A stretch of DNA of 64,000 bases from an uncultured beta proteobacterium (lineage in GTDB: Bacteria; Pseudomonadota; Gammaproteobacteria; Burkholderiales; Burkholderiaceae_E). How positions within the stretch are numbered: position 1 is the first letter of the stretch; every line of letters starts with the position of its first letter. Where the stretch lies: contig CAIZNI010000071.1 of the NCBI GenBank assembly GCA_903934295.1, positions 62,001-126,000 of the forward strand, in the 5' to 3' direction. Below the pieces are notes generated by a model, which had not been told where the DNA came from, searched no databases, and saw only the letters and a list, made by a program, of their open reading frames with translations. Below, in pieces: positions 1-64,000 of the stretch. The translations under genes were made by a program, and so were the position numbers.

Positions 1-32
1 CCCGGGGCGGACCCTACCCAAGAGAGCGAACC

Positions 33-1367
33 ATGAGCAGCGTCGATCAGCACGGCAACCCGGTGTCGTTCACGCATCAGCCGGCGATCGACGCGCTCGA
101 CAGGGCGTTCGGGTTGCTGCACGCCTACCAGGCCGATCCGCTGGCCGCGGTCGACCAGATCCTGGCGGATCACCCTGACTTCCTGATGGCGCACGCGTTT
201 CGCGCCGGCATGCTGGCCACCGCGACCGACAAGGCTTTCGAGCCGGAGCTGGTGCGCAGCGTGCAGGCCGCCGAGGCCTTGCTGTCGCAGGGCAATGCGC
301 GTGAGCGCGGGCACGTGGCCGCCGTGCGGGCCTGGCTCGATGGCGACTGGGAGCGCGCCACCGAGCACTGGGGGCGGGTCTCGATCGCCTATCCCCGGGA
401 CCTGCCGGCGCTGCAGTTCGCGCATGTCGGTGATTTCTTTCTGGGTTCCTCGCACCTGTTGCGCGACCGGGTCGCCCGCGTGCTGCCGCATTGGCACGCG
501 GACGTTCACGGCCATGGTTTCGTCGAGGGCATGTACGCCTTCGGGCTGGAAGAGGCGGGCGACTACGCGCAGGCCGAGTCTCGCGGCCGCGCGGCGGTCG
601 AGCGCAATCCGCAGGACGGCTGGGCAGTGCACGCGGTCGCGCATGTCATGGAAATGCAGGGGCGCGCCACCGAGGGCGCCGCTTTTCTGGCCGACACCGC
701 CGACGGCTGGGCGCCCAACAGCCTGTTCGCTTTTCACCTCTGGTGGCACAAGGCGCTGTTTCATCTGGACGGCGGCGATGCCGACTCAGCCCTGCGCCTG
801 TTCGACGAGAACATTGCCGCGGGCGGCTTCGGCCAGGCGCTGGAACTGCTCGACGGCTCGTCGCTGCTGTGGCGGCTGTCGCTGCTGGGGTGCCCGGTCG
901 GCGAGCGCTGGAACGGCTTGTCCGAGCGATGGGCGACTCGCCTCGACGACGCGTATTACGCCTTCAACGATGTGAATGCGATGCTGGCCTTCGTCGGCGC
1001 CGGCGATCGCCCGGCGCAGGCCCGCCAGCTCGATACCGTCCGGCGGGCGGCCGCGGGTACCGGCACCAATGCGCTGATGAGCCGCGAGATCGGCGTGCCG
1101 GCCTGCGAGGGCCTGGTCGCTTTCGGTCGCGGGGACTATGCCCTGGCCATCGACCGGCTGCTGCCCTTGCGTGCCAAGGCCAACCGCTTTGGCGGCAGTC
1201 ATGCGCAGCGCGATCTGTTCTCCTGGACGCTGACCGAGGCCGCGATCCGCCTGGGCGACCGGCCGTTGGCCGATGCCTTCGTGGCCGAACGCCTGTCCTG
1301 CAAGCCCGCCAGTCCGCTCAACCGGGCGTGGGCCACGCGGGCGCAGGCGCTGGCGACGCCGGGCTGA
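33..1367 (+). CDS. TTC38-like tetratricopeptide-repeat protein
   Basis: 444 residues, largely helical, with repeated TPR-like helix pairs. The block around HAVAHVMEMQGR followed by FHLWWHKALFHLD resembles the TTC38 family, a widespread group of TPR proteins of unknown biochemical role. No signal peptide or catalytic motif is visible, so it is probably a cytoplasmic scaffold or accessory protein. It starts at ATG 33 after a purine-rich AGAGAG stretch and stands alone. It is convergent with the flavin monooxygenase operon, from which it is separated by a 16-bp tandem repeat. The family call is fairly secure from sequence patterns; the function is unknown. Confidence 0.75.
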   Translation: MSSVDQHGNPVSFTHQPAIDALDRAFGLLHAYQADPLAAVDQILADHPDFLMAHAFRAGMLATATDKAFEPELVRSVQAAEALLSQGNARERGHVAAVRAWLDGDWERATEHWGRVSIAYPRDLPALQFAHVGDFFLGSSHLLRDRVARVLPHWHADVHGHGFVEGMYAFGLEEAGDYAQAESRGRAAVERNPQDGWAVHAVAHVMEMQGRATEGAAFLADTADGWAPNSLFAFHLWWHKALFHLDGGDADSALRLFDENIAAGGFGQALELLDGSSLLWRLSLLGCPVGERWNGLSERWATRLDDAYYAFNDVNAMLAFVGAGDRPAQARQLDTVRRAAAGTGTNALMSREIGVPACEGLVAFGRGDYALAIDRLLPLRAKANRFGGSHAQRDLFSWTLTEAAIRLGDRPLADAFVAERLSCKPASPLNRAWATRAQALATPG

Positions 1368-1379
1368 TCCGGCGTCGGG

Positions 1380-1507
1380 CGGGTCAGGCAACGCGCGGGT
1401 CAGGCAACGCGCGGGTCAGGCAACGCGCGGGTCAGGCAACGCGCGGGTCAGGCAACGCGCGGGTCAGTCGACGCGCGGGTCAGTCGACGCGCGGGTCAGT
1501 CGACGCG
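1380..1507. repeat. Tandem array of eight 16-bp units
   Basis: Eight uninterrupted 16-bp units fill the gap between two convergent genes. Units 1-5 (1380-1459) read CGGGTCAGGCAACGCG. Units 6-8 (1460-1507) read CGGGTCAGTCGACGCG, which differs at two positions. The 5+3 block structure suggests two rounds of local expansion. There are no spacers, so it is not a CRISPR array. Confidence 0.97.
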
Positions 1508-1548
1508 CCCCCCGTTCCGCCGGCCGTCACCGCGCCCTGGCCCTTCGC

Positions 1549-2883
1549 TCAGGCCGATGCAAAGAACGGATTCGCCGGGCGGCTCAGGCCGATCACATCG
1601 CGCAGCGTGCTGCCGGGGTAAGCGGTGCGGAAGATGCCGCGCCGCTGCAGTTCCGGGATCACGAAGTCGACGAAGTTGCGCAGGCCCGCGGGCTGATAGC
1701 CCACGTGCACATTGAATCCGTCGCAGGCGCCGCTGCGATACCAGTCTTCGATCACATCGGCGACCTGGGCGCCGCTGCCCTTGAGCACGACATGCCCGAA
1801 CGAGGGCAGCATGCGTTCGTAGGTCTGGCGCAGCGTGAGGCCCTCGGCGCGGGCCAGGCCGGCGATCGCGTAGCGCCGGCTCGACCCGCCCACGCCATCG
1901 GCTGTCAGTTCGGGGAAGGGGGCGTCCAGCGCATGGCCGGTGAGGTCCATGTCGCAGTAGTGCGACAGATGCCGCAGCCCGACCGCCGGGTCGATCAGCG
2001 CCTGCTGTTCCTCGAAGTCCTCCTGCGCCTCGGCTTCGGTGCGGCCGACATAGACGACGCAGCCGGGCATGATGCGCAGGTCCTGCGGTTGGCGGCCATG
2101 CCGGGCCAGTCGGCCCTTCATGTCGTTGTAGAAGTCGATCGCCTGCCGCTGGGTGGGGGTGGCGGCGAACACGCAATCGGAGGTGGCCGCCGCCAGTTCA
2201 CGCCCCTGCTCGGACTGGCCGGCGCTGAACAGCACCGGGTAGCCCTGCGGCGGGCGTGCCGCGTTCAGCGGGCCCTTGACCTTCAGGTGCTTGCCCTGAT
2301 GATCGAGGACATGCACCCGGTTCAGGTCGAAGTACTTGCCGCTGACCTTGTCCTGCACGAAGGCGTCGTCGGCCCAGGAGTCCCACAGGCCCTTGCAGAC
2401 CTGGACGAATTCCGCGGCACGCTCGTAGCGGTCATAGCGCGCCAGGTGTTCTTCCTTGCCGAAGTTCAGCGAGTCGACCGCGTTCGACGAGGTGACCACG
2501 TTCCAGCAGGCGCGGCCCTTGCTGATGTGGTCCAGCGAGGCGAACTTGCGCGCCAGCGTGTACGGTTCCTCGTAGGTGGTGGTGGCGGTGGCGAGCAGGC
2601 CGATCCGCTGCGTGTGCATCGCGATCGCCGACAGCACCGTGACCGGCTCGAAGACAGCCGGCTTGAAGGTCAGCGCATTGGCCTCGAACAGTTCGGGCCA
2701 TTCGAGGCCGGCCACGCCATTGCCGTCGGAGATGAACAGCATGTCGAACAGCCCGCGTTCGGCCGTCTTCGCGATGTCGATCATCTGCTCCAGGTTCATC
2801 ACCGTGTCGGTCCAGGCCTTGGGATGGCGCCAGCCGGCGGGATGGTTGCCGACGGGGTGCAGACCGGTGATCAGGCTGAGCAT
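1549..2883 (-). CDS. NtaA/SnaA/DszA-type flavin-dependent monooxygenase (LLM class)
   Basis: 444 residues. It is a bacterial-luciferase-fold, FMNH2-dependent monooxygenase of the nitrilotriacetate monooxygenase subfamily, which uses reduced flavin from a partner reductase to oxidise C-N or C-S compounds. The signature GRACWNVVTS lies at about residues 123-132, followed by NFG at about 140-142, and the length is typical. It is the last gene of a three-gene minus-strand operon, 10 bp after the amidase. No flavin reductase gene is adjacent, so a reductase from elsewhere would be needed. The substrate is unknown; context suggests a nitrogen compound. It is not a close match to the pyrimidine oxygenase RutA. 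Confidence 0.85.
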   Translation of the reverse strand: MLSLITGLHPVGNHPAGWRHPKAWTDTVMNLEQMIDIAKTAERGLFDMLFISDGNGVAGLEWPELFEANALTFKPAVFEPVTVLSAIAMHTQRIGLLATATTTYEEPYTLARKFASLDHISKGRACWNVVTSSNAVDSLNFGKEEHLARYDRYERAAEFVQVCKGLWDSWADDAFVQDKVSGKYFDLNRVHVLDHQGKHLKVKGPLNAARPPQGYPVLFSAGQSEQGRELAAATSDCVFAATPTQRQAIDFYNDMKGRLARHGRQPQDLRIMPGCVVYVGRTEAEAQEDFEEQQALIDPAVGLRHLSHYCDMDLTGHALDAPFPELTADGVGGSSRRYAIAGLARAEGLTLRQTYERMLPSFGHVVLKGSGAQVADVIEDWYRSGACDGFNVHVGYQPAGLRNFVDFVIPELQRRGIFRTAYPGSTLRDVIGLSRPANPFFASA

Positions 2884-2893
2884 TCGGGCGCCT

Positions 2894-4333
2894 TCAGGAA
2901 GGGAGGGAGGTTGGCGTCGGGTTCCGCAGCGCCGTCAGGTCGGGCCGGGCGAAGGGGCGTGCCTGCTCGATCGCTCGGGCGGCCCGCAGCACCAGCGCAT
3001 CGCCATACAGCGGACCGACCAACTGCATGCCCACCGGCATGCCCTCGGCGGTGAGCCCGATCGGCACCGAGGCGGCCGGCTGGCGGGTCAGGTTGAAGGG
3101 CGAGGTGAACGGCGCGAGCTCGGTGAAATGCCGATAGCGCGGGTCGACCGGGTCGCCGGAAGAGGCCGGGTGGCAGGGCGGTGAGGTGACCGGCGTGACC
3201 AGCAGGTCGAAGCGCTCATGCAGGTCGCGCATGCGCGCGCCGAGCTGCTCGCTGGCCTCGCGGGCAGCCAGGTAATCGAGCAGCGGCAGCGCCGCGCCCT
3301 GGGCTGCCGAATCGACCAGGCGCGGCAGCATCAGGGCCTTCTGGGCATCGGTGAAGCCGAAGATCCGGAAGGCATTGGCCAGACCGGGCAGCATCAGGTT
3401 GCGCAGCGTCGCGCCGGGCGCCTCGAAGACCTTGTCCAGCACCGTGACCTGCGCGCCCAGGGAGCGCAGCAGATCGACACCGTTGGCCACCAGCGCGGCG
3501 ACCTCGGGATCGACATCGGCCCAGCCCAGCGTCGGGCTGTAGGCGATGCGCAGCCCGGCCACGCCCTGGTCGAGCCCGTCGAGGAAGCTTTTTCCTGGCG
3601 GCGCCAGTGCGTAGGAGTCGCGCGGATCGGGGCGCGAAATGATGTCCATCATCATCGCCGCCTCGGTCACCGTGCGCGTCATCGGGCCGACGATCGCCAG
3701 CGTGCCCAGGTAGGAGGACGGATAGTCGGGCACCCGGCCGTGGGTCGTCTTCAGTCCGAAGATGCCGCTCATCGCGGCCGGTGCCCGAATCGAGCCGGCC
3801 GCATCCGAGGCCAGCGCCAGCGTGCCCATGCCGGCCGCCACCGAGGCGGCTGCGCCGCCGCTGGAGCCGCCGGGGGTCATCGCCGGGTTCCACGGGTTGC
3901 GGGTCACGCCGCACAGTGCCGATTCGGTGACCAGCGAGGCGCCGAACTCGGGCACGGTGGTCTTGCCCAGCAGCACCGCGCCGGCCTCGCGCAGGCGTGC
4001 CACCGAGGGGCTGTCCTCCAGCCAGGGCCCCTGCGCCGGAATCGCCGCGCTGGCCCGCCGGGTCGGCCAGCCGCGGGTGACCGACAGGTCCTTGACGGTG
4101 GCGCTGACGCCGTCGAGGGCACTGAGCGGGCTGCCCTGTCGCCAGCGCGCCTCGCTCTCTCGCGCCGATTGCCGGGCGCTCTCCTCATCGAGCCAGCAAA
4201 AGGCATTGAGGACCGGGTTCAGGGCGGCGATCTGCGCCAGCACCGCCTCGGTCGCCTCGACCGGCGAGGCGTCGCCCGAGCGGAACAGCGCGACGAGGTC
4301 GGGGGCGGACATCAGCGCAAGATCGGCAGTCAT
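2894..4333 (-). CDS. Amidase-signature family amidase
   Basis: 479 residues. Amidase-signature hydrolases cleave a carboxamide to acid plus ammonia through a Ser-cisSer-Lys triad. All three residues are visible: Lys81 (TVKDLS), Ser157 in GGSSGG (residues 155-160) and Ser181 in AAGSIR. The usual GGSIR is AGSIR here, a small change beside the oxyanion hole. The start codon overlaps the stop of the upstream ring-opening amidohydrolase (ATGA), so the two are probably co-translated. The pair suggests that ring opening is followed by hydrolysis of an amide product. The substrate is unknown. Confidence 0.9.
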   Translation of the reverse strand: MTADLALMSAPDLVALFRSGDASPVEATEAVLAQIAALNPVLNAFCWLDEESARQSARESEARWRQGSPLSALDGVSATVKDLSVTRGWPTRRASAAIPAQGPWLEDSPSVARLREAGAVLLGKTTVPEFGASLVTESALCGVTRNPWNPAMTPGGSSGGAAASVAAGMGTLALASDAAGSIRAPAAMSGIFGLKTTHGRVPDYPSSYLGTLAIVGPMTRTVTEAAMMMDIISRPDPRDSYALAPPGKSFLDGLDQGVAGLRIAYSPTLGWADVDPEVAALVANGVDLLRSLGAQVTVLDKVFEAPGATLRNLMLPGLANAFRIFGFTDAQKALMLPRLVDSAAQGAALPLLDYLAAREASEQLGARMRDLHERFDLLVTPVTSPPCHPASSGDPVDPRYRHFTELAPFTSPFNLTRQPAASVPIGLTAEGMPVGMQLVGPLYGDALVLRAARAIEQARPFARPDLTALRNPTPTSLPS

Positions 4334-5430
4334 GTCGGACTTTCAGGTACAGAAGGATCGGGTTGCCGTGCCACCACGCTCAGCAGGTTGCTGCCCGGGC
4401 GACCCTGATGCTCGGCGCCGGCACTGGCCAGCAGCAGGGTGTCCTGGGCGATGGCGGCCACGGTGGCATGCGCCACCGCCTTGGCCAGGTGACCGGGGTA
4501 GGCGGCCAGCAGATCGGTGTGCAGTGTGTGACGCCGACCCAGGCAGTCGGGCAGCGCGTCGGCACCGGCGTTCACGAAGACGGCGGCCACGCGCTTGCGC
4601 TCGGCGGGCACGACCATGCCGTCCTGGAGGGTCAGTCCGGCGTCGCGGAAAGCGGCCTGCGCGCCAGCCAGATCGAGAGCGTGGGCCATCACGCCGCGGC
4701 CGGCCCGAAACGGTCCCGGGGCGCCGGCGACATTGCCCAGCACCACCACCTGTACCGCCGTCTGTTCCTGGCCGGACGAGGCCGAGCCGCGCTCGGTGAA
4801 GAGCCCGGTGTCGTGGCCGATCGCCGCCTCGGTCAGTGCCTCGTCGGTCACTTCGCCCAGCGCGAGGGCTGCCCCCAGGGCACTGGCGCCGCGGCTGCGG
4901 GCCGGGCTGTCGGGCGATTGCGCCGACTGCGGGCATTTCATCTGCACGCAGGCCACCGAGTCGGGATCGTCGAGGCCGGCATCGGCGATGGCCGCGCGCA
5001 CCGCTTCGGCGACCAGCCGGGTCTGCGCCAGCGTGCCCAGCTCCTCGGGTCGCAGGTCGCGGGTTCGTGCCACACCGATCGCCAGGCGGGGTGGGCCTCC
5101 TGGCACTGCGCCGGCCGGTCGGCGGACGAACAGCGTCACATGGGGGCACATCAGTCCCGCGGTACCCCCGATCATCAGCATCGGTATCCGTTCGCGCACC
5201 GCCTGTTCGTCCAGGCTCAGGCGTCTGGCGAAGAACAGCCGCAGGCTGAGCGCGCAGAATCCCCGGGCATGACCGTCGCCCTCGGTCTGCGCGATCAGCG
5301 CCACCACCTCGCGCGGGTCCACCGCGCCGGTGTCCAGGAGCGCCGCCAGCGCGCTCACATCGTCGGGGGCCGACATCGGCAGGGTGTGAATCCGGGCCTC
5401 GAAGCGGGGCGGGTGGCGGGGCGCGGTCAT
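4330..5430 (-). CDS. AtzD/barbiturase-family ring-opening amidohydrolase (divergent)
   Basis: 366 residues from the chosen ATG; AtzD is of similar length. This family hydrolyses cyclic amides such as cyanuric acid and barbiturate, using Ser-Lys pairs in a three-fold repeated fold. By motif alignment from memory, domain 2 keeps Lys165 (VQMKCP) and Ser218 (SASSGQE), the pair thought to be catalytic. Domain 3 keeps Ser336 (SAGAEHQG). Domain 1 has Gln48 in place of Lys (AQTEG) and Cys95 in place of Ser, and domain 3 has Asn287 in place of Lys. An upstream ATG at 5529 is possible, but homology begins near FEARIHTLP. First gene of the operon with the amidase and LLM monooxygenase. A paralog lies at 52488-53633. 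Confidence 0.85.
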   Translation of the reverse strand: MTAPRHPPRFEARIHTLPMSAPDDVSALAALLDTGAVDPREVVALIAQTEGDGHARGFCALSLRLFFARRLSLDEQAVRERIPMLMIGGTAGLMCPHVTLFVRRPAGAVPGGPPRLAIGVARTRDLRPEELGTLAQTRLVAEAVRAAIADAGLDDPDSVACVQMKCPQSAQSPDSPARSRGASALGAALALGEVTDEALTEAAIGHDTGLFTERGSASSGQEQTAVQVVVLGNVAGAPGPFRAGRGVMAHALDLAGAQAAFRDAGLTLQDGMVVPAERKRVAAVFVNAGADALPDCLGRRHTLHTDLLAAYPGHLAKAVAHATVAAIAQDTLLLASAGAEHQGRPGSNLLSVVARQPDPSVPESPT

Positions 5431-5484
5431 GCCGGTTGATGGCTGGCGGTCGATTGCGCACCGTTCGCGGGGCGATGTGCCTTG

Positions 5485-5506
5485 CCGGTGCGCGAAATCG
5501 CACCGG
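5485..5506. promoter_or_regulatory. Perfect palindrome, candidate operator
   Basis: CCGGTGCG, six bases (CGAAAT), then CGCACCGG: perfect 8-bp inverted arms about 55 bp upstream of the ring-opening amidohydrolase start. The order GGTGC-GCACC is the opposite of an NtrC site. It may be a repressor operator, for example for a GntR- or TetR-type protein, or a leader hairpin. Confidence 0.45.
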
Positions 5507-5558
5507 TTTGGGCGTTGCAGGTCTGGCATGGGGGCGTCGGCATGAGTGCTCCGTCTGA

Positions 5559-5574
5559 CGCAGGAAGCGTGCCA
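5559..5574 (-). promoter_or_regulatory. Sigma54-like -24/-12 element (imperfect)
   Basis: On the minus strand it reads TGGCACGCTTCCTGCG. The -24 half is a perfect TGGCACG and the invariant GG and GC are correctly spaced, but the -12 half is CTGC rather than TTGC. Predicted start is near 5548, upstream of the ring-opening operon. Confidence 0.4.
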
Positions 5575-5733
5575 TTGCGGGTATCGGGTGCGGTGCCGGT
5601 TCGCCCGCGCCGCGCCCGCCTGCTGCGGAAAGTCCCCGACTGAAACGATCTTCTTTGACTGCGCTGCGCTTCGGCAACAAACTGGTCCGACCTTGCCCCG
5701 CCCTTGCCCCGCCCGTCTTCAGGAGCCATCGTC

Positions 5734-6717
5734 ATGTCCAGCCATTTCCCCCGAATCAACCGCCGCGCCGTGGTGCTGGGTCTTGCCGGCGCTGTCGCCG
5801 CGCCCGCGGCTGTGCGCGCGCAGCCCAAGTGGAAGCCCGAGCGCCCGATCACCATCTACAACCCGTTCGCTGCCGGCGGGGTCACCGACATCCAGCTGCG
5901 CTTCATGGGCGAGAAGGTCAGTCGCCTGCTCGGCCAGCCAGTGCTGATCGAGGTCAAGGCCGGCGCCGCCGGCACGCTGGCGCCGGCGCAACTGATGTCG
6001 GCGCGCCCCGACGGCCATGCGCTGGCCTGCATGAGCATCAACAGCCTGCGCTATCCGCACTATCAGCCGGTGCCGTGGCATCCGCTGCGCGATTTCACCT
6101 ACATCACCGGGCTGTCCTCCTACACCATGGGCATCGTGGTGCGAGCCGACGCGCCCTGGAAGACCATCGAGGACCTGATTGCCGCCGGCAAGCGCGAGCC
6201 CGAGAAATACACCTACGGCACCAGCGGGGTGGGCGGCAGCGGCAATCTGATGATGATCGAGATCGATCAGGCCACCGGTGCGAAGTTCACCCATGTGCCC
6301 TACAAGGGCGGCGCGGAGTGGATGCAGGCGCTGCTGGCCGGCCACATCAATTTCCTGGCTGACGCGGCGCAGTGGGCGCCCTTCGTCGACAACGGCCAGT
6401 GCCGGATCCTCGCGATGGCCACCGAGCAGCGCATCGCCAAGTATCCCGACGCGCCGACCCTGAAGGACCGCGGCATCAATGCGATCGCCCACAGCCCCTA
6501 CGGGCTGGTCGGCCCGAAGGATCTGCCGCCGGCCATCGTCCAGGCGATCCACGAGGCCTTCACCGAGGCCACCAACGACCCCGGCCTGCAGCCGCTGCTC
6601 GACCGGTTCATCCAGGTGCCCTGGCGCAAGAACCCGGCCGAGTACCGTGCCTATGCCGAGCAGTATTTCAACACCATCAAGCCGCTGCTGATCAAGGCCG
6701 GCCTGGCCAAGGCCTGA
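5734..6717 (+). CDS. Bug-family (TctC-like) solute receptor
   Basis: 327 residues. Bug proteins are periplasmic binding proteins, abundant in Burkholderiales, that bind carboxylates and many other small molecules. The N-terminus has a Tat-like RRAVVLGLAGAV segment ending in an AXA-type site near residue 29 (VRAQ). Typical Bug blocks follow: PFAAGGVTD, VKAGAAGTLAPA, THVPYKGG. The ATG at 5734 has AGGAG 8 bp upstream, favouring it over the longer frame from 5704. It heads an eight-gene catabolic operon. No TctA/TctB membrane genes are nearby, so it is an orphan receptor that may sense or bind the operon substrate. Confidence 0.9.
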   Translation: MSSHFPRINRRAVVLGLAGAVAAPAAVRAQPKWKPERPITIYNPFAAGGVTDIQLRFMGEKVSRLLGQPVLIEVKAGAAGTLAPAQLMSARPDGHALACMSINSLRYPHYQPVPWHPLRDFTYITGLSSYTMGIVVRADAPWKTIEDLIAAGKREPEKYTYGTSGVGGSGNLMMIEIDQATGAKFTHVPYKGGAEWMQALLAGHINFLADAAQWAPFVDNGQCRILAMATEQRIAKYPDAPTLKDRGINAIAHSPYGLVGPKDLPPAIVQAIHEAFTEATNDPGLQPLLDRFIQVPWRKNPAEYRAYAEQYFNTIKPLLIKAGLAKA

Positions 6718-6725
6718 GGGGTCCG

Positions 6726-7490
6726 ATGAGCATCGACATTTCGCTCGCGGGACGGGTCGCGCTGGTCACCGGTGCGAGCCGCGGCATCGGTCGCACGATC
6801 GCCCTGCAGCTGGCGCAGGCCGGCGCCGATGTGGCGATCAATTACCGGCGCGACGAGGCGGCCGCGCGGGAGACCGTCGCCGCCATCACCGCGCTGGGAC
6901 GACAGGCCCGCGCCTATGCCGCCGCGGTCGAAGACCGCGAGCAGGCGCAGCGCATGACCGCTGATGTGCTGCGCGATTTCGGCGCGGTGCACATCCTGGT
7001 CAACAACGCCGGCATCAGCAGCCGCGGGCAGAAGGTGGTCGACACTGACCCCGGCGAGCCGCTTCGGGTGCTGGGGGTGCATGTGATGGGCTCGTTTCAC
7101 CTGTGCCAGTTGCTGATCCCGCAGATGCGCGAACTGGGGCGCGGTGACATCGTGATGGTCTCCAGTGTGGCGACCCGTCGGTTTGCCGCCGGCGGTGCAC
7201 CCTATTCGATGGCCAAGGCGGCGATGGAGGCCCTCGCCCTCACCCTGGCCAAGGAAGAACGCATCAACGGCATTCGCACCCATGTGGTCAGCCCCACGCT
7301 GACCGATACCGAGATGGGCCGGCGTCTGGCCCGGGCCCGCGGCAGCGCCGACATCCGCACGCTCGATGCGTCCTCGCCCTTCGGCCGGGTCAGCCGTCCG
7401 GAAGACGTGGCGGCGGTGGTGGCTTTCCTGGTGTCGGATTTCAATGCCTATGTGAACGGGCAGAACATCGCGGTCGACGGCGGTGGCTGA
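6726..7490 (+). CDS. SDR-family NAD(P)-dependent oxidoreductase
   Basis: 254 residues, the classical short-chain dehydrogenase length. The cofactor motif TGASRGIG is near residues 15-22, NNAG near 96, catalytic Ser in VSSVAT, and YSMAK supplies Tyr and Lys. It closes with the typical C-terminal NGQNIAVDGG. It probably oxidises or reduces an alcohol/ketone intermediate. It starts 9 bp after the Bug receptor and its stop overlaps the next start by 8 bp. The substrate is unknown. Confidence 0.92.
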   Translation: MSIDISLAGRVALVTGASRGIGRTIALQLAQAGADVAINYRRDEAAARETVAAITALGRQARAYAAAVEDREQAQRMTADVLRDFGAVHILVNNAGISSRGQKVVDTDPGEPLRVLGVHVMGSFHLCQLLIPQMRELGRGDIVMVSSVATRRFAAGGAPYSMAKAAMEALALTLAKEERINGIRTHVVSPTLTDTEMGRRLARARGSADIRTLDASSPFGRVSRPEDVAAVVAFLVSDFNAYVNGQNIAVDGGG

Positions 7491-8706
7491 CTCCGCGGCG
7501 CCCCAGTCGGCGCCACCGATGCCTGCCTTCGCCCTCGGACCTGCCCTGGATCTGGCCGGGATGGCGATCGCCATTCACCCGGCGATCCACGCCGCCGCCG
7601 ATCAGATCGAACGCGAGCGTCGACTGCCCCCCGCGCTGCTTGATCAGCTGCACGAAGCGCGTCTGTTCCGGATGCTGCTGCCGCGCTCGGTGGGCGGGCT
7701 GGAGAGCGATCCGCTCACTTTTTTCAAGGTGGTCGAATCGATTGCCCGGGCCGATGCCTCGGTGGCCTGGTGCCTGAGCCAGGCCGGCGGCTGCGCGATG
7801 GCCGCGGCCTACCTGGATGCACCCGCGGCGCACACGATCTTTGGGCAGGACCCGCAGGCGGTTCTGGCCTGGGGCCCCGGTCCGAAGGTCAGGGCGGTGC
7901 AGGTCGAGGGTGGCTATCGCGTCACCGGCCAGTGGAACTTCGCCTCCGGTGGCCGTCATGCGACCTGGCTTGGCGCGCACTGCCCGGTCGTTCGGCCCGA
8001 TGGCGAGCCGCTGACCCATGCCGATGGCCGGCGGGTCGAACGCACGATGCTGGTGCCAGCCGGTGCGGTGACCTGGACCGACGTCTGGGAGACGGTCGGG
8101 CTGCGCGGTACGGCGAGCGACCAGTTCGCGCTGACCAATCATTTCGTGCCCGCCGCGCACTCGATCACCCGCGACTTCGAGCAGGAGTGTCGCGAGCCCG
8201 GTCCGCTCTACCGGCTGTCGGCCAATGCCTGCTATCAGGTCGGCTTCGCCGGGGTGGCACTGGGTGTTGCCCGTTCGGCGCTGGACATCTTCATCGAACT
8301 GGCGCGCGACAAGGTGCCGCGTGGCCAGCGCGGCGCGCTGCGCGACAACGCAGTGGTGCAGTCGGGCCTCGCTCAGGCCGAGGTGGGCGTGCGGGCGGCG
8401 CGCGCGCTGCTGCTGGAGACCGTGGGCGAGATCTGGCAAGCGATCAGCGAGCCCGGCGCCCGCTTCACCCGCGAGCATCGCATGGCGCTGCGCATGGCCT
8501 CGACCCACTCGATCCACCAGGCGCGCGCCGCGGTCGACGTCGTCTACAACGCGGCCGGCGCCACCGCGATTTTCCATACCCATCCGCTGGAGCGCCGCTT
8601 TCGCGACATCCACACCGTCACCCAGCAGGTGCAGGGGCGGCTGTCGCATTTTGAAACCGTCGGCGCCTGGATGCTGGGCGCGGATGCCGATTTCACCTTC
8701 GTCTGA
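7483..8706 (+). CDS. Acyl-CoA-dehydrogenase-fold flavoenzyme (group D monooxygenase-like)
   Basis: 407 residues from GTG 7483, overlapping the SDR stop by 8 bp. It has the N-terminal helical, central beta and C-terminal helical layout of acyl-CoA dehydrogenases. The blocks GQWNFASGG and HPLERRFRDIHT resemble the HsaA/DszC-type group D flavin hydroxylases more than true fatty acyl-CoA dehydrogenases. Such enzymes hydroxylate aromatics or heteroatoms using reduced flavin from a separate reductase, which is not present nearby. The following VOC protein is consistent with an aromatic or heterocyclic ring route. Dehydrogenase activity remains possible. Confidence 0.8.
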   Translation: MADSAAPQSAPPMPAFALGPALDLAGMAIAIHPAIHAAADQIERERRLPPALLDQLHEARLFRMLLPRSVGGLESDPLTFFKVVESIARADASVAWCLSQAGGCAMAAAYLDAPAAHTIFGQDPQAVLAWGPGPKVRAVQVEGGYRVTGQWNFASGGRHATWLGAHCPVVRPDGEPLTHADGRRVERTMLVPAGAVTWTDVWETVGLRGTASDQFALTNHFVPAAHSITRDFEQECREPGPLYRLSANACYQVGFAGVALGVARSALDIFIELARDKVPRGQRGALRDNAVVQSGLAQAEVGVRAARALLLETVGEIWQAISEPGARFTREHRMALRMASTHSIHQARAAVDVVYNAAGATAIFHTHPLERRFRDIHTVTQQVQGRLSHFETVGAWMLGADADFTFV

Positions 8707-8718
8707 GGAGTCACCGTC

Positions 8719-9129
8719 ATGCCACTGGGCGTCCTGCAGCACTACACGATCGAGCCCGCCGACCTGGAGCGGACCCGCGACTTCTATTGCGAGGTGCTGG
8801 GACTGGAAGTGGGTGAGCGCCCGCCGCTGGGGTTCCCGGGCTACTGGCTGTATTCGGGTGGGGTGGCCACGGTGCACTTGCTGGGGCCGCGCAAGCCGCG
8901 CGAGGGCATCGTGGTGCGTGGCACCGAAAAGCACTTTGCCGACACTGGCCGTTTCGATCACATCGCGTTCGCCGCGACCGACCTGCCCGCGGTGCGCGAG
9001 CGCCTGCAGTCGCGTCAGGTGGCGTTTCGTGAGCAGGTGATCCCGCGCAGCGGCGCGGCGCAGATCTTCCTGTTCGATCCGGACGGGGTGGGGGTCGAAT
9101 TGAACTTCCCGCCCCCCGAGTCCGCCTGA
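8719..9129 (+). CDS. VOC-superfamily (glyoxalase/dioxygenase-fold) protein
   Basis: 136 residues with two beta-alpha-beta-beta-beta modules. The candidate metal ligands of this fold are visible: His8 (LQHYTIEP), a second His in FDHIAFA, and Glu in GVGVELNF near the C-terminus. The family includes extradiol dioxygenases, glyoxalases and epimerases. Its position after a hydroxylase-like flavoenzyme fits ring cleavage or isomerisation. GAGGAG lies about 8 bp upstream of the ATG. The reaction is not assignable from sequence alone. Confidence 0.8.
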   Translation: MPLGVLQHYTIEPADLERTRDFYCEVLGLEVGERPPLGFPGYWLYSGGVATVHLLGPRKPREGIVVRGTEKHFADTGRFDHIAFAATDLPAVRERLQSRQVAFREQVIPRSGAAQIFLFDPDGVGVELNFPPPESA

Positions 9130-9151
9130 GCGCGGGGGCGCCGGGTCCGCG

Positions 9152-11035
9152 ATGCTGCTGTCCATCGAGATCGACTCGATCGAGCCGCTGGCCGACGGGG
9201 TGGCGTTCGGCCAGACCGGCGCCTGGGAGCGCCTGAGCGGCACTGCGTGCGGCGAGGTCGACCCGGCGCATCCGGCCAACCGCGGCATCGCGCTGCTCGA
9301 CGAGGCGCCGCGCAATGCCCGGGGCTGCGTCGACTACCGCACCGCCATCTACCTGATGCGCCCGGCCGATCCGGCCCGTGGCACGGGTCGGCTGCTCTAC
9401 GAGGTCAACAACCGCGGCCGCAAGCTGCTGTTCAGCAATCTGGCCGACGGCCCCGCGGGGGTGAACGATCCGCGCACGACGGCGGACCTGGGCAACGCGT
9501 TTCCCCTGCACCTGGGCCACACGCTGGTCTGGTCGGGCTGGGACCCGGGGGCGCCGCGCGCCAAAGGCGGCCTGGCGCTGGACGCGCCGATCGCCACCCG
9601 CGCCGGCCACCCGATCACGCAGCGGGTGCGTGACGAGTTCGTCTCCGAGACCCGCAGCGGCGTGCTCGAGTCGTTCTCGCTGTCGCACGAGGCGGCCAGT
9701 CTGGAACAGTCGCGGGCGCGGCTGACGGTGCGGGCCCGCCAGGCCGACGAACCGCGTGTCCTGGCGCCGCACGAGTGGGCGTTCGTCGATTCGCGCACGA
9801 TTCGCCTGTGCGCACCGATGACCCCGCAGCCGGGCTGGCTCCATGAGTTCCACTACGAGGCCACCGGTCCGCGCGTGCAGGGGCTGGGGTTTGCCGCGAC
9901 CCGCGATGTGGTGAGTTACCTGCGCCACGATCCGGCGGCGCTGGCGTTGACCGGGCGGGCGATGACCCACGCGATGGCGATCGGCATTTCGCAGGCCGGC
10001 CGCTATCTGCGCGACCACATCGGCCAGGGTTTCAATCGCGACGAGCAGGGGCGGCGCGTGTTCGACGGGGTGCTCAGCCACACCGCCGGCGCGGGCCGCG
10101 TGTTTCTCAATGCCCCGTTCGCGCAGCCCGGGCGCACCCGCACCCAGCACGAGGATCACGGGTTTCCCGAGAACGAGTTCCCGTTCTCGACTGCCTGGCT
10201 CGCCGATCCGCTCACCGGTCGCGAGGGGTCGCTGCTGCGCGGCGATGCGACCGATCCGCTGCTGATGGAGACCAACACTTCGACGGAGTACTGGCAGAAG
10301 GGCGCCTCGCTCCTGCACACCGATCCGGCGGGCCGGCGCGATGTGGCGCTGCCGGCGAACTCGCGCGTCTACCTGATCGCCGGCACCCAGCACGGCGCGC
10401 GGGTGGGCACGTCCGCGCAGCCCGGGCCGGCGGTCAATCCGCGCAATCCGCACAACCCGATGCCGGTGCTGCGGGCTTTGCTGGTGGCGCTCGATGAGTG
10501 GGTCACCACCGGGCGTCCGCCCCCGGACAGCCGCGTGCCCACGCTCGCCGACGACACGCTGGTGGAGGCCGACCAGACCGGTTTCCCCGAACTGGCCGGT
10601 GTTGCCCAGGTGCGCTTCACCAACCGTGTCACCCCGCCGGGCGACTGGGTGGATCCGATCCCGGCGCAGCAGGCCTACGGCACGCTGGTGTGCCAGGTCG
10701 ATGCCGATGGCAATGAAGTCGCCGGCATCCGGCTGCCCGATGTCGCGGTGCCGCTGGCCACCTTCACCGGGTGGAACGTCTATCGGCCGCCCTTTCCCGC
10801 CGGCGAGATCGCCGATCGCGATGGCAGCTGCCTGCCGCTCGCGCCCGACGCGGCGACCCGGCTCGCGGCCGCGGATCCGCGGCCCTCGATCGCCGAGCGC
10901 TATGCCGGCCGGGCCGACTATGTCGCCCGCGTGCAGGCGGTGGTCGACGAACGGGTCCGCGAGCGGCTGCTGCTCGCCCAGGATGCGCAGGCGCTGGTCG
11001 AGCGCGCCCGCCAGGAGGCGCGCGTTGCGCCCTGA
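9152..11035 (+). CDS. Abhydrolase_10-type alpha/beta-hydrolase domain protein
   Basis: 627 residues, the usual size of a poorly characterised hydrolase family (alpha/beta hydrolase domain, Pfam Abhydrolase_10). The likely nucleophile is Ser in AIGISQAGRYLRDH, and the conserved YEVNNRGRK block is near residues 90-98. No signal peptide is evident. It follows the VOC gene by 22 bp. Members often sit in catabolic clusters and are presumed to hydrolyse esters, lactones or amides. The substrate is unknown. Confidence 0.82.
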   Translation: MLLSIEIDSIEPLADGVAFGQTGAWERLSGTACGEVDPAHPANRGIALLDEAPRNARGCVDYRTAIYLMRPADPARGTGRLLYEVNNRGRKLLFSNLADGPAGVNDPRTTADLGNAFPLHLGHTLVWSGWDPGAPRAKGGLALDAPIATRAGHPITQRVRDEFVSETRSGVLESFSLSHEAASLEQSRARLTVRARQADEPRVLAPHEWAFVDSRTIRLCAPMTPQPGWLHEFHYEATGPRVQGLGFAATRDVVSYLRHDPAALALTGRAMTHAMAIGISQAGRYLRDHIGQGFNRDEQGRRVFDGVLSHTAGAGRVFLNAPFAQPGRTRTQHEDHGFPENEFPFSTAWLADPLTGREGSLLRGDATDPLLMETNTSTEYWQKGASLLHTDPAGRRDVALPANSRVYLIAGTQHGARVGTSAQPGPAVNPRNPHNPMPVLRALLVALDEWVTTGRPPPDSRVPTLADDTLVEADQTGFPELAGVAQVRFTNRVTPPGDWVDPIPAQQAYGTLVCQVDADGNEVAGIRLPDVAVPLATFTGWNVYRPPFPAGEIADRDGSCLPLAPDAATRLAAADPRPSIAERYAGRADYVARVQAVVDERVRERLLLAQDAQALVERARQEARVAP

Positions 11036-11068
11036 CGAGCCGGTGCCCGACGCTTGCGGGGTGGCGCC

Positions 11069-11473
11069 ATGAGCCGGTCGGCGCGTCTGTTCCTCGTGCT
11101 GGGCGCGCTCATCGCGGCGCTGGGCGTGATCCTGTCGGCGTATGTCGCCCACGCGCCCGGCCTGAACGGTGGCGGCATGGTCCAGACGGCGCTGGCGCAG
11201 CAGCAGTTCCACGCGCTGGGCCTGCTGGTCGTGGGGCTGGGTCTGGATCGGCTGGGCCGCTCGCGCTGGCTGATCGCGTCGGGCTGGCTGATGGTGCTCG
11301 GGGTGGTCCTCTTCAGCCTGAACATCCTGGCCCGCGCGCTGTTCGGATTTGACGCCTTGCGCGCGCTGGTGCCCTGGGGTGGTACCGCTTTCATACTGGG
11401 CTGGCTCGCGATGGCGGCCGGCGTGCTGTCGGCCAGGCACGACCTGGCCCCCTCTCGAGGAAGCGACCGATGA
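11069..11473 (+). CDS. DUF423 small membrane protein
   Basis: 134 residues with four hydrophobic segments. QQQFHALGLLVVGLG and LVPWGGTAFILGWL match the DUF423 (YgdD-like) pattern. The function is unknown in general. ATG 11069 is preferred over an in-frame TTG at 11054. The stop overlaps the Rieske oxygenase start (ATGA), so expression is tied to the catabolic operon, an unusual place for this normally solitary gene. Confidence 0.85.
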   Translation: MSRSARLFLVLGALIAALGVILSAYVAHAPGLNGGGMVQTALAQQQFHALGLLVVGLGLDRLGRSRWLIASGWLMVLGVVLFSLNILARALFGFDALRALVPWGGTAFILGWLAMAAGVLSARHDLAPSRGSDR

Positions 11474-12693
11474 CCGTCAACAGTGCCAACCGGATCCCCG
11501 ATCCCGCGGCAGCCGACCTGCCGCTGAACCCGCCCCTGCACCGGCTGTTCGCCCGCCTGCTGGCCGAACAGGGCGCGCCCGAGGGCGCCGACTGGGATCC
11601 GCGCGAGGGGTCGGTCGACGCCTCGGTCTACCGCGATCCGGCGTTTCATCAGCGCGAGCTCGACGCCATCTTCCGGCGCATGCCGCTGTGCCTGGGACAC
11701 GCGGACCAACTGCGCGAGCCGGGCAGCCTGATCGCGCGCGAACTGTTCGGGTTGCCGCTGCTGATCGTGCGCGACCGTCAGGGCGAGATCCATGTCCTGC
11801 TCAATGTCTGCCGCCACCGCGGCGCGCGGCTGGTCGCCGAGCAGGAGTCGGTGTGCCGCAAGGCGAGCCTGTCGTGCCCGTATCACGCCTGGAACTACGA
11901 TCTCGACGGACGCCTGCGCGGCGTGCCCGGCGCCGAAGGCTTCCCGACCCTGGACAAGGACGGACACGGGCTGCGCCGGCTGCCCGCGCAGGTGCGGCAC
12001 GGCCTGATCTGGGCGATCATGGATCCGCAGGGCAGCGACATCGATGTGGCGGGTTTTCTGGGCGGCATCGACGATGACCTGGCGGTGCTGGGCCTGGGGT
12101 CGCACCGGTTCTTCAGCCAGCATTCGCGCCGCGGCGCGGCCAACTGGAAGCTGATGATGGATGCCTTCCAGGAGGTCTATCACATCCGCCGGCTGCACTC
12201 GTCGACCATCTCGCCCTTCTTCCCCGATCCGCGCGCCACCGGCGAAGGCGAGGGGCTGCACACCCGCATCCTGGTGGCCCGCGACCGTCTGCCGGAAGCG
12301 GCGGCGCTGTCGCCCGCGCAGTGGGATGTGCGCCAGCACGCCACGCTCACCCATGCCATCTTCCCCAACAGCCTGCTCATCTATCACCCCGACGCCACCA
12401 GTCACATGGCGATGTTCCCGATCGGACCCGACCAGATGCAGTTCGTGCACACCCTGTTCACGCCGCACGAGCCGCGCAACGACAAGGAACGCGCCCACTG
12501 GGCGCGCACCTTCAAGCTGATCGACGAAGGGGTGTTCGGGTCGGAGGACCTGTTCATTTCCGAGCAGATCCAGCTCGGGCTGGCCAGCGGCGCCAATGCG
12601 CGATTCACCCTGGGCCGCTTCGAGCAGCACCTGCGACGCTTCCATGAAAACGTGCGGACGGTGATCGATCGGGCCGAGGGGGCGGCGGCATGA
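11470..12693 (+). CDS. Rieske non-heme iron oxygenase, alpha subunit
   Basis: 407 residues. The N-terminal Rieske domain binds a 2Fe-2S cluster through CRHRG and CPYHAW (about residues 114-141). The catalytic domain has the facial-triad pattern in DAFQEVYHIRRLH. Such enzymes hydroxylate or demethylate aromatic and other substrates using electrons from a reductase. No reductase, ferredoxin or beta subunit is encoded nearby. It is coupled by ATGA overlaps to both neighbours. A second Rieske oxygenase is at 56119-57273. Confidence 0.92.
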   Translation: MTVNSANRIPDPAAADLPLNPPLHRLFARLLAEQGAPEGADWDPREGSVDASVYRDPAFHQRELDAIFRRMPLCLGHADQLREPGSLIARELFGLPLLIVRDRQGEIHVLLNVCRHRGARLVAEQESVCRKASLSCPYHAWNYDLDGRLRGVPGAEGFPTLDKDGHGLRRLPAQVRHGLIWAIMDPQGSDIDVAGFLGGIDDDLAVLGLGSHRFFSQHSRRGAANWKLMMDAFQEVYHIRRLHSSTISPFFPDPRATGEGEGLHTRILVARDRLPEAAALSPAQWDVRQHATLTHAIFPNSLLIYHPDATSHMAMFPIGPDQMQFVHTLFTPHEPRNDKERAHWARTFKLIDEGVFGSEDLFISEQIQLGLASGANARFTLGRFEQHLRRFHENVRTVIDRAEGAAA

Positions 12694-13751
12694 GCGCCGA
12701 GCGCGAATCGGCTGGCATCGGCGCCGAGCGCGAATCGGCTGGCATCGGCGCGGAGCGCGATGGCCCGTGCCCCGCCGGCTGCGAAGCCACCGTCGAGCTG
12801 CGCGATTTCCGTTTCGAGTCCGGTGAGGTCCTCGACCGATTGCGCATCGGCTACATCCAGTACGGGCGCCTGAACGCCGCCCGCGACAATCTGATCATGG
12901 TGCTGCCCGGCACCAGCAACACCCGCCTGAGCGTCGAGGGCTACATCGGACCCGGCCGGGCGTTCGACACCGACCGGTACTGCGTGGTCAGTTCCGATTC
13001 GATCGGTGCCGGCCTGTCCAGCCAGCCGGGCGATGGTCTGGGCAGCGCCTTCCCGCGCTATGGCATCCGCGACATGGCCCGCGCGGCGCAGGCGATGGCC
13101 AGCCGCGGTCTGGGCCTGGGCGACACGCCGGTGGCGGCGGTGGCCGGCGCGTCGATGGGCGCCTTTCAGGCGCTCGAATGGGCGATCCACCACCCCCACA
13201 CCTTGCGCGCGGCGGTGCTGCAGGTGCCGGCGGCGCGGGTCGGACAGGTGTTTCGCCAGGCCACCCGCCGCATGCGCGAGATGATCGAGCTCGATCCGCG
13301 GTGGTGCGGCGGTGCGTACCGGGAATCGCCGCTGGACGGGCTGCGGCTGGCCGGTCGCCACTACTACGCCTGGACCGTGACGGACGAATTCCTGGAGTCG
13401 GCGGGCGAGGCGGCCGAGCGCGACAGCCAGGCCACCGGCGAGCGCTTCGCGCAATGGGACGCGTGGAGCCTGATTCGCCGCTACGAGGCCTCGAGCGGCC
13501 ATGACGTGGCTGTGCCTTTCGGCGGGAACCTCTCGCAGGCGCTGGCGCAGGTCCGCGCGCGGGTGCTCTCGCTGCCCTGCACGCAGGACCGTCTGCTGGG
13601 CGTCGAGAGCGCCCGCCAGATCGCCGCCGGCGTGCGCGACGGGCGCTGCGCCGAGATCGATTCGGCGCGCGGTCACATGGCCTGGCGGGCGGTGCCCGGA
13701 TCGGCGGAAACCGACTTCGTCACGCGCCAGATCCGCGGCTTCCTGGGCTGA
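12690..13751 (+). CDS. MetX-like alpha/beta hydrolase (homoserine O-acyltransferase family)
   Basis: 353 residues. The nucleophile elbow is GASMGAFQALEW, the acid/His end is SARGHMAWR, and the fold matches the MetX/homoserine acetyltransferase branch. Its catabolic location, last gene of an eight-gene operon, suggests a different acyl transfer or hydrolysis substrate; this is inference. The N-terminus carries an odd tandem peptide, AERESAGIG twice plus a partial third copy, encoded by a 27-bp repeat. The start overlaps the Rieske stop (ATGA). Confidence 0.8.
   Translation: MSAERESAGIGAERESAGIGAERDGPCPAGCEATVELRDFRFESGEVLDRLRIGYIQYGRLNAARDNLIMVLPGTSNTRLSVEGYIGPGRAFDTDRYCVVSSDSIGAGLSSQPGDGLGSAFPRYGIRDMARAAQAMASRGLGLGDTPVAAVAGASMGAFQALEWAIHHPHTLRAAVLQVPAARVGQVFRQATRRMREMIELDPRWCGGAYRESPLDGLRLAGRHYYAWTVTDEFLESAGEAAERDSQATGERFAQWDAWSLIRRYEASSGHDVAVPFGGNLSQALAQVRARVLSLPCTQDRLLGVESARQIAAGVRDGRCAEIDSARGHMAWRAVPGSAETDFVTRQIRGFLG
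12696..12764 (+). repeat. 27-bp in-frame tandem repeat at the 5' end of the MetX-like gene
   Basis: Two identical 27-bp units (12696-12722 and 12723-12749) are followed by a degenerate partial unit (12750-12764). They encode AERESAGIG, AERESAGIG and AERDG directly after the initiator Met-Ser. Confidence 0.95.
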
Positions 13752-13764
13752 GCGCGCGTCCCGC

Positions 13765-14598
13765 TCAGTAGGTGTGCACGCCCTCGACCGGGAACGAGCC
13801 GTCCTTCACCGCCGTCACGTAGGCCGCCAGGGCGTCTGCCAGGCCGGCCTGGCCCTGCATGAAGTTGCGCACGAACTTCGGTACGTGGCCGGGGTTGGCG
13901 CCGATGGCATCGTGCAGCACCAGGACCTGCCCGCTGGTGTGGATGCCCGCGCCGATGCCGATGGTGGGAATGCGCAGGCTCTCGGTGACCTCGCGCGCGA
14001 GCGCCGAGGGCGTCATTTCGAGCACCAGCAGGGTGGCGCCTGCCTCCTGCAGGGCCAGCGCGTCGGCGCGCAATTGCGCGGCCCGCGCTTCGTCGCGCCC
14101 CTGCACGCGATAGCCGCCGAGCGCGTGCACCGTCTGGGGCGTGAGGCCGATGTGTCCGCACACCGGGATGCCGCGTTCGCACAGCGCCCGCACCAGCGGC
14201 ACCGTCCAGCCGCCGCCTTCGAGCTTGACCATGCGCGCGCCGGCTCGCATCAGCGCGGTGGCGCTGGCCACCGCCTGCGCCACCGACTCGTGGTAGCTGC
14301 CGAAGGGCAGGTCGCCCACCACCCAGGCGCTGCGCGCGCCGCGGGCCACGCAGCCCGTGTGGTAAGCCATCTGCTCGATCGTGACCGGCAGCGTGCTGTC
14401 GTGCCCCTGCACCACCATGCCCAGCGAGTCGCCAACCAGGATCACGTCGATGCCGGCGGCATCGAGCAGGCCGGCGAAGCTGCTGTCGTAGGCGGTCATC
14501 ATCGCGATGCGTTCGCCGCGCTCGCGCATGGCCTGCAGCTGGATGAGGGTGACCGGCTTGCGGCTGCCGCCGGTGGGTGGAGAAGGATGGGCGCTCAT
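13765..14598 (-). CDS. panB: 3-methyl-2-oxobutanoate hydroxymethyltransferase
   Basis: 277 residues. It transfers a hydroxymethyl group from methylene-tetrahydrofolate to 2-oxoisovalerate, the first step of pantothenate synthesis, in the cytoplasm. Conserved PanB blocks are all present: [40 protein letters not shown], and HDAIG before the C-terminal PKFVRNF. ATG 14598 is preferred to an in-frame TTG at 14607. panC is not adjacent, so it stands alone. Confidence 0.97.
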
Positions 14599-14786
14599 GG
14601 TGGCCAATAGGAATTGTGCGTTGCAATAACCGGCCGATACTACCCGGCTTGGCTGCGGACAGGAATCTCAGACGCCCTCACCGAGGTCCGGTACCGCTCG
14701 GGGGCTTTCATCGAATTGTCATTTATGTATCCAACCATCGTTGAACGCGCCGGATGCGGGCGCGTGCCGCACCCGCAGGTCTCCCG

Positions 14787-15890
14787 ATGCCCATCGCCGC
14801 GCCGAGCCGCCCGTTTCCTTCCCGTTTTCGCGGTCAGCGCCGGCTGCTCGCGATGCTGGGCATGGTGCTGCTGGCCGCCTGTGGCGGCGGTGGCGGTGGG
14901 GGCGGCAGCCCGGGAACCGCGACGAGCAACACCGGCACCACCGGAACGGCGCCCGCCGGTGGCACGCCCGCTCCCGTGGTGCTTCCGGCCCCGGTGCTCA
15001 GCTTCAGCGACACCGGTGTGAGCGTCTCCGACGGTCTCACCTTCAACGGCAAATGGTCTGTCTCGTCGCTGCTCGACGGGCTGGGCTGGGAGTACTCGCT
15101 CGACAGGGGTCGCACCTGGATCCGCGGCGAGGGCGAGGGCTTCGAGGTCGCCGGCGACGGCCGAAAGACCATCTGGGCGCGGTCGTTCGACGCGTTCGGC
15201 AACACCTCGGCGATCGTGATGACCGCCTGCACGCTGGACACCACCGCGCCGATGGCGCCGCAGGTCGGTACCGCGAGCGCGGCGATGCTGCCGACCCTGC
15301 GCATCGAAGGGCTCGAGGCGATGGCCACCTGGGAGTACTCGGTCGACGAGCAGCTGACCTGGAATCCCGGTCGGGGCACCACGCTTGCGTTCGCGGGCAA
15401 CGCGGTGCGCCGGGTCTGGACGCGCCAGCGCGATGCCGCGGGCAACCCGTCGCCCGCGGTGGCCACGGTCATCGACGACCCCGCGGCGGGCGGATGGCTC
15501 GAGGCCGCCGGCATGGCGATGATGCCCAGCGCGCTGCCGCTCTGGAGCGGCACGCTGGTGCTGCACGGCGAGGTCTCCCGGCCGGACACCGATTTCGTGC
15601 GATTCGAGGTGCCCGCGGGCCAGCGGCTGCGGGCGCTGCGGCTGGTGCACTATGCCTCGCCCGATCTCGTCGCCTTCTACGCCCTGCAGCGCGGCCCGGT
15701 CTTCGATGCGGGCACCGATGTGCAGCGCATGATCGCCTGGAAGCACCTGGGCCCGAGCGATCGCTCGGTCAACCTGCTCGAGGCGGTCGACGCGCAAGCG
15801 CTCGGCGCCGGCTTTTTCGTGCTCTGGGTCAATCAGACCGGCATCGACCTCACGAAATACGCGATCGAGATCGAGATCGGCGTGCCGTGA
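14787..15890 (+). CDS. Putative lipoprotein with Ig-like repeats
   Basis: About 367 residues from ATG 14787; a later start at MLGMVLLAACG would also work. The lipobox LAAC is followed by a glycine run and a Thr/Gly/Pro-rich linker, as in surface-anchored lipoproteins. Two related beta-rich modules follow (WEYSLDRGRTW and WEYSVDEQLTW), resembling Ig-like extracellular repeats. The C-terminal third is a further beta-rich domain. No enzyme motif is seen. Probably an outer-membrane or periplasmic structural or binding protein. Confidence 0.75.
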   Translation: MPIAAPSRPFPSRFRGQRRLLAMLGMVLLAACGGGGGGGGSPGTATSNTGTTGTAPAGGTPAPVVLPAPVLSFSDTGVSVSDGLTFNGKWSVSSLLDGLGWEYSLDRGRTWIRGEGEGFEVAGDGRKTIWARSFDAFGNTSAIVMTACTLDTTAPMAPQVGTASAAMLPTLRIEGLEAMATWEYSVDEQLTWNPGRGTTLAFAGNAVRRVWTRQRDAAGNPSPAVATVIDDPAAGGWLEAAGMAMMPSALPLWSGTLVLHGEVSRPDTDFVRFEVPAGQRLRALRLVHYASPDLVAFYALQRGPVFDAGTDVQRMIAWKHLGPSDRSVNLLEAVDAQALGAGFFVLWVNQTGIDLTKYAIEIEIGVP

Positions 15891-16086
15891 GGGCGGGGCT
15901 TTCTGCGTGCGGACCGGTCGACGCCCGTTGAATTCGGTCGACTGGCGCACGGGACTCCGGCGCCGGCCATGCCGCCGGGGCAACGAACGGAATCTTCAGT
16001 TCCTCGGCCGCTCGCGGCAGCTGGATGAAGTGGGCCACATCGTCCTCGCCGGGGTGGCCGCCGGTCAAGCGATCGGCGGGCCGATC

Positions 16087-17529
16087 TCAATGCGCAGGGG
16101 GCGCTCCGGGCGGCAGTTGCAGTGCCGCGGCCGCCGAGAGGGCGAGCGCGCCGGCCATGCAGGCGAACACCATCGAGAAGCCGGTCACCAGCGACGCGCT
16201 GGCCGCGCCGGCCTGGCGCACCAGCAGCGCCGCCGAGCCGCTGCCGTCGGTGCCCAGCGCCGAGAACAGCACCGAGGTCAGGATCGCCAGGCCCATCGCG
16301 CTGCCCAGCGAGCGCGCCAGGCCCAGGAAGGCGGTGGCCGCGCCGATGCGGGTGGGCGCCACCGCGACCTGGACGGCGACGATGCCGGGCGGCAGCGAAA
16401 TGCCGATGCCCAGTCCGAGCCCCAGCATCGCCAGTCCGACCGGGATCGGCGACTCGAACGACAGCAGCGCCAGCGCGCCGGCGCAGGTCGCGCCGAGCAG
16501 CGCGCCGGCCACCATGTTGCGGCGAAAGCGCATTCCGCGCGGCATCATCCGGCCGCTGAAGAAGGCCCCGCACGGCACTGCCAGCGCATGCATCAGCATC
16601 TTCAGCGCCACCTGGTCGGGCGTGTCGTGGGCGATGGTCTGGAGCGCCAGCGGCAGCATCACCGCGCCGCCGATCAGCGCGAAGAAGGCCAGCGCCGAGG
16701 CGAGGCTGCCCCACAGCACGCGCGGGTTGGTCAGCAGGTCGGGCGCCATCACCGGACCGGCCACCCGGAACTGGCGGCGCAGAAAGACGATCAGCGCCAG
16801 CGCGGCGCCGGCGAACAGCGCGAGACTCGCCGGCTCGGCGAGCCGCGCGCCCTGCCCGATGCGCGTCAGCGCGATCAGCAGGCCGGTCAGTCCGACGGCG
16901 AGGATCAGCACGCTGGGGTAATCGAGCGCGTGCACCCGGGTCGGGCGCGGCAGCCCGCCCAGGATGCGCCGGGTGAGTACCAGCGCAATCAGCGCCAGCG
17001 GCAGGCTGACCGCGAACACCGAGCGCCAGCCGAACCAGGCGGTCAGGTAGCCGCCGGTGATCGGGCCGGTGAGGGCGGCCAGCGCATAGGTCCCCGAGAG
17101 CCAGGCCTGGTAGCGGCCGCGCTCCACCGGGGGCACCACATCGCCGATCGTCGATTGCGCGAGCACCACCAGCCCGCCGCCGCCCAGCCCCTGAAATACC
17201 CGCAGCACCAGCAGCTGGGTCATCGACTGCGCGAACAGGCAGCCGATGCACGACAGCATGTAGACGATGATCGCGATCGTCATCATGCGCTGGCGCCCGT
17301 GGATGTCCGACAGGCTGCCGTAGACCGGCGTGGCCACGGTGGCGGCCACCGTGTAGCCCGCCACCACCCACGCGATCAGGCTGGCGCCGCCCAGGTCGCG
17401 CGCGATCGACAGCAGCGCGACCGAGACCAGCGTGGAGTCGAGCGCCGCGACGAAGATGCCGACCTGCAGACCGCTCACCACCTTGCGCTGCTCGGCGGGC
17501 GGCAGCACGCTGGCGCCGACGGCGGTCAT
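16087..17529 (-). CDS. MFS transporter, DHA2 (EmrB/QacA-like) drug:H+ antiporter
   Basis: 480 residues from ATG 17529 with about 14 hydrophobic segments. The motifs are ALDSTLVSVAL in helix 1, the loop motif GSLSDIHGRQRMM, and the LALSGTYALAALTGPITGG-like motif C region, all typical of the 14-helix drug exporter branch. The frame is open upstream to 17742, but that extension has no recognisable sequence. Likely exports toxic compounds. No membrane-fusion partner or regulator is adjacent. Confidence 0.9.
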   Translation of the reverse strand: MTAVGASVLPPAEQRKVVSGLQVGIFVAALDSTLVSVALLSIARDLGGASLIAWVVAGYTVAATVATPVYGSLSDIHGRQRMMTIAIIVYMLSCIGCLFAQSMTQLLVLRVFQGLGGGGLVVLAQSTIGDVVPPVERGRYQAWLSGTYALAALTGPITGGYLTAWFGWRSVFAVSLPLALIALVLTRRILGGLPRPTRVHALDYPSVLILAVGLTGLLIALTRIGQGARLAEPASLALFAGAALALIVFLRRQFRVAGPVMAPDLLTNPRVLWGSLASALAFFALIGGAVMLPLALQTIAHDTPDQVALKMLMHALAVPCGAFFSGRMMPRGMRFRRNMVAGALLGATCAGALALLSFESPIPVGLAMLGLGLGIGISLPPGIVAVQVAVAPTRIGAATAFLGLARSLGSAMGLAILTSVLFSALGTDGSGSAALLVRQAGAASASLVTGFSMVFACMAGALALSAAAALQLPPGAPPAH

Positions 17530-17768
17530 CGACGGCGTGACGCCGCCGCGCCGGTGGGCGTGGCCGGGCGGCGGGCGGTGACGAAACGGGGCTGCGGCCG
17601 GTGCAAGAGGTCTGCCTGCGGAAATCGATCCAGGGCCGGCCAGAGCCGGAACCTCGGCAGTTTCCCATGCAGGCCGAGTCCCGATCGCGTGTCCGGTTCC
17701 GATCGATGAGAGGGCCGAAGGCCATGGGATACTGCGGCGCATCCCCGCTTTCGCTCACCCGGTCGATC

Positions 17769-19307
17769 ATGCGAACGATGCGCTCACGCTTGTTTCTGCT
17801 GCTGACGGTGGCTCTGCTGGCCGCCGCCTGCGCGACGCCGCCCGAGATGCCGGCGCGCGCGGCCTCGTCGTCGTTGACCGAGACCGGCGACACCCGGCTC
17901 GGAAAGGCGATCGATCCGCAGGTCCGCCGCCAACCCGGCCTGGCTGGCGTGCTGGCGCTCGCCGAGGGTCGGGAGGCCTTCGCGCTGCGGGTGCTGCTGG
18001 CCGACGCGGCCGACCGTTCGATCGACATCCAGACCTACATCTGGCACCCGGATGCCACCGGCCTGCTGGTGCTCGATGCGGTGCGGCGGGCCGCTGGGCG
18101 CGGCGTGCGCGTGCGGCTGCTGATCGACGACAACAGCACCGCCGGGATGGACGCGCTGCTGGCGATGCTCGATGCCCACCCGTCGATCGAGGTCCGACTG
18201 TTCAATCCGTTCGTGCAGCGCGATCTGCGCGCCCTCGGCTACCTGACCGAGTTCTCGCGCCTGAACCGGCGCATGCACAACAAGTCTTTCACCGTCGACA
18301 ACCAGGCGAGCATCGTCGGCGGGCGCAACATCGGCGATGAGTATTTTGCCGCCGGGCAGCAGGCCAGCTTCGCCGATCTCGATGTGTTCGTGGCGGGCAG
18401 CGTGGTGCGCGAGGTCTCGACGGTGTTCGACAGCTACTGGAACAGCGCCTCGGCCTACCCGGCCGATTCGGTGCTGCGCGGGCGGGCGCCGTTGACCGAG
18501 GCCGCTTTCGAGGCGGATATCGCGCGGATCCGCTCGGCGCCCGCCACCGCAGCCTATGTGGGCGAGCTCGCGCGCACGCCGATGGCGCGGGCCCTGCTCG
18601 AGGGCGCACTGCCGCTGCAGTGGGTGCCGGGTCGGGTGATGGCCGATGACCCGGCCAAGATCCTCGAGCGCTCGCCGCGCGCCGAGGGCTACCTGGCCCC
18701 CGATCTGGCGGTCGCGCTCGGCGAACCCCGGACGTCGGTGGATCTGGTCTCACCGTATTTCGTGCCGGGCGAAGCGGGTGCGCAGGCGCTGGCAGCGCTC
18801 GCGCGCCGGGGCATCCGGGTGCGGGTGCTGACCAACTCGCTGGCGGCCACCGATGTCGCCGCGGTGCATGCCGGCTATGCCCGCCGGCGCGAGGTGCTGC
18901 TGCAGGCGGGCGTGCAGCTGTTCGAGCTCAAGCCGGATGCGGCCGCGCGTGCGCCGGGTCCGGTCGGGCGTCTCGGCAGCGGTTCGCGCGCCAGCCTGCA
19001 CGCCAAGACGTTCGCGGTCGACGGCCAGCGGCTGTTCGTGGGCTCGTACAACCTCGATCCACGCTCGAGCGGATTGAACACCGAGATGGGTCTGGTACTC
19101 GAAAGCCCGGCGCTGGCCGGCGGGCTGGCGACGGTGCTCGATGGCATCGCGCCGGGCAGCGCCTACAAACTGACGCTCGATGAACAGGGCCGGGTGGTCT
19201 GGCTGGATGGAGGCAAGCCGCCGCTGCGGGTGGAGCCGGGTTCCAGCCTGCTGCGGCGAATGGCGGTGCGGGTCCTGTCGTGGCTGCCGATCGAATGGAT
19301 GCTGTGA
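17769..19307 (+). CDS. Phospholipase D-family lipoprotein (cardiolipin synthase-like)
   Basis: 512 residues. A signal peptide with lipobox LAAAC precedes two PLD domains. HKD motif 1 is in HNKSFTVDNQASIVGGRN and HKD motif 2 in HAKTFAVDGQRLFVGSYN. The architecture matches YmdC/ClsC-like proteins that make or remodel cardiolipin, or act as periplasmic phosphodiesterases. ATG 17769 is the closest start to the hydrophobic core; longer starts exist. It is divergent from the MFS pump. Confidence 0.87.
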   Translation: MRTMRSRLFLLLTVALLAAACATPPEMPARAASSSLTETGDTRLGKAIDPQVRRQPGLAGVLALAEGREAFALRVLLADAADRSIDIQTYIWHPDATGLLVLDAVRRAAGRGVRVRLLIDDNSTAGMDALLAMLDAHPSIEVRLFNPFVQRDLRALGYLTEFSRLNRRMHNKSFTVDNQASIVGGRNIGDEYFAAGQQASFADLDVFVAGSVVREVSTVFDSYWNSASAYPADSVLRGRAPLTEAAFEADIARIRSAPATAAYVGELARTPMARALLEGALPLQWVPGRVMADDPAKILERSPRAEGYLAPDLAVALGEPRTSVDLVSPYFVPGEAGAQALAALARRGIRVRVLTNSLAATDVAAVHAGYARRREVLLQAGVQLFELKPDAAARAPGPVGRLGSGSRASLHAKTFAVDGQRLFVGSYNLDPRSSGLNTEMGLVLESPALAGGLATVLDGIAPGSAYKLTLDEQGRVVWLDGGKPPLRVEPGSSLLRRMAVRVLSWLPIEWML

Positions 19308-19316
19308 CCGGGTGGC

Positions 19317-19332
19317 TGGCACGGTCGGTGCT
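19317..19332 (+). promoter_or_regulatory. Sigma54-like -24/-12 element (imperfect)
   Basis: TGGCACGGTCGGTGCT. The -24 half TGGCACG is perfect and GG/GC spacing is correct, but the -12 half is GTGC, not TTGC. The predicted start near 19343 would give a leader of about 32 nt to the NMT1-type receptor gene. Confidence 0.45.
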
Positions 19333-19374
19333 TGGAAGGGATGTTCTCGCCTTTCATCCGCCCGGAGTCCTGTC

Positions 19375-20430
19375 ATGTCTGTCACCCCTCCCCGATCCCA
19401 GCGCCGCCAGCTGGTCAAGCTGACCGCCGCCGCCGGCGCGCTCGCCGCCCTGCCGCGGCTGGCCGCCGCCCAGGAAGTCACCCCGATCCGCTTCGTCCTC
19501 GACTGGAAGCTCCAGGGCGTCCATGCCTGGTATTTTCTGGCCCAGGACCGGGGCTACTTCGCCGCCGAAAAAATCGACCTCACCATCGACCAGGGCGACG
19601 GCTCGGCCTCAGCGGTGACCAAGGTGATGGCCGGCGCCTACCAGGCGGCCTTCGGCGACGTCAACGCCATCATCCAGAACGCCGCCGCCCGGCCCGGCAC
19701 CGCGCCGGTGATGGTCTACATGATCTACAACCGCGCGCCGTTCGCGCTGGTCACCCGCGCCTCCAGCCCGATCCGCACCCTGAAGGATCTCGAGGGCCGC
19801 AACCTGGGTTCGCCACCGGGCGGCGCCGCGTTCAAGATGTTCGCCGCGCTGGCCGAGCGCAACGGGGTCGATGCGGGCAAGGTCCGCTGGACCAACATGG
19901 CGCCCAATCTGCAGGAGCAGATGCTGCTGCGCGGCGAGGTCGAGGCCTCGGCGGTCTTCTCGGTGACCAGCTACATGAATTTCATCGCCCAGAAGCTCGA
20001 TCCCGACAAGGATCTGCGCTGGTTCCACTACGCCGATCACGGCATCGAGCTCTACGGCAACGGCGTGATGGTTTCGCAGGCGCTGCTCAAGGATCGCCCG
20101 CAGGCGGTCGGCGGGCTGGTGCGCGCGATCCACAAGGGCATGCGCGACGCCATTGCCGATCCCGACGCCGCGATCGAGGCGCTGGTCAAGCGCGAGCCGC
20201 TGCTCAACCGCGACATCGAGCGCCGCCGGCTGATCTACGCGCTGCGCGGTTCGGTGCTGACCACCGAAGCCCAGTCGATCGGGGTCGGCGATCTCGACGA
20301 CGCACGGTTGAAGCGCGCCATCGGCCAGCTCGGCTCGGCCTTCGATTTGCCGCGCCAGCCGGCGCCCGCCGAAGTTTTCGATCGCCGCTTCCTGCCGCCC
20401 CTGGCCGAGCGCCGGCTGGCCCTGAAATGA
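19375..20430 (+). CDS. NMT1/THI5-like ABC transporter substrate-binding protein
   Basis: 351 residues. Signal sequence with twin-basic RRQLVKLTAAAG and cleavage near AAAQ. The mature part has RFVLDWKLQGVHAWYFLAQDRGYF and GDGSASAVTKVMAG, typical of the NMT1 family that binds pyrimidine-like, taurine-like or sulfonate/nitrate-like ligands. Its stop overlaps the amidohydrolase start (ATGA), linking uptake to ring hydrolysis. No ATPase or permease is adjacent; the SsuBC-type pair at 49687-51248 is the only candidate partner in the window. A paralog is at 51380-52417. Confidence 0.88.
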   Translation: MSVTPPRSQRRQLVKLTAAAGALAALPRLAAAQEVTPIRFVLDWKLQGVHAWYFLAQDRGYFAAEKIDLTIDQGDGSASAVTKVMAGAYQAAFGDVNAIIQNAAARPGTAPVMVYMIYNRAPFALVTRASSPIRTLKDLEGRNLGSPPGGAAFKMFAALAERNGVDAGKVRWTNMAPNLQEQMLLRGEVEASAVFSVTSYMNFIAQKLDPDKDLRWFHYADHGIELYGNGVMVSQALLKDRPQAVGGLVRAIHKGMRDAIADPDAAIEALVKREPLLNRDIERRRLIYALRGSVLTTEAQSIGVGDLDDARLKRAIGQLGSAFDLPRQPAPAEVFDRRFLPPLAERRLALK

Positions 20431-21956
20431 GTACGCTGGACGTGGCCTGGCTGCTGGCCGATCCCGGCAGCGAGGCCGCTCGGGCGCAGGTCAGGGTGCG
20501 GCTGGACGGGGGTCGGGTCGCGTCGATCGAGCCTCTGGGTGCGCCGGGCGGCGGAGCGGTTTCGCCCGGTGCCGGTGCGCCCGACGGCGGGACCGCATCG
20601 ACGTCGCCGCGCCGCCTGCTGTTGCCGGCGCTGGCCAACGCGCACGACCATGCCCGGACCTTTCGCAGCGCCTCGATCGGCGCCTACGGGCAACCGCTGG
20701 AGACCTGGCTGCCCTACCTCGGCCTGCTGCCCGGGGCCGATCCCTACCTGTGCGCGGCAACGTCGTTTGCCCGCTCGGCGCGCCGCGGGGTTGCCAGCCT
20801 GATGGTCCACTACACCCGGGTGCAGGGCGGCATGCCGTATGTGGAGGAGGCGCGGGCGGTCGCGCGCGCCGCGCGCGATGTCGGCCTGCGGATCGGTTTT
20901 GCGGTGGCGATCCGTGATCGCAACGGGATCGCTTATGGCGACGATGCGTCGGTGCTGCCGGCGCTGCGCCCGGGCATCCGCGACGCGGTGTCGCGCCGTC
21001 TCGGGGTGCCCCCCTCGGCGGTCGCCGATCACCTCGCCCGGGTCGATGAAGTGGCGCAGATGGTCGCCGATGAGGGCTTCGGTGAGCACGTTACCGTGCA
21101 ATACGGCCCCACCGCGGTGCAGTGGTGCACCACGCCCTTGCTCGAGGCGGTGGCGCGCGCCAGTGCGGACACCGGGCGGCCGGTGCACATGCACCTGCTC
21201 GAGACGCGCTACCAGCGCGAATGGGCCGACCGGGAGCTGCCCGGGGGCATCGTGCGGCACCTGGACGAGATCGGCCTGCTCGGGCCGCGCCTGACCCTGG
21301 CGCACTGCACCTGGGCGCGCCCCGATGAACTGGCGCTGATCGCCGAGCGTGGCGCCACCATCGCGGTCAACACCAGTTCGAATCTAGCCCTGAAATCGGG
21401 CATCGCACCGGTCGCCGAGATGCTGCGCCAGGGCTGCCGGGTGGCGATGGGCCTGGACGGGCTGGGCTTCGATGAGGACGACGATGCCCTGCGCGAGATG
21501 CGGCTGGCCTACTCGCTGCACCGCGGCTGGGGTTTCGAGACCGAGATGAGCGCGGCGCAGTTGTGGTCGTTTGCGGCCCGGCACGGCCGGCGCAGTGTCT
21601 CGGGCGTCGACGGCGGCGGGCTGATCGCCCCGGGCGAGCCGGCCGACCTGCTGGTGCTCGATCACGAGGCGCTTGATGACGACTCGCTGTTTCCCGACAT
21701 CGACCCGCTGCACCTGCTGCTGGCCCGCGGCAACGCCGGCCATGTCGACCGCCTGCTGGTGGGCGGCCGCACGGTGGTTCGTTCAGGCCAGGTGGTGACG
21801 GTTGACGAGCCCGCCCTGCGCGCCGAACTGCTGGCCCAGGTGCGCGCGCGGCTGGCGGCCGACGCCCAGGCCGGCGGCTGGCGCGACACGCTGTCGGCGC
21901 TGGCCGAGGACCTGGGTCCGTTCTATCGGCGCGGCGGGCATCCGGGCTGCTGCTGA
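20427..21956 (+). CDS. Atz/Trz-type amidohydrolase (deaminase-like)
   Basis: 509 residues, metal-dependent amidohydrolase fold. Ligand motifs are visible in order: HDH in ANAHDHARTF, His in HMHLLETRYQ, His in LAHCTWAR, and Asp in MGLDGLGFDEDDD, followed by the family's DLLVLD near the C-terminal beta domain. This branch deaminates or dechlorinates heterocycles such as guanine, cytosine, melamine or triazines. The translational overlap with an NMT1-type receptor suggests hydrolysis of the imported compound. The N-terminal Gly/Pro-rich stretch at about 39-60 is atypical. The substrate is unknown. Confidence 0.87.
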   Translation: MSTLDVAWLLADPGSEAARAQVRVRLDGGRVASIEPLGAPGGGAVSPGAGAPDGGTASTSPRRLLLPALANAHDHARTFRSASIGAYGQPLETWLPYLGLLPGADPYLCAATSFARSARRGVASLMVHYTRVQGGMPYVEEARAVARAARDVGLRIGFAVAIRDRNGIAYGDDASVLPALRPGIRDAVSRRLGVPPSAVADHLARVDEVAQMVADEGFGEHVTVQYGPTAVQWCTTPLLEAVARASADTGRPVHMHLLETRYQREWADRELPGGIVRHLDEIGLLGPRLTLAHCTWARPDELALIAERGATIAVNTSSNLALKSGIAPVAEMLRQGCRVAMGLDGLGFDEDDDALREMRLAYSLHRGWGFETEMSAAQLWSFAARHGRRSVSGVDGGGLIAPGEPADLLVLDHEALDDDSLFPDIDPLHLLLARGNAGHVDRLLVGGRTVVRSGQVVTVDEPALRAELLAQVRARLAADAQAGGWRDTLSALAEDLGPFYRRGGHPGCC

Positions 21957-21963
21957 AGTCCGC

Positions 21964-22584
21964 TCAGACCTGATCGCCGCGCGCGCGGCGGGCTGCCAGC
22001 GCCGCCTCGCGCGACCAGCAGCGCTGCAGCCAGACGCAGACGCCCGGATACGCCGCCAGGTCCATCAGCAGCCCCCGGTACATCACGGCCGCCACGTTCA
22101 GGTCGGCCACGGTGAAGCGGTCGCCGACCAGGTAGTCGCGCCCCTTCAGGCTCGTTTCCAGCGCCTGCAGGGGGCGCTGCAGCGCCGCCAGCGCGGTCTG
22201 GGCGGCGGCCGGGTCGCGTTCGCCTTCCGGCTTGAGCCGCGCATTGACCACCCAGGTGGTGATGTCGCGTTCGATCTCCGTCATCACCCAGAACGACCAC
22301 TGGGTGGCCAGTCCGCGCTCCTCGGCGCTGGCGGGCGCCACTGCGCCGCCGAAGCGGTCGGCCAGGTAGAGGTTGATCGCCATCGATTCGTAGATGGCGA
22401 AGCCGTCGACCTCGAGGGCCGGGATCCGGCCGTTGGGGTTGACGTCGGTGAACGGCGCCTGGCGAAGGCGCTCATCAGAGAAGCTGATCGGATCGTGCTC
22501 ATAGGGCAGACCGAGCTCGTTGAGCATCCAGATCACGCGCAGCGTGCGCGAGGCGGCCAGGCCGTGAAGCTTGATGGTCGTCAT
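21964..22584 (-). CDS. Glutathione S-transferase family protein
   Basis: 206 residues. The thioredoxin-fold N-terminal half has SRTLRVIWMLNELGLPYE and the cis-Pro/binding pattern NGRIPALEVDGFAIYESMAI. The C-terminal helical domain has DRFTVADLNVAAV, the N-capping motif. Likely conjugates or reduces electrophiles with glutathione. It is divergent from the second Bug receptor. Confidence 0.93.
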   Translation of the reverse strand: MTTIKLHGLAASRTLRVIWMLNELGLPYEHDPISFSDERLRQAPFTDVNPNGRIPALEVDGFAIYESMAINLYLADRFGGAVAPASAEERGLATQWSFWVMTEIERDITTWVVNARLKPEGERDPAAAQTALAALQRPLQALETSLKGRDYLVGDRFTVADLNVAAVMYRGLLMDLAAYPGVCVWLQRCWSREAALAARRARGDQV

Positions 22585-22697
22585 GGGGTCCTCCCTTGGA
22601 TCCGCCCGATGGATAATGCGTGTGGATCGTCGCCGGCAATCCGCTCGCCGGCCCGATTTGCATTTTCATCGTACAACCAGAACTCAGGAGATACCCC

Positions 22698-23678
22698 GTG
22701 ATTCGTTTTTCGCCAATGCGCAAACTGTTGGGCGCCGCCTTGCTCGCGCTGATGCCGCTGACGGCGGCTGTCGCCCAGCAGGCCTGGCCCGTGCGCCCGA
22801 TCAAGCTGATCGTGCCTTACCCGCCCGGTGGGCAGACCGACATCGTCTCGCGCTATCTGGCCGAGAAACTGGTGCCGGTGCTCGGGCAACCGGTGATCGT
22901 CGAGAACCGCGCCGGTGCGCAGGGCATCCTGGGCATCACCGCTGCCAAGCAGGCCGCGCCCGACGGCTACACCTTCGTCTACATCAATTCATCGAACTTC
23001 TGCATCAATCCGTTCGCCTACACGAAGCTGCCGTATTCGCCGATGGAGGACTTCGACATGGTCACCCAGCTGGGCGAAGCCGCGCTGGGCATGATCGTGC
23101 CCTCGACCAGCGGGATCCGCACCGTCGACGAGTTCGTGGCCTATGCGCGCAAGAACCCCGGCAAGACCACTTTCGGTTCGTTCGGGATGGGCAGTTCCTC
23201 GCACCTGTACGGCGAGATGCTCAAGAACGCCGCCAAGCTGGACACGGTGCATGTCGCCTACAAGGGCGCGGGGCCGGCCACCCAGGACATCGTCGCGGGC
23301 ATCGCTTCGATGGGGGTTCACGATTTCGCCACCACCGGCCCGTTCATCCAGTCCGGCCGCGCCACGCTGCTGGCGGTGACCGGCACCCGGCGCTGGCCGC
23401 TGTTTCCGAACACGCCGACGTTTTCCGAGCAGGGCTACCCGCTCGATCTGGTCGGCTGGAACGGCATCGTGACCGCCAAGGGAACGCCCAAGGCGGCGGT
23501 CGACCGGATGAGTCAGGAAATCAACAAGATCCTGCAGTCGCCCGAGGGCCGCAAGAAGATCCTCGACCTGGGGCTGCTGGCCACCGGCACCACCCCGGCC
23601 GAGTTCACCGAGATCGTGCGCAAGGACACCCCGCGCTGGGGCGAGGTGTTCAAGGCGTCCGGCGTCGCGCCGCAGTAA
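22698..23678 (+). CDS. Bug-family (TctC-like) solute receptor
   Basis: 326 residues from GTG 22698, which has AGGAG 7 bp upstream; ATG 22716 lacks such a site. The signal peptide ends near AVAQQ. Family blocks are KLIVPYPPGGQTDIVSR, VENRAGAQGILG, VHVAYKGAGP and LVGWNGIVTAKGTP. A standalone orphan receptor without TctAB partners. Second Bug protein of the window. Confidence 0.92.
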   Translation: MIRFSPMRKLLGAALLALMPLTAAVAQQAWPVRPIKLIVPYPPGGQTDIVSRYLAEKLVPVLGQPVIVENRAGAQGILGITAAKQAAPDGYTFVYINSSNFCINPFAYTKLPYSPMEDFDMVTQLGEAALGMIVPSTSGIRTVDEFVAYARKNPGKTTFGSFGMGSSSHLYGEMLKNAAKLDTVHVAYKGAGPATQDIVAGIASMGVHDFATTGPFIQSGRATLLAVTGTRRWPLFPNTPTFSEQGYPLDLVGWNGIVTAKGTPKAAVDRMSQEINKILQSPEGRKKILDLGLLATGTTPAEFTEIVRKDTPRWGEVFKASGVAPQ

Positions 23679-23699
23679 GGCGCGTTGCAGTAAGGCGCG
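23672..23699 (+). repeat. 13-bp direct repeat duplicating a stop codon region
   Basis: GCAGTAAGGCGCG occurs at 23672-23684 and again at 23687-23699, a 15-bp-period duplication at the 3' end of the Bug receptor gene that includes its TAA. Confidence 0.9.
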
Positions 23700-23708
23700 C
23701 CGCCGGTT

Positions 23709-23732
23709 CGCAGCCCCCCGCGGGGGGCTGCG
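23709..23732. terminator. Perfect 12-bp-arm palindrome, likely bidirectional terminator
   Basis: CGCAGCCCCCCG immediately followed by its reverse complement CGGGGGGCTGCG, between the convergent Bug receptor and argG stops. No T-tract, so an intrinsic terminator of the GC-rich type, or a hairpin assisting Rho, is inferred. Confidence 0.55.
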
Positions 23733-23735
23733 CGC

Positions 23736-25247
<1,512 letters not shown>

Positions 25248-25268
25248 TCAGGCGCTGGTGAGTCCGAC

Positions 25269-25655
25269 TCAGGCGCTGGCGTGTCCGGCGACCCAGGCTT
25301 CTTCTTCGCCGGGTTCGGGCAGGACGCGGCCGCCTTCCAGGATCCAGGACGCGGGCGTGCTCGAGGTGCGCATGGTGATGTCAGCGGGCGCGGCGCCGGT
25401 GACCCGCGCGACGGCGGCGATGCAGCGCGCCACCAGCGCGTCGGCCAGTTCCCGGTCGCGGCCGGCGCGGATGCCGGCATGCAGCGCGAAGCGTGCGGCG
25501 CCGTCGGCCGGCGCCCGATGGTGGAACTGGACGTGCACGAAGGTGCGCGGCGCACCGGTCAGGTCACAGTGGATGTCGGTGAAGGCGGTGGCGAGGGCGG
25601 CGCGCTGGGTGTCGTCGAGCGCGTCCGCGGGGCTGGTGCATCGGTACAGGGGCAT
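25269..25655 (-). CDS. Tautomerase-superfamily protein, cis-CaaD-like
   Basis: 128 residues: two 4-oxalocrotonate-tautomerase-like beta-alpha-beta halves. Met-Pro at the start leaves the catalytic N-terminal Pro1 after Met removal. The C-terminal ILEGGRVLPEPGEEEAW resembles the cis-3-chloroacrylic acid dehalogenase group. Members hydrate, dehalogenate or tautomerise unsaturated acids. It lies downstream of a second tautomerase-fold gene in the same direction, 48 bp apart. Confidence 0.8.
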   Translation of the reverse strand: MPLYRCTSPADALDDTQRAALATAFTDIHCDLTGAPRTFVHVQFHHRAPADGAARFALHAGIRAGRDRELADALVARCIAAVARVTGAAPADITMRTSSTPASWILEGGRVLPEPGEEEAWVAGHASA

Positions 25656-25703
25656 GGTCCTTGCCTTTCGCGTGAGGGGTTTCGCGGGGGCGCGCCCGAC
25701 GGC

Positions 25704-26033
25704 TCAGCCGGGTGGGCGGGGGTCGGCGGCCACCACCATCACATCGTCATAGGGCGCACCGGTGACGTCGCTGAACAGGCGGCAGACCGCGGCCATCAGT
25801 TCCACCCGCGCCTGCTGCGAGGTGCCGGCGGGCACGCTGCCCAGCACCATCGAGGCCCGCGAGGGCTTGCCCCCGGTGAACCACAGGCCGGGCGTGACTT
25901 CGGTGAATTCGACCTGGAGGTCGGCTGCGGTGGTGCCGAACCGCTCGGCATGGATGCGCACCAGGCCGGCGGCGACCTGCTCGCGGGTCGCCTCGGCGAT
26001 GGGTCCGTTGACCAGACATTTGTAGGTGATCAT
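25704..26033 (-). CDS. Tautomerase-like protein lacking Pro1
   Basis: 109 residues from ATG 26033. Two beta-alpha-beta halves can be drawn (MITYKCLVNG plus an amphipathic helix; SRASMVLGSVPAG plus a helix), similar in layout to the neighbouring cis-CaaD-like protein. Residue 2 is Ile, so the catalytic N-terminal proline of the superfamily is missing. A longer open frame to 26105 begins with a Pro/Arg-rich stretch and does not restore Pro1. It may be a non-catalytic partner of the neighbour in a heteromeric tautomerase, or use other chemistry. Confidence 0.6.
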   Translation of the reverse strand: MITYKCLVNGPIAEATREQVAAGLVRIHAERFGTTAADLQVEFTEVTPGLWFTGGKPSRASMVLGSVPAGTSQQARVELMAAVCRLFSDVTGAPYDDVMVVAADPRPPG

Positions 26034-26233
26034 GCGGTTGAGTCTGCGCCGGGGCGCGGGCGAGTTCAAGCCCCGGGGAGGGGGCGGCAGATCGTTTTTC
26101 CGCAAGGAGCGGGATCGGGATCGGTACTGGCGTCGCCGATCCGCTGACGCCGATGCGACACATCCGCGTCAATCGCCTGTCATCGCCGGCCGGCAGGCTC
26201 GGGCCTTCCTGCCCTTGCCTTCCGAAAGCCGCC

Positions 26234-27922
26234 ATGAACTCCGCATCCCCCCGTCGCCGCTTCGTCTTCAATGTCGGCTCTGTCTCGGTGATCGCCACCA
26301 CCGCCGTCTGGCTGCAGGCCTGCGGCAGCGACGGTGAACGCCAGGAAATCGTCTTCGCCCATGGCGTGGCGAGCGGCGATCCACTGGCCGACCGCGTCAT
26401 CCTCTGGACCCGCGTCACGCCCAAGCTGAACGAGCCGGTCGATCTGCTGTGGCAAGTCGCCAATGACAGCGCTTTCACCGACATCGTGCGCTCGGGCACC
26501 GTGCGGGCCACGCCGGAGGCCGACTTCACCGCGAAGGTCGATGCCGCGGGCCTGGCACCGGGCCGCGCCTACCACTACCGGTTCTCGTTCGGCGACACGC
26601 GATCGCCGGCCGGCCGGCTGCGCACCCTGCCGGCGGCCGGCGCTGCCCAGGTCCGCCTGGCGGTGTTCTCCTGCTCGAACTATCCCGCAGGCTTCTTCAA
26701 CGCCTATGCGGATGCCGCCCGGCTCGGCGATCTCGATTGCGCGCTGCACCTGGGCGACTATGTCTACGAATACTCGAAGGAGGGTTACGCGTCGGCGCAG
26801 GCTGCGGCCATCGGTCGGGTGTCGGAGCCGGCCAATGAGCTGATCACCCTCACCGACTACCGGCGCCGTCACGCGCAGTACCGCACCGACCCCGACCTGC
26901 AGGCCCTGCACGCGGCGCTGCCGATGATCGCGGTCTGGGACGACCATGAGTTCGCCAACGACGCCTGGCGCGAGGGCGCCGAGAATCACACCCCGGCCAC
27001 TGAAGGGCCGTTCTCGGCCCGCCGCGCCGCGGCGCTCCAGGCGTATCACGAATGGATGCCGGTCCGGCTGCCCGACCCGGCGCGGCCCGACCGCATCTAC
27101 CGGTCGTTCGACTTCGGCGACCTGCTGTCGCTGCACATGCTCGACACCCGTCTGATCGGCCGCGACCAGCAGCTCTCGCTGGCCACCTACGCGGGCGCCG
27201 GCGGATTCGAGGCGGCGCGCTTCGCCGCCGACGTGGGCAATCCGGCTCGCCAGTTGTTGGGTGCCGAGCAGACCGCCTGGCTGCAGCAGACGATGGCCGC
27301 CTCGCGCTCACTCTGGCAGGTGCTGGGTCAGCAGGTGCTGATGGCGCGCATGCTGGTGCCCGCGCCGATCGTGCTGCAGACGGTGAGCGTCTCGCAGTAC
27401 GCCGCGATCGCCGCCAAGGCGCAGTCGGCGCCGCAGACGCTGACCCCGGCCGAGCTCGCGGTGATCACCGCGCCGAGCATTCCCTACAACCTCGACGCCT
27501 GGGACGGCTATGCCGCGGCGCGCGAGGCGGTGCTGGGCATGGCGGTTGCGCAGGACCGCAACCTGGTGGTGCTGGCCGGGGACACCCACAACGCGTGGGC
27601 CAGCGACCTGCGTGATCTGTCGGGTCGCGCGGTCGGTGTCGAGTTCGGCACCCCGTCGGTCAGCTCGCCGGGCTTCGAGTCGATCTTCACCAACGAGAAC
27701 CCGGTTCAGTTCGCTGGCGCGCTGGAGCAACTCATCGATCCGCTCGTCTACGCGGACACCAGCCGTCGCGGTTATCTGATCGTCACCGCCACCCGCAGCG
27801 AGATGCGGGCCGACTTCCGGTTCGTCAGCACCGTGTCCACCCGCGTCCACACCGCGGCGGTGGGCCGCTCGCTGCGCACCCTGCCGGGCGCGGGCAACCG
27901 CAAGCTGGTGGCGGTGGTCTGA
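26234..27922 (+). CDS. phoD: PhoD-type alkaline phosphatase/phosphodiesterase
   Basis: 562 residues. Signal region RRRFVFNVGSVSVIA with a Cys (LQACGS) suggests Tat-type export, possibly as a lipoprotein. PhoD features: FAHGVASGDPLADRVILWTRVTP, an N-terminal Fn3-like domain, then the metallophosphatase core with VFSCSN, LHLGDYVYEY, VWDDHEFAND and LAGDTHNAW. It releases phosphate from phosphodiesters and monoesters in the periplasm or outside. It starts a run of phosphorus-related genes. A single CTGTCAT half-site at 26177-26183 is not enough to call a Pho box. Confidence 0.9.
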   Translation: MNSASPRRRFVFNVGSVSVIATTAVWLQACGSDGERQEIVFAHGVASGDPLADRVILWTRVTPKLNEPVDLLWQVANDSAFTDIVRSGTVRATPEADFTAKVDAAGLAPGRAYHYRFSFGDTRSPAGRLRTLPAAGAAQVRLAVFSCSNYPAGFFNAYADAARLGDLDCALHLGDYVYEYSKEGYASAQAAAIGRVSEPANELITLTDYRRRHAQYRTDPDLQALHAALPMIAVWDDHEFANDAWREGAENHTPATEGPFSARRAAALQAYHEWMPVRLPDPARPDRIYRSFDFGDLLSLHMLDTRLIGRDQQLSLATYAGAGGFEAARFAADVGNPARQLLGAEQTAWLQQTMAASRSLWQVLGQQVLMARMLVPAPIVLQTVSVSQYAAIAAKAQSAPQTLTPAELAVITAPSIPYNLDAWDGYAAAREAVLGMAVAQDRNLVVLAGDTHNAWASDLRDLSGRAVGVEFGTPSVSSPGFESIFTNENPVQFAGALEQLIDPLVYADTSRRGYLIVTATRSEMRADFRFVSTVSTRVHTAAVGRSLRTLPGAGNRKLVAVV

Positions 27923-27945
27923 GGGCGGTGCGCTAGCATGTCCGG

Positions 27946-28665
27946 ATGAGTAGCCAATATCAGAGTGTGCTGTCCCCCTCGCTCTACCCGGATGCCTTCC
28001 AGGTGGCGGCACCGGTGCCCCTGCCGCAACGCAACGTCTGGCCTCGTCAGCAGGGCGTCTTCATCCGCCGGGTGACGCCGCTGGCGGCCGAGCCGGCGGG
28101 CGAGCCGATGAGCGGGTCGATGGGCGGGTTGGCGGCCGAGCCGGCGCCGACCCCCGGCAAGGGTCTGCGCGAACTCGTCGCGGGGCAGTTCGGTTTCGTT
28201 CCCCACTGGGTCAAGTCGGCCTCGGATGCCCGCCTGCGCGCGACCAAGCTGGTCAATGCCCGTTCGGAAACCGTCAGCACCTCGACCCAGTTCCGGGATG
28301 CCTGGCTCAAGGGGCAGCGCTGCATCGTGCCGATGATGGCCTTCATCGAGGACGACTGGCGCAGCGGCAAGGCGGTGCCCACCCGCATCGCCCGCATCGA
28401 CGGCAAGCCGATGGGCGCGGCCGGCCTGTGGGAAGTCTGGTCCAAGGACGGCGAGCAGATCGTGAGCTTCACGCTGCTGACCGTCAGCGCCAACAGCCAC
28501 GCGCTGCTGCACCGCTATCAGCAGGACGGCAACGAGAAGCGCATGCCGGCGATCCTGGGCGAGGGCGCCCACGACGCCTGGCTCGACGCGCGGCCGGAGA
28601 AGGCCCGCGAGTTCATGCGCGCGTATCCGGCCACCAGCCTCACCGCCAATCCGGTGGAGAAGTAG
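27946..28665 (+). CDS. SRAP-family (YedK/HMCES-like) protein with natural Cys2-to-Ser change
   Basis: 239 residues. SRAP proteins crosslink to abasic sites through Cys2 exposed after Met removal. Here the N-terminus is MSSQY instead of MCxxY; codon AGT differs from TGT by one base. Other SRAP features remain: KLVNARSET, CIVPMMAFIED with the conserved Glu, AAGLWEVW, and the His in LLHRYQQDGNEKRMPAIL. An inserted linker contains a 17-bp direct repeat (28082-28098, 28130-28146) encoding LAAEPA twice. A canonical Cys2 paralog is at 41581-42231. Confidence 0.83.
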   Translation: MSSQYQSVLSPSLYPDAFQVAAPVPLPQRNVWPRQQGVFIRRVTPLAAEPAGEPMSGSMGGLAAEPAPTPGKGLRELVAGQFGFVPHWVKSASDARLRATKLVNARSETVSTSTQFRDAWLKGQRCIVPMMAFIEDDWRSGKAVPTRIARIDGKPMGAAGLWEVWSKDGEQIVSFTLLTVSANSHALLHRYQQDGNEKRMPAILGEGAHDAWLDARPEKAREFMRAYPATSLTANPVEK

Positions 28666-28710
28666 GCGCGGGTGATGCCGGGTCGGCGCGGCGCCCGGCA
28701 GGCGAGCGCC

Positions 28711-29607
28711 TCAGCCTGGAGCGGGCGCGATGCCCCGGCGAATGTCATCGACGATGTCCAGGAAGCTGGCGATCAGCGGCACCGGGCGACGTTCGGCCAG
28801 ACAGATGACATGCGAATGGGTGTGCAGTCCTGCACCGGCGATCGGCAGCGGCACCAGACGCGGATCGGCCACATAGGCGGTATCCGCAACCACCCCGAGG
28901 CCCAGGCCCTGCGCCACCGCTTCGCGCACCGCCTCGCGGCTGCCGATCTCCAGCGCGATCTCCACCTCGACCCCGGCCTGCGCCAGTCCTTTTTCGAAGA
29001 CGTCGCGGGTGGTCGAGCCGTGCTCGCGCATCACGAAGGCCTGACCTCGCAGGTCGGTGAGGCGCACCGCGCCCCTCGCGGCCAGCGGATGGTCCCGATG
29101 AGCGAACACCATCAATCGCTGGCGCCGGTAGGGCACGCAGTGGACCCGCGGGTCGCTGATCGGATGCACGAGCACGCCGACGTCGCCCCGAAAATCCAGT
29201 ATCCGCTCGACGATCTGGCGTGAGTCGCCCACGGTGACCGACACGCCCACGCGCGGCCAGCGCTGGCGAAAGCGGCTGATCATCGGCATCACGTTGTAGG
29301 GGCCGACCGCGCAGATGGTCAGGCGCCCCTGATAGTGGCTGCGCGCGCTGGCCAGCAGCGCCAGCGCATCTTCTTCCGCGCGAAAGATGCGATTGGTCGC
29401 ATCGCGCAGGGTGCGCCCGAATTCGGTGAGCTCGACCCGCCGGCCCCGTCGAAAGAAGAGCTCCACGCCCCAGGCCGATTCCAGATGCGCGATGTGGGCC
29501 GAGATGGTCGGCTGTCGCAGGCCCAGCAGGCGGGCGGCCGCCGACATGCTGCCCGCGCGCGCGGTCGCGTCGAAGGCCTTCAGTTCGGTCAGCGAGGGTT
29601 CATGCAT
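28711..29607 (-). CDS. LysR-family transcriptional regulator, phosphonate-locus type
   Basis: 298 residues from ATG 29607. The N-terminal winged helix-turn-helix has SMSAAARLLGLRQPTISAHIAHLES, followed by an effector-binding domain with the LTICAVGPYNVMP block. It is divergent from the phnD-like transporter operon, with 122 bp between, and resembles LysR regulators found beside phosphonate-use genes. A T-N11-A box (29617-29631) sits just upstream of its own start. Inferred to control the transporter in response to a phosphonate-derived ligand. Confidence 0.88.
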   Translation of the reverse strand: MHEPSLTELKAFDATARAGSMSAAARLLGLRQPTISAHIAHLESAWGVELFFRRGRRVELTEFGRTLRDATNRIFRAEEDALALLASARSHYQGRLTICAVGPYNVMPMISRFRQRWPRVGVSVTVGDSRQIVERILDFRGDVGVLVHPISDPRVHCVPYRRQRLMVFAHRDHPLAARGAVRLTDLRGQAFVMREHGSTTRDVFEKGLAQAGVEVEIALEIGSREAVREAVAQGLGLGVVADTAYVADPRLVPLPIAGAGLHTHSHVICLAERRPVPLIASFLDIVDDIRRGIAPAPG

Positions 29608-29616
29608 CGCGGCTCC

Positions 29617-29631
29617 ATAGACCAGGCCTAT
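29617..29631. promoter_or_regulatory. LysR-type T-N11-A box
   Basis: ATAG, seven bases, CTAT: a 15-bp interrupted palindrome with the T-N11-A signature, 10 bp upstream of the LysR gene and about 100 bp upstream of the divergent transporter. Fits autoregulation plus activation. Confidence 0.45.
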
Positions 29632-29729
29632 AGGTTGCAGCGTTTGCATGACGGCTTCGTTAATCGGGATGACATGGCCGCTGCCTAACCTGAGCGGCTG
29701 ATGTCAATCGCCACCCCAAGGAGTTTTCG

Positions 29730-30614
29730 ATGACGACTCGACGCTGTTTCCTGGTCAGCCAGACCGCGGTTGCCGCCTGTGCCACCGCCACTCTGGCGAT
29801 GCCGTCGCTGGTGCGCGCGCAGAAGCGCCCGCTGATCAAGATCGGGCTGGGCCCGCAACAGCCCACCCAGGCCGACACCCGCAAGGTGTGGGAGCCCCTG
29901 TACCGGATGGTGTGCGACCAGATCGGCGCCGACATGGAACTCACGGTGGCCAACGACTGGGCGGGCATCGCGGTGGCGCTGGCCAGCCAGCAGATCGATG
30001 TCGCCCAGATGGGTCCCTGGGGCTACGTGCTGGCCCGGCAGAAGGGCGACGCGCAGGCGATCGCGATGCTGCTGATCCAGGGTCGCAACTACTACAAGGC
30101 GATCGTCACCGCGCGTCCCGGCCTGGAGATCAACCGTTTCCCCGAGGATGCCAAGGGCCTGTCGATGCAGATGCTCGACTCGGGCTCGACATCGGGATGG
30201 CTGGTGCCGACGCACTTCATGAAGAGCCGCGGCATCGACCCGAAGACCTATTTCGGTCGCTATGCCGAGGGGGCCTCGGCCGCCGCGGCGCAGATGACCA
30301 CCGCCGGCGGGCAGGTGGATCTGGCCACCGGTTGGGACACCCATCGCAACACCATGATCCGCAACGGCCAGCTCAAGCCCGACGCCAACCGCGTCGTGTG
30401 GGAGTCTGAGCCCCTGCCCAATGAACCGGTGGTGGTGCGCCGCGGCTTCGATCCCGAAATGGCGCGGCGCCTTCAGGCGGCGCTGGCCGCGGTCGCCCCG
30501 GCCCAGGCGCGCGAGATGATGCCCTGGCCGTACACCGGCTTCGTGCCCACCACCCATGAGCCCTACGCGCGGCTCGAGGTGATGGGTCGCGATCTGGGTG
30601 TGCTCAAGAACTGA
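29730..30614 (+). CDS. phnD: PhnD-like phosphonate ABC transporter binding protein
   Basis: 294 residues. Signal sequence TTRRCFLVSQTAVAACATATLAMPSLVRAQ. PhnD-family blocks: KIGLGPQQPTQADTRKVWEPLYR, VAQMGPWGYVLA, LDSGSTSGWLVPTHFMKSRGI. It captures phosphonates or related oxyanions in the periplasm. The ATG is preceded by AAGGAG (29718-29723). First gene of a long plus-strand phosphorus-uptake run, followed by PhnE and PhnC homologs. Confidence 0.88.
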   Translation: MTTRRCFLVSQTAVAACATATLAMPSLVRAQKRPLIKIGLGPQQPTQADTRKVWEPLYRMVCDQIGADMELTVANDWAGIAVALASQQIDVAQMGPWGYVLARQKGDAQAIAMLLIQGRNYYKAIVTARPGLEINRFPEDAKGLSMQMLDSGSTSGWLVPTHFMKSRGIDPKTYFGRYAEGASAAAAQMTTAGGQVDLATGWDTHRNTMIRNGQLKPDANRVVWESEPLPNEPVVVRRGFDPEMARRLQAALAAVAPAQAREMMPWPYTGFVPTTHEPYARLEVMGRDLGVLKN

Positions 30615-30627
30615 ACGAGGCGCAGCC

Positions 30628-31443
30628 GTGCGGATTCCGATCGAAAGTGCCGGCGGCTATCGTGAGCCGCCGATCGACTGGCGCTCGCCGGCGATGCTGG
30701 GGCGTCTGGCAGTCGTGCTGGTCGTGCTGGCCTTCGTGGCCGCCTGTTTCGTCACCGCACGGGTCGATCCGGTTGCGCTGGTGCGCGGGATGCCGCGCCT
30801 GTTCCAGTGGGCCGCGACCGCGTGGCCGCCGCAGCTCCAGGAGCTCGACACGGTGGCCTTGCGGGCCTTCGAGACGGTGGCCATTGCCACCGTGGGCACG
30901 CTGATGGCGGCGCTCATCGCCGCGCCGCTGTCGATGCTGGTGGCGGCGAATGTGACGCCGGCCCCGCGGGTGGGGCTGGCGCTGCGCTGGTTCGCCAATG
31001 CCTGCCGGGGCATCGACACGGTGGTGTTCGCGCTGCTGTTCGTGGCTGCGGTCGGACTGGGCCCGTTTGCCGGTGTGCTCGGCATGATCGTTCACTCGAT
31101 CGGTGTGATCACCAAGCTCAACAGCGAGGCGATCGAGACCTTGGCGCGCGCGCCGCTCGAGGCCGCCGCGATGTCGGGCGCCGATCCGGTGCGCATCATG
31201 TCGCACGCGGTGTTTCCGGCGGTGCTGCCGAACCTGGCCTCGGTCTCCCTGTACCTGTGGGAGGCCAATGTGCGCACCTCGACCGTGCTGGGCATCGTCG
31301 GCGCGGGCGGCATCGGCATCGAGATCAAGTCGGCCATCGACCTGCTGGATTTCCAGCGCCTGTTCACCCTGACGGTGGCGGTGCTGGTGATGGTCACCCT
31401 GATCGACCAGCTGAGCGCCTGGCTGCGCCGGCGACTGGTATGA
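30628..31443 (+). CDS. phnE: PhnE-like phosphonate ABC transporter permease
   Basis: 271 residues from GTG 30628 with CGAGG 7 bp upstream. About six membrane segments; the ABC permease EAA loop is near EAAAMSGADPVRIMSHAVFPAVLP, and GIVGAGGIGIEI near the C-terminus is characteristic of PhnE. Forms the inner-membrane channel with PhnC. Its stop overlaps the ATPase start (ATGA). Confidence 0.9.
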   Translation: MRIPIESAGGYREPPIDWRSPAMLGRLAVVLVVLAFVAACFVTARVDPVALVRGMPRLFQWAATAWPPQLQELDTVALRAFETVAIATVGTLMAALIAAPLSMLVAANVTPAPRVGLALRWFANACRGIDTVVFALLFVAAVGLGPFAGVLGMIVHSIGVITKLNSEAIETLARAPLEAAAMSGADPVRIMSHAVFPAVLPNLASVSLYLWEANVRTSTVLGIVGAGGIGIEIKSAIDLLDFQRLFTLTVAVLVMVTLIDQLSAWLRRRLV

Positions 31444-32273
31444 GCATGACCGCCCTGCGGCTGGAGTCGGTCGTGCGCCATTACGGTGCGGTGCCGGCGT
31501 TGCGCGGCGTCAGCCTGTCGGTGGCGCCCGGCGAGTTCGTGGCGCTGCTGGGGCCCAGCGGCGCCGGCAAGTCGACGGTGTTCCGGTGCCTCACCGGGCT
31601 CACGATTCCCGATGCCGGCACGGTCTCGGTCCTGGGTGAGCGCATCGATCGGCTGCGCGGTCGCGAACTGCGCGCACTGCGTGCGTCGATCGGCCTGGTG
31701 TTCCAGCAGCACAACCTGATCGGGCGGCTGTCGGCGATCGACAATGTCCTGACCGCACGCCTGGCGGCGACGCCGCTGTGGCGGGTGCTCGCGCGCCGCT
31801 TCCGCGATGCCGACCGGCAGCTTGCGCTGGCCAGCCTGCATCGCGTGGGTCTGCTGGAGAAGACCTACCAGCGGGCCGATTCGCTGTCGGGTGGCCAGCA
31901 GCAGCGGGTCGCGATTGCGCGGGTTCTGGCGCAGCAGAGCCGGGTCCTGCTGGCCGATGAGCCGGTGGCCAGCCTGGATCCGGAGTCGGCGCGGCAAGTG
32001 CTGAGAACCCTGCGCGGGATCGCCCGCGACCAGGGCATCGCGGTGCTGTGCAGCCTGCATCAGGTCGATCTGGCCCGCGAGTTCGCCGACCGGCTGGTCG
32101 GCATGCGCGAGGGGCGGGTGGTGTTCGACGCGGTCCCGGGGCTGCTGGGCGCCGACGCCGAGCAGGCGCTGTATGGCGATGCCCCCGCCCCGCAGGCAGC
32201 GGGCGCCGCCGCGCGCGCCGATCACGCCCCGTGCCATCTGGCCGGTGCGCCTGAAACCCTCCTCTCGGACTGA
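31440..32273 (+). CDS. phnC: PhnC-like phosphonate ABC transporter ATPase
   Basis: 277 residues. Walker A GPSGAGKST, Q-loop FQQHNL, signature LSGGQQQRVAIARVL, Walker B VLLADEPVASLD and H-loop SLHQVD. The spacing and LIGRLSAIDNVLTARL block match PhnC. The C-terminal 30 residues form an Ala-rich tail beyond the usual end. It powers import through the PhnE-like permease. Confidence 0.92.
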   Translation: MSMTALRLESVVRHYGAVPALRGVSLSVAPGEFVALLGPSGAGKSTVFRCLTGLTIPDAGTVSVLGERIDRLRGRELRALRASIGLVFQQHNLIGRLSAIDNVLTARLAATPLWRVLARRFRDADRQLALASLHRVGLLEKTYQRADSLSGGQQQRVAIARVLAQQSRVLLADEPVASLDPESARQVLRTLRGIARDQGIAVLCSLHQVDLAREFADRLVGMREGRVVFDAVPGLLGADAEQALYGDAPAPQAAGAAARADHAPCHLAGAPETLLSD

Positions 32274-32276
32274 CCC

Positions 32277-33450
<1,174 letters not shown>

Positions 33451-33458
<8 letters not shown>

Positions 33459-34347
33459 TCCGGTGCGCGCCGGCGCACGCGCCGAGGCGTTGGCCGCCTG
33501 GATGCTCGCGGGCCCGGCGGTCGCGCTGATGTGGCTGATGCTGATCGGCCCCGCGGTGATGGTGATCGGTTTGTCGCTGACCGACTGGACCTTCGGTGCG
33601 CCCGAGATCGCCTGGGCGGGGCTCGCGAACTACCGCGAACTGTGGGGCGACCGCGTCTTCTGGATCAGCCTGCGCAACACGCTCGCCTACGTCGCCTTCA
33701 CCGTGCCGGCGTCGGTGGCGCTGGGGCTGGCAGCCGCACTGCTGATCGAGTCGGCCGATTCGCTCAAGGGTCTGTACCGCACCCTCTTTTTTCTGCCGGT
33801 GACCTCCACCCTGATCGCGATGGCCCTGGTGTTCCAGTTCGCGTTTCATCCGAGCGCGGGACTGGTCAATCAGGCCCTGTCGGCGATCGGATTGCCCACC
33901 ACCGACTGGCTGCGCAATCCCGACACCGCCCTGTATGCGCTGGGCACCATCGGGATCTGGCAGGCGGTGGGCCTGAACATGGTGCTGTTCATGGCCGGCC
34001 TGAAGGCGATCCCGAAAGACCTGTACGAGGCGGCCGCCATCGACGGTGCCGACAGTGCGTGGGCGCGCTTTGCCCGCGTGACCTGGCCGATGCTGGGGCC
34101 GGCGCTGGTGTTCGTGGTGACGATCACCGCGATCCGCTCTTTCCAGGTCTTCGACACGGTGGCGGTGCTGACCGAGGGCGGCCCGAACAAGGCGACCTCG
34201 GTGCTGCTCTACCAGATGTACCAGGAGGGATTCTCTTTCCTGCGCTCGGCCTATGCGGCGGCGCTGACCTGCGTGTTCCTCGCCTTCGTGCTGCTGATCA
34301 CCTGGGCGCAGACCCAGCTGCTCGACAAGCGCGCCCATTACGGCTGA
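33451..34347 (+). CDS. UgpA/PhnU-like ABC transporter permease
   Basis: 298 residues, about six membrane helices, MalF/UgpA type. The EAA loop is EAAAIDGADSAWARFARVTWP and the C-terminal part has TEGGPNKATSVLLYQMYQ, typical of sugar-phosphate permeases. It overlaps the ATPase gene by 8 bp and pairs with the next gene. Confidence 0.92.
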
Positions 34348-34354
34348 CCCCACC

Positions 34355-35185
34355 ATGCGCGCGCCCTCGATCCGCTTTCAAGTGCTGCGACACCTTCTGC
34401 TGGGCAGTGCTGCCTTGCTCATGGTCCTGCCCTTCGTGCTGATGGTCTCGATCAGCCTGAAGTCGCCAGGCGAGATCTTCTCGCCCGACTTCCACCTGCT
34501 GCCCAGGCAATGGCACCTGATCGAGAACTACTCGATGGCCTTCAGCCGGCAGCCGCTTGGGCGTTTCCTGCTCAACGGGCTGTTCGTGACGCTGTGCATC
34601 TTCCTCGCCCAGGCCGTGTTTGCCCTGCCCTGCGCCTATGCGCTGGCCAAGCTGCGCTGGCGCGGGCGCGAGACCGCGTTCGTGTTCGTGCTGCTGGCGC
34701 TGCTGGTGCCCCCGCAGGTGCCGGCGATTCCGCTCTACATCGGCCTGTGGAAGCTCGGGCTGCTCGACAGCTATTCGGCCCTGATCCTGCCCTCGTCGAT
34801 CTCGGTGTTCGGGATCTTTTTGATGCGTCAGTTCTTCCGCACGGTTCCCGATGACCTGCTGGCCGCGGCGCGGCTCGATGGGCTGGGCGAGTTCGCGATC
34901 GTCTGGCGGATCATGCTGCCCACCGCGATGCCCGCGCTGATCGCCTTCGGCCTGCTTTCCCTGGTCTGGAACTGGAACGACTTCTTCTGGCCGCTGCTGG
35001 TGATCCAGACCGAGACGCTGGCCACGCCACCGCTGGGTGTCGTGTTCTTCAACAACGCCGAAGCGGGCACCCATTTCGGCCCGCTGATGGCCGCCGCCAC
35101 CATCGTCACCGCCCCTCTCGTGCTGGCGTTTCTTGCCGCGCAGCGCTGGTTCATCGACGGCGTGACGATGACCGCGGTCAAGTGA
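34355..35185 (+). CDS. UgpE/PhnV-like ABC transporter permease
   Basis: 276 residues, about six membrane helices, MalG/UgpE type. EAA-loop sequence AAARLDGLGEFAIVWRIMLP; the NWNDFFWPLLVIQ block is typical of this half. It follows the first permease by 7 bp and completes the membrane domain. Confidence 0.92.
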   Translation: MRAPSIRFQVLRHLLLGSAALLMVLPFVLMVSISLKSPGEIFSPDFHLLPRQWHLIENYSMAFSRQPLGRFLLNGLFVTLCIFLAQAVFALPCAYALAKLRWRGRETAFVFVLLALLVPPQVPAIPLYIGLWKLGLLDSYSALILPSSISVFGIFLMRQFFRTVPDDLLAAARLDGLGEFAIVWRIMLPTAMPALIAFGLLSLVWNWNDFFWPLLVIQTETLATPPLGVVFFNNAEAGTHFGPLMAAATIVTAPLVLAFLAAQRWFIDGVTMTAVK

Positions 35186-35222
35186 TTTTCCTTCCCCCCG
35201 ATCGATTCCAGGAGACCCTCCG

Positions 35223-36512
35223 ATGATCCGACACGCCCGCCGACAGTTCACCCGCCAGGCCGCCGCTGTTTCAGCGCTGGCCATGCCCGCCTTCGTCCGC
35301 AGTCAGACGAGTCCGGTCGACATCAGCGTCGCCTATTCGATTCCGGTGCTGTTCAAGGACCTGATGGAAAGCCTGGCGCGCGAATTCATGGTCAAGCATC
35401 CGAATGTCCGGGTCACGCTGCGCGCACCCGAGGAAGGCTACGAGCAGATCCTGCAGCGCAACCTGCGAGATGCGATCACCAGCACCCTGCCCGATGTCGC
35501 CTTCCACGGCCTGAACCGCCAGCGCACCCTGGCCGAGCGCAACATTCCGGTCAATCTCAAGCCGTTCATGGACGCCGATCCGCAGACCCGCGAGCTCGGT
35601 TTCTCGCCGTCGCTGCTGTCGCTGGGCCAGGTCGGTGGCGCCCAGACCGGCATCGGCTTTTCCCTGTCGACCCCGATCCTCTACTACAACGCCCAGATGG
35701 TGAAGGAAGCCGGTGGCGATCCCGCCCGGCTGCCGTCGAGCTGGGACGAAGTGATCAAGCTGGCGGCGGCGATCAACGAGCCTTCGCGCAATCGCGGCGG
35801 GCTGTTCTTCGACTGGACGATCACCGGCAACTGGTCCTGGCAGGGCCTGGTCTTCAGCCACGGCGGCAGCATGATGAATGCCGATGAAAGTCGGGTCGCC
35901 TTCGCCGAGGCGCCCGGTCAGAGCGCGATGGCCGTGCTGCGCCGGTTCGTCGAGGAGGGCCGGATGGCCGACATCCAGCCGGCGGCGATGTTCCAGGACT
36001 TCTTTGCCGGGCGGCTGGGCATCTCGATGCAGTCGACCGCCCAGTTGGGCCGCTACAACCGCGAGATCGGCGGACGCTTTCCGCTGGTTTGCGCGCGCTA
36101 TCCGCTGTCGGCGCCCGGCGCCCGGCTGCCGGCCGGGGGCAATGTGGCGATGATGTTCACCCGCGACGGCGCCCGCCAGAAGGCGGCCTGGGACTTCATC
36201 AAGTTCGCCTGCGGTCCGGTCGGCGCGACGATGATGGTCAAGGCCACCGGCTACATGCCGGCCACCACCCTCCCGGCGCAGCGCAAGGACATGCTGGCCG
36301 ATTTCTATGCCCAGAACCCCAATCATCAGATCTCGATCCGGCAGCAGGACGTGATCACCGGCTGGTATGCGTTTCCGGGGCAAAATGCGCTGCGCATCAC
36401 CGATGTCATCAACGATCACCTCCAGACCGTGGTCAGCCGCAAGGGGGCTGCCGATGCGGTGCTCACCAAGATGGCCGCCGATGTCCAGGCACTGATTGCG
36501 CGCAAAGGCTGA
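35223..36512 (+). CDS. UgpB/PhnS-like ABC transporter binding protein
   Basis: 429 residues. Signal sequence with RRQFTRQAAAVSALAMPAFVRSQ. The extracellular-binding-protein family 1 fold is indicated by LAREFMVKHPNVRVTL, STPILYYNAQMVKEAGGDP and a C-terminal WDFIKFACGPVG. Close in style to UgpB, which binds glycerol-3-phosphate or glycerophosphodiesters. Context supports a phosphorus-containing ligand. It follows its permease genes by 37 bp. Confidence 0.9.
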   Translation: MIRHARRQFTRQAAAVSALAMPAFVRSQTSPVDISVAYSIPVLFKDLMESLAREFMVKHPNVRVTLRAPEEGYEQILQRNLRDAITSTLPDVAFHGLNRQRTLAERNIPVNLKPFMDADPQTRELGFSPSLLSLGQVGGAQTGIGFSLSTPILYYNAQMVKEAGGDPARLPSSWDEVIKLAAAINEPSRNRGGLFFDWTITGNWSWQGLVFSHGGSMMNADESRVAFAEAPGQSAMAVLRRFVEEGRMADIQPAAMFQDFFAGRLGISMQSTAQLGRYNREIGGRFPLVCARYPLSAPGARLPAGGNVAMMFTRDGARQKAAWDFIKFACGPVGATMMVKATGYMPATTLPAQRKDMLADFYAQNPNHQISIRQQDVITGWYAFPGQNALRITDVINDHLQTVVSRKGAADAVLTKMAADVQALIARKG

Positions 36513-36517
36513 CCGTC

Positions 36518-37306
36518 GTGCTCAAGTTCATCCACCTCACCGATACCCACCTGATCGCCGCCGGCCGCGCCCTGTACGGGATCGACCCGGCCTGGCGCCT
36601 TCGCCAGGCGATCGAGAGCATCAACCGCGAACAGCCGGATGCCGCGTTCGTCATCGTTACCGGCGACCTCGCGCACTGGGGTGAGCCGGCGGCCTACGAG
36701 GCCTTGCGCGAGGAACTGGCGCGCCTGACGATGCCGGTTCGACTGCTGATCGGCAACCACGACGACCGCGGGCATTTCCTGCGGGCGTTCGCCGACACGC
36801 CGACGATCGAGGGCGGCTACCTCCAGTACGCCTTCACCGCCGGGGGCATTCATCATGTGGTGCTGGACAGCAACGAGCCGGGGGTGGCCTGGGGGCAGTT
36901 CTGCGCCGCGCGGGCGCGCTGGCTGGACCGGGAGCTGGCCGCCAGCGGTGATCTGCCGGTGCATCTGTTCATCCATCACCCGCCGTTCGCGGTGGGGATC
37001 GGCGCGATGGACCGCATCTCGCTGCGCGAACCCGGCCCCTTGCGCGAGGTGCTGATGGCGCATCGCGGGCGGGTGCGCCACCTGTTCTTCGGGCACCTTC
37101 ACCGGCCGCTGGCGGGCAGCTGGCTCGGCATTCCGGTGTCGACCGTTCGCGGCACCAATCACCAGGTGGCGCTGCACCTGGGCGATACCGAGCGGATCGG
37201 CGGCAGCTTCGAGCCGCCGCAGTACGCGGTGGTGCTGGCCGATCATGAGCAGACCATCGTCCACCTGCATGACTTCGCCGACAGCTCGGTCCGATTCCCA
37301 CTGTGA
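36518..37306 (+). CDS. Metallophosphodiesterase (CpdA/Icc-like)
   Basis: 262 residues from GTG 36518, 5 bp after the binding-protein stop. Calcineurin-like metal motifs in order: TDTH, VTGDLAHWG, GNHDD, IHHPPF and GHLHRP. Cytoplasmic, no signal peptide. In a UgpBAEC-like locus the natural role is cleaving imported glycerophosphodiesters, analogous to UgpQ; cyclic-AMP hydrolysis is the alternative. It overlaps the following phosphatase (GTGA). Confidence 0.88.
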   Translation: MLKFIHLTDTHLIAAGRALYGIDPAWRLRQAIESINREQPDAAFVIVTGDLAHWGEPAAYEALREELARLTMPVRLLIGNHDDRGHFLRAFADTPTIEGGYLQYAFTAGGIHHVVLDSNEPGVAWGQFCAARARWLDRELAASGDLPVHLFIHHPPFAVGIGAMDRISLREPGPLREVLMAHRGRVRHLFFGHLHRPLAGSWLGIPVSTVRGTNHQVALHLGDTERIGGSFEPPQYAVVLADHEQTIVHLHDFADSSVRFPL

Positions 37307-37989
37307 ACGCCGCCGCCCTTCTGTGTGCGAGTCCGGCCCTGGTCTTCGATCTCGACGGCACGCTGGTCGATACCCTGCCGGACCTGACCGATGCGCTGAA
37401 TCAGGCGCTGCGCGAGCACGGTCGGGCGCCGGTATCGTCAGAGCTCGTCCGCGGGTCGCTGCATGGCGGCATCGAGACCAGCGTCGAGGCAGCGCTCGGG
37501 CGGCCCGGTGAGGCCGATCCCGCGCTCGCCGGCGCGGTGCTCGCGCGTTACCAGTGGCTGCTCGATGACCAGCCGGTCCGGCTGTCGCGGCCCTACCCGG
37601 GCGTCGCGGCGCTGCTGCAGCATTGCCGCGCCCGGGGTCAGCGACTGGCGGTCTGCACGAACAAGCGCGAGGCGCAGGCGCGTCGGGTACTGAACGAACT
37701 GGATCTGGCGGATTTTTTCAGCGTGGTGGTGGGCGCGGACACCTGCAGCCGCCGCAAGCCGCATGCCGAGCCCTTGCTGCACGCCATCGCCGGACTCGAT
37801 TGCCTGCCGGCTCAGGCCGTCCTGGTCGGTGACAGCCCGGTTGACCAGGCGTGCGCGGCAGCGGCCCGGATCGGGTTTCTGTTTTTCACCGGCGGCTACG
37901 GTGGGTCGCCTGCCGGCTTTGCCGGCGGGTCCGGACCGATGCCGGCATTCGGCAGCTATCCGATGCTGCTGGCCAGCCTGGATGGCTGA
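37303..37989 (+). CDS. HAD phosphatase, phosphoglycolate-phosphatase-like
   Basis: 228 residues from GTG 37303. HAD motif I DLDGTLVDT, motif II VCTNK, motif III Lys in RRKPHAEPL, and motif IV GDSPVDQACAAAA, with an alpha-helical cap between I and II. Likely removes phosphate from a small phosphorylated product of the transporter/phosphodiesterase pair. Gph-type housekeeping activity is also possible. Confidence 0.9.
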   Translation: MNAAALLCASPALVFDLDGTLVDTLPDLTDALNQALREHGRAPVSSELVRGSLHGGIETSVEAALGRPGEADPALAGAVLARYQWLLDDQPVRLSRPYPGVAALLQHCRARGQRLAVCTNKREAQARRVLNELDLADFFSVVVGADTCSRRKPHAEPLLHAIAGLDCLPAQAVLVGDSPVDQACAAAARIGFLFFTGGYGGSPAGFAGGSGPMPAFGSYPMLLASLDG

Positions 37990-38410
37990 GCCGGTCCGAG
38001 CGATGCGAGGTCTGTCGGGTGCGCTCAACGCCTGGCGATTCGCGTTCGCCTGGCTGCTGCTGCTCGCGGTGCCGTTTCAGGGGTTCGCCGATGCCTGGCT
38101 GCAGACCCAGGGAACGGCCCATACGCATGAATGGCATGCGCACGAGTTGCCAGCCAGCCATTCGGCGGTGGAACGCCATCAGCACCCTGCCGACGATGCG
38201 TCGGTGGTGATCGCCCACAGCGACGAGCATCAGCACGAGGATGCGGCTGCCCAGGACGGGGGCACCGTGTCCGGCCATCCGGCGCTGGCGCAGGCGCCCT
38301 GGATCCTCCCGCCCGCGCTGGCGGAGCCAGCCCCTGCAGGGCAGGACCGGCGGTTCTCGAGCAGGACGCCCGCCAGGCTGGATCGCCCGCCGATCAACGG
38401 CGCCGGCTGA
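37982..38410 (+). CDS. Small secreted His-rich protein, putative metal-binding
   Basis: 142 residues, overlapping the HAD gene by 8 bp. A hydrophobic signal segment (FAFAWLLLLAVPFQGFA) is followed by a His/Asp/Glu-rich stretch of about 60 residues containing HTHEWHAHE, ERHQHP and HSDEHQHED, then a Pro/Arg-rich tail. Such patterns are seen in periplasmic Zn, Cu, Ni or Co binding proteins. It precedes a TonB-dependent receptor in the same direction. No family is recognised. Confidence 0.7.
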   Translation: MAEPVRAMRGLSGALNAWRFAFAWLLLLAVPFQGFADAWLQTQGTAHTHEWHAHELPASHSAVERHQHPADDASVVIAHSDEHQHEDAAAQDGGTVSGHPALAQAPWILPPALAEPAPAGQDRRFSSRTPARLDRPPINGAG

Positions 38411-38421
38411 CCCCGGTCGGG

Positions 38422-38443
38422 GCGGGCGCTGTGCGGCGCCCGC
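38422..38443. terminator. GC-rich hairpin after the His-rich gene
   Basis: GCGGGCGC, loop TGTGCG, GCGCCCGC: perfect 8-bp arms just downstream of the His-rich protein stop. No T-tract. Could end the phosphorus operon transcript or be part of the receptor leader. Confidence 0.4.
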
Positions 38444-38466
38444 GTCCGGCCCTCATGCCGCATCAG

Positions 38467-38506
38467 CAATGTCTCCGATCGGACCCTTGTCCGCTCGGGG
38501 ACATTG
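38467..38506. promoter_or_regulatory. 12-bp-arm inverted repeat upstream of the TonB receptor
   Basis: CAATGTCTCCGA at 38467-38478 pairs with TCGGGGACATTG at 38495-38506, with one T-G mismatch and a 16-nt loop. It lies about 35 bp upstream of the receptor start. Either a leader RNA hairpin or an operator for metal control; no known riboswitch was recognised. Confidence 0.4.
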
Positions 38507-38541
38507 CCGCTTGCGGCGCAGCGCCTTTTTCGGAGAACCCC

Positions 38542-40629
38542 ATGCCCTCGAATTTCCGTGGTCGCCGGGCCACTTGCGCCGCGCGCGCAGCCTGGCTTGG
38601 CAGCGCCCTGGTGCTGGCGCCCGCCGCGCGCGCCCATACCCCGGGCGACCCGACCCAAACCCTGCCCGAGGTGGTGATCTCGGGCCATTACGACAACGCT
38701 GTCGGCACCTCGAATGCCGCCTCGCAGGGGACGATCAACTCGAAGCTGCTGGTCACCCGTCCGGCCCTGCGGCCCGGCGAAGTGCTGGAGTTCATCCCCG
38801 GCATGATCGTCACCCAGCACTCGGGCGATGGCAAAGCCAACCAGTACTTTCTGCGCGGCTTCAACCTGGACCACGGCACCGATTTCGCGACCTTCATCGC
38901 CGGGATGCCGGTGAACCTGCCCACCCATGCGCACGGCCACGGCTACACCGACCTGAATTTCCTGATCCCCGAGTTGATCGATCGAATCGAGTATCGCAAG
39001 GGCCCGTATTTCGCGGCCAACGGCGACTTCTCCTCGGTCGGCTCGGCGCAGATCGACCTGCGCCGCAGCCTGGCGGCGGGTTTCGGCCAGGCGACCATCG
39101 GTCCGAACGGCTATCGGCGGATGCTGGCGGCGGACTCGCTGGTCCTGGGCAACGGGGGGCGGCTGCTGGCCGCACTCGAACTGCAGGGGGCCGACGGTCC
39201 CTGGGAAAATCCGCAGAACCTGCGCAAGCACAACGCAGTGCTCAGCTACTCGGCCGGCACCCGGGCCGATGGCTTCGCGGTGACGCTGATGGGCTATCAG
39301 TCGCGCTGGAATTCGACCGATCAGGTCCCGCTGCGCGCGATCGAGTCCGGTCTGATCGGGCGTTTCGGTGCGATCGATCCGACCTCCGGCGGCGACACCT
39401 CGCGCACCAGCGTGTCGGGCGAGTGGCGCCGACCGCTCGAGGATGGTTCGATGAAGGCATCGGCCTATGCGATCCGCTATCGGCTCGGCCTGTACTCGAA
39501 CTTCACTTACGCACTGGACAATCCGGTCGACGGCGATCAGTTCCTGCAGCGCGACAGCCGCAGCGTCTTCGGCGGACAGCTGGCGCGGGTCTGGTATTCG
39601 CGTCTGGGCAACCTGCCGATGACCACCGAACTGGGCCTGCAGACGCGGTTCGACCGCATTCAGGTCGGGCTGTTCGACACGGTGGCGCGCGAGGTCACCG
39701 CGACCACCCGGGATGACCGCGTCCGCCAGGGCAGCGTCGGTTTCTACGCCGAGAACGGCATCACCTGGACCGATTGGTTGCGCACCGTCGCGGGCGTGCG
39801 GGTGGACCGCCTGCAATGGCAGGTGGCCAGCAACCTTGCGGCCAACAGCGGCAGCGAGTCGGCCTCGCAGGTATCGCCCAAGTTCAGCGCGATTCTCGGG
39901 CCCTGGCACAAGACCGAGATGTTCCTGAACTGGGGGCAGGGCTTTCACAGCAACGACGGGCGCGGCACCACCATCCGGGTCGACCCGTCCACCGGCGATC
40001 CCACCCCTCGGGTCACTGGTCTGGCGCGCACCACCGGCTACGAGATCGGCCTGCGCAGCGAGCCGGTTCGTGGGCTGCAGAGCTCGCTGGCGATCTGGCG
40101 CCTGACCATCGGCTCGGAGCTGCTGTTCGTCGGTGACGCCGGTGCCACCGAGGCGGGCCGTCCCAGCCAGCGTCAGGGCATCGAGTGGAGCAACCGCTAC
40201 ATCGCTGCGCCCTGGCTGCTGTTCGATGCCGATCTCGCCCTGTCGCAGGCGCGCTTCACCGATGGCGACCCGGCCGGTGACCGGGTGCCCGGCTCGGTCG
40301 CGAAAGTGGGCTCGGTGGCGGTGACGGTGCGCGACCTCGCCCACTGGTCGGCGAGCCTGCAGGCGCGATTCCTGGGCGCGCGGCCCCTGACCGAGGACGG
40401 CGCCCAGATGGCGGCGTCGACCACGCTGGTGAACGCGCGGGTGGGTTACCGGGTCAATCGCCAGGCCGAACTGTCATTCGACCTGTTCAACCTGTTCAAT
40501 CGCCGGGTCAACGACATCGAGTATTTCTATGCCTCGCGCCTGCGCGGCGAGGCCGCGCCGGTCGGCGACCGGCATGTGCATCCGGCCGAAGCGCGCGCGC
40601 TGCGGGTCACGTTGCGGCTGACGATCTGA
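38542..40629 (+). CDS. TonB-dependent outer-membrane receptor
   Basis: 695 residues from ATG 38542 with GGAG upstream. Signal peptide, TonB-box-like LPEVVISG, then a plug domain (VLEFIPGMIVTQHSGDGKANQYFLRG split by short gaps, GFNLDHGTDFATFIAGMPV) and a C-terminal beta-barrel with the FNLFNRRVND end motif. A His-containing plug loop, NLPTHAHGHGYTDLNF, and the His-rich protein upstream suggest a transition metal or metal complex rather than a siderophore. The ligand is unproven. Confidence 0.9.
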   Translation: MPSNFRGRRATCAARAAWLGSALVLAPAARAHTPGDPTQTLPEVVISGHYDNAVGTSNAASQGTINSKLLVTRPALRPGEVLEFIPGMIVTQHSGDGKANQYFLRGFNLDHGTDFATFIAGMPVNLPTHAHGHGYTDLNFLIPELIDRIEYRKGPYFAANGDFSSVGSAQIDLRRSLAAGFGQATIGPNGYRRMLAADSLVLGNGGRLLAALELQGADGPWENPQNLRKHNAVLSYSAGTRADGFAVTLMGYQSRWNSTDQVPLRAIESGLIGRFGAIDPTSGGDTSRTSVSGEWRRPLEDGSMKASAYAIRYRLGLYSNFTYALDNPVDGDQFLQRDSRSVFGGQLARVWYSRLGNLPMTTELGLQTRFDRIQVGLFDTVAREVTATTRDDRVRQGSVGFYAENGITWTDWLRTVAGVRVDRLQWQVASNLAANSGSESASQVSPKFSAILGPWHKTEMFLNWGQGFHSNDGRGTTIRVDPSTGDPTPRVTGLARTTGYEIGLRSEPVRGLQSSLAIWRLTIGSELLFVGDAGATEAGRPSQRQGIEWSNRYIAAPWLLFDADLALSQARFTDGDPAGDRVPGSVAKVGSVAVTVRDLAHWSASLQARFLGARPLTEDGAQMAASTTLVNARVGYRVNRQAELSFDLFNLFNRRVNDIEYFYASRLRGEAAPVGDRHVHPAEARALRVTLRLTI

Positions 40630-40679
40630 GCGGGCGGGCCGGCTCAGTGCGGGCCGGCTCGGTGCACGTCCGCCCGGGC

Positions 40680-41393
40680 TCAGCCCACCGGATGCAGGTG
40701 GGTGTCCATCGCGTGTAGGCTGTCGAAGGTGACCGTCGCGTCGCCGACCGTCAGGTCGGTGGCCGACGGATGTTTCAGGTCGGGCCGCTTGAGCCAGACC
40801 GCCTGCAGGCCGGCGGCGCGCGCTGCTTGCACATCGAGTTGCCAGTCGTCGCCGATGTGCAGGGTGGCGCCCGGCTCGGTGCCCGCCAGCCGGCAGGCTT
40901 CCTGGAAGATCCGCGGGTCGGGCTTGGAAAAGCCGATCCGATGGGCGCTGACGCAGCCGGCAAAGTAGGCACCCAGCCCGACCGCGTCGATGTCGGCGTT
41001 GCCGTTGGTGACCGCGATCAGGCGGTAGCGCTGCGCCCAGCGCGCCAGCACCGGCGCCACGTCGGGGTACAGCGTGACCCGCTGGCGGGCGGCCAGGAAA
41101 ACCTCGAAGGCCTGATCGGCGAGGTGCTCGGCATCGCCGGCCTCGCGCATCGCCCGGCGCAGCAGCTCGCGGCGCAGCCAGCTCATGTCATGGGCGTGTT
41201 CGGGATGGTCGGCCAGCAGCTGCCGGCGGATCTTCTGGCGGTTCGGGGCGGTGAAGTGGCTGGCGGTGGCCGGTGCCTGGCTGGCCAGCCAGGTGGCCAG
41301 GGTTTCCTCGGCGCGCAGCAGCGTGGGCAGCACGGGCCACAGCGTGTCGTCGAGGTCCAGCGTGATGGCGCGAATGGCGGTCGGAATCAGCAT
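40680..41393 (-). CDS. HAD-family hydrolase (YigB/FMN phosphatase-like)
   Basis: 237 residues. HAD motif I is TLDLDDTLWPV, motif II AVTNGN, motif III FSKPDPRIFQEA, motif IV HIGDDWQLDVQAARAAG. The DLDDTLW variant and overall length match YigB-like FMN/sugar phosphatases. A standalone minus-strand gene, convergent with the TonB receptor. Confidence 0.9.
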   Translation of the reverse strand: MLIPTAIRAITLDLDDTLWPVLPTLLRAEETLATWLASQAPATASHFTAPNRQKIRRQLLADHPEHAHDMSWLRRELLRRAMREAGDAEHLADQAFEVFLAARQRVTLYPDVAPVLARWAQRYRLIAVTNGNADIDAVGLGAYFAGCVSAHRIGFSKPDPRIFQEACRLAGTEPGATLHIGDDWQLDVQAARAAGLQAVWLKRPDLKHPSATDLTVGDATVTFDSLHAMDTHLHPVG

Positions 41394-41580
41394 GCCCGCA
41401 GTCTATCAATCCGGGACCGGGCGGCGCCCGATGGCCGCGCGCGGCGGTGTCACTCCGGCTCGATCCGCCAGCGTGCGCCCGTTCAAACGGCAGCGCGAGG
41501 CCGATGCTAGAGTTTCCGGTCCCCGACGCGTTCGCGTCCCCGTTTTTCGATGCTTCCTCACCCGGCGCTGCCCACCTGCC

Positions 41581-42231
41581 ATGTGTGCCAACTACGCCCC
41601 GACCCGCCCCGATCGCCTGCTGGCCGTCTTCGGGGTGTCGCCCGCGCGTGACGACTATGTCGAGGATGCCTATCCGGGGCATGTGACTCCGATCATCGTG
41701 GCTGGTGACACTGCCCGGCGCGCCGAACTGGCGGTGTTCGGGCTGATTCCGCCGTGGTCGCGTGACGGGCGCAATTTCCGTCAGTGCTACAACGCCCGCG
41801 CCGAGACGGTGGCCGAGAAGCCCAGCTTTCGTCACGCCTGGAAGACGCGCCAGTGGTGCGTCGTGCCGGCCGACGCGATCTACGAGCCCAGCTATGAAAC
41901 CGGCCGCGCGGTGCGTTGGCGTCTGGCGGGTGCGCAGGGCGAGCCGCTGGCGATCGCCGGCCTCTGGGAGCGCTGGCGCGCGCCCAACGGCGAATCGGTG
42001 GCTTCGTTCTCGATGCTCACCATCAATGCCGACGGGCATCCGCTGATGAGCCGTTTCCATGCGCCCGGCGACGAGAAGCGCTCGGTGGTGCTGCTCCAGG
42101 CCGCGCAGATCGACGACTGGCTGGCAGCCGATGCGCAGCAGGCGGTGGCGATGCTGCGGCTGTTCGATGAACGGGCGCTGCGCAGCGCGGCCGCCCCGCG
42201 TGCGCCGCGCCAGCCGAAACTCAGGCCCTGA
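41581..42231 (+). CDS. SRAP-family (YedK/HMCES-like) abasic-site protein, canonical
   Basis: 216 residues beginning MCANY, with Cys2 exposed after Met removal for thiazolidine crosslinking to abasic sites in single-stranded DNA. It also has YNARAETVAEKPSF, VVPADAIYEP with the conserved Glu, AIAGLWERW and His in SRFHAPGDEKRSVVLL. Protects abasic sites during replication. Convergent with the GNAT gene, overlapping by 11 bp. Confidence 0.92.
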   Translation: MCANYAPTRPDRLLAVFGVSPARDDYVEDAYPGHVTPIIVAGDTARRAELAVFGLIPPWSRDGRNFRQCYNARAETVAEKPSFRHAWKTRQWCVVPADAIYEPSYETGRAVRWRLAGAQGEPLAIAGLWERWRAPNGESVASFSMLTINADGHPLMSRFHAPGDEKRSVVLLQAAQIDDWLAADAQQAVAMLRLFDERALRSAAAPRAPRQPKLRP

Positions 42232-42889
42232 ACGAGGCGAGCGTGGCGCGCTGACGGCCCTGCGCATCGAAGTTCGCGGGGGCCAGCCACTGGTCGAAAG
42301 CGGCCCGCAGCGTCGGCCACTCGGTGTCGGTCATCGCGAACCAGCAGGTGTCCCGGTTCGCGCCCTTGAGCACCATGTGCTGGCGGAACGTGCCCTCGAA
42401 CTGAAAGCCGAAACGGCGCGCCGCGCGGATCGAGGGTTCGTTGTGCGAGTGGCATTTCCACTCGAAGCGGCGATAGCCCAGGGTTTCGAACACGTATTGC
42501 GCGAACAGGTACAGGGCCTCGGTGGTCACCCGCGTCTGGGAGATGGCCGGGCCCCACAGGATGCTGCCGATCTCGATCACACCGTGCTCGGGGGTGATCC
42601 GCATCAGGGTCTGGCGACCTTCGCAGCGTCCGCTGGCCCGGTCGATGACCGCGAATGCCAGCGGGTCTTCGGCGCTGGCCGCGCCGGCGATCCAGCGCTC
42701 GAAGGTCGGTCGGTCACAGGGCGACTCGAAAAGGTAGCGGAAACGGGCATCCGCACCCGGCGCCATCGAGGCGGCGAACAGGTCGTCGGCATGGCGTGCC
42801 GGGTCCAGCGGCTCGAGCCGGCAGTGGGCGCCGGTGAGGGTCACCCGCTCGGGTCTCGGGCAGGCTTGCCAGTGAGCCAGGTCGGTCAT
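42221..42889 (-). CDS. GNAT N-acetyltransferase (RimJ/RimL-like)
   Basis: 222 residues from ATG 42889. RimJ/RimL-type pattern: VTLTGAHCRLEPLDPARHADDL, IEIGSILWGPAISQTRVTTEAL and CHSHNEPSIRAARRFGFQFEG. The acetyl-CoA loop QTRVTT replaces the usual Q/RxxGxG/A, as in several RimL-like members. Its start overlaps the stop of the histidine kinase gene (ATGA), so it is translationally coupled. The substrate is unknown. Confidence 0.87.
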   Translation of the reverse strand: MTDLAHWQACPRPERVTLTGAHCRLEPLDPARHADDLFAASMAPGADARFRYLFESPCDRPTFERWIAGAASAEDPLAFAVIDRASGRCEGRQTLMRITPEHGVIEIGSILWGPAISQTRVTTEALYLFAQYVFETLGYRRFEWKCHSHNEPSIRAARRFGFQFEGTFRQHMVLKGANRDTCWFAMTDTEWPTLRAAFDQWLAPANFDAQGRQRATLASFRA

Positions 42890-45657
42890 GAGAGCGCTTC
42901 CTTCAGGGACTGCACGATGGCAGCCAGCTCGGCCCGCAGGATGGCGATCTGCGCCCGCCGTTCGGCAGGCGGACGGTGTTCGCGGCACAGGGTCTCGAGC
43001 TCGGTGGCCAGGTCCTGGACACGGTTGGCGCCGATGGCGGCGCTGGTGCCCTTGAGCGAATGCGCGATCTGGCGCCAGTGCCGCTCCGGATCGTCGGCAT
43101 CGGCCGGATCCGGGTCCGGCAGGCCGGCCGCATAGAGACCGATGAACCGGGCCGCGACCTTCAGGTAGAGCTCATGGCGCCCGCCGAATCGCCGAACCGC
43201 CTCCGCCAGCTCGAGGCCATCGATCCGGGCGATCCGGGCGATCGGGGTCGGCGCGTCGATGGTTCCAGAGGGATCGGCGGCTGGCGCCCGGGCGACGGCC
43301 TGCTGCTGCGCCGCGATCACCTGCGCGTGGGCCGCCGGGGTTGGCGCGGCGGCGTTCACCGCCAGCTGGCCCGCGCTCAGCCAGCGCTGAACCGTCTCAT
43401 AGAGATTCTGCGGATCGACCGGTTTGGCGATGTGATCGTTCATGCCGGCTGCCAGGCAGTCACGGCGGTCTTCATCGAAGGCGTTGGCCGTCATCGCCAG
43501 GATTGGCACCGGTGGCGTGCTGGTGTCGCGGCGAATCTCGCGGGTCGCCTGCAGGCCGTCCATGCCGGGCATCTGAACATCCATCAGGATGAGCTGGTAG
43601 CGCCCGGTCCGGGCCATCGCCACCGCCTCCAGACCGTCGCGCGCGACATCGACCTGCAGCCCGACCGAACCGAGCATTTCGACCGCGAGTTCCGCGTTGA
43701 GCAGATTGTCTTCGGCCAGCAGGATTCGCGCGCCGCCGTGGGCCATGCCCAGTGCCCGGGCGGCCGGCGCCCAGTCGAAGGTGTGCACTGCCGGCTCGTC
43801 GCCCTGCATCGGATCGGCCGGCGCCGGCTCGAGCCGTGCGGGATCGATCCGCGCGGGATCCAGTTCGGCGGTAAACCAGAAGCGGCTGCCCTGCCCGAGC
43901 TGCGACTCGCCGCCGGCATCGCCCCCCATCAGCCGCGCCAGGTGCCGGGTGATCGTCAGGCCCAGTCCGGAGCCGCCGAAGCGCCGGCTGGTCGATTGAT
44001 CTGCCTGTTCGAAGGCCGAAAAAAGCGAGGCCATCTGCTCGGGGGTGACGCCGATCCCGGTGTCGCGGACTTCGAAGCGCAGCCGCACCCGTCCTTCGCC
44101 CAAGGCCACCGCGCTGACCTGCAGGGTGACGCTGCCACGCTCGGTGAACTTGATCGCGTTGCTCAGCAGGTTGAGCATCGCCTGCGAGAGCCGGGTGGGG
44201 TCGCCACGCAGCCAGCCTGGCAGACCCTGGGCCTCGACGGTGAGCATCAGGTCCTTTTCGCGGGCCTGGTCGGCGACCATGGTGAGGGTGCGCGACAGCA
44301 GTCCGGCCAGCTGGAAGTCGATTGCCTCCAGGCTGAGCTTGCCGGCTTCGATCTTCGAAAAGTCGAGCACATTGTTCAGCACCCCGAGCAGGTGCTGGGC
44401 GGCTCCGTCGAGCTTGGCCAGCCGCTCCTGCTGAACCGGTTCGGTGCTGTCTCGCATCAGCACTCGGGTCAGGCCGGTGATGGCGTTCAGCGGCGTGCGG
44501 ATCTCGTGGCTGATGCTGGCCAGGAAGTCGCTCTTGGCCCGGTTGGCCTGCTCGGCGCGATCGCGTTCCAGGCCGAGCGCGGTGTTCAGTTCCTGCAGCC
44601 GCTGCTCGGATCGGCGCAGTTCGCTCACATCGGTGGCGAAGAAGAAATAGCCCTGGACCCGGCCCTCGCGGACATCGGGCAGGCGCAGCGCCCAGAAGTG
44701 ACCGTGGCGCCCGCCGGCACCGGTCATCTCATAGGTGCTCGCGATCTGTTCGCCCCGCAGGACGCGCTCGACGTTGCCCTGCTGATGGCGAAAGAACGAC
44801 TCGCCCAGTACCTCGGTCACGCTGCGGTCGAGGACGTCCTCGCGTTTCTTGCCGAACCATTCCAGGTAGGCGCGATTCACGAAGCGCAGCCGCAGGTTGC
44901 GGTCCCAGTAGGCGGTGAGGGTGGGCTGATTGTCCGACAGGATGCGGGCGAACTCGCTGAGCTCGTCGCGGGCAGCGGAGGTGCGCGCCAGGTCCTGGGC
45001 CGTTTCCTCGGCCAGCTGGCGAAAGCCGGCTTCGCTGTCGGCCAGTTCCCGCTCGACGCGGGCGCGCTCCCGGTCGGCCCGCAGCATCGCCAGCAGGAAG
45101 CCGCCCAGCAGCAGCGCCGAGAGGAGTAGCGCCGCGCGAAAGGCCATCTCGATGCGGCCCCGCGCCGCCTGGTAGATCGCGCGTGCTTCGACGCCGATCT
45201 GATCGGATTGGCCCGACAGGCTGTGCATGGCGTCGAGCATGGCTTGGCGGGCCGCACTGTCGGCGGGCGCCGGCCTGGCGGCAAACTGCTGCAGTTCGTC
45301 GAGAAAGCCGCTCATCGCGTTGCGGCGCGCCTTGTCTTGCGCTGAACCGACGCCCATCACCGCAGCCGTCTGGCGGTAAGTCTGAAGCGACACGCGCAAC
45401 AGGCTCACTCCCTCGTCGCGCAACCACTTCGATTCGCCGATGCCGTCGAGCCCCAGATGCAGAAACGCCTGGGTCAGCGCTTCCTGGGCACGATCGAACT
45501 CGCGCATCTGGCTGCTGGCCTGTTCCTGGCGGTAGTGCCGGTAGATGTCGAGCGCCGCGATCGCGGCGCTCAGGGCCAGGGCGAATGCCAGCGCGACGGT
45601 GAGCCAGGTGCGCCCGCGGCGGCTGGCGTTGGCGGACCTCGAAGTATCGGCAGGCAT
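42886..45657 (-). CDS. Hybrid sensor histidine kinase with receiver and HPt domains
   Basis: 923 residues from ATG 45657; ATG 45672 would add five. Two membrane helices (about 19-36 and 172-191) bracket a periplasmic helical sensor of about 130 residues. Then come a PAS domain (about 245-355), HisKA with SHEIRTPLNAITG, HATPase with GLGLTITRHLA, a receiver with LMDVQMPGMDGLQ as phosphoacceptor, and a C-terminal HPt with His in IAHSLKGTSAAIG. A BarA/TorS-like phosphorelay lacking its final response regulator nearby. The input signal is unknown. Confidence 0.92.
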   Translation of the reverse strand: MPADTSRSANASRRGRTWLTVALAFALALSAAIAALDIYRHYRQEQASSQMREFDRAQEALTQAFLHLGLDGIGESKWLRDEGVSLLRVSLQTYRQTAAVMGVGSAQDKARRNAMSGFLDELQQFAARPAPADSAARQAMLDAMHSLSGQSDQIGVEARAIYQAARGRIEMAFRAALLLSALLLGGFLLAMLRADRERARVERELADSEAGFRQLAEETAQDLARTSAARDELSEFARILSDNQPTLTAYWDRNLRLRFVNRAYLEWFGKKREDVLDRSVTEVLGESFFRHQQGNVERVLRGEQIASTYEMTGAGGRHGHFWALRLPDVREGRVQGYFFFATDVSELRRSEQRLQELNTALGLERDRAEQANRAKSDFLASISHEIRTPLNAITGLTRVLMRDSTEPVQQERLAKLDGAAQHLLGVLNNVLDFSKIEAGKLSLEAIDFQLAGLLSRTLTMVADQAREKDLMLTVEAQGLPGWLRGDPTRLSQAMLNLLSNAIKFTERGSVTLQVSAVALGEGRVRLRFEVRDTGIGVTPEQMASLFSAFEQADQSTSRRFGGSGLGLTITRHLARLMGGDAGGESQLGQGSRFWFTAELDPARIDPARLEPAPADPMQGDEPAVHTFDWAPAARALGMAHGGARILLAEDNLLNAELAVEMLGSVGLQVDVARDGLEAVAMARTGRYQLILMDVQMPGMDGLQATREIRRDTSTPPVPILAMTANAFDEDRRDCLAAGMNDHIAKPVDPQNLYETVQRWLSAGQLAVNAAAPTPAAHAQVIAAQQQAVARAPAADPSGTIDAPTPIARIARIDGLELAEAVRRFGGRHELYLKVAARFIGLYAAGLPDPDPADADDPERHWRQIAHSLKGTSAAIGANRVQDLATELETLCREHRPPAERRAQIAILRAELAAIVQSLKEALS

Positions 45658-45816
45658 GGCGAGAAGGTACATCAAGCGGACAATGCCTGTCGCCGCGGCG
45701 GGGGCGCAACGCCGGGCGCTTCGGAACGCCGGCGTGGAATCGGCGACCGGGCTGGCGTACTCTCGCGGCTTAGCCAGACCCTGCGGCCGTCTGGGCCGCC
45801 CGACCGGAGATTGCGC

Positions 45817-47235
45817 ATGACCCGTCAAGCCGCCATCGATCAGGCCATCGGCACGCTCGATTCGGGCGAACTGTTCGAGATTCTTTCGCGCCGCATCGCG
45901 ATCCCCACCGAAAGCCAGAACGAGCAGCGCGGCCCCGAGATGCAGCGCTATCTCGATGATGAAATGATCCCGGCCTTCGAGGCGCTCGGCTTTTCCTGCC
46001 GGGTGCTGCGCCATCCCCTGTCCGCCAGCCCCTTTCTGATCGCACAGCGCCACGAGAGCGACGATCTGCCCACCGTCCTGGGCTATGGCCACGGCGACGT
46101 GATCCGCGGCCAGGACGACCGCTGGCGAGAGGGTCTCTCCCCCTGGCGCCTGACCGAGCGCGACGGCATCTGGTTCGGGCGCGGGGTGGTCGACAACAAG
46201 GGCCAGCACACCCTCAACCTGCTGGCCCTGCAGTCGGTGCTGGCGACCCGCGGACGGCTCGGCTTCAATGCCCGCTACCTGATCGAGATGGGCGAGGAGA
46301 CCGGCTCGCCGGGGCTGCGCGAACTGTGCACCGAGCACGCCGACCTGCTGCGCGCCGACCTGCTGATCGCCTCCGACGGGCCGCGCATCGCGCGCAACAA
46401 GCCCACGCTGTTCCTGGGCTCGCGCGGCGGCCTGGGTTTCGACCTCACCATCGAGTCGCGCGAGGGCGCGCACCACTCGGGCAACTGGGGCGGCCTGATC
46501 TCCAACCCGGGCGTGCTGCTGGCCCACGCCATTGCCTCGATGGTCGGTCCCAACGGCCAGATCCGCGTGCCCGGATGGGTGCCCGACCACATTCCCGACT
46601 CGGTTCGTCAGGCGGTGGGCAAGCTGGCGTTCGAGCCCGGACCCGGCGACCCGACGATCGAGCCCTGGTGGGGTGAGCCGGGGCTCACGCCCCAGGAACG
46701 GGTCTTCGCCTGGTGCAGCCTGGAAGTGCTGGCCTTCGAGACCGGTAACCCGCGTCAGCCGGTCAACGCGATTCCGCCGCGCGCCTGGGCGCGCATGCAG
46801 CTGCGCTACGTGGTGGGTGTGGACCCCGACACGCTGCTCGACAAGCTGCGGGTCTTCCTGGATCGACAGGGCTTCCCGATGGTGAAGATCGCCCCCTCGC
46901 GCGAGACGATGTTTCGCGCGTCGCGGATCGATCCGGCCCATCCGTGGGTGCAGTGGGCCGCCGCGTCGCTGCAGCACACCACCGGCCAGGAGCCGGCGAT
47001 CCTGCCCAGCCTGGGCGGCTCGCTGCCCAACGATGTGTTCACCGAGGTGCTGGGCCTGCCCACCCTCTGGGTGCCGCATTCCTATCCCGGGTCGGCCAAC
47101 CATGCGCCCAACGAGAACGTGCCGCTGACGGTGGTGCGCGAAGGGCTCTCGATCATGGCCGGGCTGTACTGGGACCTCGGCGAGGCGCCCGCGCGCCATC
47201 TGGCCGATCACCCGGTCCCCATCGACTGCCGCTGA
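45817..47235 (+). CDS. M20-family metallopeptidase/deacylase
   Basis: 472 residues. M20 metal-site motifs: GYGHGDVIRGQDDRW, GRGVVDNKGQH, MGEETGSPGL with the catalytic Glu, and a C-terminal HAPNENV. A lid domain lies between. These enzymes cleave dipeptides, N-acyl or N-carbamoyl amino acids. It is 13 bp ahead of a CoA transferase and near the nitrogen catabolic cluster, so hydrolysis of an N-carbamoyl or amide intermediate is possible but unproven. CGGAGA upstream supports the ATG. Confidence 0.9.
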   Translation: MTRQAAIDQAIGTLDSGELFEILSRRIAIPTESQNEQRGPEMQRYLDDEMIPAFEALGFSCRVLRHPLSASPFLIAQRHESDDLPTVLGYGHGDVIRGQDDRWREGLSPWRLTERDGIWFGRGVVDNKGQHTLNLLALQSVLATRGRLGFNARYLIEMGEETGSPGLRELCTEHADLLRADLLIASDGPRIARNKPTLFLGSRGGLGFDLTIESREGAHHSGNWGGLISNPGVLLAHAIASMVGPNGQIRVPGWVPDHIPDSVRQAVGKLAFEPGPGDPTIEPWWGEPGLTPQERVFAWCSLEVLAFETGNPRQPVNAIPPRAWARMQLRYVVGVDPDTLLDKLRVFLDRQGFPMVKIAPSRETMFRASRIDPAHPWVQWAAASLQHTTGQEPAILPSLGGSLPNDVFTEVLGLPTLWVPHSYPGSANHAPNENVPLTVVREGLSIMAGLYWDLGEAPARHLADHPVPIDCR

Positions 47236-47248
47236 ATCCGGAGCGCCC

Positions 47249-48436
47249 ATGGCCCGCCAGAACATGCTCGAAGGCATCCGCGTCACCGATCTCACCACGG
47301 TGTTCTTCGGCCCCTATTGCACCCAGACCCTGGCCGATCTCGGGGCCGAGGTGATCAAGCTCGAACCCGCCGAGGGCGACACCTCGCGCCTGGTGGGCAA
47401 TCCGCCGCAGACGCCCGGCATGGGACCGGTGTTCATGCGCCTGAACCGCGGCAAGCGGATCGTCGACTGGGACCTCAAGAGCGAGGAAGGTCGCCAGGCG
47501 ATGCACCGGCTGATCGAGACCAGCGACGTGCTGATCCACAACATCCGCAGCGATGCCGTCCAGCGCGCCGGGCTGGGCTACGAGGAAGTGCGCCGCCTGC
47601 GCCCGGACATCGTCTATGTCCACTGCACCGGCTTCGACGAGCGTGGCCCCTACGCGGGCCTGCAGGCCTACGACGACATCATCCAGGCCGCCTCCGGCAT
47701 GGCGCAGCTGCTGCCGATGGTTGATGGCAATCCGCAGCCGCGCTTCCTGCCGGCGGCCATTGCCGACAAGGTGTCGGGCCTGCACGCGGTCTACGGCGTG
47801 CTCGCCGCGATCATTCACAAGTTGCGCACCGGCGAGGGCCAGTTCGTCGAAGTGCCGATGTTCGAGTCGATGGTCAGCTTCAACATGCTCGAGCATCTGT
47901 GCGACAACACCTTCAAGCCGGCGACCACGTCACCCGGCTACTACCAGCGCCAGCTCGATCCGACCCGCCAGCCGATGCGCACCCGCGACGGCTTCATCGC
48001 GTTCGCGCCTTACCTGGACGATCGCTGGGTCCGTTTCTTCGAGGCGGCCGGCCACGCCCATGTGCTCCGGGAGCCGCGCTTCATCGACAAGCCGACGCGG
48101 CGCGCCAACATGTCGCAGATGTTCGAGGTGATGGCGGCGATTGCGCCCGAGCGCACCACCGACGAGTGGCTCGCGCTGATGAAGGAGGCCAACGTGCCGG
48201 CGATGCGGGTCAACCGCATCGACGAGCTGCTCGACAACCCCCAGCTGCTCGCCAGTGGCCTGCTGCGTGAGCGCGATCATCCGACCGAGGGCCGTTATGT
48301 CGAGGTGGGAATGCCGGTGCGGTTCTCGGCCCACCAGCCCGCGCCGCCCAGCCACGCGGTCGGCCCCGGCGAGCACTCCGAGTCGGTCGCGCGCGAGCTC
48401 GGCGTGGTGCCGGCGCCGCGCAAGAAGCCCGGCTGA
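47249..48436 (+). CDS. Class III CoA transferase (CaiB/BaiF family)
   Basis: 395 residues. Conserved FFGPYCTQTLADLGAEVIKLEP and MRLNRGKRIVDWDLKSEEG, with the catalytic Asp expected in the YEEVRRLRPDIVYVHCTGF region, matching family III acyl-CoA transferases. They activate carboxylic acids by moving CoA from a donor such as succinyl-CoA. Forms a two-gene unit with the M20 peptidase. The substrate is unknown. Confidence 0.92.
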   Translation: MARQNMLEGIRVTDLTTVFFGPYCTQTLADLGAEVIKLEPAEGDTSRLVGNPPQTPGMGPVFMRLNRGKRIVDWDLKSEEGRQAMHRLIETSDVLIHNIRSDAVQRAGLGYEEVRRLRPDIVYVHCTGFDERGPYAGLQAYDDIIQAASGMAQLLPMVDGNPQPRFLPAAIADKVSGLHAVYGVLAAIIHKLRTGEGQFVEVPMFESMVSFNMLEHLCDNTFKPATTSPGYYQRQLDPTRQPMRTRDGFIAFAPYLDDRWVRFFEAAGHAHVLREPRFIDKPTRRANMSQMFEVMAAIAPERTTDEWLALMKEANVPAMRVNRIDELLDNPQLLASGLLRERDHPTEGRYVEVGMPVRFSAHQPAPPSHAVGPGEHSESVARELGVVPAPRKKPG

Positions 48437-48476
48437 CCGGCCCTCAGGGGAAGCCCGGCTGACCAGCCGTCAGGGC
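48425..48476. repeat. Imperfect 26-bp tandem duplication at convergent gene ends
   Basis: Two 26-bp units beginning AAGCCCGGCTGACC (48425-48450 and 48451-48476) differ at three positions. The first contains the CoA transferase stop; the second runs into the last codons of the convergent deacetylase gene. Confidence 0.85.
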
Positions 48477-49387
48477 TGATCGGCTGGCGCCGGGTGCTGC
48501 GCGGCCCAGTGGCGGGCCACATCGACGCGCCGCGAGATCCACACGCCCTCGTGGCGCAGCACATGGTCGAGGAACCGCTCGACCCCGGCCGAGCGGCCCG
48601 GGTGGCCCGAGATCCGCAGGTGCAGGCTCACGCTCATCATCTTCGGCGCGGTCGCGCCTTCGCGATACAGCACGTCGAAGGTGTCGCGGGCCCAGGTGAA
48701 GAAGTCATCCGAGGTGCCCCACCAGCCGCGCGCGTACTTGTTGTCGTTGGTGGCGAAGGTGTGCGGCACCACCAGGTGCGGGCGGCCGGCGGCGCGCGTC
48801 CAGTAGGGCAGGTCGTCGTTGTAGGCGTTGCTGTCGTACAGGAAGCCGCCTTCCTCGGCGAGCAGCCGGCGGGTGGCCAGGCTCGGGCCGTAGCGGCAGT
48901 ACCAGCCCAGCGGGCGCGCGCCGACGGTGCGCTGCAGGCTCGCCACCGCCAGTCGGATGTGCTCGCGCTCCTCGTCCTCGCTCAGGTTGAACTGTTCGAC
49001 CCAGCGCCAGCCGTGGCACAGCACTTCGTCGCCCGACTCGCGGATCGCGGCGGCCAGCGCCGGATTGCGCTCGAGCGCCAGCGCCGATCCGCTGATGGTG
49101 ATCGGCATCGCACGTTCGCGAAACAGCCGGAACAGGCGCCAGAACCCGACCCGGGTCCCGTATTCGAAGAACGACTCGGCCGCCAGATCGCGACCGCGCA
49201 CGCCGGTCGGTCCCATGCCCGCATCGGTGAGCGTGGTCTCGGAGCGGCCGTCGCCGTTTTCGAAGCTGTACTCCGATCCTTCCTCGACGTTAAGCACCAG
49301 GTTCAGGGCCAGGCGTGCGCCGTTGGGCCAGCGCGGGTTGGGCGGGGTGGCGCCGTAGCCGGTGAAGTCGCGCGGATGCTCTTCCAT
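48470..49387 (-). CDS. puuE: PuuE-type allantoinase / polysaccharide-deacetylase fold
   Basis: 305 residues. NodB-like deacetylase fold of the PuuE branch, metal-independent allantoinases that open the hydantoin ring of allantoin. PuuE-like blocks: RDFTGYGATPPNPRWPNGAR, VLNVEEGSEYSFENGD, EYGTRVGFWRLFRLF, CHGWRW, GGFLYDSNAYNDDLPYW and MMSVSLHLRISGHPGRSAG. Preceded by GAAGGAG. Last gene of the putative sigma54-driven transporter operon, 12 bp after the NHase beta-domain gene. The actual substrate may be another cyclic ureide or imide. Confidence 0.85.
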   Translation of the reverse strand: MEEHPRDFTGYGATPPNPRWPNGARLALNLVLNVEEGSEYSFENGDGRSETTLTDAGMGPTGVRGRDLAAESFFEYGTRVGFWRLFRLFRERAMPITISGSALALERNPALAAAIRESGDEVLCHGWRWVEQFNLSEDEEREHIRLAVASLQRTVGARPLGWYCRYGPSLATRRLLAEEGGFLYDSNAYNDDLPYWTRAAGRPHLVVPHTFATNDNKYARGWWGTSDDFFTWARDTFDVLYREGATAPKMMSVSLHLRISGHPGRSAGVERFLDHVLRHEGVWISRRVDVARHWAAQHPAPADQP

Positions 49388-49399
49388 GGCGATGCTCCT

Positions 49400-49690
49400 T
49401 CAGGCCGGCGCCAGCCAGGGGCCGTGCACATCGACCAGCACCCGGTCGCCCGGCGCGGCCGGCGCATCGGGCCACAGCGCGTGCGGCTCGAAGGCCAGCA
49501 GGTACACCGGGATTGGCGGCGCGTCACGCCGGCCCTGCGCCAGGGCACAGGGGTCGGGGAAGTCGCCCCAGTCGCGCACCACCACACCGCGGCGGCCTTC
49601 GATGAAGCCGGGCACCCGATGGTGGCCGGGCGCGGGCGGCGACAGCACGCGCAGCACCGCTCCGGGTCGCCAGCGCGGCTGCCCGCTCAT
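49400..49690 (-). CDS. Nitrile hydratase beta C-terminal (SH3-like) domain as a separate small protein
   Basis: 96 residues. Start ATG 49690 overlaps the permease stop (ATGA). The sequence follows the C-terminal SH3-like barrel of NHase beta or thiocyanate hydrolase alpha. GAVLRV fits GxxVRV, PGHHRVPGFIEGRRGVV fits the PxGHTRxPxYxRGxxGxV motif, DFPDPCALAQG fits FPDxxAxG, and VYLLAFEPHALW with VLVDVHGPWLAPA fits the family ending. The rest of an NHase is not adjacent: the beta N-terminal and alpha parts are fused at 54409-55431. Inferred to complement that fusion. Confidence 0.82.
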   Translation of the reverse strand: MSGQPRWRPGAVLRVLSPPAPGHHRVPGFIEGRRGVVVRDWGDFPDPCALAQGRRDAPPIPVYLLAFEPHALWPDAPAAPGDRVLVDVHGPWLAPA

Positions 49691-50451
49691 CGGTAGGCCC
49701 AGGTGGTGAAGCGGCGCTCGACGATCGCCATGACCGCGTAGAGCACGATGCCCAGCGCGGCCAGCGCCAGCAGTCCGGCGAACACCAGCGGCACCTGGAA
49801 CGCAGCCTGCGCGCTGAGCATCAGGTGGCCCACGCCCTTGTTCGACCCCACCGTCTCGGCCATCACCGAGCCGACGAAGGCCAGCGTGATCGCGACCTTC
49901 AGCGAGCTGAAGAAGTAGGGCATCGAGCGCGGCAGGCCGATCTTGCGGATGATCTCGAGGCGGCTCGCGCCGAGTGCGCGCAGCACGTCGCGCAATTCCG
50001 GCTCGGTGGTGGCCAGGCCGGTGGCCACATTGACCACGATCGGAAAGAAGGAGATCAGGAACGCGGTGAGCACCGCCGGCAGCGTGCCCACGCCGAACCA
50101 GAGGATCAGCACCGGGACGATCGCCACCTTGGGCACCGAATTGAAGCCGATCATCACCGGGTACAGCGCCTCGTAGATGCCGCGGCTGGCTCCGATCATC
50201 ACGCCCAGCAGCAGTCCGACCACCGTGGCGATGCCGAAGCCCACCAGCGTGGTCCACAGGGTCACCGCCGAGTTGTCGATCAGGGTCGCGCGGAAGTTCC
50301 ACATCGACTGCGAGATCAGCAGGGGCGAGGGCAGGAAGGTCGGCGGAATCGTGAAGGCCCGGCAGGCCAACTCCCAGATGCCGAACAGCCCCAGTGTGAA
50401 GAGCAGGGGCCAGACCACGTAGGACGGAAGTTTTTTCATGGCGACGCTCAT
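49687..50451 (-). CDS. SsuC/TauC-like ABC transporter permease
   Basis: 254 residues, about six membrane helices. The EAA loop is RDVLRALGASRLEIIRKIGLPRSMPY, typical of nitrate/sulfonate/taurine and NMT1-linked permeases. Its start overlaps the ATPase stop (ATGA) and its stop overlaps the NHase beta-domain gene. Imports the ligand of the NMT1-type receptor encoded divergently at 51380. Confidence 0.93.
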   Translation of the reverse strand: MSVAMKKLPSYVVWPLLFTLGLFGIWELACRAFTIPPTFLPSPLLISQSMWNFRATLIDNSAVTLWTTLVGFGIATVVGLLLGVMIGASRGIYEALYPVMIGFNSVPKVAIVPVLILWFGVGTLPAVLTAFLISFFPIVVNVATGLATTEPELRDVLRALGASRLEIIRKIGLPRSMPYFFSSLKVAITLAFVGSVMAETVGSNKGVGHLMLSAQAAFQVPLVFAGLLALAALGIVLYAVMAIVERRFTTWAYR

Positions 50452-51248
50452 TCGGACTGGTGGCGGATGTGGCTGCGCAGCAGCTGCACGGTCTCGGCGA
50501 ACGCCGGGGTGTAGGTGAGCGGCAGTTCGCGCGGTCGCGGCAGGTCGACTTCATGGCGCAGCACGATGCGCCCGGGGCGCGGCGAAAACACATAGACGGT
50601 GTCGGCCAGGAAGGCGGCTTCGCGCAGATCGTGGGTGACCAGCATGACGGTGACGCCGCGCTCGGCGTGCAGGTCGCGCAGCGTGCACCACAGGTCCTCG
50701 CGGGTGAATGCATCGAGCGCGCCGAACGGTTCATCGAGCAGCAGGATCTCGGGCTCGTGGATGAGCGCGCGGCAGATCGAGGTGCGCTGCTGCATGCCGC
50801 CCGACAGTTCCCAGGGAAACTTGTTGCCGAAGCCGCCCAGGCCGACCCGACTGAGGAGCGCTTCGATCTTCTCGACATAGGCGGCGCGCTCGCGGCGCAG
50901 CAGGCGCTTGTGCGGTTCGACGACCTCCAGCGGCAGCATCACGTTGTCGATCGTGTTGCGCCAGGGCAGCAGGTTGGACGCCTGGAAGGCCATGCCGACC
51001 GATTTCAGCGGCCCCGCGATCTCGCGTCCCTCCACCAGCGCGACGCCGTCGCTGACCGGCACCAGGCCCGACAGGATCTTCATCAACGTGCTCTTGCCGC
51101 ACCCGGACGGACCGACCACCGCGACGAACTCGCCGCGCCGGATGTTCAGGTCGATGCCGTCGATGGCGAGCGTGGAGCGATCGCCGGCGCCATAGCGCAG
51201 ACTGACTTTTTCGAGTTGGACCAGATTGGCTGTGCTGCTCGAGTTCAC
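50448..51248 (-). CDS. SsuB/TauB-like ABC transporter ATPase
   Basis: 266 residues from GTG 51248. Walker A VGPSGCGKST, Q-loop FQASNLLPW, signature ELSGGMQQRTSICRAL, Walker B LLLDEPFGALDA, H-loop LVTHDLREA. ATG 51281 is in frame, but it would lie on the -12 half of a sigma54-like promoter (51281-51296). The GTG has AGAGGA 4 nt upstream and a predicted leader of about 22 nt, so GTG is preferred. First gene of the operon permease, NHase beta-domain, PuuE-like. Confidence 0.92.
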   Translation of the reverse strand: MNSSSTANLVQLEKVSLRYGAGDRSTLAIDGIDLNIRRGEFVAVVGPSGCGKSTLMKILSGLVPVSDGVALVEGREIAGPLKSVGMAFQASNLLPWRNTIDNVMLPLEVVEPHKRLLRRERAAYVEKIEALLSRVGLGGFGNKFPWELSGGMQQRTSICRALIHEPEILLLDEPFGALDAFTREDLWCTLRDLHAERGVTVMLVTHDLREAAFLADTVYVFSPRPGRIVLRHEVDLPRPRELPLTYTPAFAETVQLLRSHIRHQSE

Positions 51249-51280
51249 GGTTTCCTCTCGTTGGCTTTGCGCATCTGACA

Positions 51281-51296
51281 TGCAAGAGCCGTGCCT
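51281..51296 (-). promoter_or_regulatory. Sigma54-type promoter for the transporter/NHase-beta operon
   Basis: Minus-strand AGGCACGGCTCTTGCA: GG and GC at consensus spacing, -24 GGCACG and -12 TTGCA perfect; only the first T is changed. Predicted transcription start is near 51270. Confidence 0.72.
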
Positions 51297-51316
51297 CCCG
51301 GCGCGGACTCGCGCTT

Positions 51317-51332
51317 TGGCATGCGACTTGCA
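51317..51332 (+). promoter_or_regulatory. Sigma54-type promoter for the NMT1-like receptor gene
   Basis: TGGCATGCGACTTGCA matches TGGCAYRN5TTGCA. Predicted start is near 51343, with a leader of about 37 nt to GTG 51380. The element overlaps a perfect inverted repeat, GGCATGC (51318-51324) and GCATGCC (51330-51336). Confidence 0.75.
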
Positions 51333-51379
51333 TGCCGAAGGCGCAGCAACTGCCCCTCCGACATCGAAAGGATTCAACC

Positions 51380-52417
51380 GTGATTCGACCCCGACTGTTA
51401 TCGCTGCTGGCTGCGGCCCTGCTGACCCTGAGCGTGCCCGCGGGCGCCCAGACACCCGTCAAGTTCTCGCTCGACTGGCGCTTCGAGACGCCCAACAGCG
51501 GCTTTCTCGTGGCGCTGGACAAGGGCTTCTACAAGGCCGAGGGACTGGATGTGACGATCGATCCGGGCAATGGATCGGTCGATGGCATCAACCGGGTCGC
51601 CAGCGGCTCCTACAACCTGGCGATGGCCGATGTGAATTCGCTGGTGCGCTTTCGCGACAATCCCGCCAATCCGCAGATCAAGGCGGTGTTCATGGTGATG
51701 AACTCACCCGCGTTCGCGGTGACGTCACTGAAGAAAAGCGGTATTGCCAAGCCGAAGGATCTGGAAGGTCGGCTGGTCGGTGCACCGGCGGCCGATGGTG
51801 CCTATGCCAACTGGGCGGCGTTCATCAAGGCGTCGGGCGTGGATGCCTCGAAGGTGCGTATCGAGAATGTCGGCTTTCCGGTGCGCGAGCCGATGCTGAT
51901 GCAGGGCAAGGTCGATGCGATCGTGGGCTTTGCCTACAGTGCGATTCCCTCGCTGCAGGCCAACGGTATCAAGCCCGAGGACATCTCGGTGATGTACATG
52001 CGTGACTTCGGGCTCGAGCTGTTCGGTAACGCGCTGCTGGTCGGCCCCCAGTTCCTGAAGGACAACCCCGACACGGTGCGCAAGTTCATCCGCGCGAGCA
52101 TCCGCGGCTTCATGGAGGTGGCGAACAACCCGGCCGAGGGCATGGCCTCGGTGCTCAAGCGCAACCCGGTGACCACCGAGGCGGCCGAGAAGGCCCGCCT
52201 GTCGATGTTCATGAACGACAACTTCTTCACCAGCGAGATCAAGGCCAACGGGGTCGGATTCGTTGACCCGGCCCGGCTGGCACGCTCGATCGATCAGATC
52301 GGCGAGTCGTTCAAGTTCACCAACAAGCCCCGGCCCGATGATTTCTACACCGATGCCTTCCTGCCCCCGAGGGCGGAGCGTCAGGTGCCGGCGGCGATCG
52401 CGGCGCGGCGCTACTAG
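51380..52417 (+). CDS. NMT1/THI5-like ABC transporter substrate-binding protein
   Basis: 345 residues from GTG 51380 with AAAGGA upstream. Signal peptide LLAAALLTLSVPAGAQ. VKFSLDWRFETPNSGFLVALDKGFY and GNGSVDGINRVASGSY are similar to the receptor at 19375. Divergent from the SsuBC-like pair and probably its receptor. Both sides have sigma54-type promoters, so uptake is likely nitrogen-controlled. Confidence 0.92.
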   Translation: MIRPRLLSLLAAALLTLSVPAGAQTPVKFSLDWRFETPNSGFLVALDKGFYKAEGLDVTIDPGNGSVDGINRVASGSYNLAMADVNSLVRFRDNPANPQIKAVFMVMNSPAFAVTSLKKSGIAKPKDLEGRLVGAPAADGAYANWAAFIKASGVDASKVRIENVGFPVREPMLMQGKVDAIVGFAYSAIPSLQANGIKPEDISVMYMRDFGLELFGNALLVGPQFLKDNPDTVRKFIRASIRGFMEVANNPAEGMASVLKRNPVTTEAAEKARLSMFMNDNFFTSEIKANGVGFVDPARLARSIDQIGESFKFTNKPRPDDFYTDAFLPPRAERQVPAAIAARRY

Positions 52418-52429
52418 GCGAGTGCGGCG

Positions 52430-52459
52430 CGGTCCGCGGCCGGATGCGGCTGCGGACCG
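52430..52459. terminator. Hairpin downstream of the NMT1-like receptor
   Basis: CGGTCCGC (52430-52437) pairs with GCGGACCG (52452-52459), 14-nt loop, 12 bp after the receptor stop. First of two hairpins between convergent genes. Confidence 0.45.
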
Positions 52460-52463
52460 TCTT

Positions 52464-52484
52464 CGCGGGGGGAATCCCCCCGCG
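52464..52484. terminator. Hairpin between convergent genes, likely bidirectional terminator
   Basis: CGCGGGGGGA, one A, TCCCCCCGCG: perfect 10-bp arms, 4 bp before the AtzD-like stop. No T-tract. Confidence 0.5.
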
Positions 52485-52487
52485 GGT

Positions 52488-53633
52488 TCATTTCAGTGCG
52501 TCCTCGCGGAACACCACCGCCACCATTCCGCCCCCTTCCGGTGCCTGGTGCACCGAGTCGGCCGACACGAAAAAGCGCAGGTGGCCGAGCAGGCTGCCGA
52601 ACACGCCAGAGGCGGCGGCCCGGATGTGCGACTCCGGTGCCCAGCCGCTGCTGTAGACGGTGGTGCGCGAGCCGCGCACCACCCCGTCTTCCGGCACCAT
52701 GGTCTTGGCGATGAGCGCCTCGATGCGCTCGCCATCGAGCAGGTCGCCGAATGCATCGAAGCGAAATCCGTTGTCCGCCAGCAGCGCGCGGATTGAACGC
52801 TGGTCGAGCAGGTCGCGGGTGTGCGTCGAGTCGATCCGCAGGTCGCCCCCGGCACCCGGCCGGTTGCCCAGCGCCACCGCTTCGACGCGATTGATCTCGG
52901 CGCCGGTGATTCCCTGGACATGGCGCGTGTACAGCGACAGGTCGCGCGCGATCGAGGCGTCGGTGAGCTGCGCGCGGTCGATCTCGCCCAGTGCCACGCC
53001 CCCGCCGAGTGCGGAAATCGCGCGACCGCGGTGCATGGTGGTGTTCGCCGGCGTGGCCGCCGGGTGACGCGCCGGCAGCAGCGGCGATTTGATGAAGAGC
53101 AGGCGCACTTGCGAGGCCTCGAGTCCGGCGTCACGCAGGGCGGCGCGCGCGGTGTCGGCCACCCGGTCGATCAGGGCCAGCGTGCCGATCTCCCCGACCG
53201 GCACCGGCGCGCTGCGCGCAAAGCCCAGTGTCAGCCGCGCGGGCAGGTCGTCGCGGGCGGCGCCCGCTGGTGGCCGGTTGCCATCACCGGCGGCGAGCGT
53301 GGCCTCTGCGGCGGCGAGCGTGCCCTCTGCGGCGGCGAGCGGGCTGTCCTCGTGGGTCTGTGCGAAGGCGAAGCCCTTGGGCGAACCGACGCCCTCGCTG
53401 CCAATCGCGAGCATCGAGATCGCGCGGTCCGTCAGCCCGTGGCGTTCAAACAGGCGCTCGAGCTGCAGCTTGAGCAGGTCGCGCGAGAAGTCATTGGGCG
53501 CGTGGTGGCCCTCGGTCTTGGCGAACACCACCAGACGGCTGATCGAGTCGCGCGGCAAGCCGGCGAGCCAGGCGTCGAGCACCGAGACATCGCCGGCCCC
53601 GGCCATGTCGAAACACATTACCTGCGCAGTCAT
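52488..53633 (-). CDS. AtzD/barbiturase-family paralog with altered catalytic serine
   Basis: 381 residues from ATG 53633. Family motifs are clear: Lys39 (FAKTEG), Ser84 (SEGVGSP), Lys182 (FIKSPLL), RAISALGGGVALGE, Lys310 with EDGVVRGSR, and Ser357 (FVSADSVHQAPEGGG). The domain 2 serine expected in an SASAGIE-like motif is replaced: the aligned segment is QGITGAE, with Ile242 at that position. A tandem 7-residue repeat (about 99-119) lengthens a linker. Last gene of an eight-gene overlapping operon; its start overlaps the dehydrogenase stop. It may bind or open a different ring. Confidence 0.82.
   Translation of the reverse strand: MTAQVMCFDMAGAGDVSVLDAWLAGLPRDSISRLVVFAKTEGHHAPNDFSRDLLKLQLERLFERHGLTDRAISMLAIGSEGVGSPKGFAFAQTHEDSPLAAAEGTLAAAEATLAAGDGNRPPAGAARDDLPARLTLGFARSAPVPVGEIGTLALIDRVADTARAALRDAGLEASQVRLLFIKSPLLPARHPAATPANTTMHRGRAISALGGGVALGEIDRAQLTDASIARDLSLYTRHVQGITGAEINRVEAVALGNRPGAGGDLRIDSTHTRDLLDQRSIRALLADNGFRFDAFGDLLDGERIEALIAKTMVPEDGVVRGSRTTVYSSGWAPESHIRAAASGVFGSLLGHLRFFVSADSVHQAPEGGGMVAVVFREDALK
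53290..53351 (-). repeat. 21-bp in-frame tandem repeat inside the AtzD-like gene
   Basis: Units at 53290-53310 and 53311-53331 differ at one base, followed by a degenerate third copy. They encode LAAAEGT, LAAAEAT and a diverged copy in an inter-domain linker. Confidence 0.9.
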
Positions 53634-54409
53634 GAATCGCTTTCCCAGAGAGCCGTCCAGAGTTCGGCCAGCGCCAGTCCGCGGGGGGCGGCCTCGGCGC
53701 ACAGTTCAAGGTCCTTGCGCAGCCACTCGAAAGTGCGGCTGGCGTTGTTGTCGGGTTCGCTGAGGGTCGCGCGCAGCCGCTCGAGCTGCACCGAGGCGGC
53801 GCTGCCGCGCGCGAGCACATCGAAGACCTGCGCCGGATCGAGCCCGGCGGCGCGGCTGAAGGACTGCGCCTGGGCGAGGCCCGCGGCCACGCCGGCGATC
53901 GCGATCTGATTGGCCATCTTGCACAGCTGGCCCGCGCCGGGCGGCCCCAGGTGCAGGCAGCTGGCGGCATAGGCCGACATCAGTCGGATGGCCGGATCGG
54001 CATCGGCCGGATGGGCGCCCAGCATCGCGACCAGTTCGCCGCGCCCGGCGCCGGCCGCGCCGCCGCTCAGCGGCGCGTCGCAGTAGCGCAGGCCGGCGGC
54101 GCGGGCCCGCGCATCGGCCTCGCGGGCCCACCGCGCCGAGGTGGTGCCGTGTTCGATCACCAGCGTGCCGGGGTGCCAGTGCGCGATCCCCTGATCGAAG
54201 ACCGCCTGCGCGGCCGCTTCGTCGGTCACGCAGATCAGGACCGCCTCGGCCGGCCCGGGGGGCGCGGGCGTGGCGCCGAACTCGCGCTGCCAGCGGTGTT
54301 GCGTGTCGCTGTTGCGGTCGATGCCGGTCACCGCATGCCCCTGGCGCGCCAGTCGCCCGGCCATCGGATAGCCCATCGCGCCCAGGCCGATGAAAGCGAT
54401 GGTTGCCAT
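53630..54409 (-). CDS. 6PGDH/3-hydroxyisobutyrate dehydrogenase-like oxidoreductase
   Basis: 259 residues. N-terminal Rossmann motif AFIGLGAMGYPMAGRL, substrate-loop DAPLSGGAAGAGRGEL, and catalytic Lys in GQLCKMANQIAIAG. This is short for the family, with a reduced C-terminal helical domain. Probably oxidises a beta-hydroxyacid or reduces a semialdehyde. It overlaps both neighbours (1 bp and 4 bp). A second family member is three genes upstream. Confidence 0.9.
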   Translation of the reverse strand: MATIAFIGLGAMGYPMAGRLARQGHAVTGIDRNSDTQHRWQREFGATPAPPGPAEAVLICVTDEAAAQAVFDQGIAHWHPGTLVIEHGTTSARWAREADARARAAGLRYCDAPLSGGAAGAGRGELVAMLGAHPADADPAIRLMSAYAASCLHLGPPGAGQLCKMANQIAIAGVAAGLAQAQSFSRAAGLDPAQVFDVLARGSAASVQLERLRATLSEPDNNASRTFEWLRKDLELCAEAAPRGLALAELWTALWESDS

Positions 54410-55431
54410 CAGCCGGCCTGCGGCGCGCGCGGCACCGCCACGCCGATCAGGCAGTCGCGGGTGACCAGGGCGGCGAGGTCGACCTCGTCCAGGTGGTCGG
54501 TGCCGGCAGGCCGGCGAGGCAGCACCATGTAACGCAGGTCGGCGGTGCTGTCGAAGACATCGATTCGCATCGACGGCGCCAGCTCGAGTCCGAATTCGGC
54601 CAGCACCCCGCGCGGGTCACGGATGGTGCGGGTGCGATAGGGTTTGCCGATGTACCAGGCCGGGGGCTGGCCGAGCAGGTTGCGCGGGTAGCAGGAGCAC
54701 AGGGTGCAGACGATCACGCAGTGGACCTGCTCGGTGCTCTCGACGATGGCCAGCCGGCCGTCGCGAAACGGGATGCCGAAAGCCTCGCAGGCGACGCGGC
54801 CGTCGTCGAGGATCGCGCGCCGAAAATCATCGTCGACCCAGGCCCGCGCGACGATGCGCGCGCCCCAGGCGGGCGTTGGCGCATCGATGCGTTCGATCGC
54901 GACGCGAATCGCCTCGCGGGTCAGCAGGCCGCCGTCCACCAGCAGTTCGGTCAGCGCAAGGGTGCGCCACTGCGCCTCGGCCGGTGGCGTGTCGCGCGCT
55001 GGCAGGTAGCCGCTGCCGCCGTAGGGGTCGGGCTGCACGCCGGCCGCCGGTGCGCAGGGATCGCCGCTGCGATCGGCGAGCCGGGACAGCCATCCGGCAT
55101 CGGCCTGCCAGCGCTGCTTGAGTTCACCGACCTTCGCCGACAGGGCCGCGGGATCGATCACACCCTTGCGCTGCAGGATCAGCGTCATGCTGGTGAGCAT
55201 GCGTTCGAAGAACGAGAGGTCGTTGTAGAGCGTCTCGCCGAAGGTCTCGAAGGTGTCGCGCAACTCGTCCAGCGGCACCAGACCCGGTTCGCCCAGCAGC
55301 ACGCGGATCGCCGCGCACTGGCGCTCCCACTGGAACAACTCGCGTTCGCTGCGGTCGATCGGTCCGCTCTCGCCCCAGCCCGGCGTGTCGGTGCGCCCGC
55401 CGATGTCGTGGTAGCGGCGCGGCTCAGTCAT
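54409..55431 (-). CDS. Nitrile hydratase betaN-alpha fusion (Co-type)
   Basis: 340 residues. Residues 1-115 resemble the NHase beta N-terminal domain: RYHDIGG at the start, then helices through LQRKGVIDPAAL. Residues 150-335 are a complete NHase alpha domain: ARIVARAWVDDDFRRAILDDG, then VCTLCSCYPRNLLGQPPAWY with the metal-binding claw Cys242, Cys245, Ser246, Cys247, and AALVTRDCLIGV. CTLCSC is the cobalt-type motif. The beta C-terminal domain is missing here but encoded at 49400-49690. It hydrates nitriles to amides in known relatives. It overlaps the RutB-like gene by 8 bp. Confidence 0.87.
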   Translation of the reverse strand: MTEPRRYHDIGGRTDTPGWGESGPIDRSERELFQWERQCAAIRVLLGEPGLVPLDELRDTFETFGETLYNDLSFFERMLTSMTLILQRKGVIDPAALSAKVGELKQRWQADAGWLSRLADRSGDPCAPAAGVQPDPYGGSGYLPARDTPPAEAQWRTLALTELLVDGGLLTREAIRVAIERIDAPTPAWGARIVARAWVDDDFRRAILDDGRVACEAFGIPFRDGRLAIVESTEQVHCVIVCTLCSCYPRNLLGQPPAWYIGKPYRTRTIRDPRGVLAEFGLELAPSMRIDVFDSTADLRYMVLPRRPAGTDHLDEVDLAALVTRDCLIGVAVPRAPQAG

Positions 55432-56116
55432 CGCAGGCCGCCTCCAGCCCCGCCACCGGCGCCACCCAGCCGAAGAAGCGTTCGACGTTCCACAGCGTGG
55501 CTTCGCGCAGGTACGCGGGCCCGGCATGATGCGTCGCGTCCTCGATCAGCAGGCAGAAGTATTCCCGGTGGTAGGCCTCGCGCAGGGTGCTCTCGACGCA
55601 GACGTTCGCGGCCACGCCGCACAGCACCAGGTTGCGCACGCGACGCGCCCGCAGCACCTGATCCAGTGGCGTGCCGGCGAAGGCGCTGTAGCGCGACTTG
55701 CGCACCACCAGTTCGCCATCGGCCGGCGTCAGTTCATCGACCAGCTCGTAGTCCCAGGTGCCCTCGGTGATCAGCTGGTAGGCCAGTTCGGGGCGCTCGC
55801 GCATCAGCACCTGCGCCTCGGACTTGTGCCAGACCGGCGCGCTCGGTCCGCCCACCACCAGGTGCTTGGCATCGAAGCCGCTCTGGATGTAGACCACCAG
55901 CATCCCGGCGGCGCGCGCCGCCGCGACGGTGCGCTGCACGCGTTCGATGGTGCCGGGCGCATGCGCCAGGTCGTAGCCCACCTGATCGAAATAGCCCCCC
56001 GGTTTCAGGAAACCGTTCTGCATGTCGACCACGATCAAGGCGGTCTCGCCGGCCTGCCAGTCGATGGCGGACGGCCGGGCCTGCGGCAGGCTCAGGGTGC
56101 GGGTCGGTGCGCTCAC
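55424..56116 (-). CDS. RutB-like ureidoacrylate amidohydrolase (isochorismatase superfamily)
   Basis: 230 residues. Very close in pattern to E. coli RutB: catalytic Asp31 (VVDMQN), Lys140 (VVRKSRYSAF) and Cys173 (GVAANVCVESTLRE), plus EDATHHAGP and FFGWV near the C-terminus. RutB hydrolyses (peroxy)ureidoacrylate to aminoacrylate and carbamate. No RutA-like pyrimidine oxygenase is adjacent, so here it probably removes carbamate or ammonia from a related ureido or amide intermediate. Confidence 0.88.
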   Translation of the reverse strand: MSAPTRTLSLPQARPSAIDWQAGETALIVVDMQNGFLKPGGYFDQVGYDLAHAPGTIERVQRTVAAARAAGMLVVYIQSGFDAKHLVVGGPSAPVWHKSEAQVLMRERPELAYQLITEGTWDYELVDELTPADGELVVRKSRYSAFAGTPLDQVLRARRVRNLVLCGVAANVCVESTLREAYHREYFCLLIEDATHHAGPAYLREATLWNVERFFGWVAPVAGLEAACDD

Positions 56117-56118
56117 GG

Positions 56119-57273
56119 TCAGCCCGCCTTCATCAGGGTCACCGGGCTGCGCTCGAGCACCTGGTCGAGCACCCAGTTGTCCAGCGCGTGGACGATCTTC
56201 TCCTTCACCGAAAAGCGGCCCGGGCTGGCGTGGTGCGATTGCAGGCCGCGCTGCTGCAGTTCGGAGATGTCGTTGTCCTCGCGCACCACGATGTCCTGGC
56301 GGCGGTAATAGCGGGCGGCGACCGCTTCGAAGTCGTCACGCTCAAAACGCTGCGCCGGGAAGCAGGCGGTCAGCACGATCCGGGTGCGGGTCGCACTGAC
56401 CGGGTGCGCCTCGAAGGACCACATCGTGTCGTTGGCGATCGCCAGCATCGTCGACGGATAGATCAGGATGAAGCGGCTGCCCTGGCTCGAGTCGCCGCTC
56501 AGGGTCTCGATCGGTCCGAAGCCGACGTCGTCGTTCAGCAGGGCCCGCGTGCCCTCGTGGCGTTCGTAGATGGCGGTGTATTCGCCCGGTCCCGGATCCT
56601 CGGGGATGTTGATCGCCTTCTGGCGCGACAGCGTCGAGCGGTGCACGGTGGGGATGTGGTAACCCTCCATGAAGTTCTCGACCCAGACCTTCCAGTTGCA
56701 GGCCACGTCGTATTCGACCCGGCGCCCGGTGCGCATCCGGTCGAAGCCGTACATCGCCAGCCGTTGCGGCAGGTCACCCAGCCAGTCGGTGAGCGCCGCG
56801 GTGGTGGGCGACAGGCACACGAAGACGAAGCCGCCCCAGGTCTCGAGCCGCACCGTGTGCAGCGGATAGTGCGCCGGGTCGAAGTCGCGCGATTCCTTCA
56901 TGCCCGGTGCGCCCAGCAACTTGCCGTCCAGCCCGTAGGTCCAGGCGTGGTAGGGGCAGGCGATGGTGCGGCAGTTGCCCGTGCCCTCGAGCAGCGGCGC
57001 GCCGCGGTGCCGGCAGGCGTTGCCCAGGGCGTGCAGCCGGTCCTGGTCGTCGCGGGTGATGATCAGCCGGTAGCGGCCGAACTCCGCGGTGAACCAGTCG
57101 CCGGCGCGGGCCAGCCGTTCGGTGCGGCCGACCATGACCCAGCCGCGCTCGAAGATCGTCTGCATCTCGCGCTGGTAGAAAGCTTCGTCGTGATAACAGG
57201 CTGGCGGCAGGCCTTCGGCCTCGTCCAGCGGCTTGCGGACGTTGCGGTACAGGGCAGGGTCGAACAGGTTCAT
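56119..57273 (-). CDS. Rieske non-heme iron oxygenase, alpha subunit
   Basis: 384 residues. Rieske motifs CRHRG and CPYHAWTY (about residues 87-113). The catalytic iron region has NFMEGYHIPTVHRST. The GYHIPTVH form occurs in the choline/carnitine and glycine-betaine branch as well as aromatic oxygenases. An oxygenase alone: no reductase or ferredoxin nearby. It sits 2 bp upstream of the RutB-like gene and overlaps the preceding dehydrogenase. Confidence 0.92.
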   Translation of the reverse strand: MNLFDPALYRNVRKPLDEAEGLPPACYHDEAFYQREMQTIFERGWVMVGRTERLARAGDWFTAEFGRYRLIITRDDQDRLHALGNACRHRGAPLLEGTGNCRTIACPYHAWTYGLDGKLLGAPGMKESRDFDPAHYPLHTVRLETWGGFVFVCLSPTTAALTDWLGDLPQRLAMYGFDRMRTGRRVEYDVACNWKVWVENFMEGYHIPTVHRSTLSRQKAINIPEDPGPGEYTAIYERHEGTRALLNDDVGFGPIETLSGDSSQGSRFILIYPSTMLAIANDTMWSFEAHPVSATRTRIVLTACFPAQRFERDDFEAVAARYYRRQDIVVREDNDISELQQRGLQSHHASPGRFSVKEKIVHALDNWVLDQVLERSPVTLMKAG

Positions 57274-58232
57274 GGCGGGGTTTCCGTTGGGGAAAGACAG
57301 GACGGCAGTTCGGCCCAGTCGCGGGCGCCATGCCCCGCGCGCTCGGCGGCGGCCAGGCGCGCGTGTACGGTGTCGGCCAGGGGCATCGGCCAGTCACGCG
57401 CGCGGGCAGCGTCACGCGCCAGGGTGAGATCCTTGAGCCCCAGACGCACGGTGAAGCCGGGTGCGATCTCGGGGGCGTCCGTGGCGGCGTCGGCGACCAC
57501 GCGGCCGGTGGCCTCGTACACTGGGCCGCGGAACAGTTTTCCAGTGATGACTTCGTGCACCAGGGCGGGCGGCGCGCCGTGCCGACGGGCCAGCCCGAAG
57601 GCCTCGGTCATCGCGGCGATCGCACTGCCGATCAGCAGGTTGCCGGCCAGCTTGACCGCGCAGGCCGCCTCGGGCGAGCCGGTCTCGTGAATGCGCGGCG
57701 CGACGCGCGCGAGCACCGCGCGGGCCCGCTGCACCACATCGGGCGGGCAGGTGGGGTCGGCGCCCAGTACCGCGGTCAGGTCACTGGCCCAGGCCTCCTC
57801 GGGGCGGCCGAACACCGGGCTCGCGATGAAGTACTGCCCCGCGGCCCGATGGGCGGCTGCCAGTTCGCCGGCCAGCGCGACGCTGATGGTGCCCAGGCAC
57901 AGGTGCAAGGCGCCCGCCGGCATCACCGCCAGCAGGCCGCCCGCTTCATGCACCAGGGCGTGCAGGCGGTCGTCATCGGGCAACAGCGTCACCACCACGT
58001 CGGCGCGGGCGGCCTGCGCCGTTCCGCCGGCCGCCTGCGCGCCGTGTTCGCAGGCCAGCGCGACGCGGCCCGGGTCGCGGTCGTGCACCGTCACTGCCGC
58101 GCCATTCGCGGCCAGGGCCGCCGCCACCGCGAGCCCGAGCTGCCCCAGTCCGATGACCGACAGCGTCGCCACGGGGGCATCGCTCCGGTCCATCGGGGGG
58201 GGCCGGTCCGCCGGCTGGCGCAGCGGGTTCAT
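57270..58232 (-). CDS. 6PGDH/3-hydroxyisobutyrate dehydrogenase-like oxidoreductase
   Basis: 320 residues from ATG 58232, which overlaps the preceding stop (ATGA); ATG 58193 is the alternative. Rossmann motif SVIGLGQLGLAVAAAL, substrate loop IASPVFGRPEEA and catalytic Lys in ACAVKLAGNLLIGS. Likely NAD(P)-dependent oxidation of a hydroxyacid or related intermediate. Paralogous in fold to 53630-54409, but divergent. Confidence 0.88.
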   Translation of the reverse strand: MNPLRQPADRPPPMDRSDAPVATLSVIGLGQLGLAVAAALAANGAAVTVHDRDPGRVALACEHGAQAAGGTAQAARADVVVTLLPDDDRLHALVHEAGGLLAVMPAGALHLCLGTISVALAGELAAAHRAAGQYFIASPVFGRPEEAWASDLTAVLGADPTCPPDVVQRARAVLARVAPRIHETGSPEAACAVKLAGNLLIGSAIAAMTEAFGLARRHGAPPALVHEVITGKLFRGPVYEATGRVVADAATDAPEIAPGFTVRLGLKDLTLARDAARARDWPMPLADTVHARLAAAERAGHGARDWAELPSCLSPTETPP

Positions 58233-59710
58233 GCCACCCGCAAGGCGGGTGAGGGGTCGGGTGATGCGCTGGGCGCGGCGCCCTGTGCCGGGCCAGGGCG
58301 CAGCTCCGCCTCCTCGTAGTCGTGCAGCGCCGGCAGCAGCGCATGGGCCTGCTCGGCCATCAGCGCGCCGGTGATGCCGCCCACCAATCGCGGTATCGAA
58401 TGCTTGTGGCCGCTGGCCGAGGTAGTGTGCGGACCCATGCTGACGATCGATGAGAAATTGAAGGCCCTGACCCGTTTCACCCACCCGTCGCGCAGCGGGT
58501 CGAGCGGCAGGTATTCGAAGCCGGGGCCCAGGTACGGGTATTCGCCCAGGGTGTCGCTGCGCTCGTCGGCATCCGGGGTGAAGGCATGGCGCCAGCGCCG
58601 GATCAGCGGACCCAGCGTGCGCAGTTCGCCGCGCGCCTGGTAGTCGACGACGGCGCCGGTGGCGCAGATCACATGGTCGAAGGAGAACCGGGCGTGCGGC
58701 GTGCGCACGTGCACCTGTCCGCCCTCGTCGCGGACCTCGAGCCAGGGCGAACCGGCATGCGCCCGGAACTGGGCAAACGAATGGGCGCGGTCCCAGCCGT
58801 TCTGGGTGGGCGGCTGGTCGTGCACTTCGAAGAACCGGTTGGTGCGCCAGCGCACCTGATCGTCGAGATCATGGAAGTGCTTGAGGAATCCGGCGAATTC
58901 CAGACGGCGGTGCGGATTGATGGTCGGGATGCGTTCGCGTCGAAAGCACACGTCGACCGAGGCCGCGCCGTGTTCGAGTGCGATGCAGGCGTTGTCGAAG
59001 GCCGATGCGCCGTGCCCGAGGATGCCCACCCGCCGTCCGGCCAGGCTCGCGAAGTCGATCGGTTCGTTCGAGTGGTTCAGCCGCTCGGGCGCCACCGCTG
59101 CCGAGATGGCGGGCGGTACCTGCCAGACGCCGCAGCCGTCGAAGCCGGTGGCCAGCACCACCTGGCGCGCCAGCAGCCGGCGCGGCGCCTGGGCACCCGT
59201 CTGCACGGTGAGTGCGAGCAGTTCACCTTCGGGCTGCAGCGACTGGCAGGCGGTGTCGTTGCAGACCTCGATCCCGGCGGTGGCCCGGAACCAGCGCAGG
59301 AAAGCCATCCAGCGCGGTCGCTCGATGCGTTCGATGTCGGCCCAGGCCTGCTCGCCGTAGGCGGCCCGGTAGAAGGCCGGCGCCGACAGGCTGGGGATGC
59401 CGCCTTCGATGCCCACCGTGCCCTTGGGCGTGCGCAGGTGTGTCATGCGGGCGAAGTTCTCCCAGACGCCTTCGCGGCCGGCCGGCAGCCCATCGATGAC
59501 CAGCAGGTTGGAGATGCCGTCGCGGCGCAGCGCCAGTGCGGTGCCCAGACCGGCCTGTCCGGCGCCGATGATGATCACGTCATGGACGGGCTGCCCGTCC
59601 GGGCGCGTCACCGGCAGCACCCAGTCGCGGTTGGGGTAGGCGAGCAGGGCGAGTTCCGCCCGGACCTGCTGGGTCAGGGCCTGGAGTGCAGGGGTCATGT
59701 GGGCGCTCAT
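58229..59710 (-). CDS. FMO-like NAD(P)/FAD flavoprotein monooxygenase
   Basis: 493 residues. FAD motif DVIIIGAGQAGLGTALAL near residue 45 and a second Rossmann motif GRRVGILGHGASAFDNACIAL. RTPKGTVGIEG and VVLATGFDG are conserved with the divergent paralog at 60741-62189. Likely inserts oxygen at nitrogen or carbon, or oxidises an amine. ATG 59710 overlaps the upstream hydrolase stop. Confidence 0.87.
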   Translation of the reverse strand: MSAHMTPALQALTQQVRAELALLAYPNRDWVLPVTRPDGQPVHDVIIIGAGQAGLGTALALRRDGISNLLVIDGLPAGREGVWENFARMTHLRTPKGTVGIEGGIPSLSAPAFYRAAYGEQAWADIERIERPRWMAFLRWFRATAGIEVCNDTACQSLQPEGELLALTVQTGAQAPRRLLARQVVLATGFDGCGVWQVPPAISAAVAPERLNHSNEPIDFASLAGRRVGILGHGASAFDNACIALEHGAASVDVCFRRERIPTINPHRRLEFAGFLKHFHDLDDQVRWRTNRFFEVHDQPPTQNGWDRAHSFAQFRAHAGSPWLEVRDEGGQVHVRTPHARFSFDHVICATGAVVDYQARGELRTLGPLIRRWRHAFTPDADERSDTLGEYPYLGPGFEYLPLDPLRDGWVKRVRAFNFSSIVSMGPHTTSASGHKHSIPRLVGGITGALMAEQAHALLPALHDYEEAELRPGPAQGAAPSASPDPSPALRVA

Positions 59711-60627
59711 GTTGCGTAGGCGCCGATCGAGTCGGCGATGAATCCGCGCAGCACCGAGTCTTCGCGGTTGAATTCCAGGGCCGCATCGAAGTGCGCCGTG
59801 TCGGGGATCTCGAACCAGCGGGCCGGCCGGTGCGCCTGCAGCGCCCAGTGCAGCGCCCGTGACTGGCGCAGGAACTCCGGGGTCTCCTGCGCGCCCGCCG
59901 CCACCAGCGTGGGCGGCAGCGTCAGCCGGTGGCCTTGCGCCTCGGCGAGGTCGAGGCTGTAGAGTGGGCTGCACTGGCGGGCTTCATCGGCGGTGAAGCC
60001 CAGCGCACGCTGGTGCGAGGTCAGGCGCAGCGGCGCCAGGTCGTAGAGTCCGCCCAGCAGGAGCAGCCCGCGCAGCCGGGCGACCCACGCGGGCGCGGCC
60101 TGGCCGTTGCGCGGCAGCAGGCTGGCCAGAGCCAGGTGCGCGCCCGACGAGTGCCCGGCCAGCACGAAGGCATTCGGGTCCAGATCGAATGCAATCGCCC
60201 GCTCCATCAGCGCACCCACCGCCACGGTGACGTGATCGATGACCTCGGGCAGTCGCGCCTGCGACAGCGGCGGGAAGTTCAGCCCGGCGAACGCGAACCC
60301 CATCCGGGCGCAGGCCCGCGCCCAGAACGCGGTCTCCCGGCTGGTGTTCAGCTGCCAGCGCCCGCCATGCACGAACACCAGGGTCGGCCGGCTGCAGTCG
60401 CTGTGCAGCGGGCCGATCAGATCGACGAAATCGGTGGCGCCGGTGCCCAGGTGAATCCGCTCGCGGCGCAGGTCGGCGGCGCCGAAGGCTTCGGCACTGA
60501 TCGCCTGCAGCGCCTTCAGGTCGGCCTGATTGCGCGCGCTGCGATTGTTGTCGTAGAGCTCGCCCAGGTGCTCGGGATCGTGCACCGGCGAGATGGCATG
60601 GGGGTTGATGCTGGCGTTGGTGTTCAT
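59707..60627 (-). CDS. Alpha/beta hydrolase, kynurenine-formamidase-like
   Basis: 306 residues from ATG 60627. Oxyanion motif VFVHGGRW, nucleophile LAGHSSGAHLAL, and a late His in DTAHFDAAL, as in arylformamidases/carboxylesterases. The family-like opening DPEHLGELYDNNRSARN begins just after an in-frame GTG at 60585. The sigma54-like promoter predicts a start near 60630, giving ATG 60627 almost no leader, so GTG 60585 may be the real start. No strong ribosome-binding site is seen at either. First gene of the eight-gene operon. Confidence 0.82.
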   Translation of the reverse strand: MNTNASINPHAISPVHDPEHLGELYDNNRSARNQADLKALQAISAEAFGAADLRRERIHLGTGATDFVDLIGPLHSDCSRPTLVFVHGGRWQLNTSRETAFWARACARMGFAFAGLNFPPLSQARLPEVIDHVTVAVGALMERAIAFDLDPNAFVLAGHSSGAHLALASLLPRNGQAAPAWVARLRGLLLLGGLYDLAPLRLTSHQRALGFTADEARQCSPLYSLDLAEAQGHRLTLPPTLVAAGAQETPEFLRQSRALHWALQAHRPARWFEIPDTAHFDAALEFNREDSVLRGFIADSIGAYAT

Positions 60628-60640
60628 GGCCATCGATCGT

Positions 60641-60656
60641 TGCAAGGACCATGCCA
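60641..60656 (-). promoter_or_regulatory. Sigma54-type promoter for the eight-gene catabolic operon
   Basis: Minus-strand TGGCATGGTCCTTGCA, a full match to TGGCAYRN5TTGCA, pointing at the hydrolase-to-AtzD operon. Predicted start is near 60630. Confidence 0.7.
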
Positions 60657-60668
60657 TCCCGGCGGACG

Positions 60669-60684
60669 TGGCACAGCTCTTGCG
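60669..60684 (+). promoter_or_regulatory. Sigma54-type promoter for the second FMO-like gene
   Basis: TGGCACAGCTCTTGCG: TGGCAC and TTGC with consensus spacing. Predicted start is near 60695, with a leader of about 46 nt to ATG 60741. Confidence 0.75.
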
Positions 60685-60740
60685 TCGCTTGTGGCCATCG
60701 CATTCCCCAGAAACCGCGAACGCCACAGAAGGCCCTGCCG

Positions 60741-62189
60741 ATGTCACTGCCCGAGAGCCCGACCCCCCCCAGCGGTCTTGCCGACCTGAGCGCGCGCGCC
60801 CAGCACGACCTGGCCTGCCTCTCCTACCCGGCCAAGCCCTGGGTGCGGGCCAGCCCGGCCGGCGCCGATGTGCTGAACTGCGCGATCGTGGGCGGCGGCC
60901 AGTACGGACAGAGCCTCGCCTTCGGCCTGCTTCGCGAACGCGTCGACCGGGTGGTGGTGTTCGACGCCAACCCGGCCGGACTGGCCGGGCCCTGGATGAC
61001 CTTCGCGCGGATGATCATGCTGCGCACGCCCAAGGACCTGACCGGCCCGGACCTGGGCGTGGGGAGCCTCACGTTTCGGGCCTTCTACGAGGCGGTGCAC
61101 GGCGCCCAGGGCTGGGACAGCCTGTTTCGCATCACCCGGCCGGACTGGCAGGCCTATCTGAACTGGCACCGCGAGGTCACCGGCATCGATGTGCGCCCGG
61201 CCAGCGTGGTGACCCGGGTCGCGCCGACGGCCGACGGGCTGTTCGAACTCGATGTGTTGAGCGGCGGGCAGACCCGGACCTGGCGCGCCCGCACGGTGGT
61301 GCTGGCGACCGGGGCCGAGGGCAGCGGTGCGCGGGTGGTGCCGCCGATGATCCGCGACGGCCTGCCCGGGTCTCTTTGGGCGCACACCAATGATCCGATC
61401 GACTTCACCCGGCTGGCCGGTCGGCGGATCGGCATCCTGGGCGCGGGCGCGTCCAGCTTCGACAACGCCTCGGCAGGCCTGGAGGCCGGGGCGGCCAGTG
61501 CCGAACTGTGCTTCCGGCGTCCCCAGCTGCCATTGTCCAATCCACGCCGCTGGATGGAATTCGCCGGTTTCCTCGCCCACTACCCGGAGCTTCCCGACCT
61601 GCAGCGCTGGCGCTACATGAAGCGCCTGTACGACATCAGCCAGCCGCCGCCCGAGCCGACCTTCCGGCGCGCGGTCGAGATGCCGGGCTTTCGCCTGCGA
61701 CCGGCCACGCCCTGGCTGGCGGTGCGCGAGCACGCGGGCTGCGTGCGGGTCGACACGCCCTCGGGCACGCTCGAATACGATTTCGTGATCGCCGGGACCG
61801 GCCTGTCGGTCGATCTCGCCCAGCGCCCCGAACTGGCGGCGATCACCCCGGGGGTCGCCTTGTGGGGAGACCGTTTCCAGGCGCCGACGGGCGAGACCGA
61901 TCCGCGCCTGTCGGCATTTCCCTACCTGGACCGCTGGGGTGCGTTCTGCGAGCGCGAACCGGGCAGCGCGCCCTGGGCCTCGCGCCTGTTCGCCATTTTT
62001 CGCGGGGCCACGCTCAGTCTCGGGCCGAGTTCCGCGTCCAACAGCAACATCCGCTACACCGCGCCGCGCATCGTCTCGGGCATCACCCGCCAGCTCTTCC
62101 TGGCCGACGCTGACCGGGTGTTCGATGAGTTCATGGCCCAGGAGCACCACGAACTCGCTGCGGCAGCGGTGGCGGGCGTCGGCGGGTAA
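60741..62189 (+). CDS. FMO-like NAD(P)/FAD flavoprotein monooxygenase (paralog)
   Basis: 482 residues. FAD motif AIVGGGQYGQSLAFGL, NADP-type motif GRRIGILGAGASSFDNASAGL, and RTPKDLTGPDLG and VVLATGAEG corresponding to the paralog at 58229-59710. The glycine motif GGGQYG is slightly altered from GAGQAG. A single-gene plus-strand unit with its own sigma54-type promoter. It may act on a different oxidation state of the same substrate family. Confidence 0.87.
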   Translation: MSLPESPTPPSGLADLSARAQHDLACLSYPAKPWVRASPAGADVLNCAIVGGGQYGQSLAFGLLRERVDRVVVFDANPAGLAGPWMTFARMIMLRTPKDLTGPDLGVGSLTFRAFYEAVHGAQGWDSLFRITRPDWQAYLNWHREVTGIDVRPASVVTRVAPTADGLFELDVLSGGQTRTWRARTVVLATGAEGSGARVVPPMIRDGLPGSLWAHTNDPIDFTRLAGRRIGILGAGASSFDNASAGLEAGAASAELCFRRPQLPLSNPRRWMEFAGFLAHYPELPDLQRWRYMKRLYDISQPPPEPTFRRAVEMPGFRLRPATPWLAVREHAGCVRVDTPSGTLEYDFVIAGTGLSVDLAQRPELAAITPGVALWGDRFQAPTGETDPRLSAFPYLDRWGAFCEREPGSAPWASRLFAIFRGATLSLGPSSASNSNIRYTAPRIVSGITRQLFLADADRVFDEFMAQEHHELAAAAVAGVGG

Positions 62190-62211
62190 GGCGTCGGCGA
62201 CGCGGCGTCTC

Positions 62212-63108
62212 TCAGGCGACGATGCCGGGCGCCAGCCCCGCGACGTGGCGGGCGATGTCGCCCGGGCGGGTGAGCCAGACCTGGTCGCGGTGCGCCGCCA
62301 GGTGCCGCAGGAAGCGTCTGAACGGCCGCAGGCGGAACGCGTGGCCGATCAGGTACGGGTGCAGGCTGAGGTTGAAAACCAGCGGCCGCTGCTGCGAGCT
62401 CTCCAGCATGTCATCGAACGCGTCGAACAGGGTGTCGACCCAGACCCGGGGCGCCATCTTCGCGCCGTGCAGCATCGCGATGTCGTTGGTCGGACGGGCG
62501 TAGGGCAGTGCCAGCAGCGGGCGTGTGCGGGTCTTCAGCCAGATCGGCTGATCATCGCAGGGCCAGTCGAGCAGGTAGTCGAAGCCGGCGGCCGCGAGCA
62601 GGTCGGGCGTGGCGGGCGACTCGTTCACCCAGGGGCTCAGCCAGCCGGTGGGCGCATGGCCTTCCTCGGCGCGAATCCGGTCGACACAGGCGCGCACCAT
62701 TGTCGCCTCCGTCTGCTCATCCATGTCGCATTGCCGTTCGGCATTGGTGCGTCCATGCCCGACCACCTCGTCGCCCCGCGCGCGCACCGCCGCGGCGATC
62801 GCGGGATGCAGGTCATAGACGGCGGTGTTCATCAGCGCCGCCGTTGGCAGCGCATGCTCGTCGAGCGCGTCGAGCAGGTTCCACACGCCGACCCGGTTGC
62901 CCCAGTCGCGCCAGGAATAGTTGACGATGTCGGGCTCGGGTTGACGCGCATTGAGGTCCGGCCCCAGGCCCTCACCGAAGGGGAAGGTCTCGAGGTTGAT
63001 CGCGATGTAGACCGCCAGCCGCTTGCCGTCGGGCCAGTCGTAGACCGGACGCTCGACGATCGGCGAGTAGGGGTAGCGGTCGTGCTGGCGCAGCGGCGGC
63101 GGCGTCAC
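62212..63108 (-). CDS. Polysaccharide-deacetylase-fold hydrolase (ureide/imide type)
   Basis: 298 residues from GTG 63108, overlapping the ureidoglycolate lyase stop (GTGA). NodB-like fold: RLAVYIAINLETFPFGEG at the N-terminus, DEVVGHGRTNAERQ, and LSLHPYLIGHAFRLRPF. It differs from the PuuE-like protein at 48470, with which it shares only the general layout. Relatives in ureide clusters open imide or hydantoin rings. It forms a two-gene unit with AllA. Confidence 0.82.
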   Translation of the reverse strand: MTPPPLRQHDRYPYSPIVERPVYDWPDGKRLAVYIAINLETFPFGEGLGPDLNARQPEPDIVNYSWRDWGNRVGVWNLLDALDEHALPTAALMNTAVYDLHPAIAAAVRARGDEVVGHGRTNAERQCDMDEQTEATMVRACVDRIRAEEGHAPTGWLSPWVNESPATPDLLAAAGFDYLLDWPCDDQPIWLKTRTRPLLALPYARPTNDIAMLHGAKMAPRVWVDTLFDAFDDMLESSQQRPLVFNLSLHPYLIGHAFRLRPFRRFLRHLAAHRDQVWLTRPGDIARHVAGLAPGIVA

Positions 63109-63629
63109 GACTCGAACCGGAAGGACAGGCCGAAGCGCTGGTCGAGCAGGCAGTTGTGGTGGTCGACCTGGTTCGTGTCGGCCAGTTCCAGGTTGAAGAA
63201 GTCCTGAGTGGGCGCATCGAAGAAAGGGCCGGCATGCCAGGTGGCCCGGTGCAGCGCGACCGCCACCGTGCCCGGCACGCGAAACGCGCGGATCGCCGCC
63301 GGATCGGGTTCGCCGTCGGGGTTGTCCGGATCGCTCGGCGGGGCCACCGCCAGCAGCCAGTCCTGGCCGCCGACGGCCGCCAGGCACTGCGTGACCGACA
63401 GATGCCGCGTGATGTGGGTGAAGGCCTTGTCGCGTCGCTTCAGGCGCATCACGTAGAAGCGCGGCGTGCCGCGGGTGAGTTCCAGGCTCGCTTCATCGGG
63501 GCCGAAGGGCTTGCCGTCTTCGGCCGGCTCGATGAGGGTGCCGAAGGGCGCGAAGGCGGCCGCGCTGATCGGCTCGACCGGCAGGCCGATCAGACGGGTG
63601 TCGGCGCGCGGCGCGGCGTCGGGATGCAT
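63105..63629 (-). CDS. allA: Ureidoglycolate lyase family protein
   Basis: 174 residues from ATG 63629, with GGAGAG 8 nt upstream. AllA-like features: AAFAPFGTLIEPAEDG, FYVMRLKRRDKAFTHITRHLSVTQCL, and VALHRATWHAGPFFDAPTQDFFNLEL with the metal/substrate-binding His residues. AllA releases urea from ureidoglycolate to give glyoxylate. First gene of a two-gene operon with a matching sigma54 promoter about 60 nt upstream. Confidence 0.87.
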   Translation of the reverse strand: MHPDAAPRADTRLIGLPVEPISAAAFAPFGTLIEPAEDGKPFGPDEASLELTRGTPRFYVMRLKRRDKAFTHITRHLSVTQCLAAVGGQDWLLAVAPPSDPDNPDGEPDPAAIRAFRVPGTVAVALHRATWHAGPFFDAPTQDFFNLELADTNQVDHHNCLLDQRFGLSFRFES

Positions 63630-63698
63630 GGTGTTGTCTCTCCGGTGGAACGGTATCGGGGTGGGCCGCGGTGTCGCGGTGGATGGCCGTGCGAGTGA

Positions 63699-63714
63699 TG
63701 CAACTGCCGTGCCA
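63699..63714 (-). promoter_or_regulatory. Sigma54-type promoter for the allA operon
   Basis: Minus-strand TGGCACGGCAGTTGCA, a perfect consensus -24/-12 element. Predicted start is near 63688, with a 59-nt leader to ATG 63629. Confidence 0.82.
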
Positions 63715-63768
63715 CGCGCCGCATCGATCGCCGGAGAGCCCGTCACGCGCTCCCCCGGCGACACCGGC

Positions 63769-63784
63769 TGGCATGGCCCTTGCG
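63769..63784 (+). promoter_or_regulatory. Sigma54-type promoter for the FAD monooxygenase gene
   Basis: TGGCATGGCCCTTGCG, matching TGGCAYRN5TTGC. Predicted start is near 63795, 21 nt before ATG 63816. Confidence 0.75.
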
Positions 63785-63815
63785 GTTCTCAGGCCATCGT
63801 CTTCTGGAGAGCAGC

Positions 63816-64000
63816 ATGCGCATCGCGATCGTCGGCGTCGGGGTGGCGGGGGGTGTGATCGCCACCGGTCTGGCCGGCCTGCCCGGGGTTCAGGTCCTGG
63901 GCTTCGAGCGGGTCGGACCCGAGGACCATGCGGTGGCCGGCAATGGCCTGAATGTCGGCCCCAATGCGCTGCTGGCGCTGGATCGCGCCCTGCCGTCGCT
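63816..64000 (+). CDS. FAD-dependent monooxygenase, 5' part only
   Basis: 61 codons before the window ends. Starts at ATG 63816 with GGAGA about 5 nt upstream. MRIAIVGVGVAGGVIATGL is a dinucleotide-binding motif of the UbiH/PHBH class, and NGLNVGPNALLALDRA fits the conserved FAD-contact segment after it. Probably a single-component aromatic or N-heterocycle hydroxylase. The rest lies outside the window. Confidence 0.8.
   Translation, partial: MRIAIVGVGVAGGVIATGLAGLPGVQVLGFERVGPEDHAVAGNGLNVGPNALLALDRALPS

Follow-up and report, generated by a model that had tools for sequence, protein, structure and literature searches.

The window, a stretch of 64,000 nucleotides of DNA from an uncultured beta proteobacterium, holds the domains of a nitrile hydratase (NHase) in two separate genes. 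One encodes a protein of 340 residues that joins the N-terminal domain of the beta subunit (beta-N) to an alpha domain; the other, ~4.7 kb away at an ABC transporter unit, encodes the C-terminal domain of the beta subunit (beta-C). The coordinates given for both in a first-pass annotation hold, and to them we add the strand, which it had left out: both genes are on the (-) strand. The features of the region are listed here, with G425 denoting a genome from another genus of the same family.

48470..49387, (-): PuuE-like gene of the polysaccharide-deacetylase fold, lying downstream of beta-C; G425 lacks a counterpart at this site
49400..49690, (-): detached beta-C (SH3-like) domain, 96 aa, with conserved Arg25; Pfam and fold match
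49687..50451, (-): ABC transporter permease, in the run of beta-C
50448..51275 (start approximate), (-): ABC transporter ATPase, in the run of beta-C; from its own sequence and a match in G425
51377..52417 (start approximate), (+): NMT1/THI5-like ABC binding protein, parting the two runs
52462..52486, no strand: GC-rich hairpin of 11 pairs, possible terminator, where the binding-protein and AtzD-like genes converge
52488..53633 (start approximate), (-): AtzD/TrzD-type ring-opening amidohydrolase, in the run of the fusion
53630..54409, (-): 3-hydroxyisobutyrate-dehydrogenase-like reductase, in the run of the fusion
54409..55431, (-): betaN-alpha fusion, 340 aa, one open frame with profile matches
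55424..56116, (-): RutB-like isochorismatase-fold hydrolase, its 3' end sharing 8 bases with the fusion start
56119..57273, (-): Rieske oxygenase alpha subunit

Profile searches agree with the domain make-up first proposed for both proteins. In Pfam, residues 6-107 of the fusion match NHase_beta_N (41.5 bits, cut-off 21.5) and residues 153-332 match NHase_alpha (233 bits, cut-off 27.2), while no beta-C domain was found in this protein by the same search. The alpha domain carries the Co-type claw C242-T-L-C245-S-C247 (CTLCSC), and the beta-N domain a conserved Arg58. The 96-residue protein matches NHase_beta_C at 63.3 bits (cut-off 27.7), which places each of the three domains above its curated cut-off and the system within the NHase/thiocyanate hydrolase (SCNase) superfamily. 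The predicted structure of beta-C has a pLDDT of 91.2, and a Foldseek search with it gave 29 matches at E <= 0.001, all to NHase beta or thiocyanate hydrolase chains. An unrelated SH3 family, which had been named as a way for the assignment to fail, is rejected by the Pfam and Foldseek matches; a chance domain match is rejected by the E-values, the fold match and conservation in G425. PDB sequence matches were obtained for all three domains.

A frameshift, a misassembly or two overlapping genes in place of the fusion can likewise be rejected, as both genera have an uninterrupted frame and the linker is conserved without gaps. This linker comprises 42 residues (~111-152), contains no His, and is 57% identical between the window and G425 with a dN/dS of ~0.31; it may derive from the linker that separates the domains in a canonical beta, with which it shares a YGG...PP look. 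Misassembly is also argued against by the quality of the genome (98.53% complete, 0.03% contamination) and by the position of the window on a 204-kb contig. Inspection by eye revealed no clear ribosome site at any of the listed candidate internal starts in the fusion. In mixed alignments the rows for beta-N were misplaced onto the N-terminus of alpha, and we therefore folded the fusion with an alignment of alpha alone. The resulting model has block means of pLDDT of 81-97 over residues 191-340 and is weak in beta-N and the linker, so that the contact between beta-N and alpha in cis is not placed by it.

The same fusion is encoded in G425 (69.7% identity), as is a detached beta-C beside a permease gene (60% identity), and both belong to a set of 12 genes whose order matches that in the window. 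The arrangement is therefore not a fluke of one assembly. Values of dN/dS between the two genomes are ~0.17 for the fusion and ~0.30 for beta-C, with dS near saturation, and show both to be under purifying selection. As had been noted, beta-C overlaps the ABC permease gene, its ATG sharing 4 bases with the permease stop. The earlier claim of separate operons is also borne out as far as sequence can tell: the (+) strand binding-protein gene and the hairpin lie between the fusion and beta-C, which suggests two transcription units. Across the whole region, terminator-like sites show no excess over shuffles (3 found, 4.8 expected).

The genes around the fusion look like an island for the breakdown of N-heterocycles. 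A related island in another genome, G137, gave no NHase match in the 20 kb read, which indicates that the pathway core of the island does not need NHase. Our literature search found no paper in which nitrile hydratase and barbiturase occur together. As substrate, a ring nitrile (preQ0, for example) would be pure speculation.

A survey of the beta arrangement at 181 NHase alpha loci shows how rare this one is. Beta-N and alpha share one frame at only two loci, the window and G425; three separate genes for beta-N, beta-C and alpha are seen at 80, and a full-length beta at 85. One locus (L110), near a contig end, is provisionally labelled betaC-betaN-alpha. In trees of both alpha and beta-C, the window and G425 fall within the proteobacterial three-gene group (100/98 and 99/93), and the same domains from loci with a full-length beta lie on another branch. 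Three loci from actinobacteria that likewise keep betaN, betaC and alpha apart (L017, L019, L024) lie across from this group in the trees, which do not include the Streptomyces canus sequence itself. From its placement in both trees, the window system appears to be a rearranged three-gene NHase. Capture of a canonical-type beta-C from elsewhere is not favoured by the beta-C tree, which has few columns.

The residues expected of an NHase, the claw and two conserved beta arginines, are all present in the window. In the alignments the claw residues are kept in 50/50 three-gene rows as well as in the window and G425. The Arg58 column of beta-N holds Arg in all 49 three-gene and all 14 other rows, the Arg25 column of beta-C in all 50 and all 24, respectively, and the window and G425 keep both. 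The two catalytic arginines of beta are shared out here, one to each protein. We take these, with numbering transferred by alignment offsets, to be the two arginines of the Pseudonocardia thermophila enzyme. There, two arginines are reported to hydrogen-bond the oxidised cysteines, and mutation of one abolished activity (PMC7587978). A His-rich alpha tail, defined as 4 or more His within 20 residues when each frame is read as far as 50 residues upstream, is seen in 40/49 three-gene relatives, and the fusion has no such tail.

A three-part split of beta and alpha is described for Streptomyces canus CGMCC 13662 (AnhD/AnhE/AnhA), where AnhD is the cobalt and swapping chaperone and the enzyme is AnhD2E2A2 (PMC7329996). 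On balance we think it probable that the fusion and the transporter-linked beta-C form a cobalt NHase-type enzyme that serves the N-heterocycle breakdown island. Its ancestor would have been a three-gene (betaN, betaC, alpha) NHase in which an in-frame fusion joined betaN to alpha, and betaC came to lie at the ABC transporter unit, so that the half equivalent to AnhD would now be tied to the alpha chain. The fusion would bind cobalt through the claw, and Arg58 and Arg25 would complete the site by holding two oxidised cysteines. By analogy with AnhD2E2A2, the working form may be a heteromer with two copies each of fusion and beta-C. Its reaction would be the hydration of a nitrile, or of a comparable group with a polar triple bond, carried by one of the island's substrates, and the resulting amide could then be taken by the adjacent RutB-like hydrolase.

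The same genome also holds a complete alpha and beta NHase on one contig (C66) and a three-gene NHase set on another (C29), and G425 has a three-gene set of its own (locus L095). The proviso that a complete beta elsewhere might be the true partner is thus partly borne out, but every other beta adjoins its own alpha. With these loci in the genome, partner exchange might occur. The fusion might then work without the local beta-C, either with the beta-C or full beta of another locus or alone, as reported for the toyocamycin NHase alpha ToyJ (PMC7329996), so activity need not be lost where a beta half is absent. We regard this as unlikely, since the local beta-C adjoins the permease gene in both genera, is under purifying selection, and keeps its catalytic arginine.

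The cut-offs of the NCBIfam equivalogs for NHase (TIGR01323, TIGR03888) were missed, for alpha at 226.4 against 249.85 bits and for the two beta pieces at 34 and 59.9 against 152.2, each piece matching only about half of the model. The SCNase gamma model TIGR03887 was likewise missed, at 177.4 against 291.45 bits. Several conserved residues have also changed: beta-C has F29 for Tyr, L64 for Arg and L65 for Val at near-invariant positions, and the alpha claw is followed by WYIG where most alignment rows have WYKS. The missed cut-offs, these changes and the N-heterocycle type of the island would suit a relative that is not an NHase in function and acts on another triple-bond or cumulated substrate (thiocyanate-, cyanamide- or cyanate-like) or on a pathway-specific ring nitrile, a reading that we also hold to be improbable, as the NHase model gives the alpha part a higher score than the SCNase model does. 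That the pair is decaying, or that a chance rearrangement left it without a working enzyme, would fit the long stem branches common to the pair in both trees and the loss of some conserved residues, but is very hard to reconcile with open frames in two genera, the low dN/dS values, and the kept claw and arginines.

If the fusion and beta-C do form one enzyme, its maturation and activation might be under separate control, although we put this forward as a speculative and rather doubtful extension. With its own cobalt-chaperone half, the fusion would mature in cis, with neither a swapping partner nor a His-rich alpha tail, though an accessory-like beta-N frame that adjoins the canonical NHase on C66 could even then assist in trans. 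It would stay inactive until beta-C, made with the ABC permease and ATPase, supplied the second arginine, and import would in this way gate catalysis.

What is known of NHase maturation, including cobalt entry, the swapping of alpha between partners and the roles of the beta halves, comes from two- and three-chain enzymes. A bacterial protein in which a putative chaperone half is naturally tied to alpha, with the other half left as a free chain, pulls these roles apart and lets them be tested through the addition of one protein of 96 residues. The G137 island offers a route to working out which nitrile is served.

Compared with known systems, the arrangement is only partly new. The three-part split is itself common and in print, and what is new is the fusion together with the exile of beta-C. 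AnhD/AnhE/AnhA and the proteobacterial betaN-betaC-alpha operons share with the window a beta in N and C parts and a Co-type claw; they have three adjacent separate genes, whereas the window has a joint gene for betaN and alpha, with betaC placed in a different unit. Canonical Co-type NHases (P. putida, P. thermophila) share the claw and both beta arginines, but have a single full-length beta chain, and the alpha and beta-C of loci with such a beta lie on a separate tree branch. Thiocyanate hydrolase, like the window, has beta as two chains, one for each half, with an alpha-like gamma chain (from chain matches). Its three chains are encoded in one operon (PMC7193024); the window misses the SCNase gamma equivalog. 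An engineered P. putida NHase resembles the window in having beta N-terminal to alpha in one chain (PMC4709657; PMC7193024). Natural fusions with this order are known from eukaryotes, among them Monosiga brevicollis (PMC3323583, PMC7193024); those fusions contain the beta subunit, linked in M. brevicollis by (His)17, whereas the window has betaN only. Marron et al. 2012 stated that prokaryotic sequence datasets lacked such fusions, and none of the six gene arrangements in a 2020 review, to the extent that its passages show them, is that of the window.

The locus holds a known type of enzyme in rearranged form, and the rearrangement is real, conserved and rare. Profile search places NHase_beta_N at residues 6-107 of the fusion and NHase_alpha at residues 153-332, the latter spanning profile positions 3-184 of 184 and holding the claw C242-T-L-C245-S-C247.

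49400-49690, minus strand: detached β-C, 96 aa, sole Pfam match NHase_beta_C
β-C run, minus strand, in order: ATPase, permease, β-C, PuuE-like gene
Between the two runs, plus strand: ABC binding protein
52462-52486: GC-rich hairpin at the convergent junction
54409-55431, minus strand: βN-α fusion, 340 aa, NHase_beta_N and NHase_alpha matches
Fusion run, minus strand, in order: alpha/beta hydrolase, FAD oxidoreductase, dehydrogenase, Rieske oxygenase, RutB-like hydrolase, fusion, dehydrogenase, AtzD-like ring-opening amidohydrolase

Among PDB sequences, the fusion matches cobalt nitrile hydratase (NHase) α chains (best E 1.4e-55), its β-N part gives weak matches (best E 4.9e-5), and the 96-residue protein matches NHase β C-terminal parts (best E 9.9e-10). 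These and the Pfam matches bear out the domain reading of the first-pass annotation, β-N plus α (CTLCSC) with a separate β-C. The small protein was checked against membership of an unrelated SH3 family: Foldseek with its AlphaFold model (mean pLDDT 91.2) gave 29 matches at E ≤ 0.001, all 29 to NHase β or thiocyanate hydrolase (SCNase) chains, and its identity as β-C stands. On the other side, the β-N part of the fusion's predicted model is low-confidence, and the window's proteins score under the equivalog cut-offs that NCBIfam sets for NHase and SCNase.

The fusion run is closely packed. β-C and the fusion do lie in different gene runs, as first proposed, with the plus-strand ABC binding protein gene parting the two minus-strand runs; the simple reading of this layout is that they would form two transcription units. 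The hairpin is at most suggestive, because terminator-like sites are not enriched over the whole region (3 found against 4.8 expected). Genes of N-heterocycle type form an island at positions 45800-63800 (two PuuE-like, AtzD-like, RutB-like, ureidoglycolate-lyase-like, Rieske, two FAD oxidoreductases, dehydrogenases and an NMT1-type ABC transporter), much of which recurs in G425, a genome of the same family and another genus, and, without NHase matches, in G137 (L101), from another family. A 1470-residue open frame at 42886-47298 (minus strand) overlaps a plus-strand M20-peptidase-like gene with its N-terminal part; its C-terminal part resembles, by eye, a hybrid histidine kinase, and its true start is probably internal.

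No internal gap interrupts the 340-residue alignment of the window's fusion with that of G425. Identity is 65% in β-N, 57% in the linker (residues 111-152) and 74% in α, with dN/dS values of 0.13, about 0.31 and 0.17, respectively, which are rough because dS is near saturation. By eye, candidate internal start codons in the fusion have no clear ribosome-binding site. Twelve genes share order and relative orientation between the window and G425 (L087): β-C, permease, ATPase, binding protein (opposite strand), AtzD, dehydrogenase, fusion, RutB, Rieske, dehydrogenase, FAD oxidoreductase and hydrolase. PuuE-like and ureidoglycolate-lyase-like genes follow this block in both genomes. The second FAD oxidoreductase adjoins β-C in G425; in the window it is at the far end. 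The PuuE-like gene that follows the window's β-C lacks a counterpart at that place in G425. Within 20 kb, the related island of G137 has no NHase, permease or ATPase matches, and an island fragment in G180 (L102) has no NHase matches. AtzD-like genes were found in 2/74 family genomes at E ≤ 1e-60 (the window's own genome and G425) and in 14/399 order genomes at E ≤ 1e-40.

The fusion was searched for in overlapping samples of 399 order, 74 family, 369 class and 398 phylum genomes, with E limits of 1e-40, 1e-30, 1e-62 and 1e-62, respectively. Start-to-end matches in these samples came only from the own genome and G425; sampling can miss cases, because G425 is absent from the order sample, and a strongly diverged fusion could fall below the 1e-62 limit in the class and phylum samples. 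We then see, among 181 α loci classified by home-made HMMs, 85 with full-length β, 80 with separate βN-βC-α, five with α-βN-βC in separate frames, four with βC-α-βN, one putative βC-βN-α, and four with one or both β parts absent from the DNA examined around the locus. Just two, the window and G425, have βN and α in one frame with no βC between, so the arrangement is as unusual as had been supposed. The survey comprised the order- and family-search places (except one at a contig end, G438:C516), 14 genome-contig loci, some possibly of the same species as other surveyed genomes, and three plasmid loci, with doubly fetched places counted once. Among 178 matching plasmid records, 14 cover at least 80% of the fusion query, all 14 in two separate pieces. 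The putative βC-βN-α locus (L110, G181 contig C64) lies near a contig end. The order βC-α-βN occurs in three-gene NHases at L055, L056 and L057, on Agrobacterium, Azospirillum and Rhizobium plasmids, and at L053, in G265; aquaporin and CbtA/CbtB genes are close to the two annotated loci, L055 and L057.

The 81-row α tree pairs the window with G425 (100/100) within a 49-row three-gene group (100/98). In the β-C tree (76 rows, few columns) they pair (100/99) within the corresponding 49-row group (99/93). Since both trees place the locus in this group, a three-gene operon is most likely its ancestor: β-C would have been lost from between β-N and α, these two joining in one frame, and retained beside transporter genes. 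Actinobacterial three-gene loci (L017, L019, L024) fall outside the group in both trees, and the own genome's canonical α (contig C66) lies elsewhere in the α tree. Finer placement of the pair is weak, and the two trees disagree on it. On contig C29, the own genome's three-gene relative likewise adjoins genes for an ATPase, a permease and an NMT1-like binding protein; a HupE/UreJ-like gene comes after it. Beyond the claw, the last position of CTLCSCYP-R is R in 47/50 three-gene α sequences and I in the other three; W occupies this position in 29/29 other α sequences, so that the position may mark out the three-gene group.

The claw residues are intact in the fusion. By our own sorting of rows, β-N Arg58 is invariant in 49/49 three-gene and 14/14 other aligned rows, and β-C Arg25 in 50/50 and 24/24. 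From alignment positions, we take these to correspond to P. thermophila β-Arg52 and β-Arg157. Each polypeptide holds one arginine, so on sequence grounds the fusion and the 96-residue protein should need each other. In P. thermophila NHase the two matched β arginines hydrogen-bond the modified cysteines, and mutating one abolishes NHase activity, according to PMC7587978. Against such mutual need stands ToyJ, the α chain of toyocamycin NHase, reported active alone (cited in the accessible part of PMC7329996). Other points against a joint enzyme are that near-invariant β-C residues are replaced in the window (F29 for Tyr, L64 for Arg, L65 for Val), that its β-N has Met78 where most other rows have Trp or Arg, and that the C66 and C29 NHase loci could lend subunits.

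A bacterial βN-α fusion with detached β-C was not found among the open-licence PMC papers listed by the searches. Excerpts of that literature place β-α fusions in eukaryotes and not in prokaryotic datasets (Marron 2012, PMC3323583), give six NHase gene arrangements among which the window's is not evident (a 2020 review), and describe α, β and activator or accessory sets (PMC8278588, PMC12646544). An accessory-like β-N frame lies beside the canonical NHase on C66. Just before the α domain, 40/49 three-gene α sequences have a His-rich stretch (at least four His in 20 residues) that possibly serves cobalt loading; one such tail is seen at L092, upstream of 6977. In S. canus NHase, AnhD (β-N) is reported to act as chaperone for the metal and for swapping, AnhD2A is formed, and no such role is played by AnhE (β-C) (PMC7329996). 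In the window, by contrast, the AnhD-like part and α are covalently joined in one chain, through a linker with no His-rich stretch, which suggests that the fusion may be loaded with cobalt by another route.
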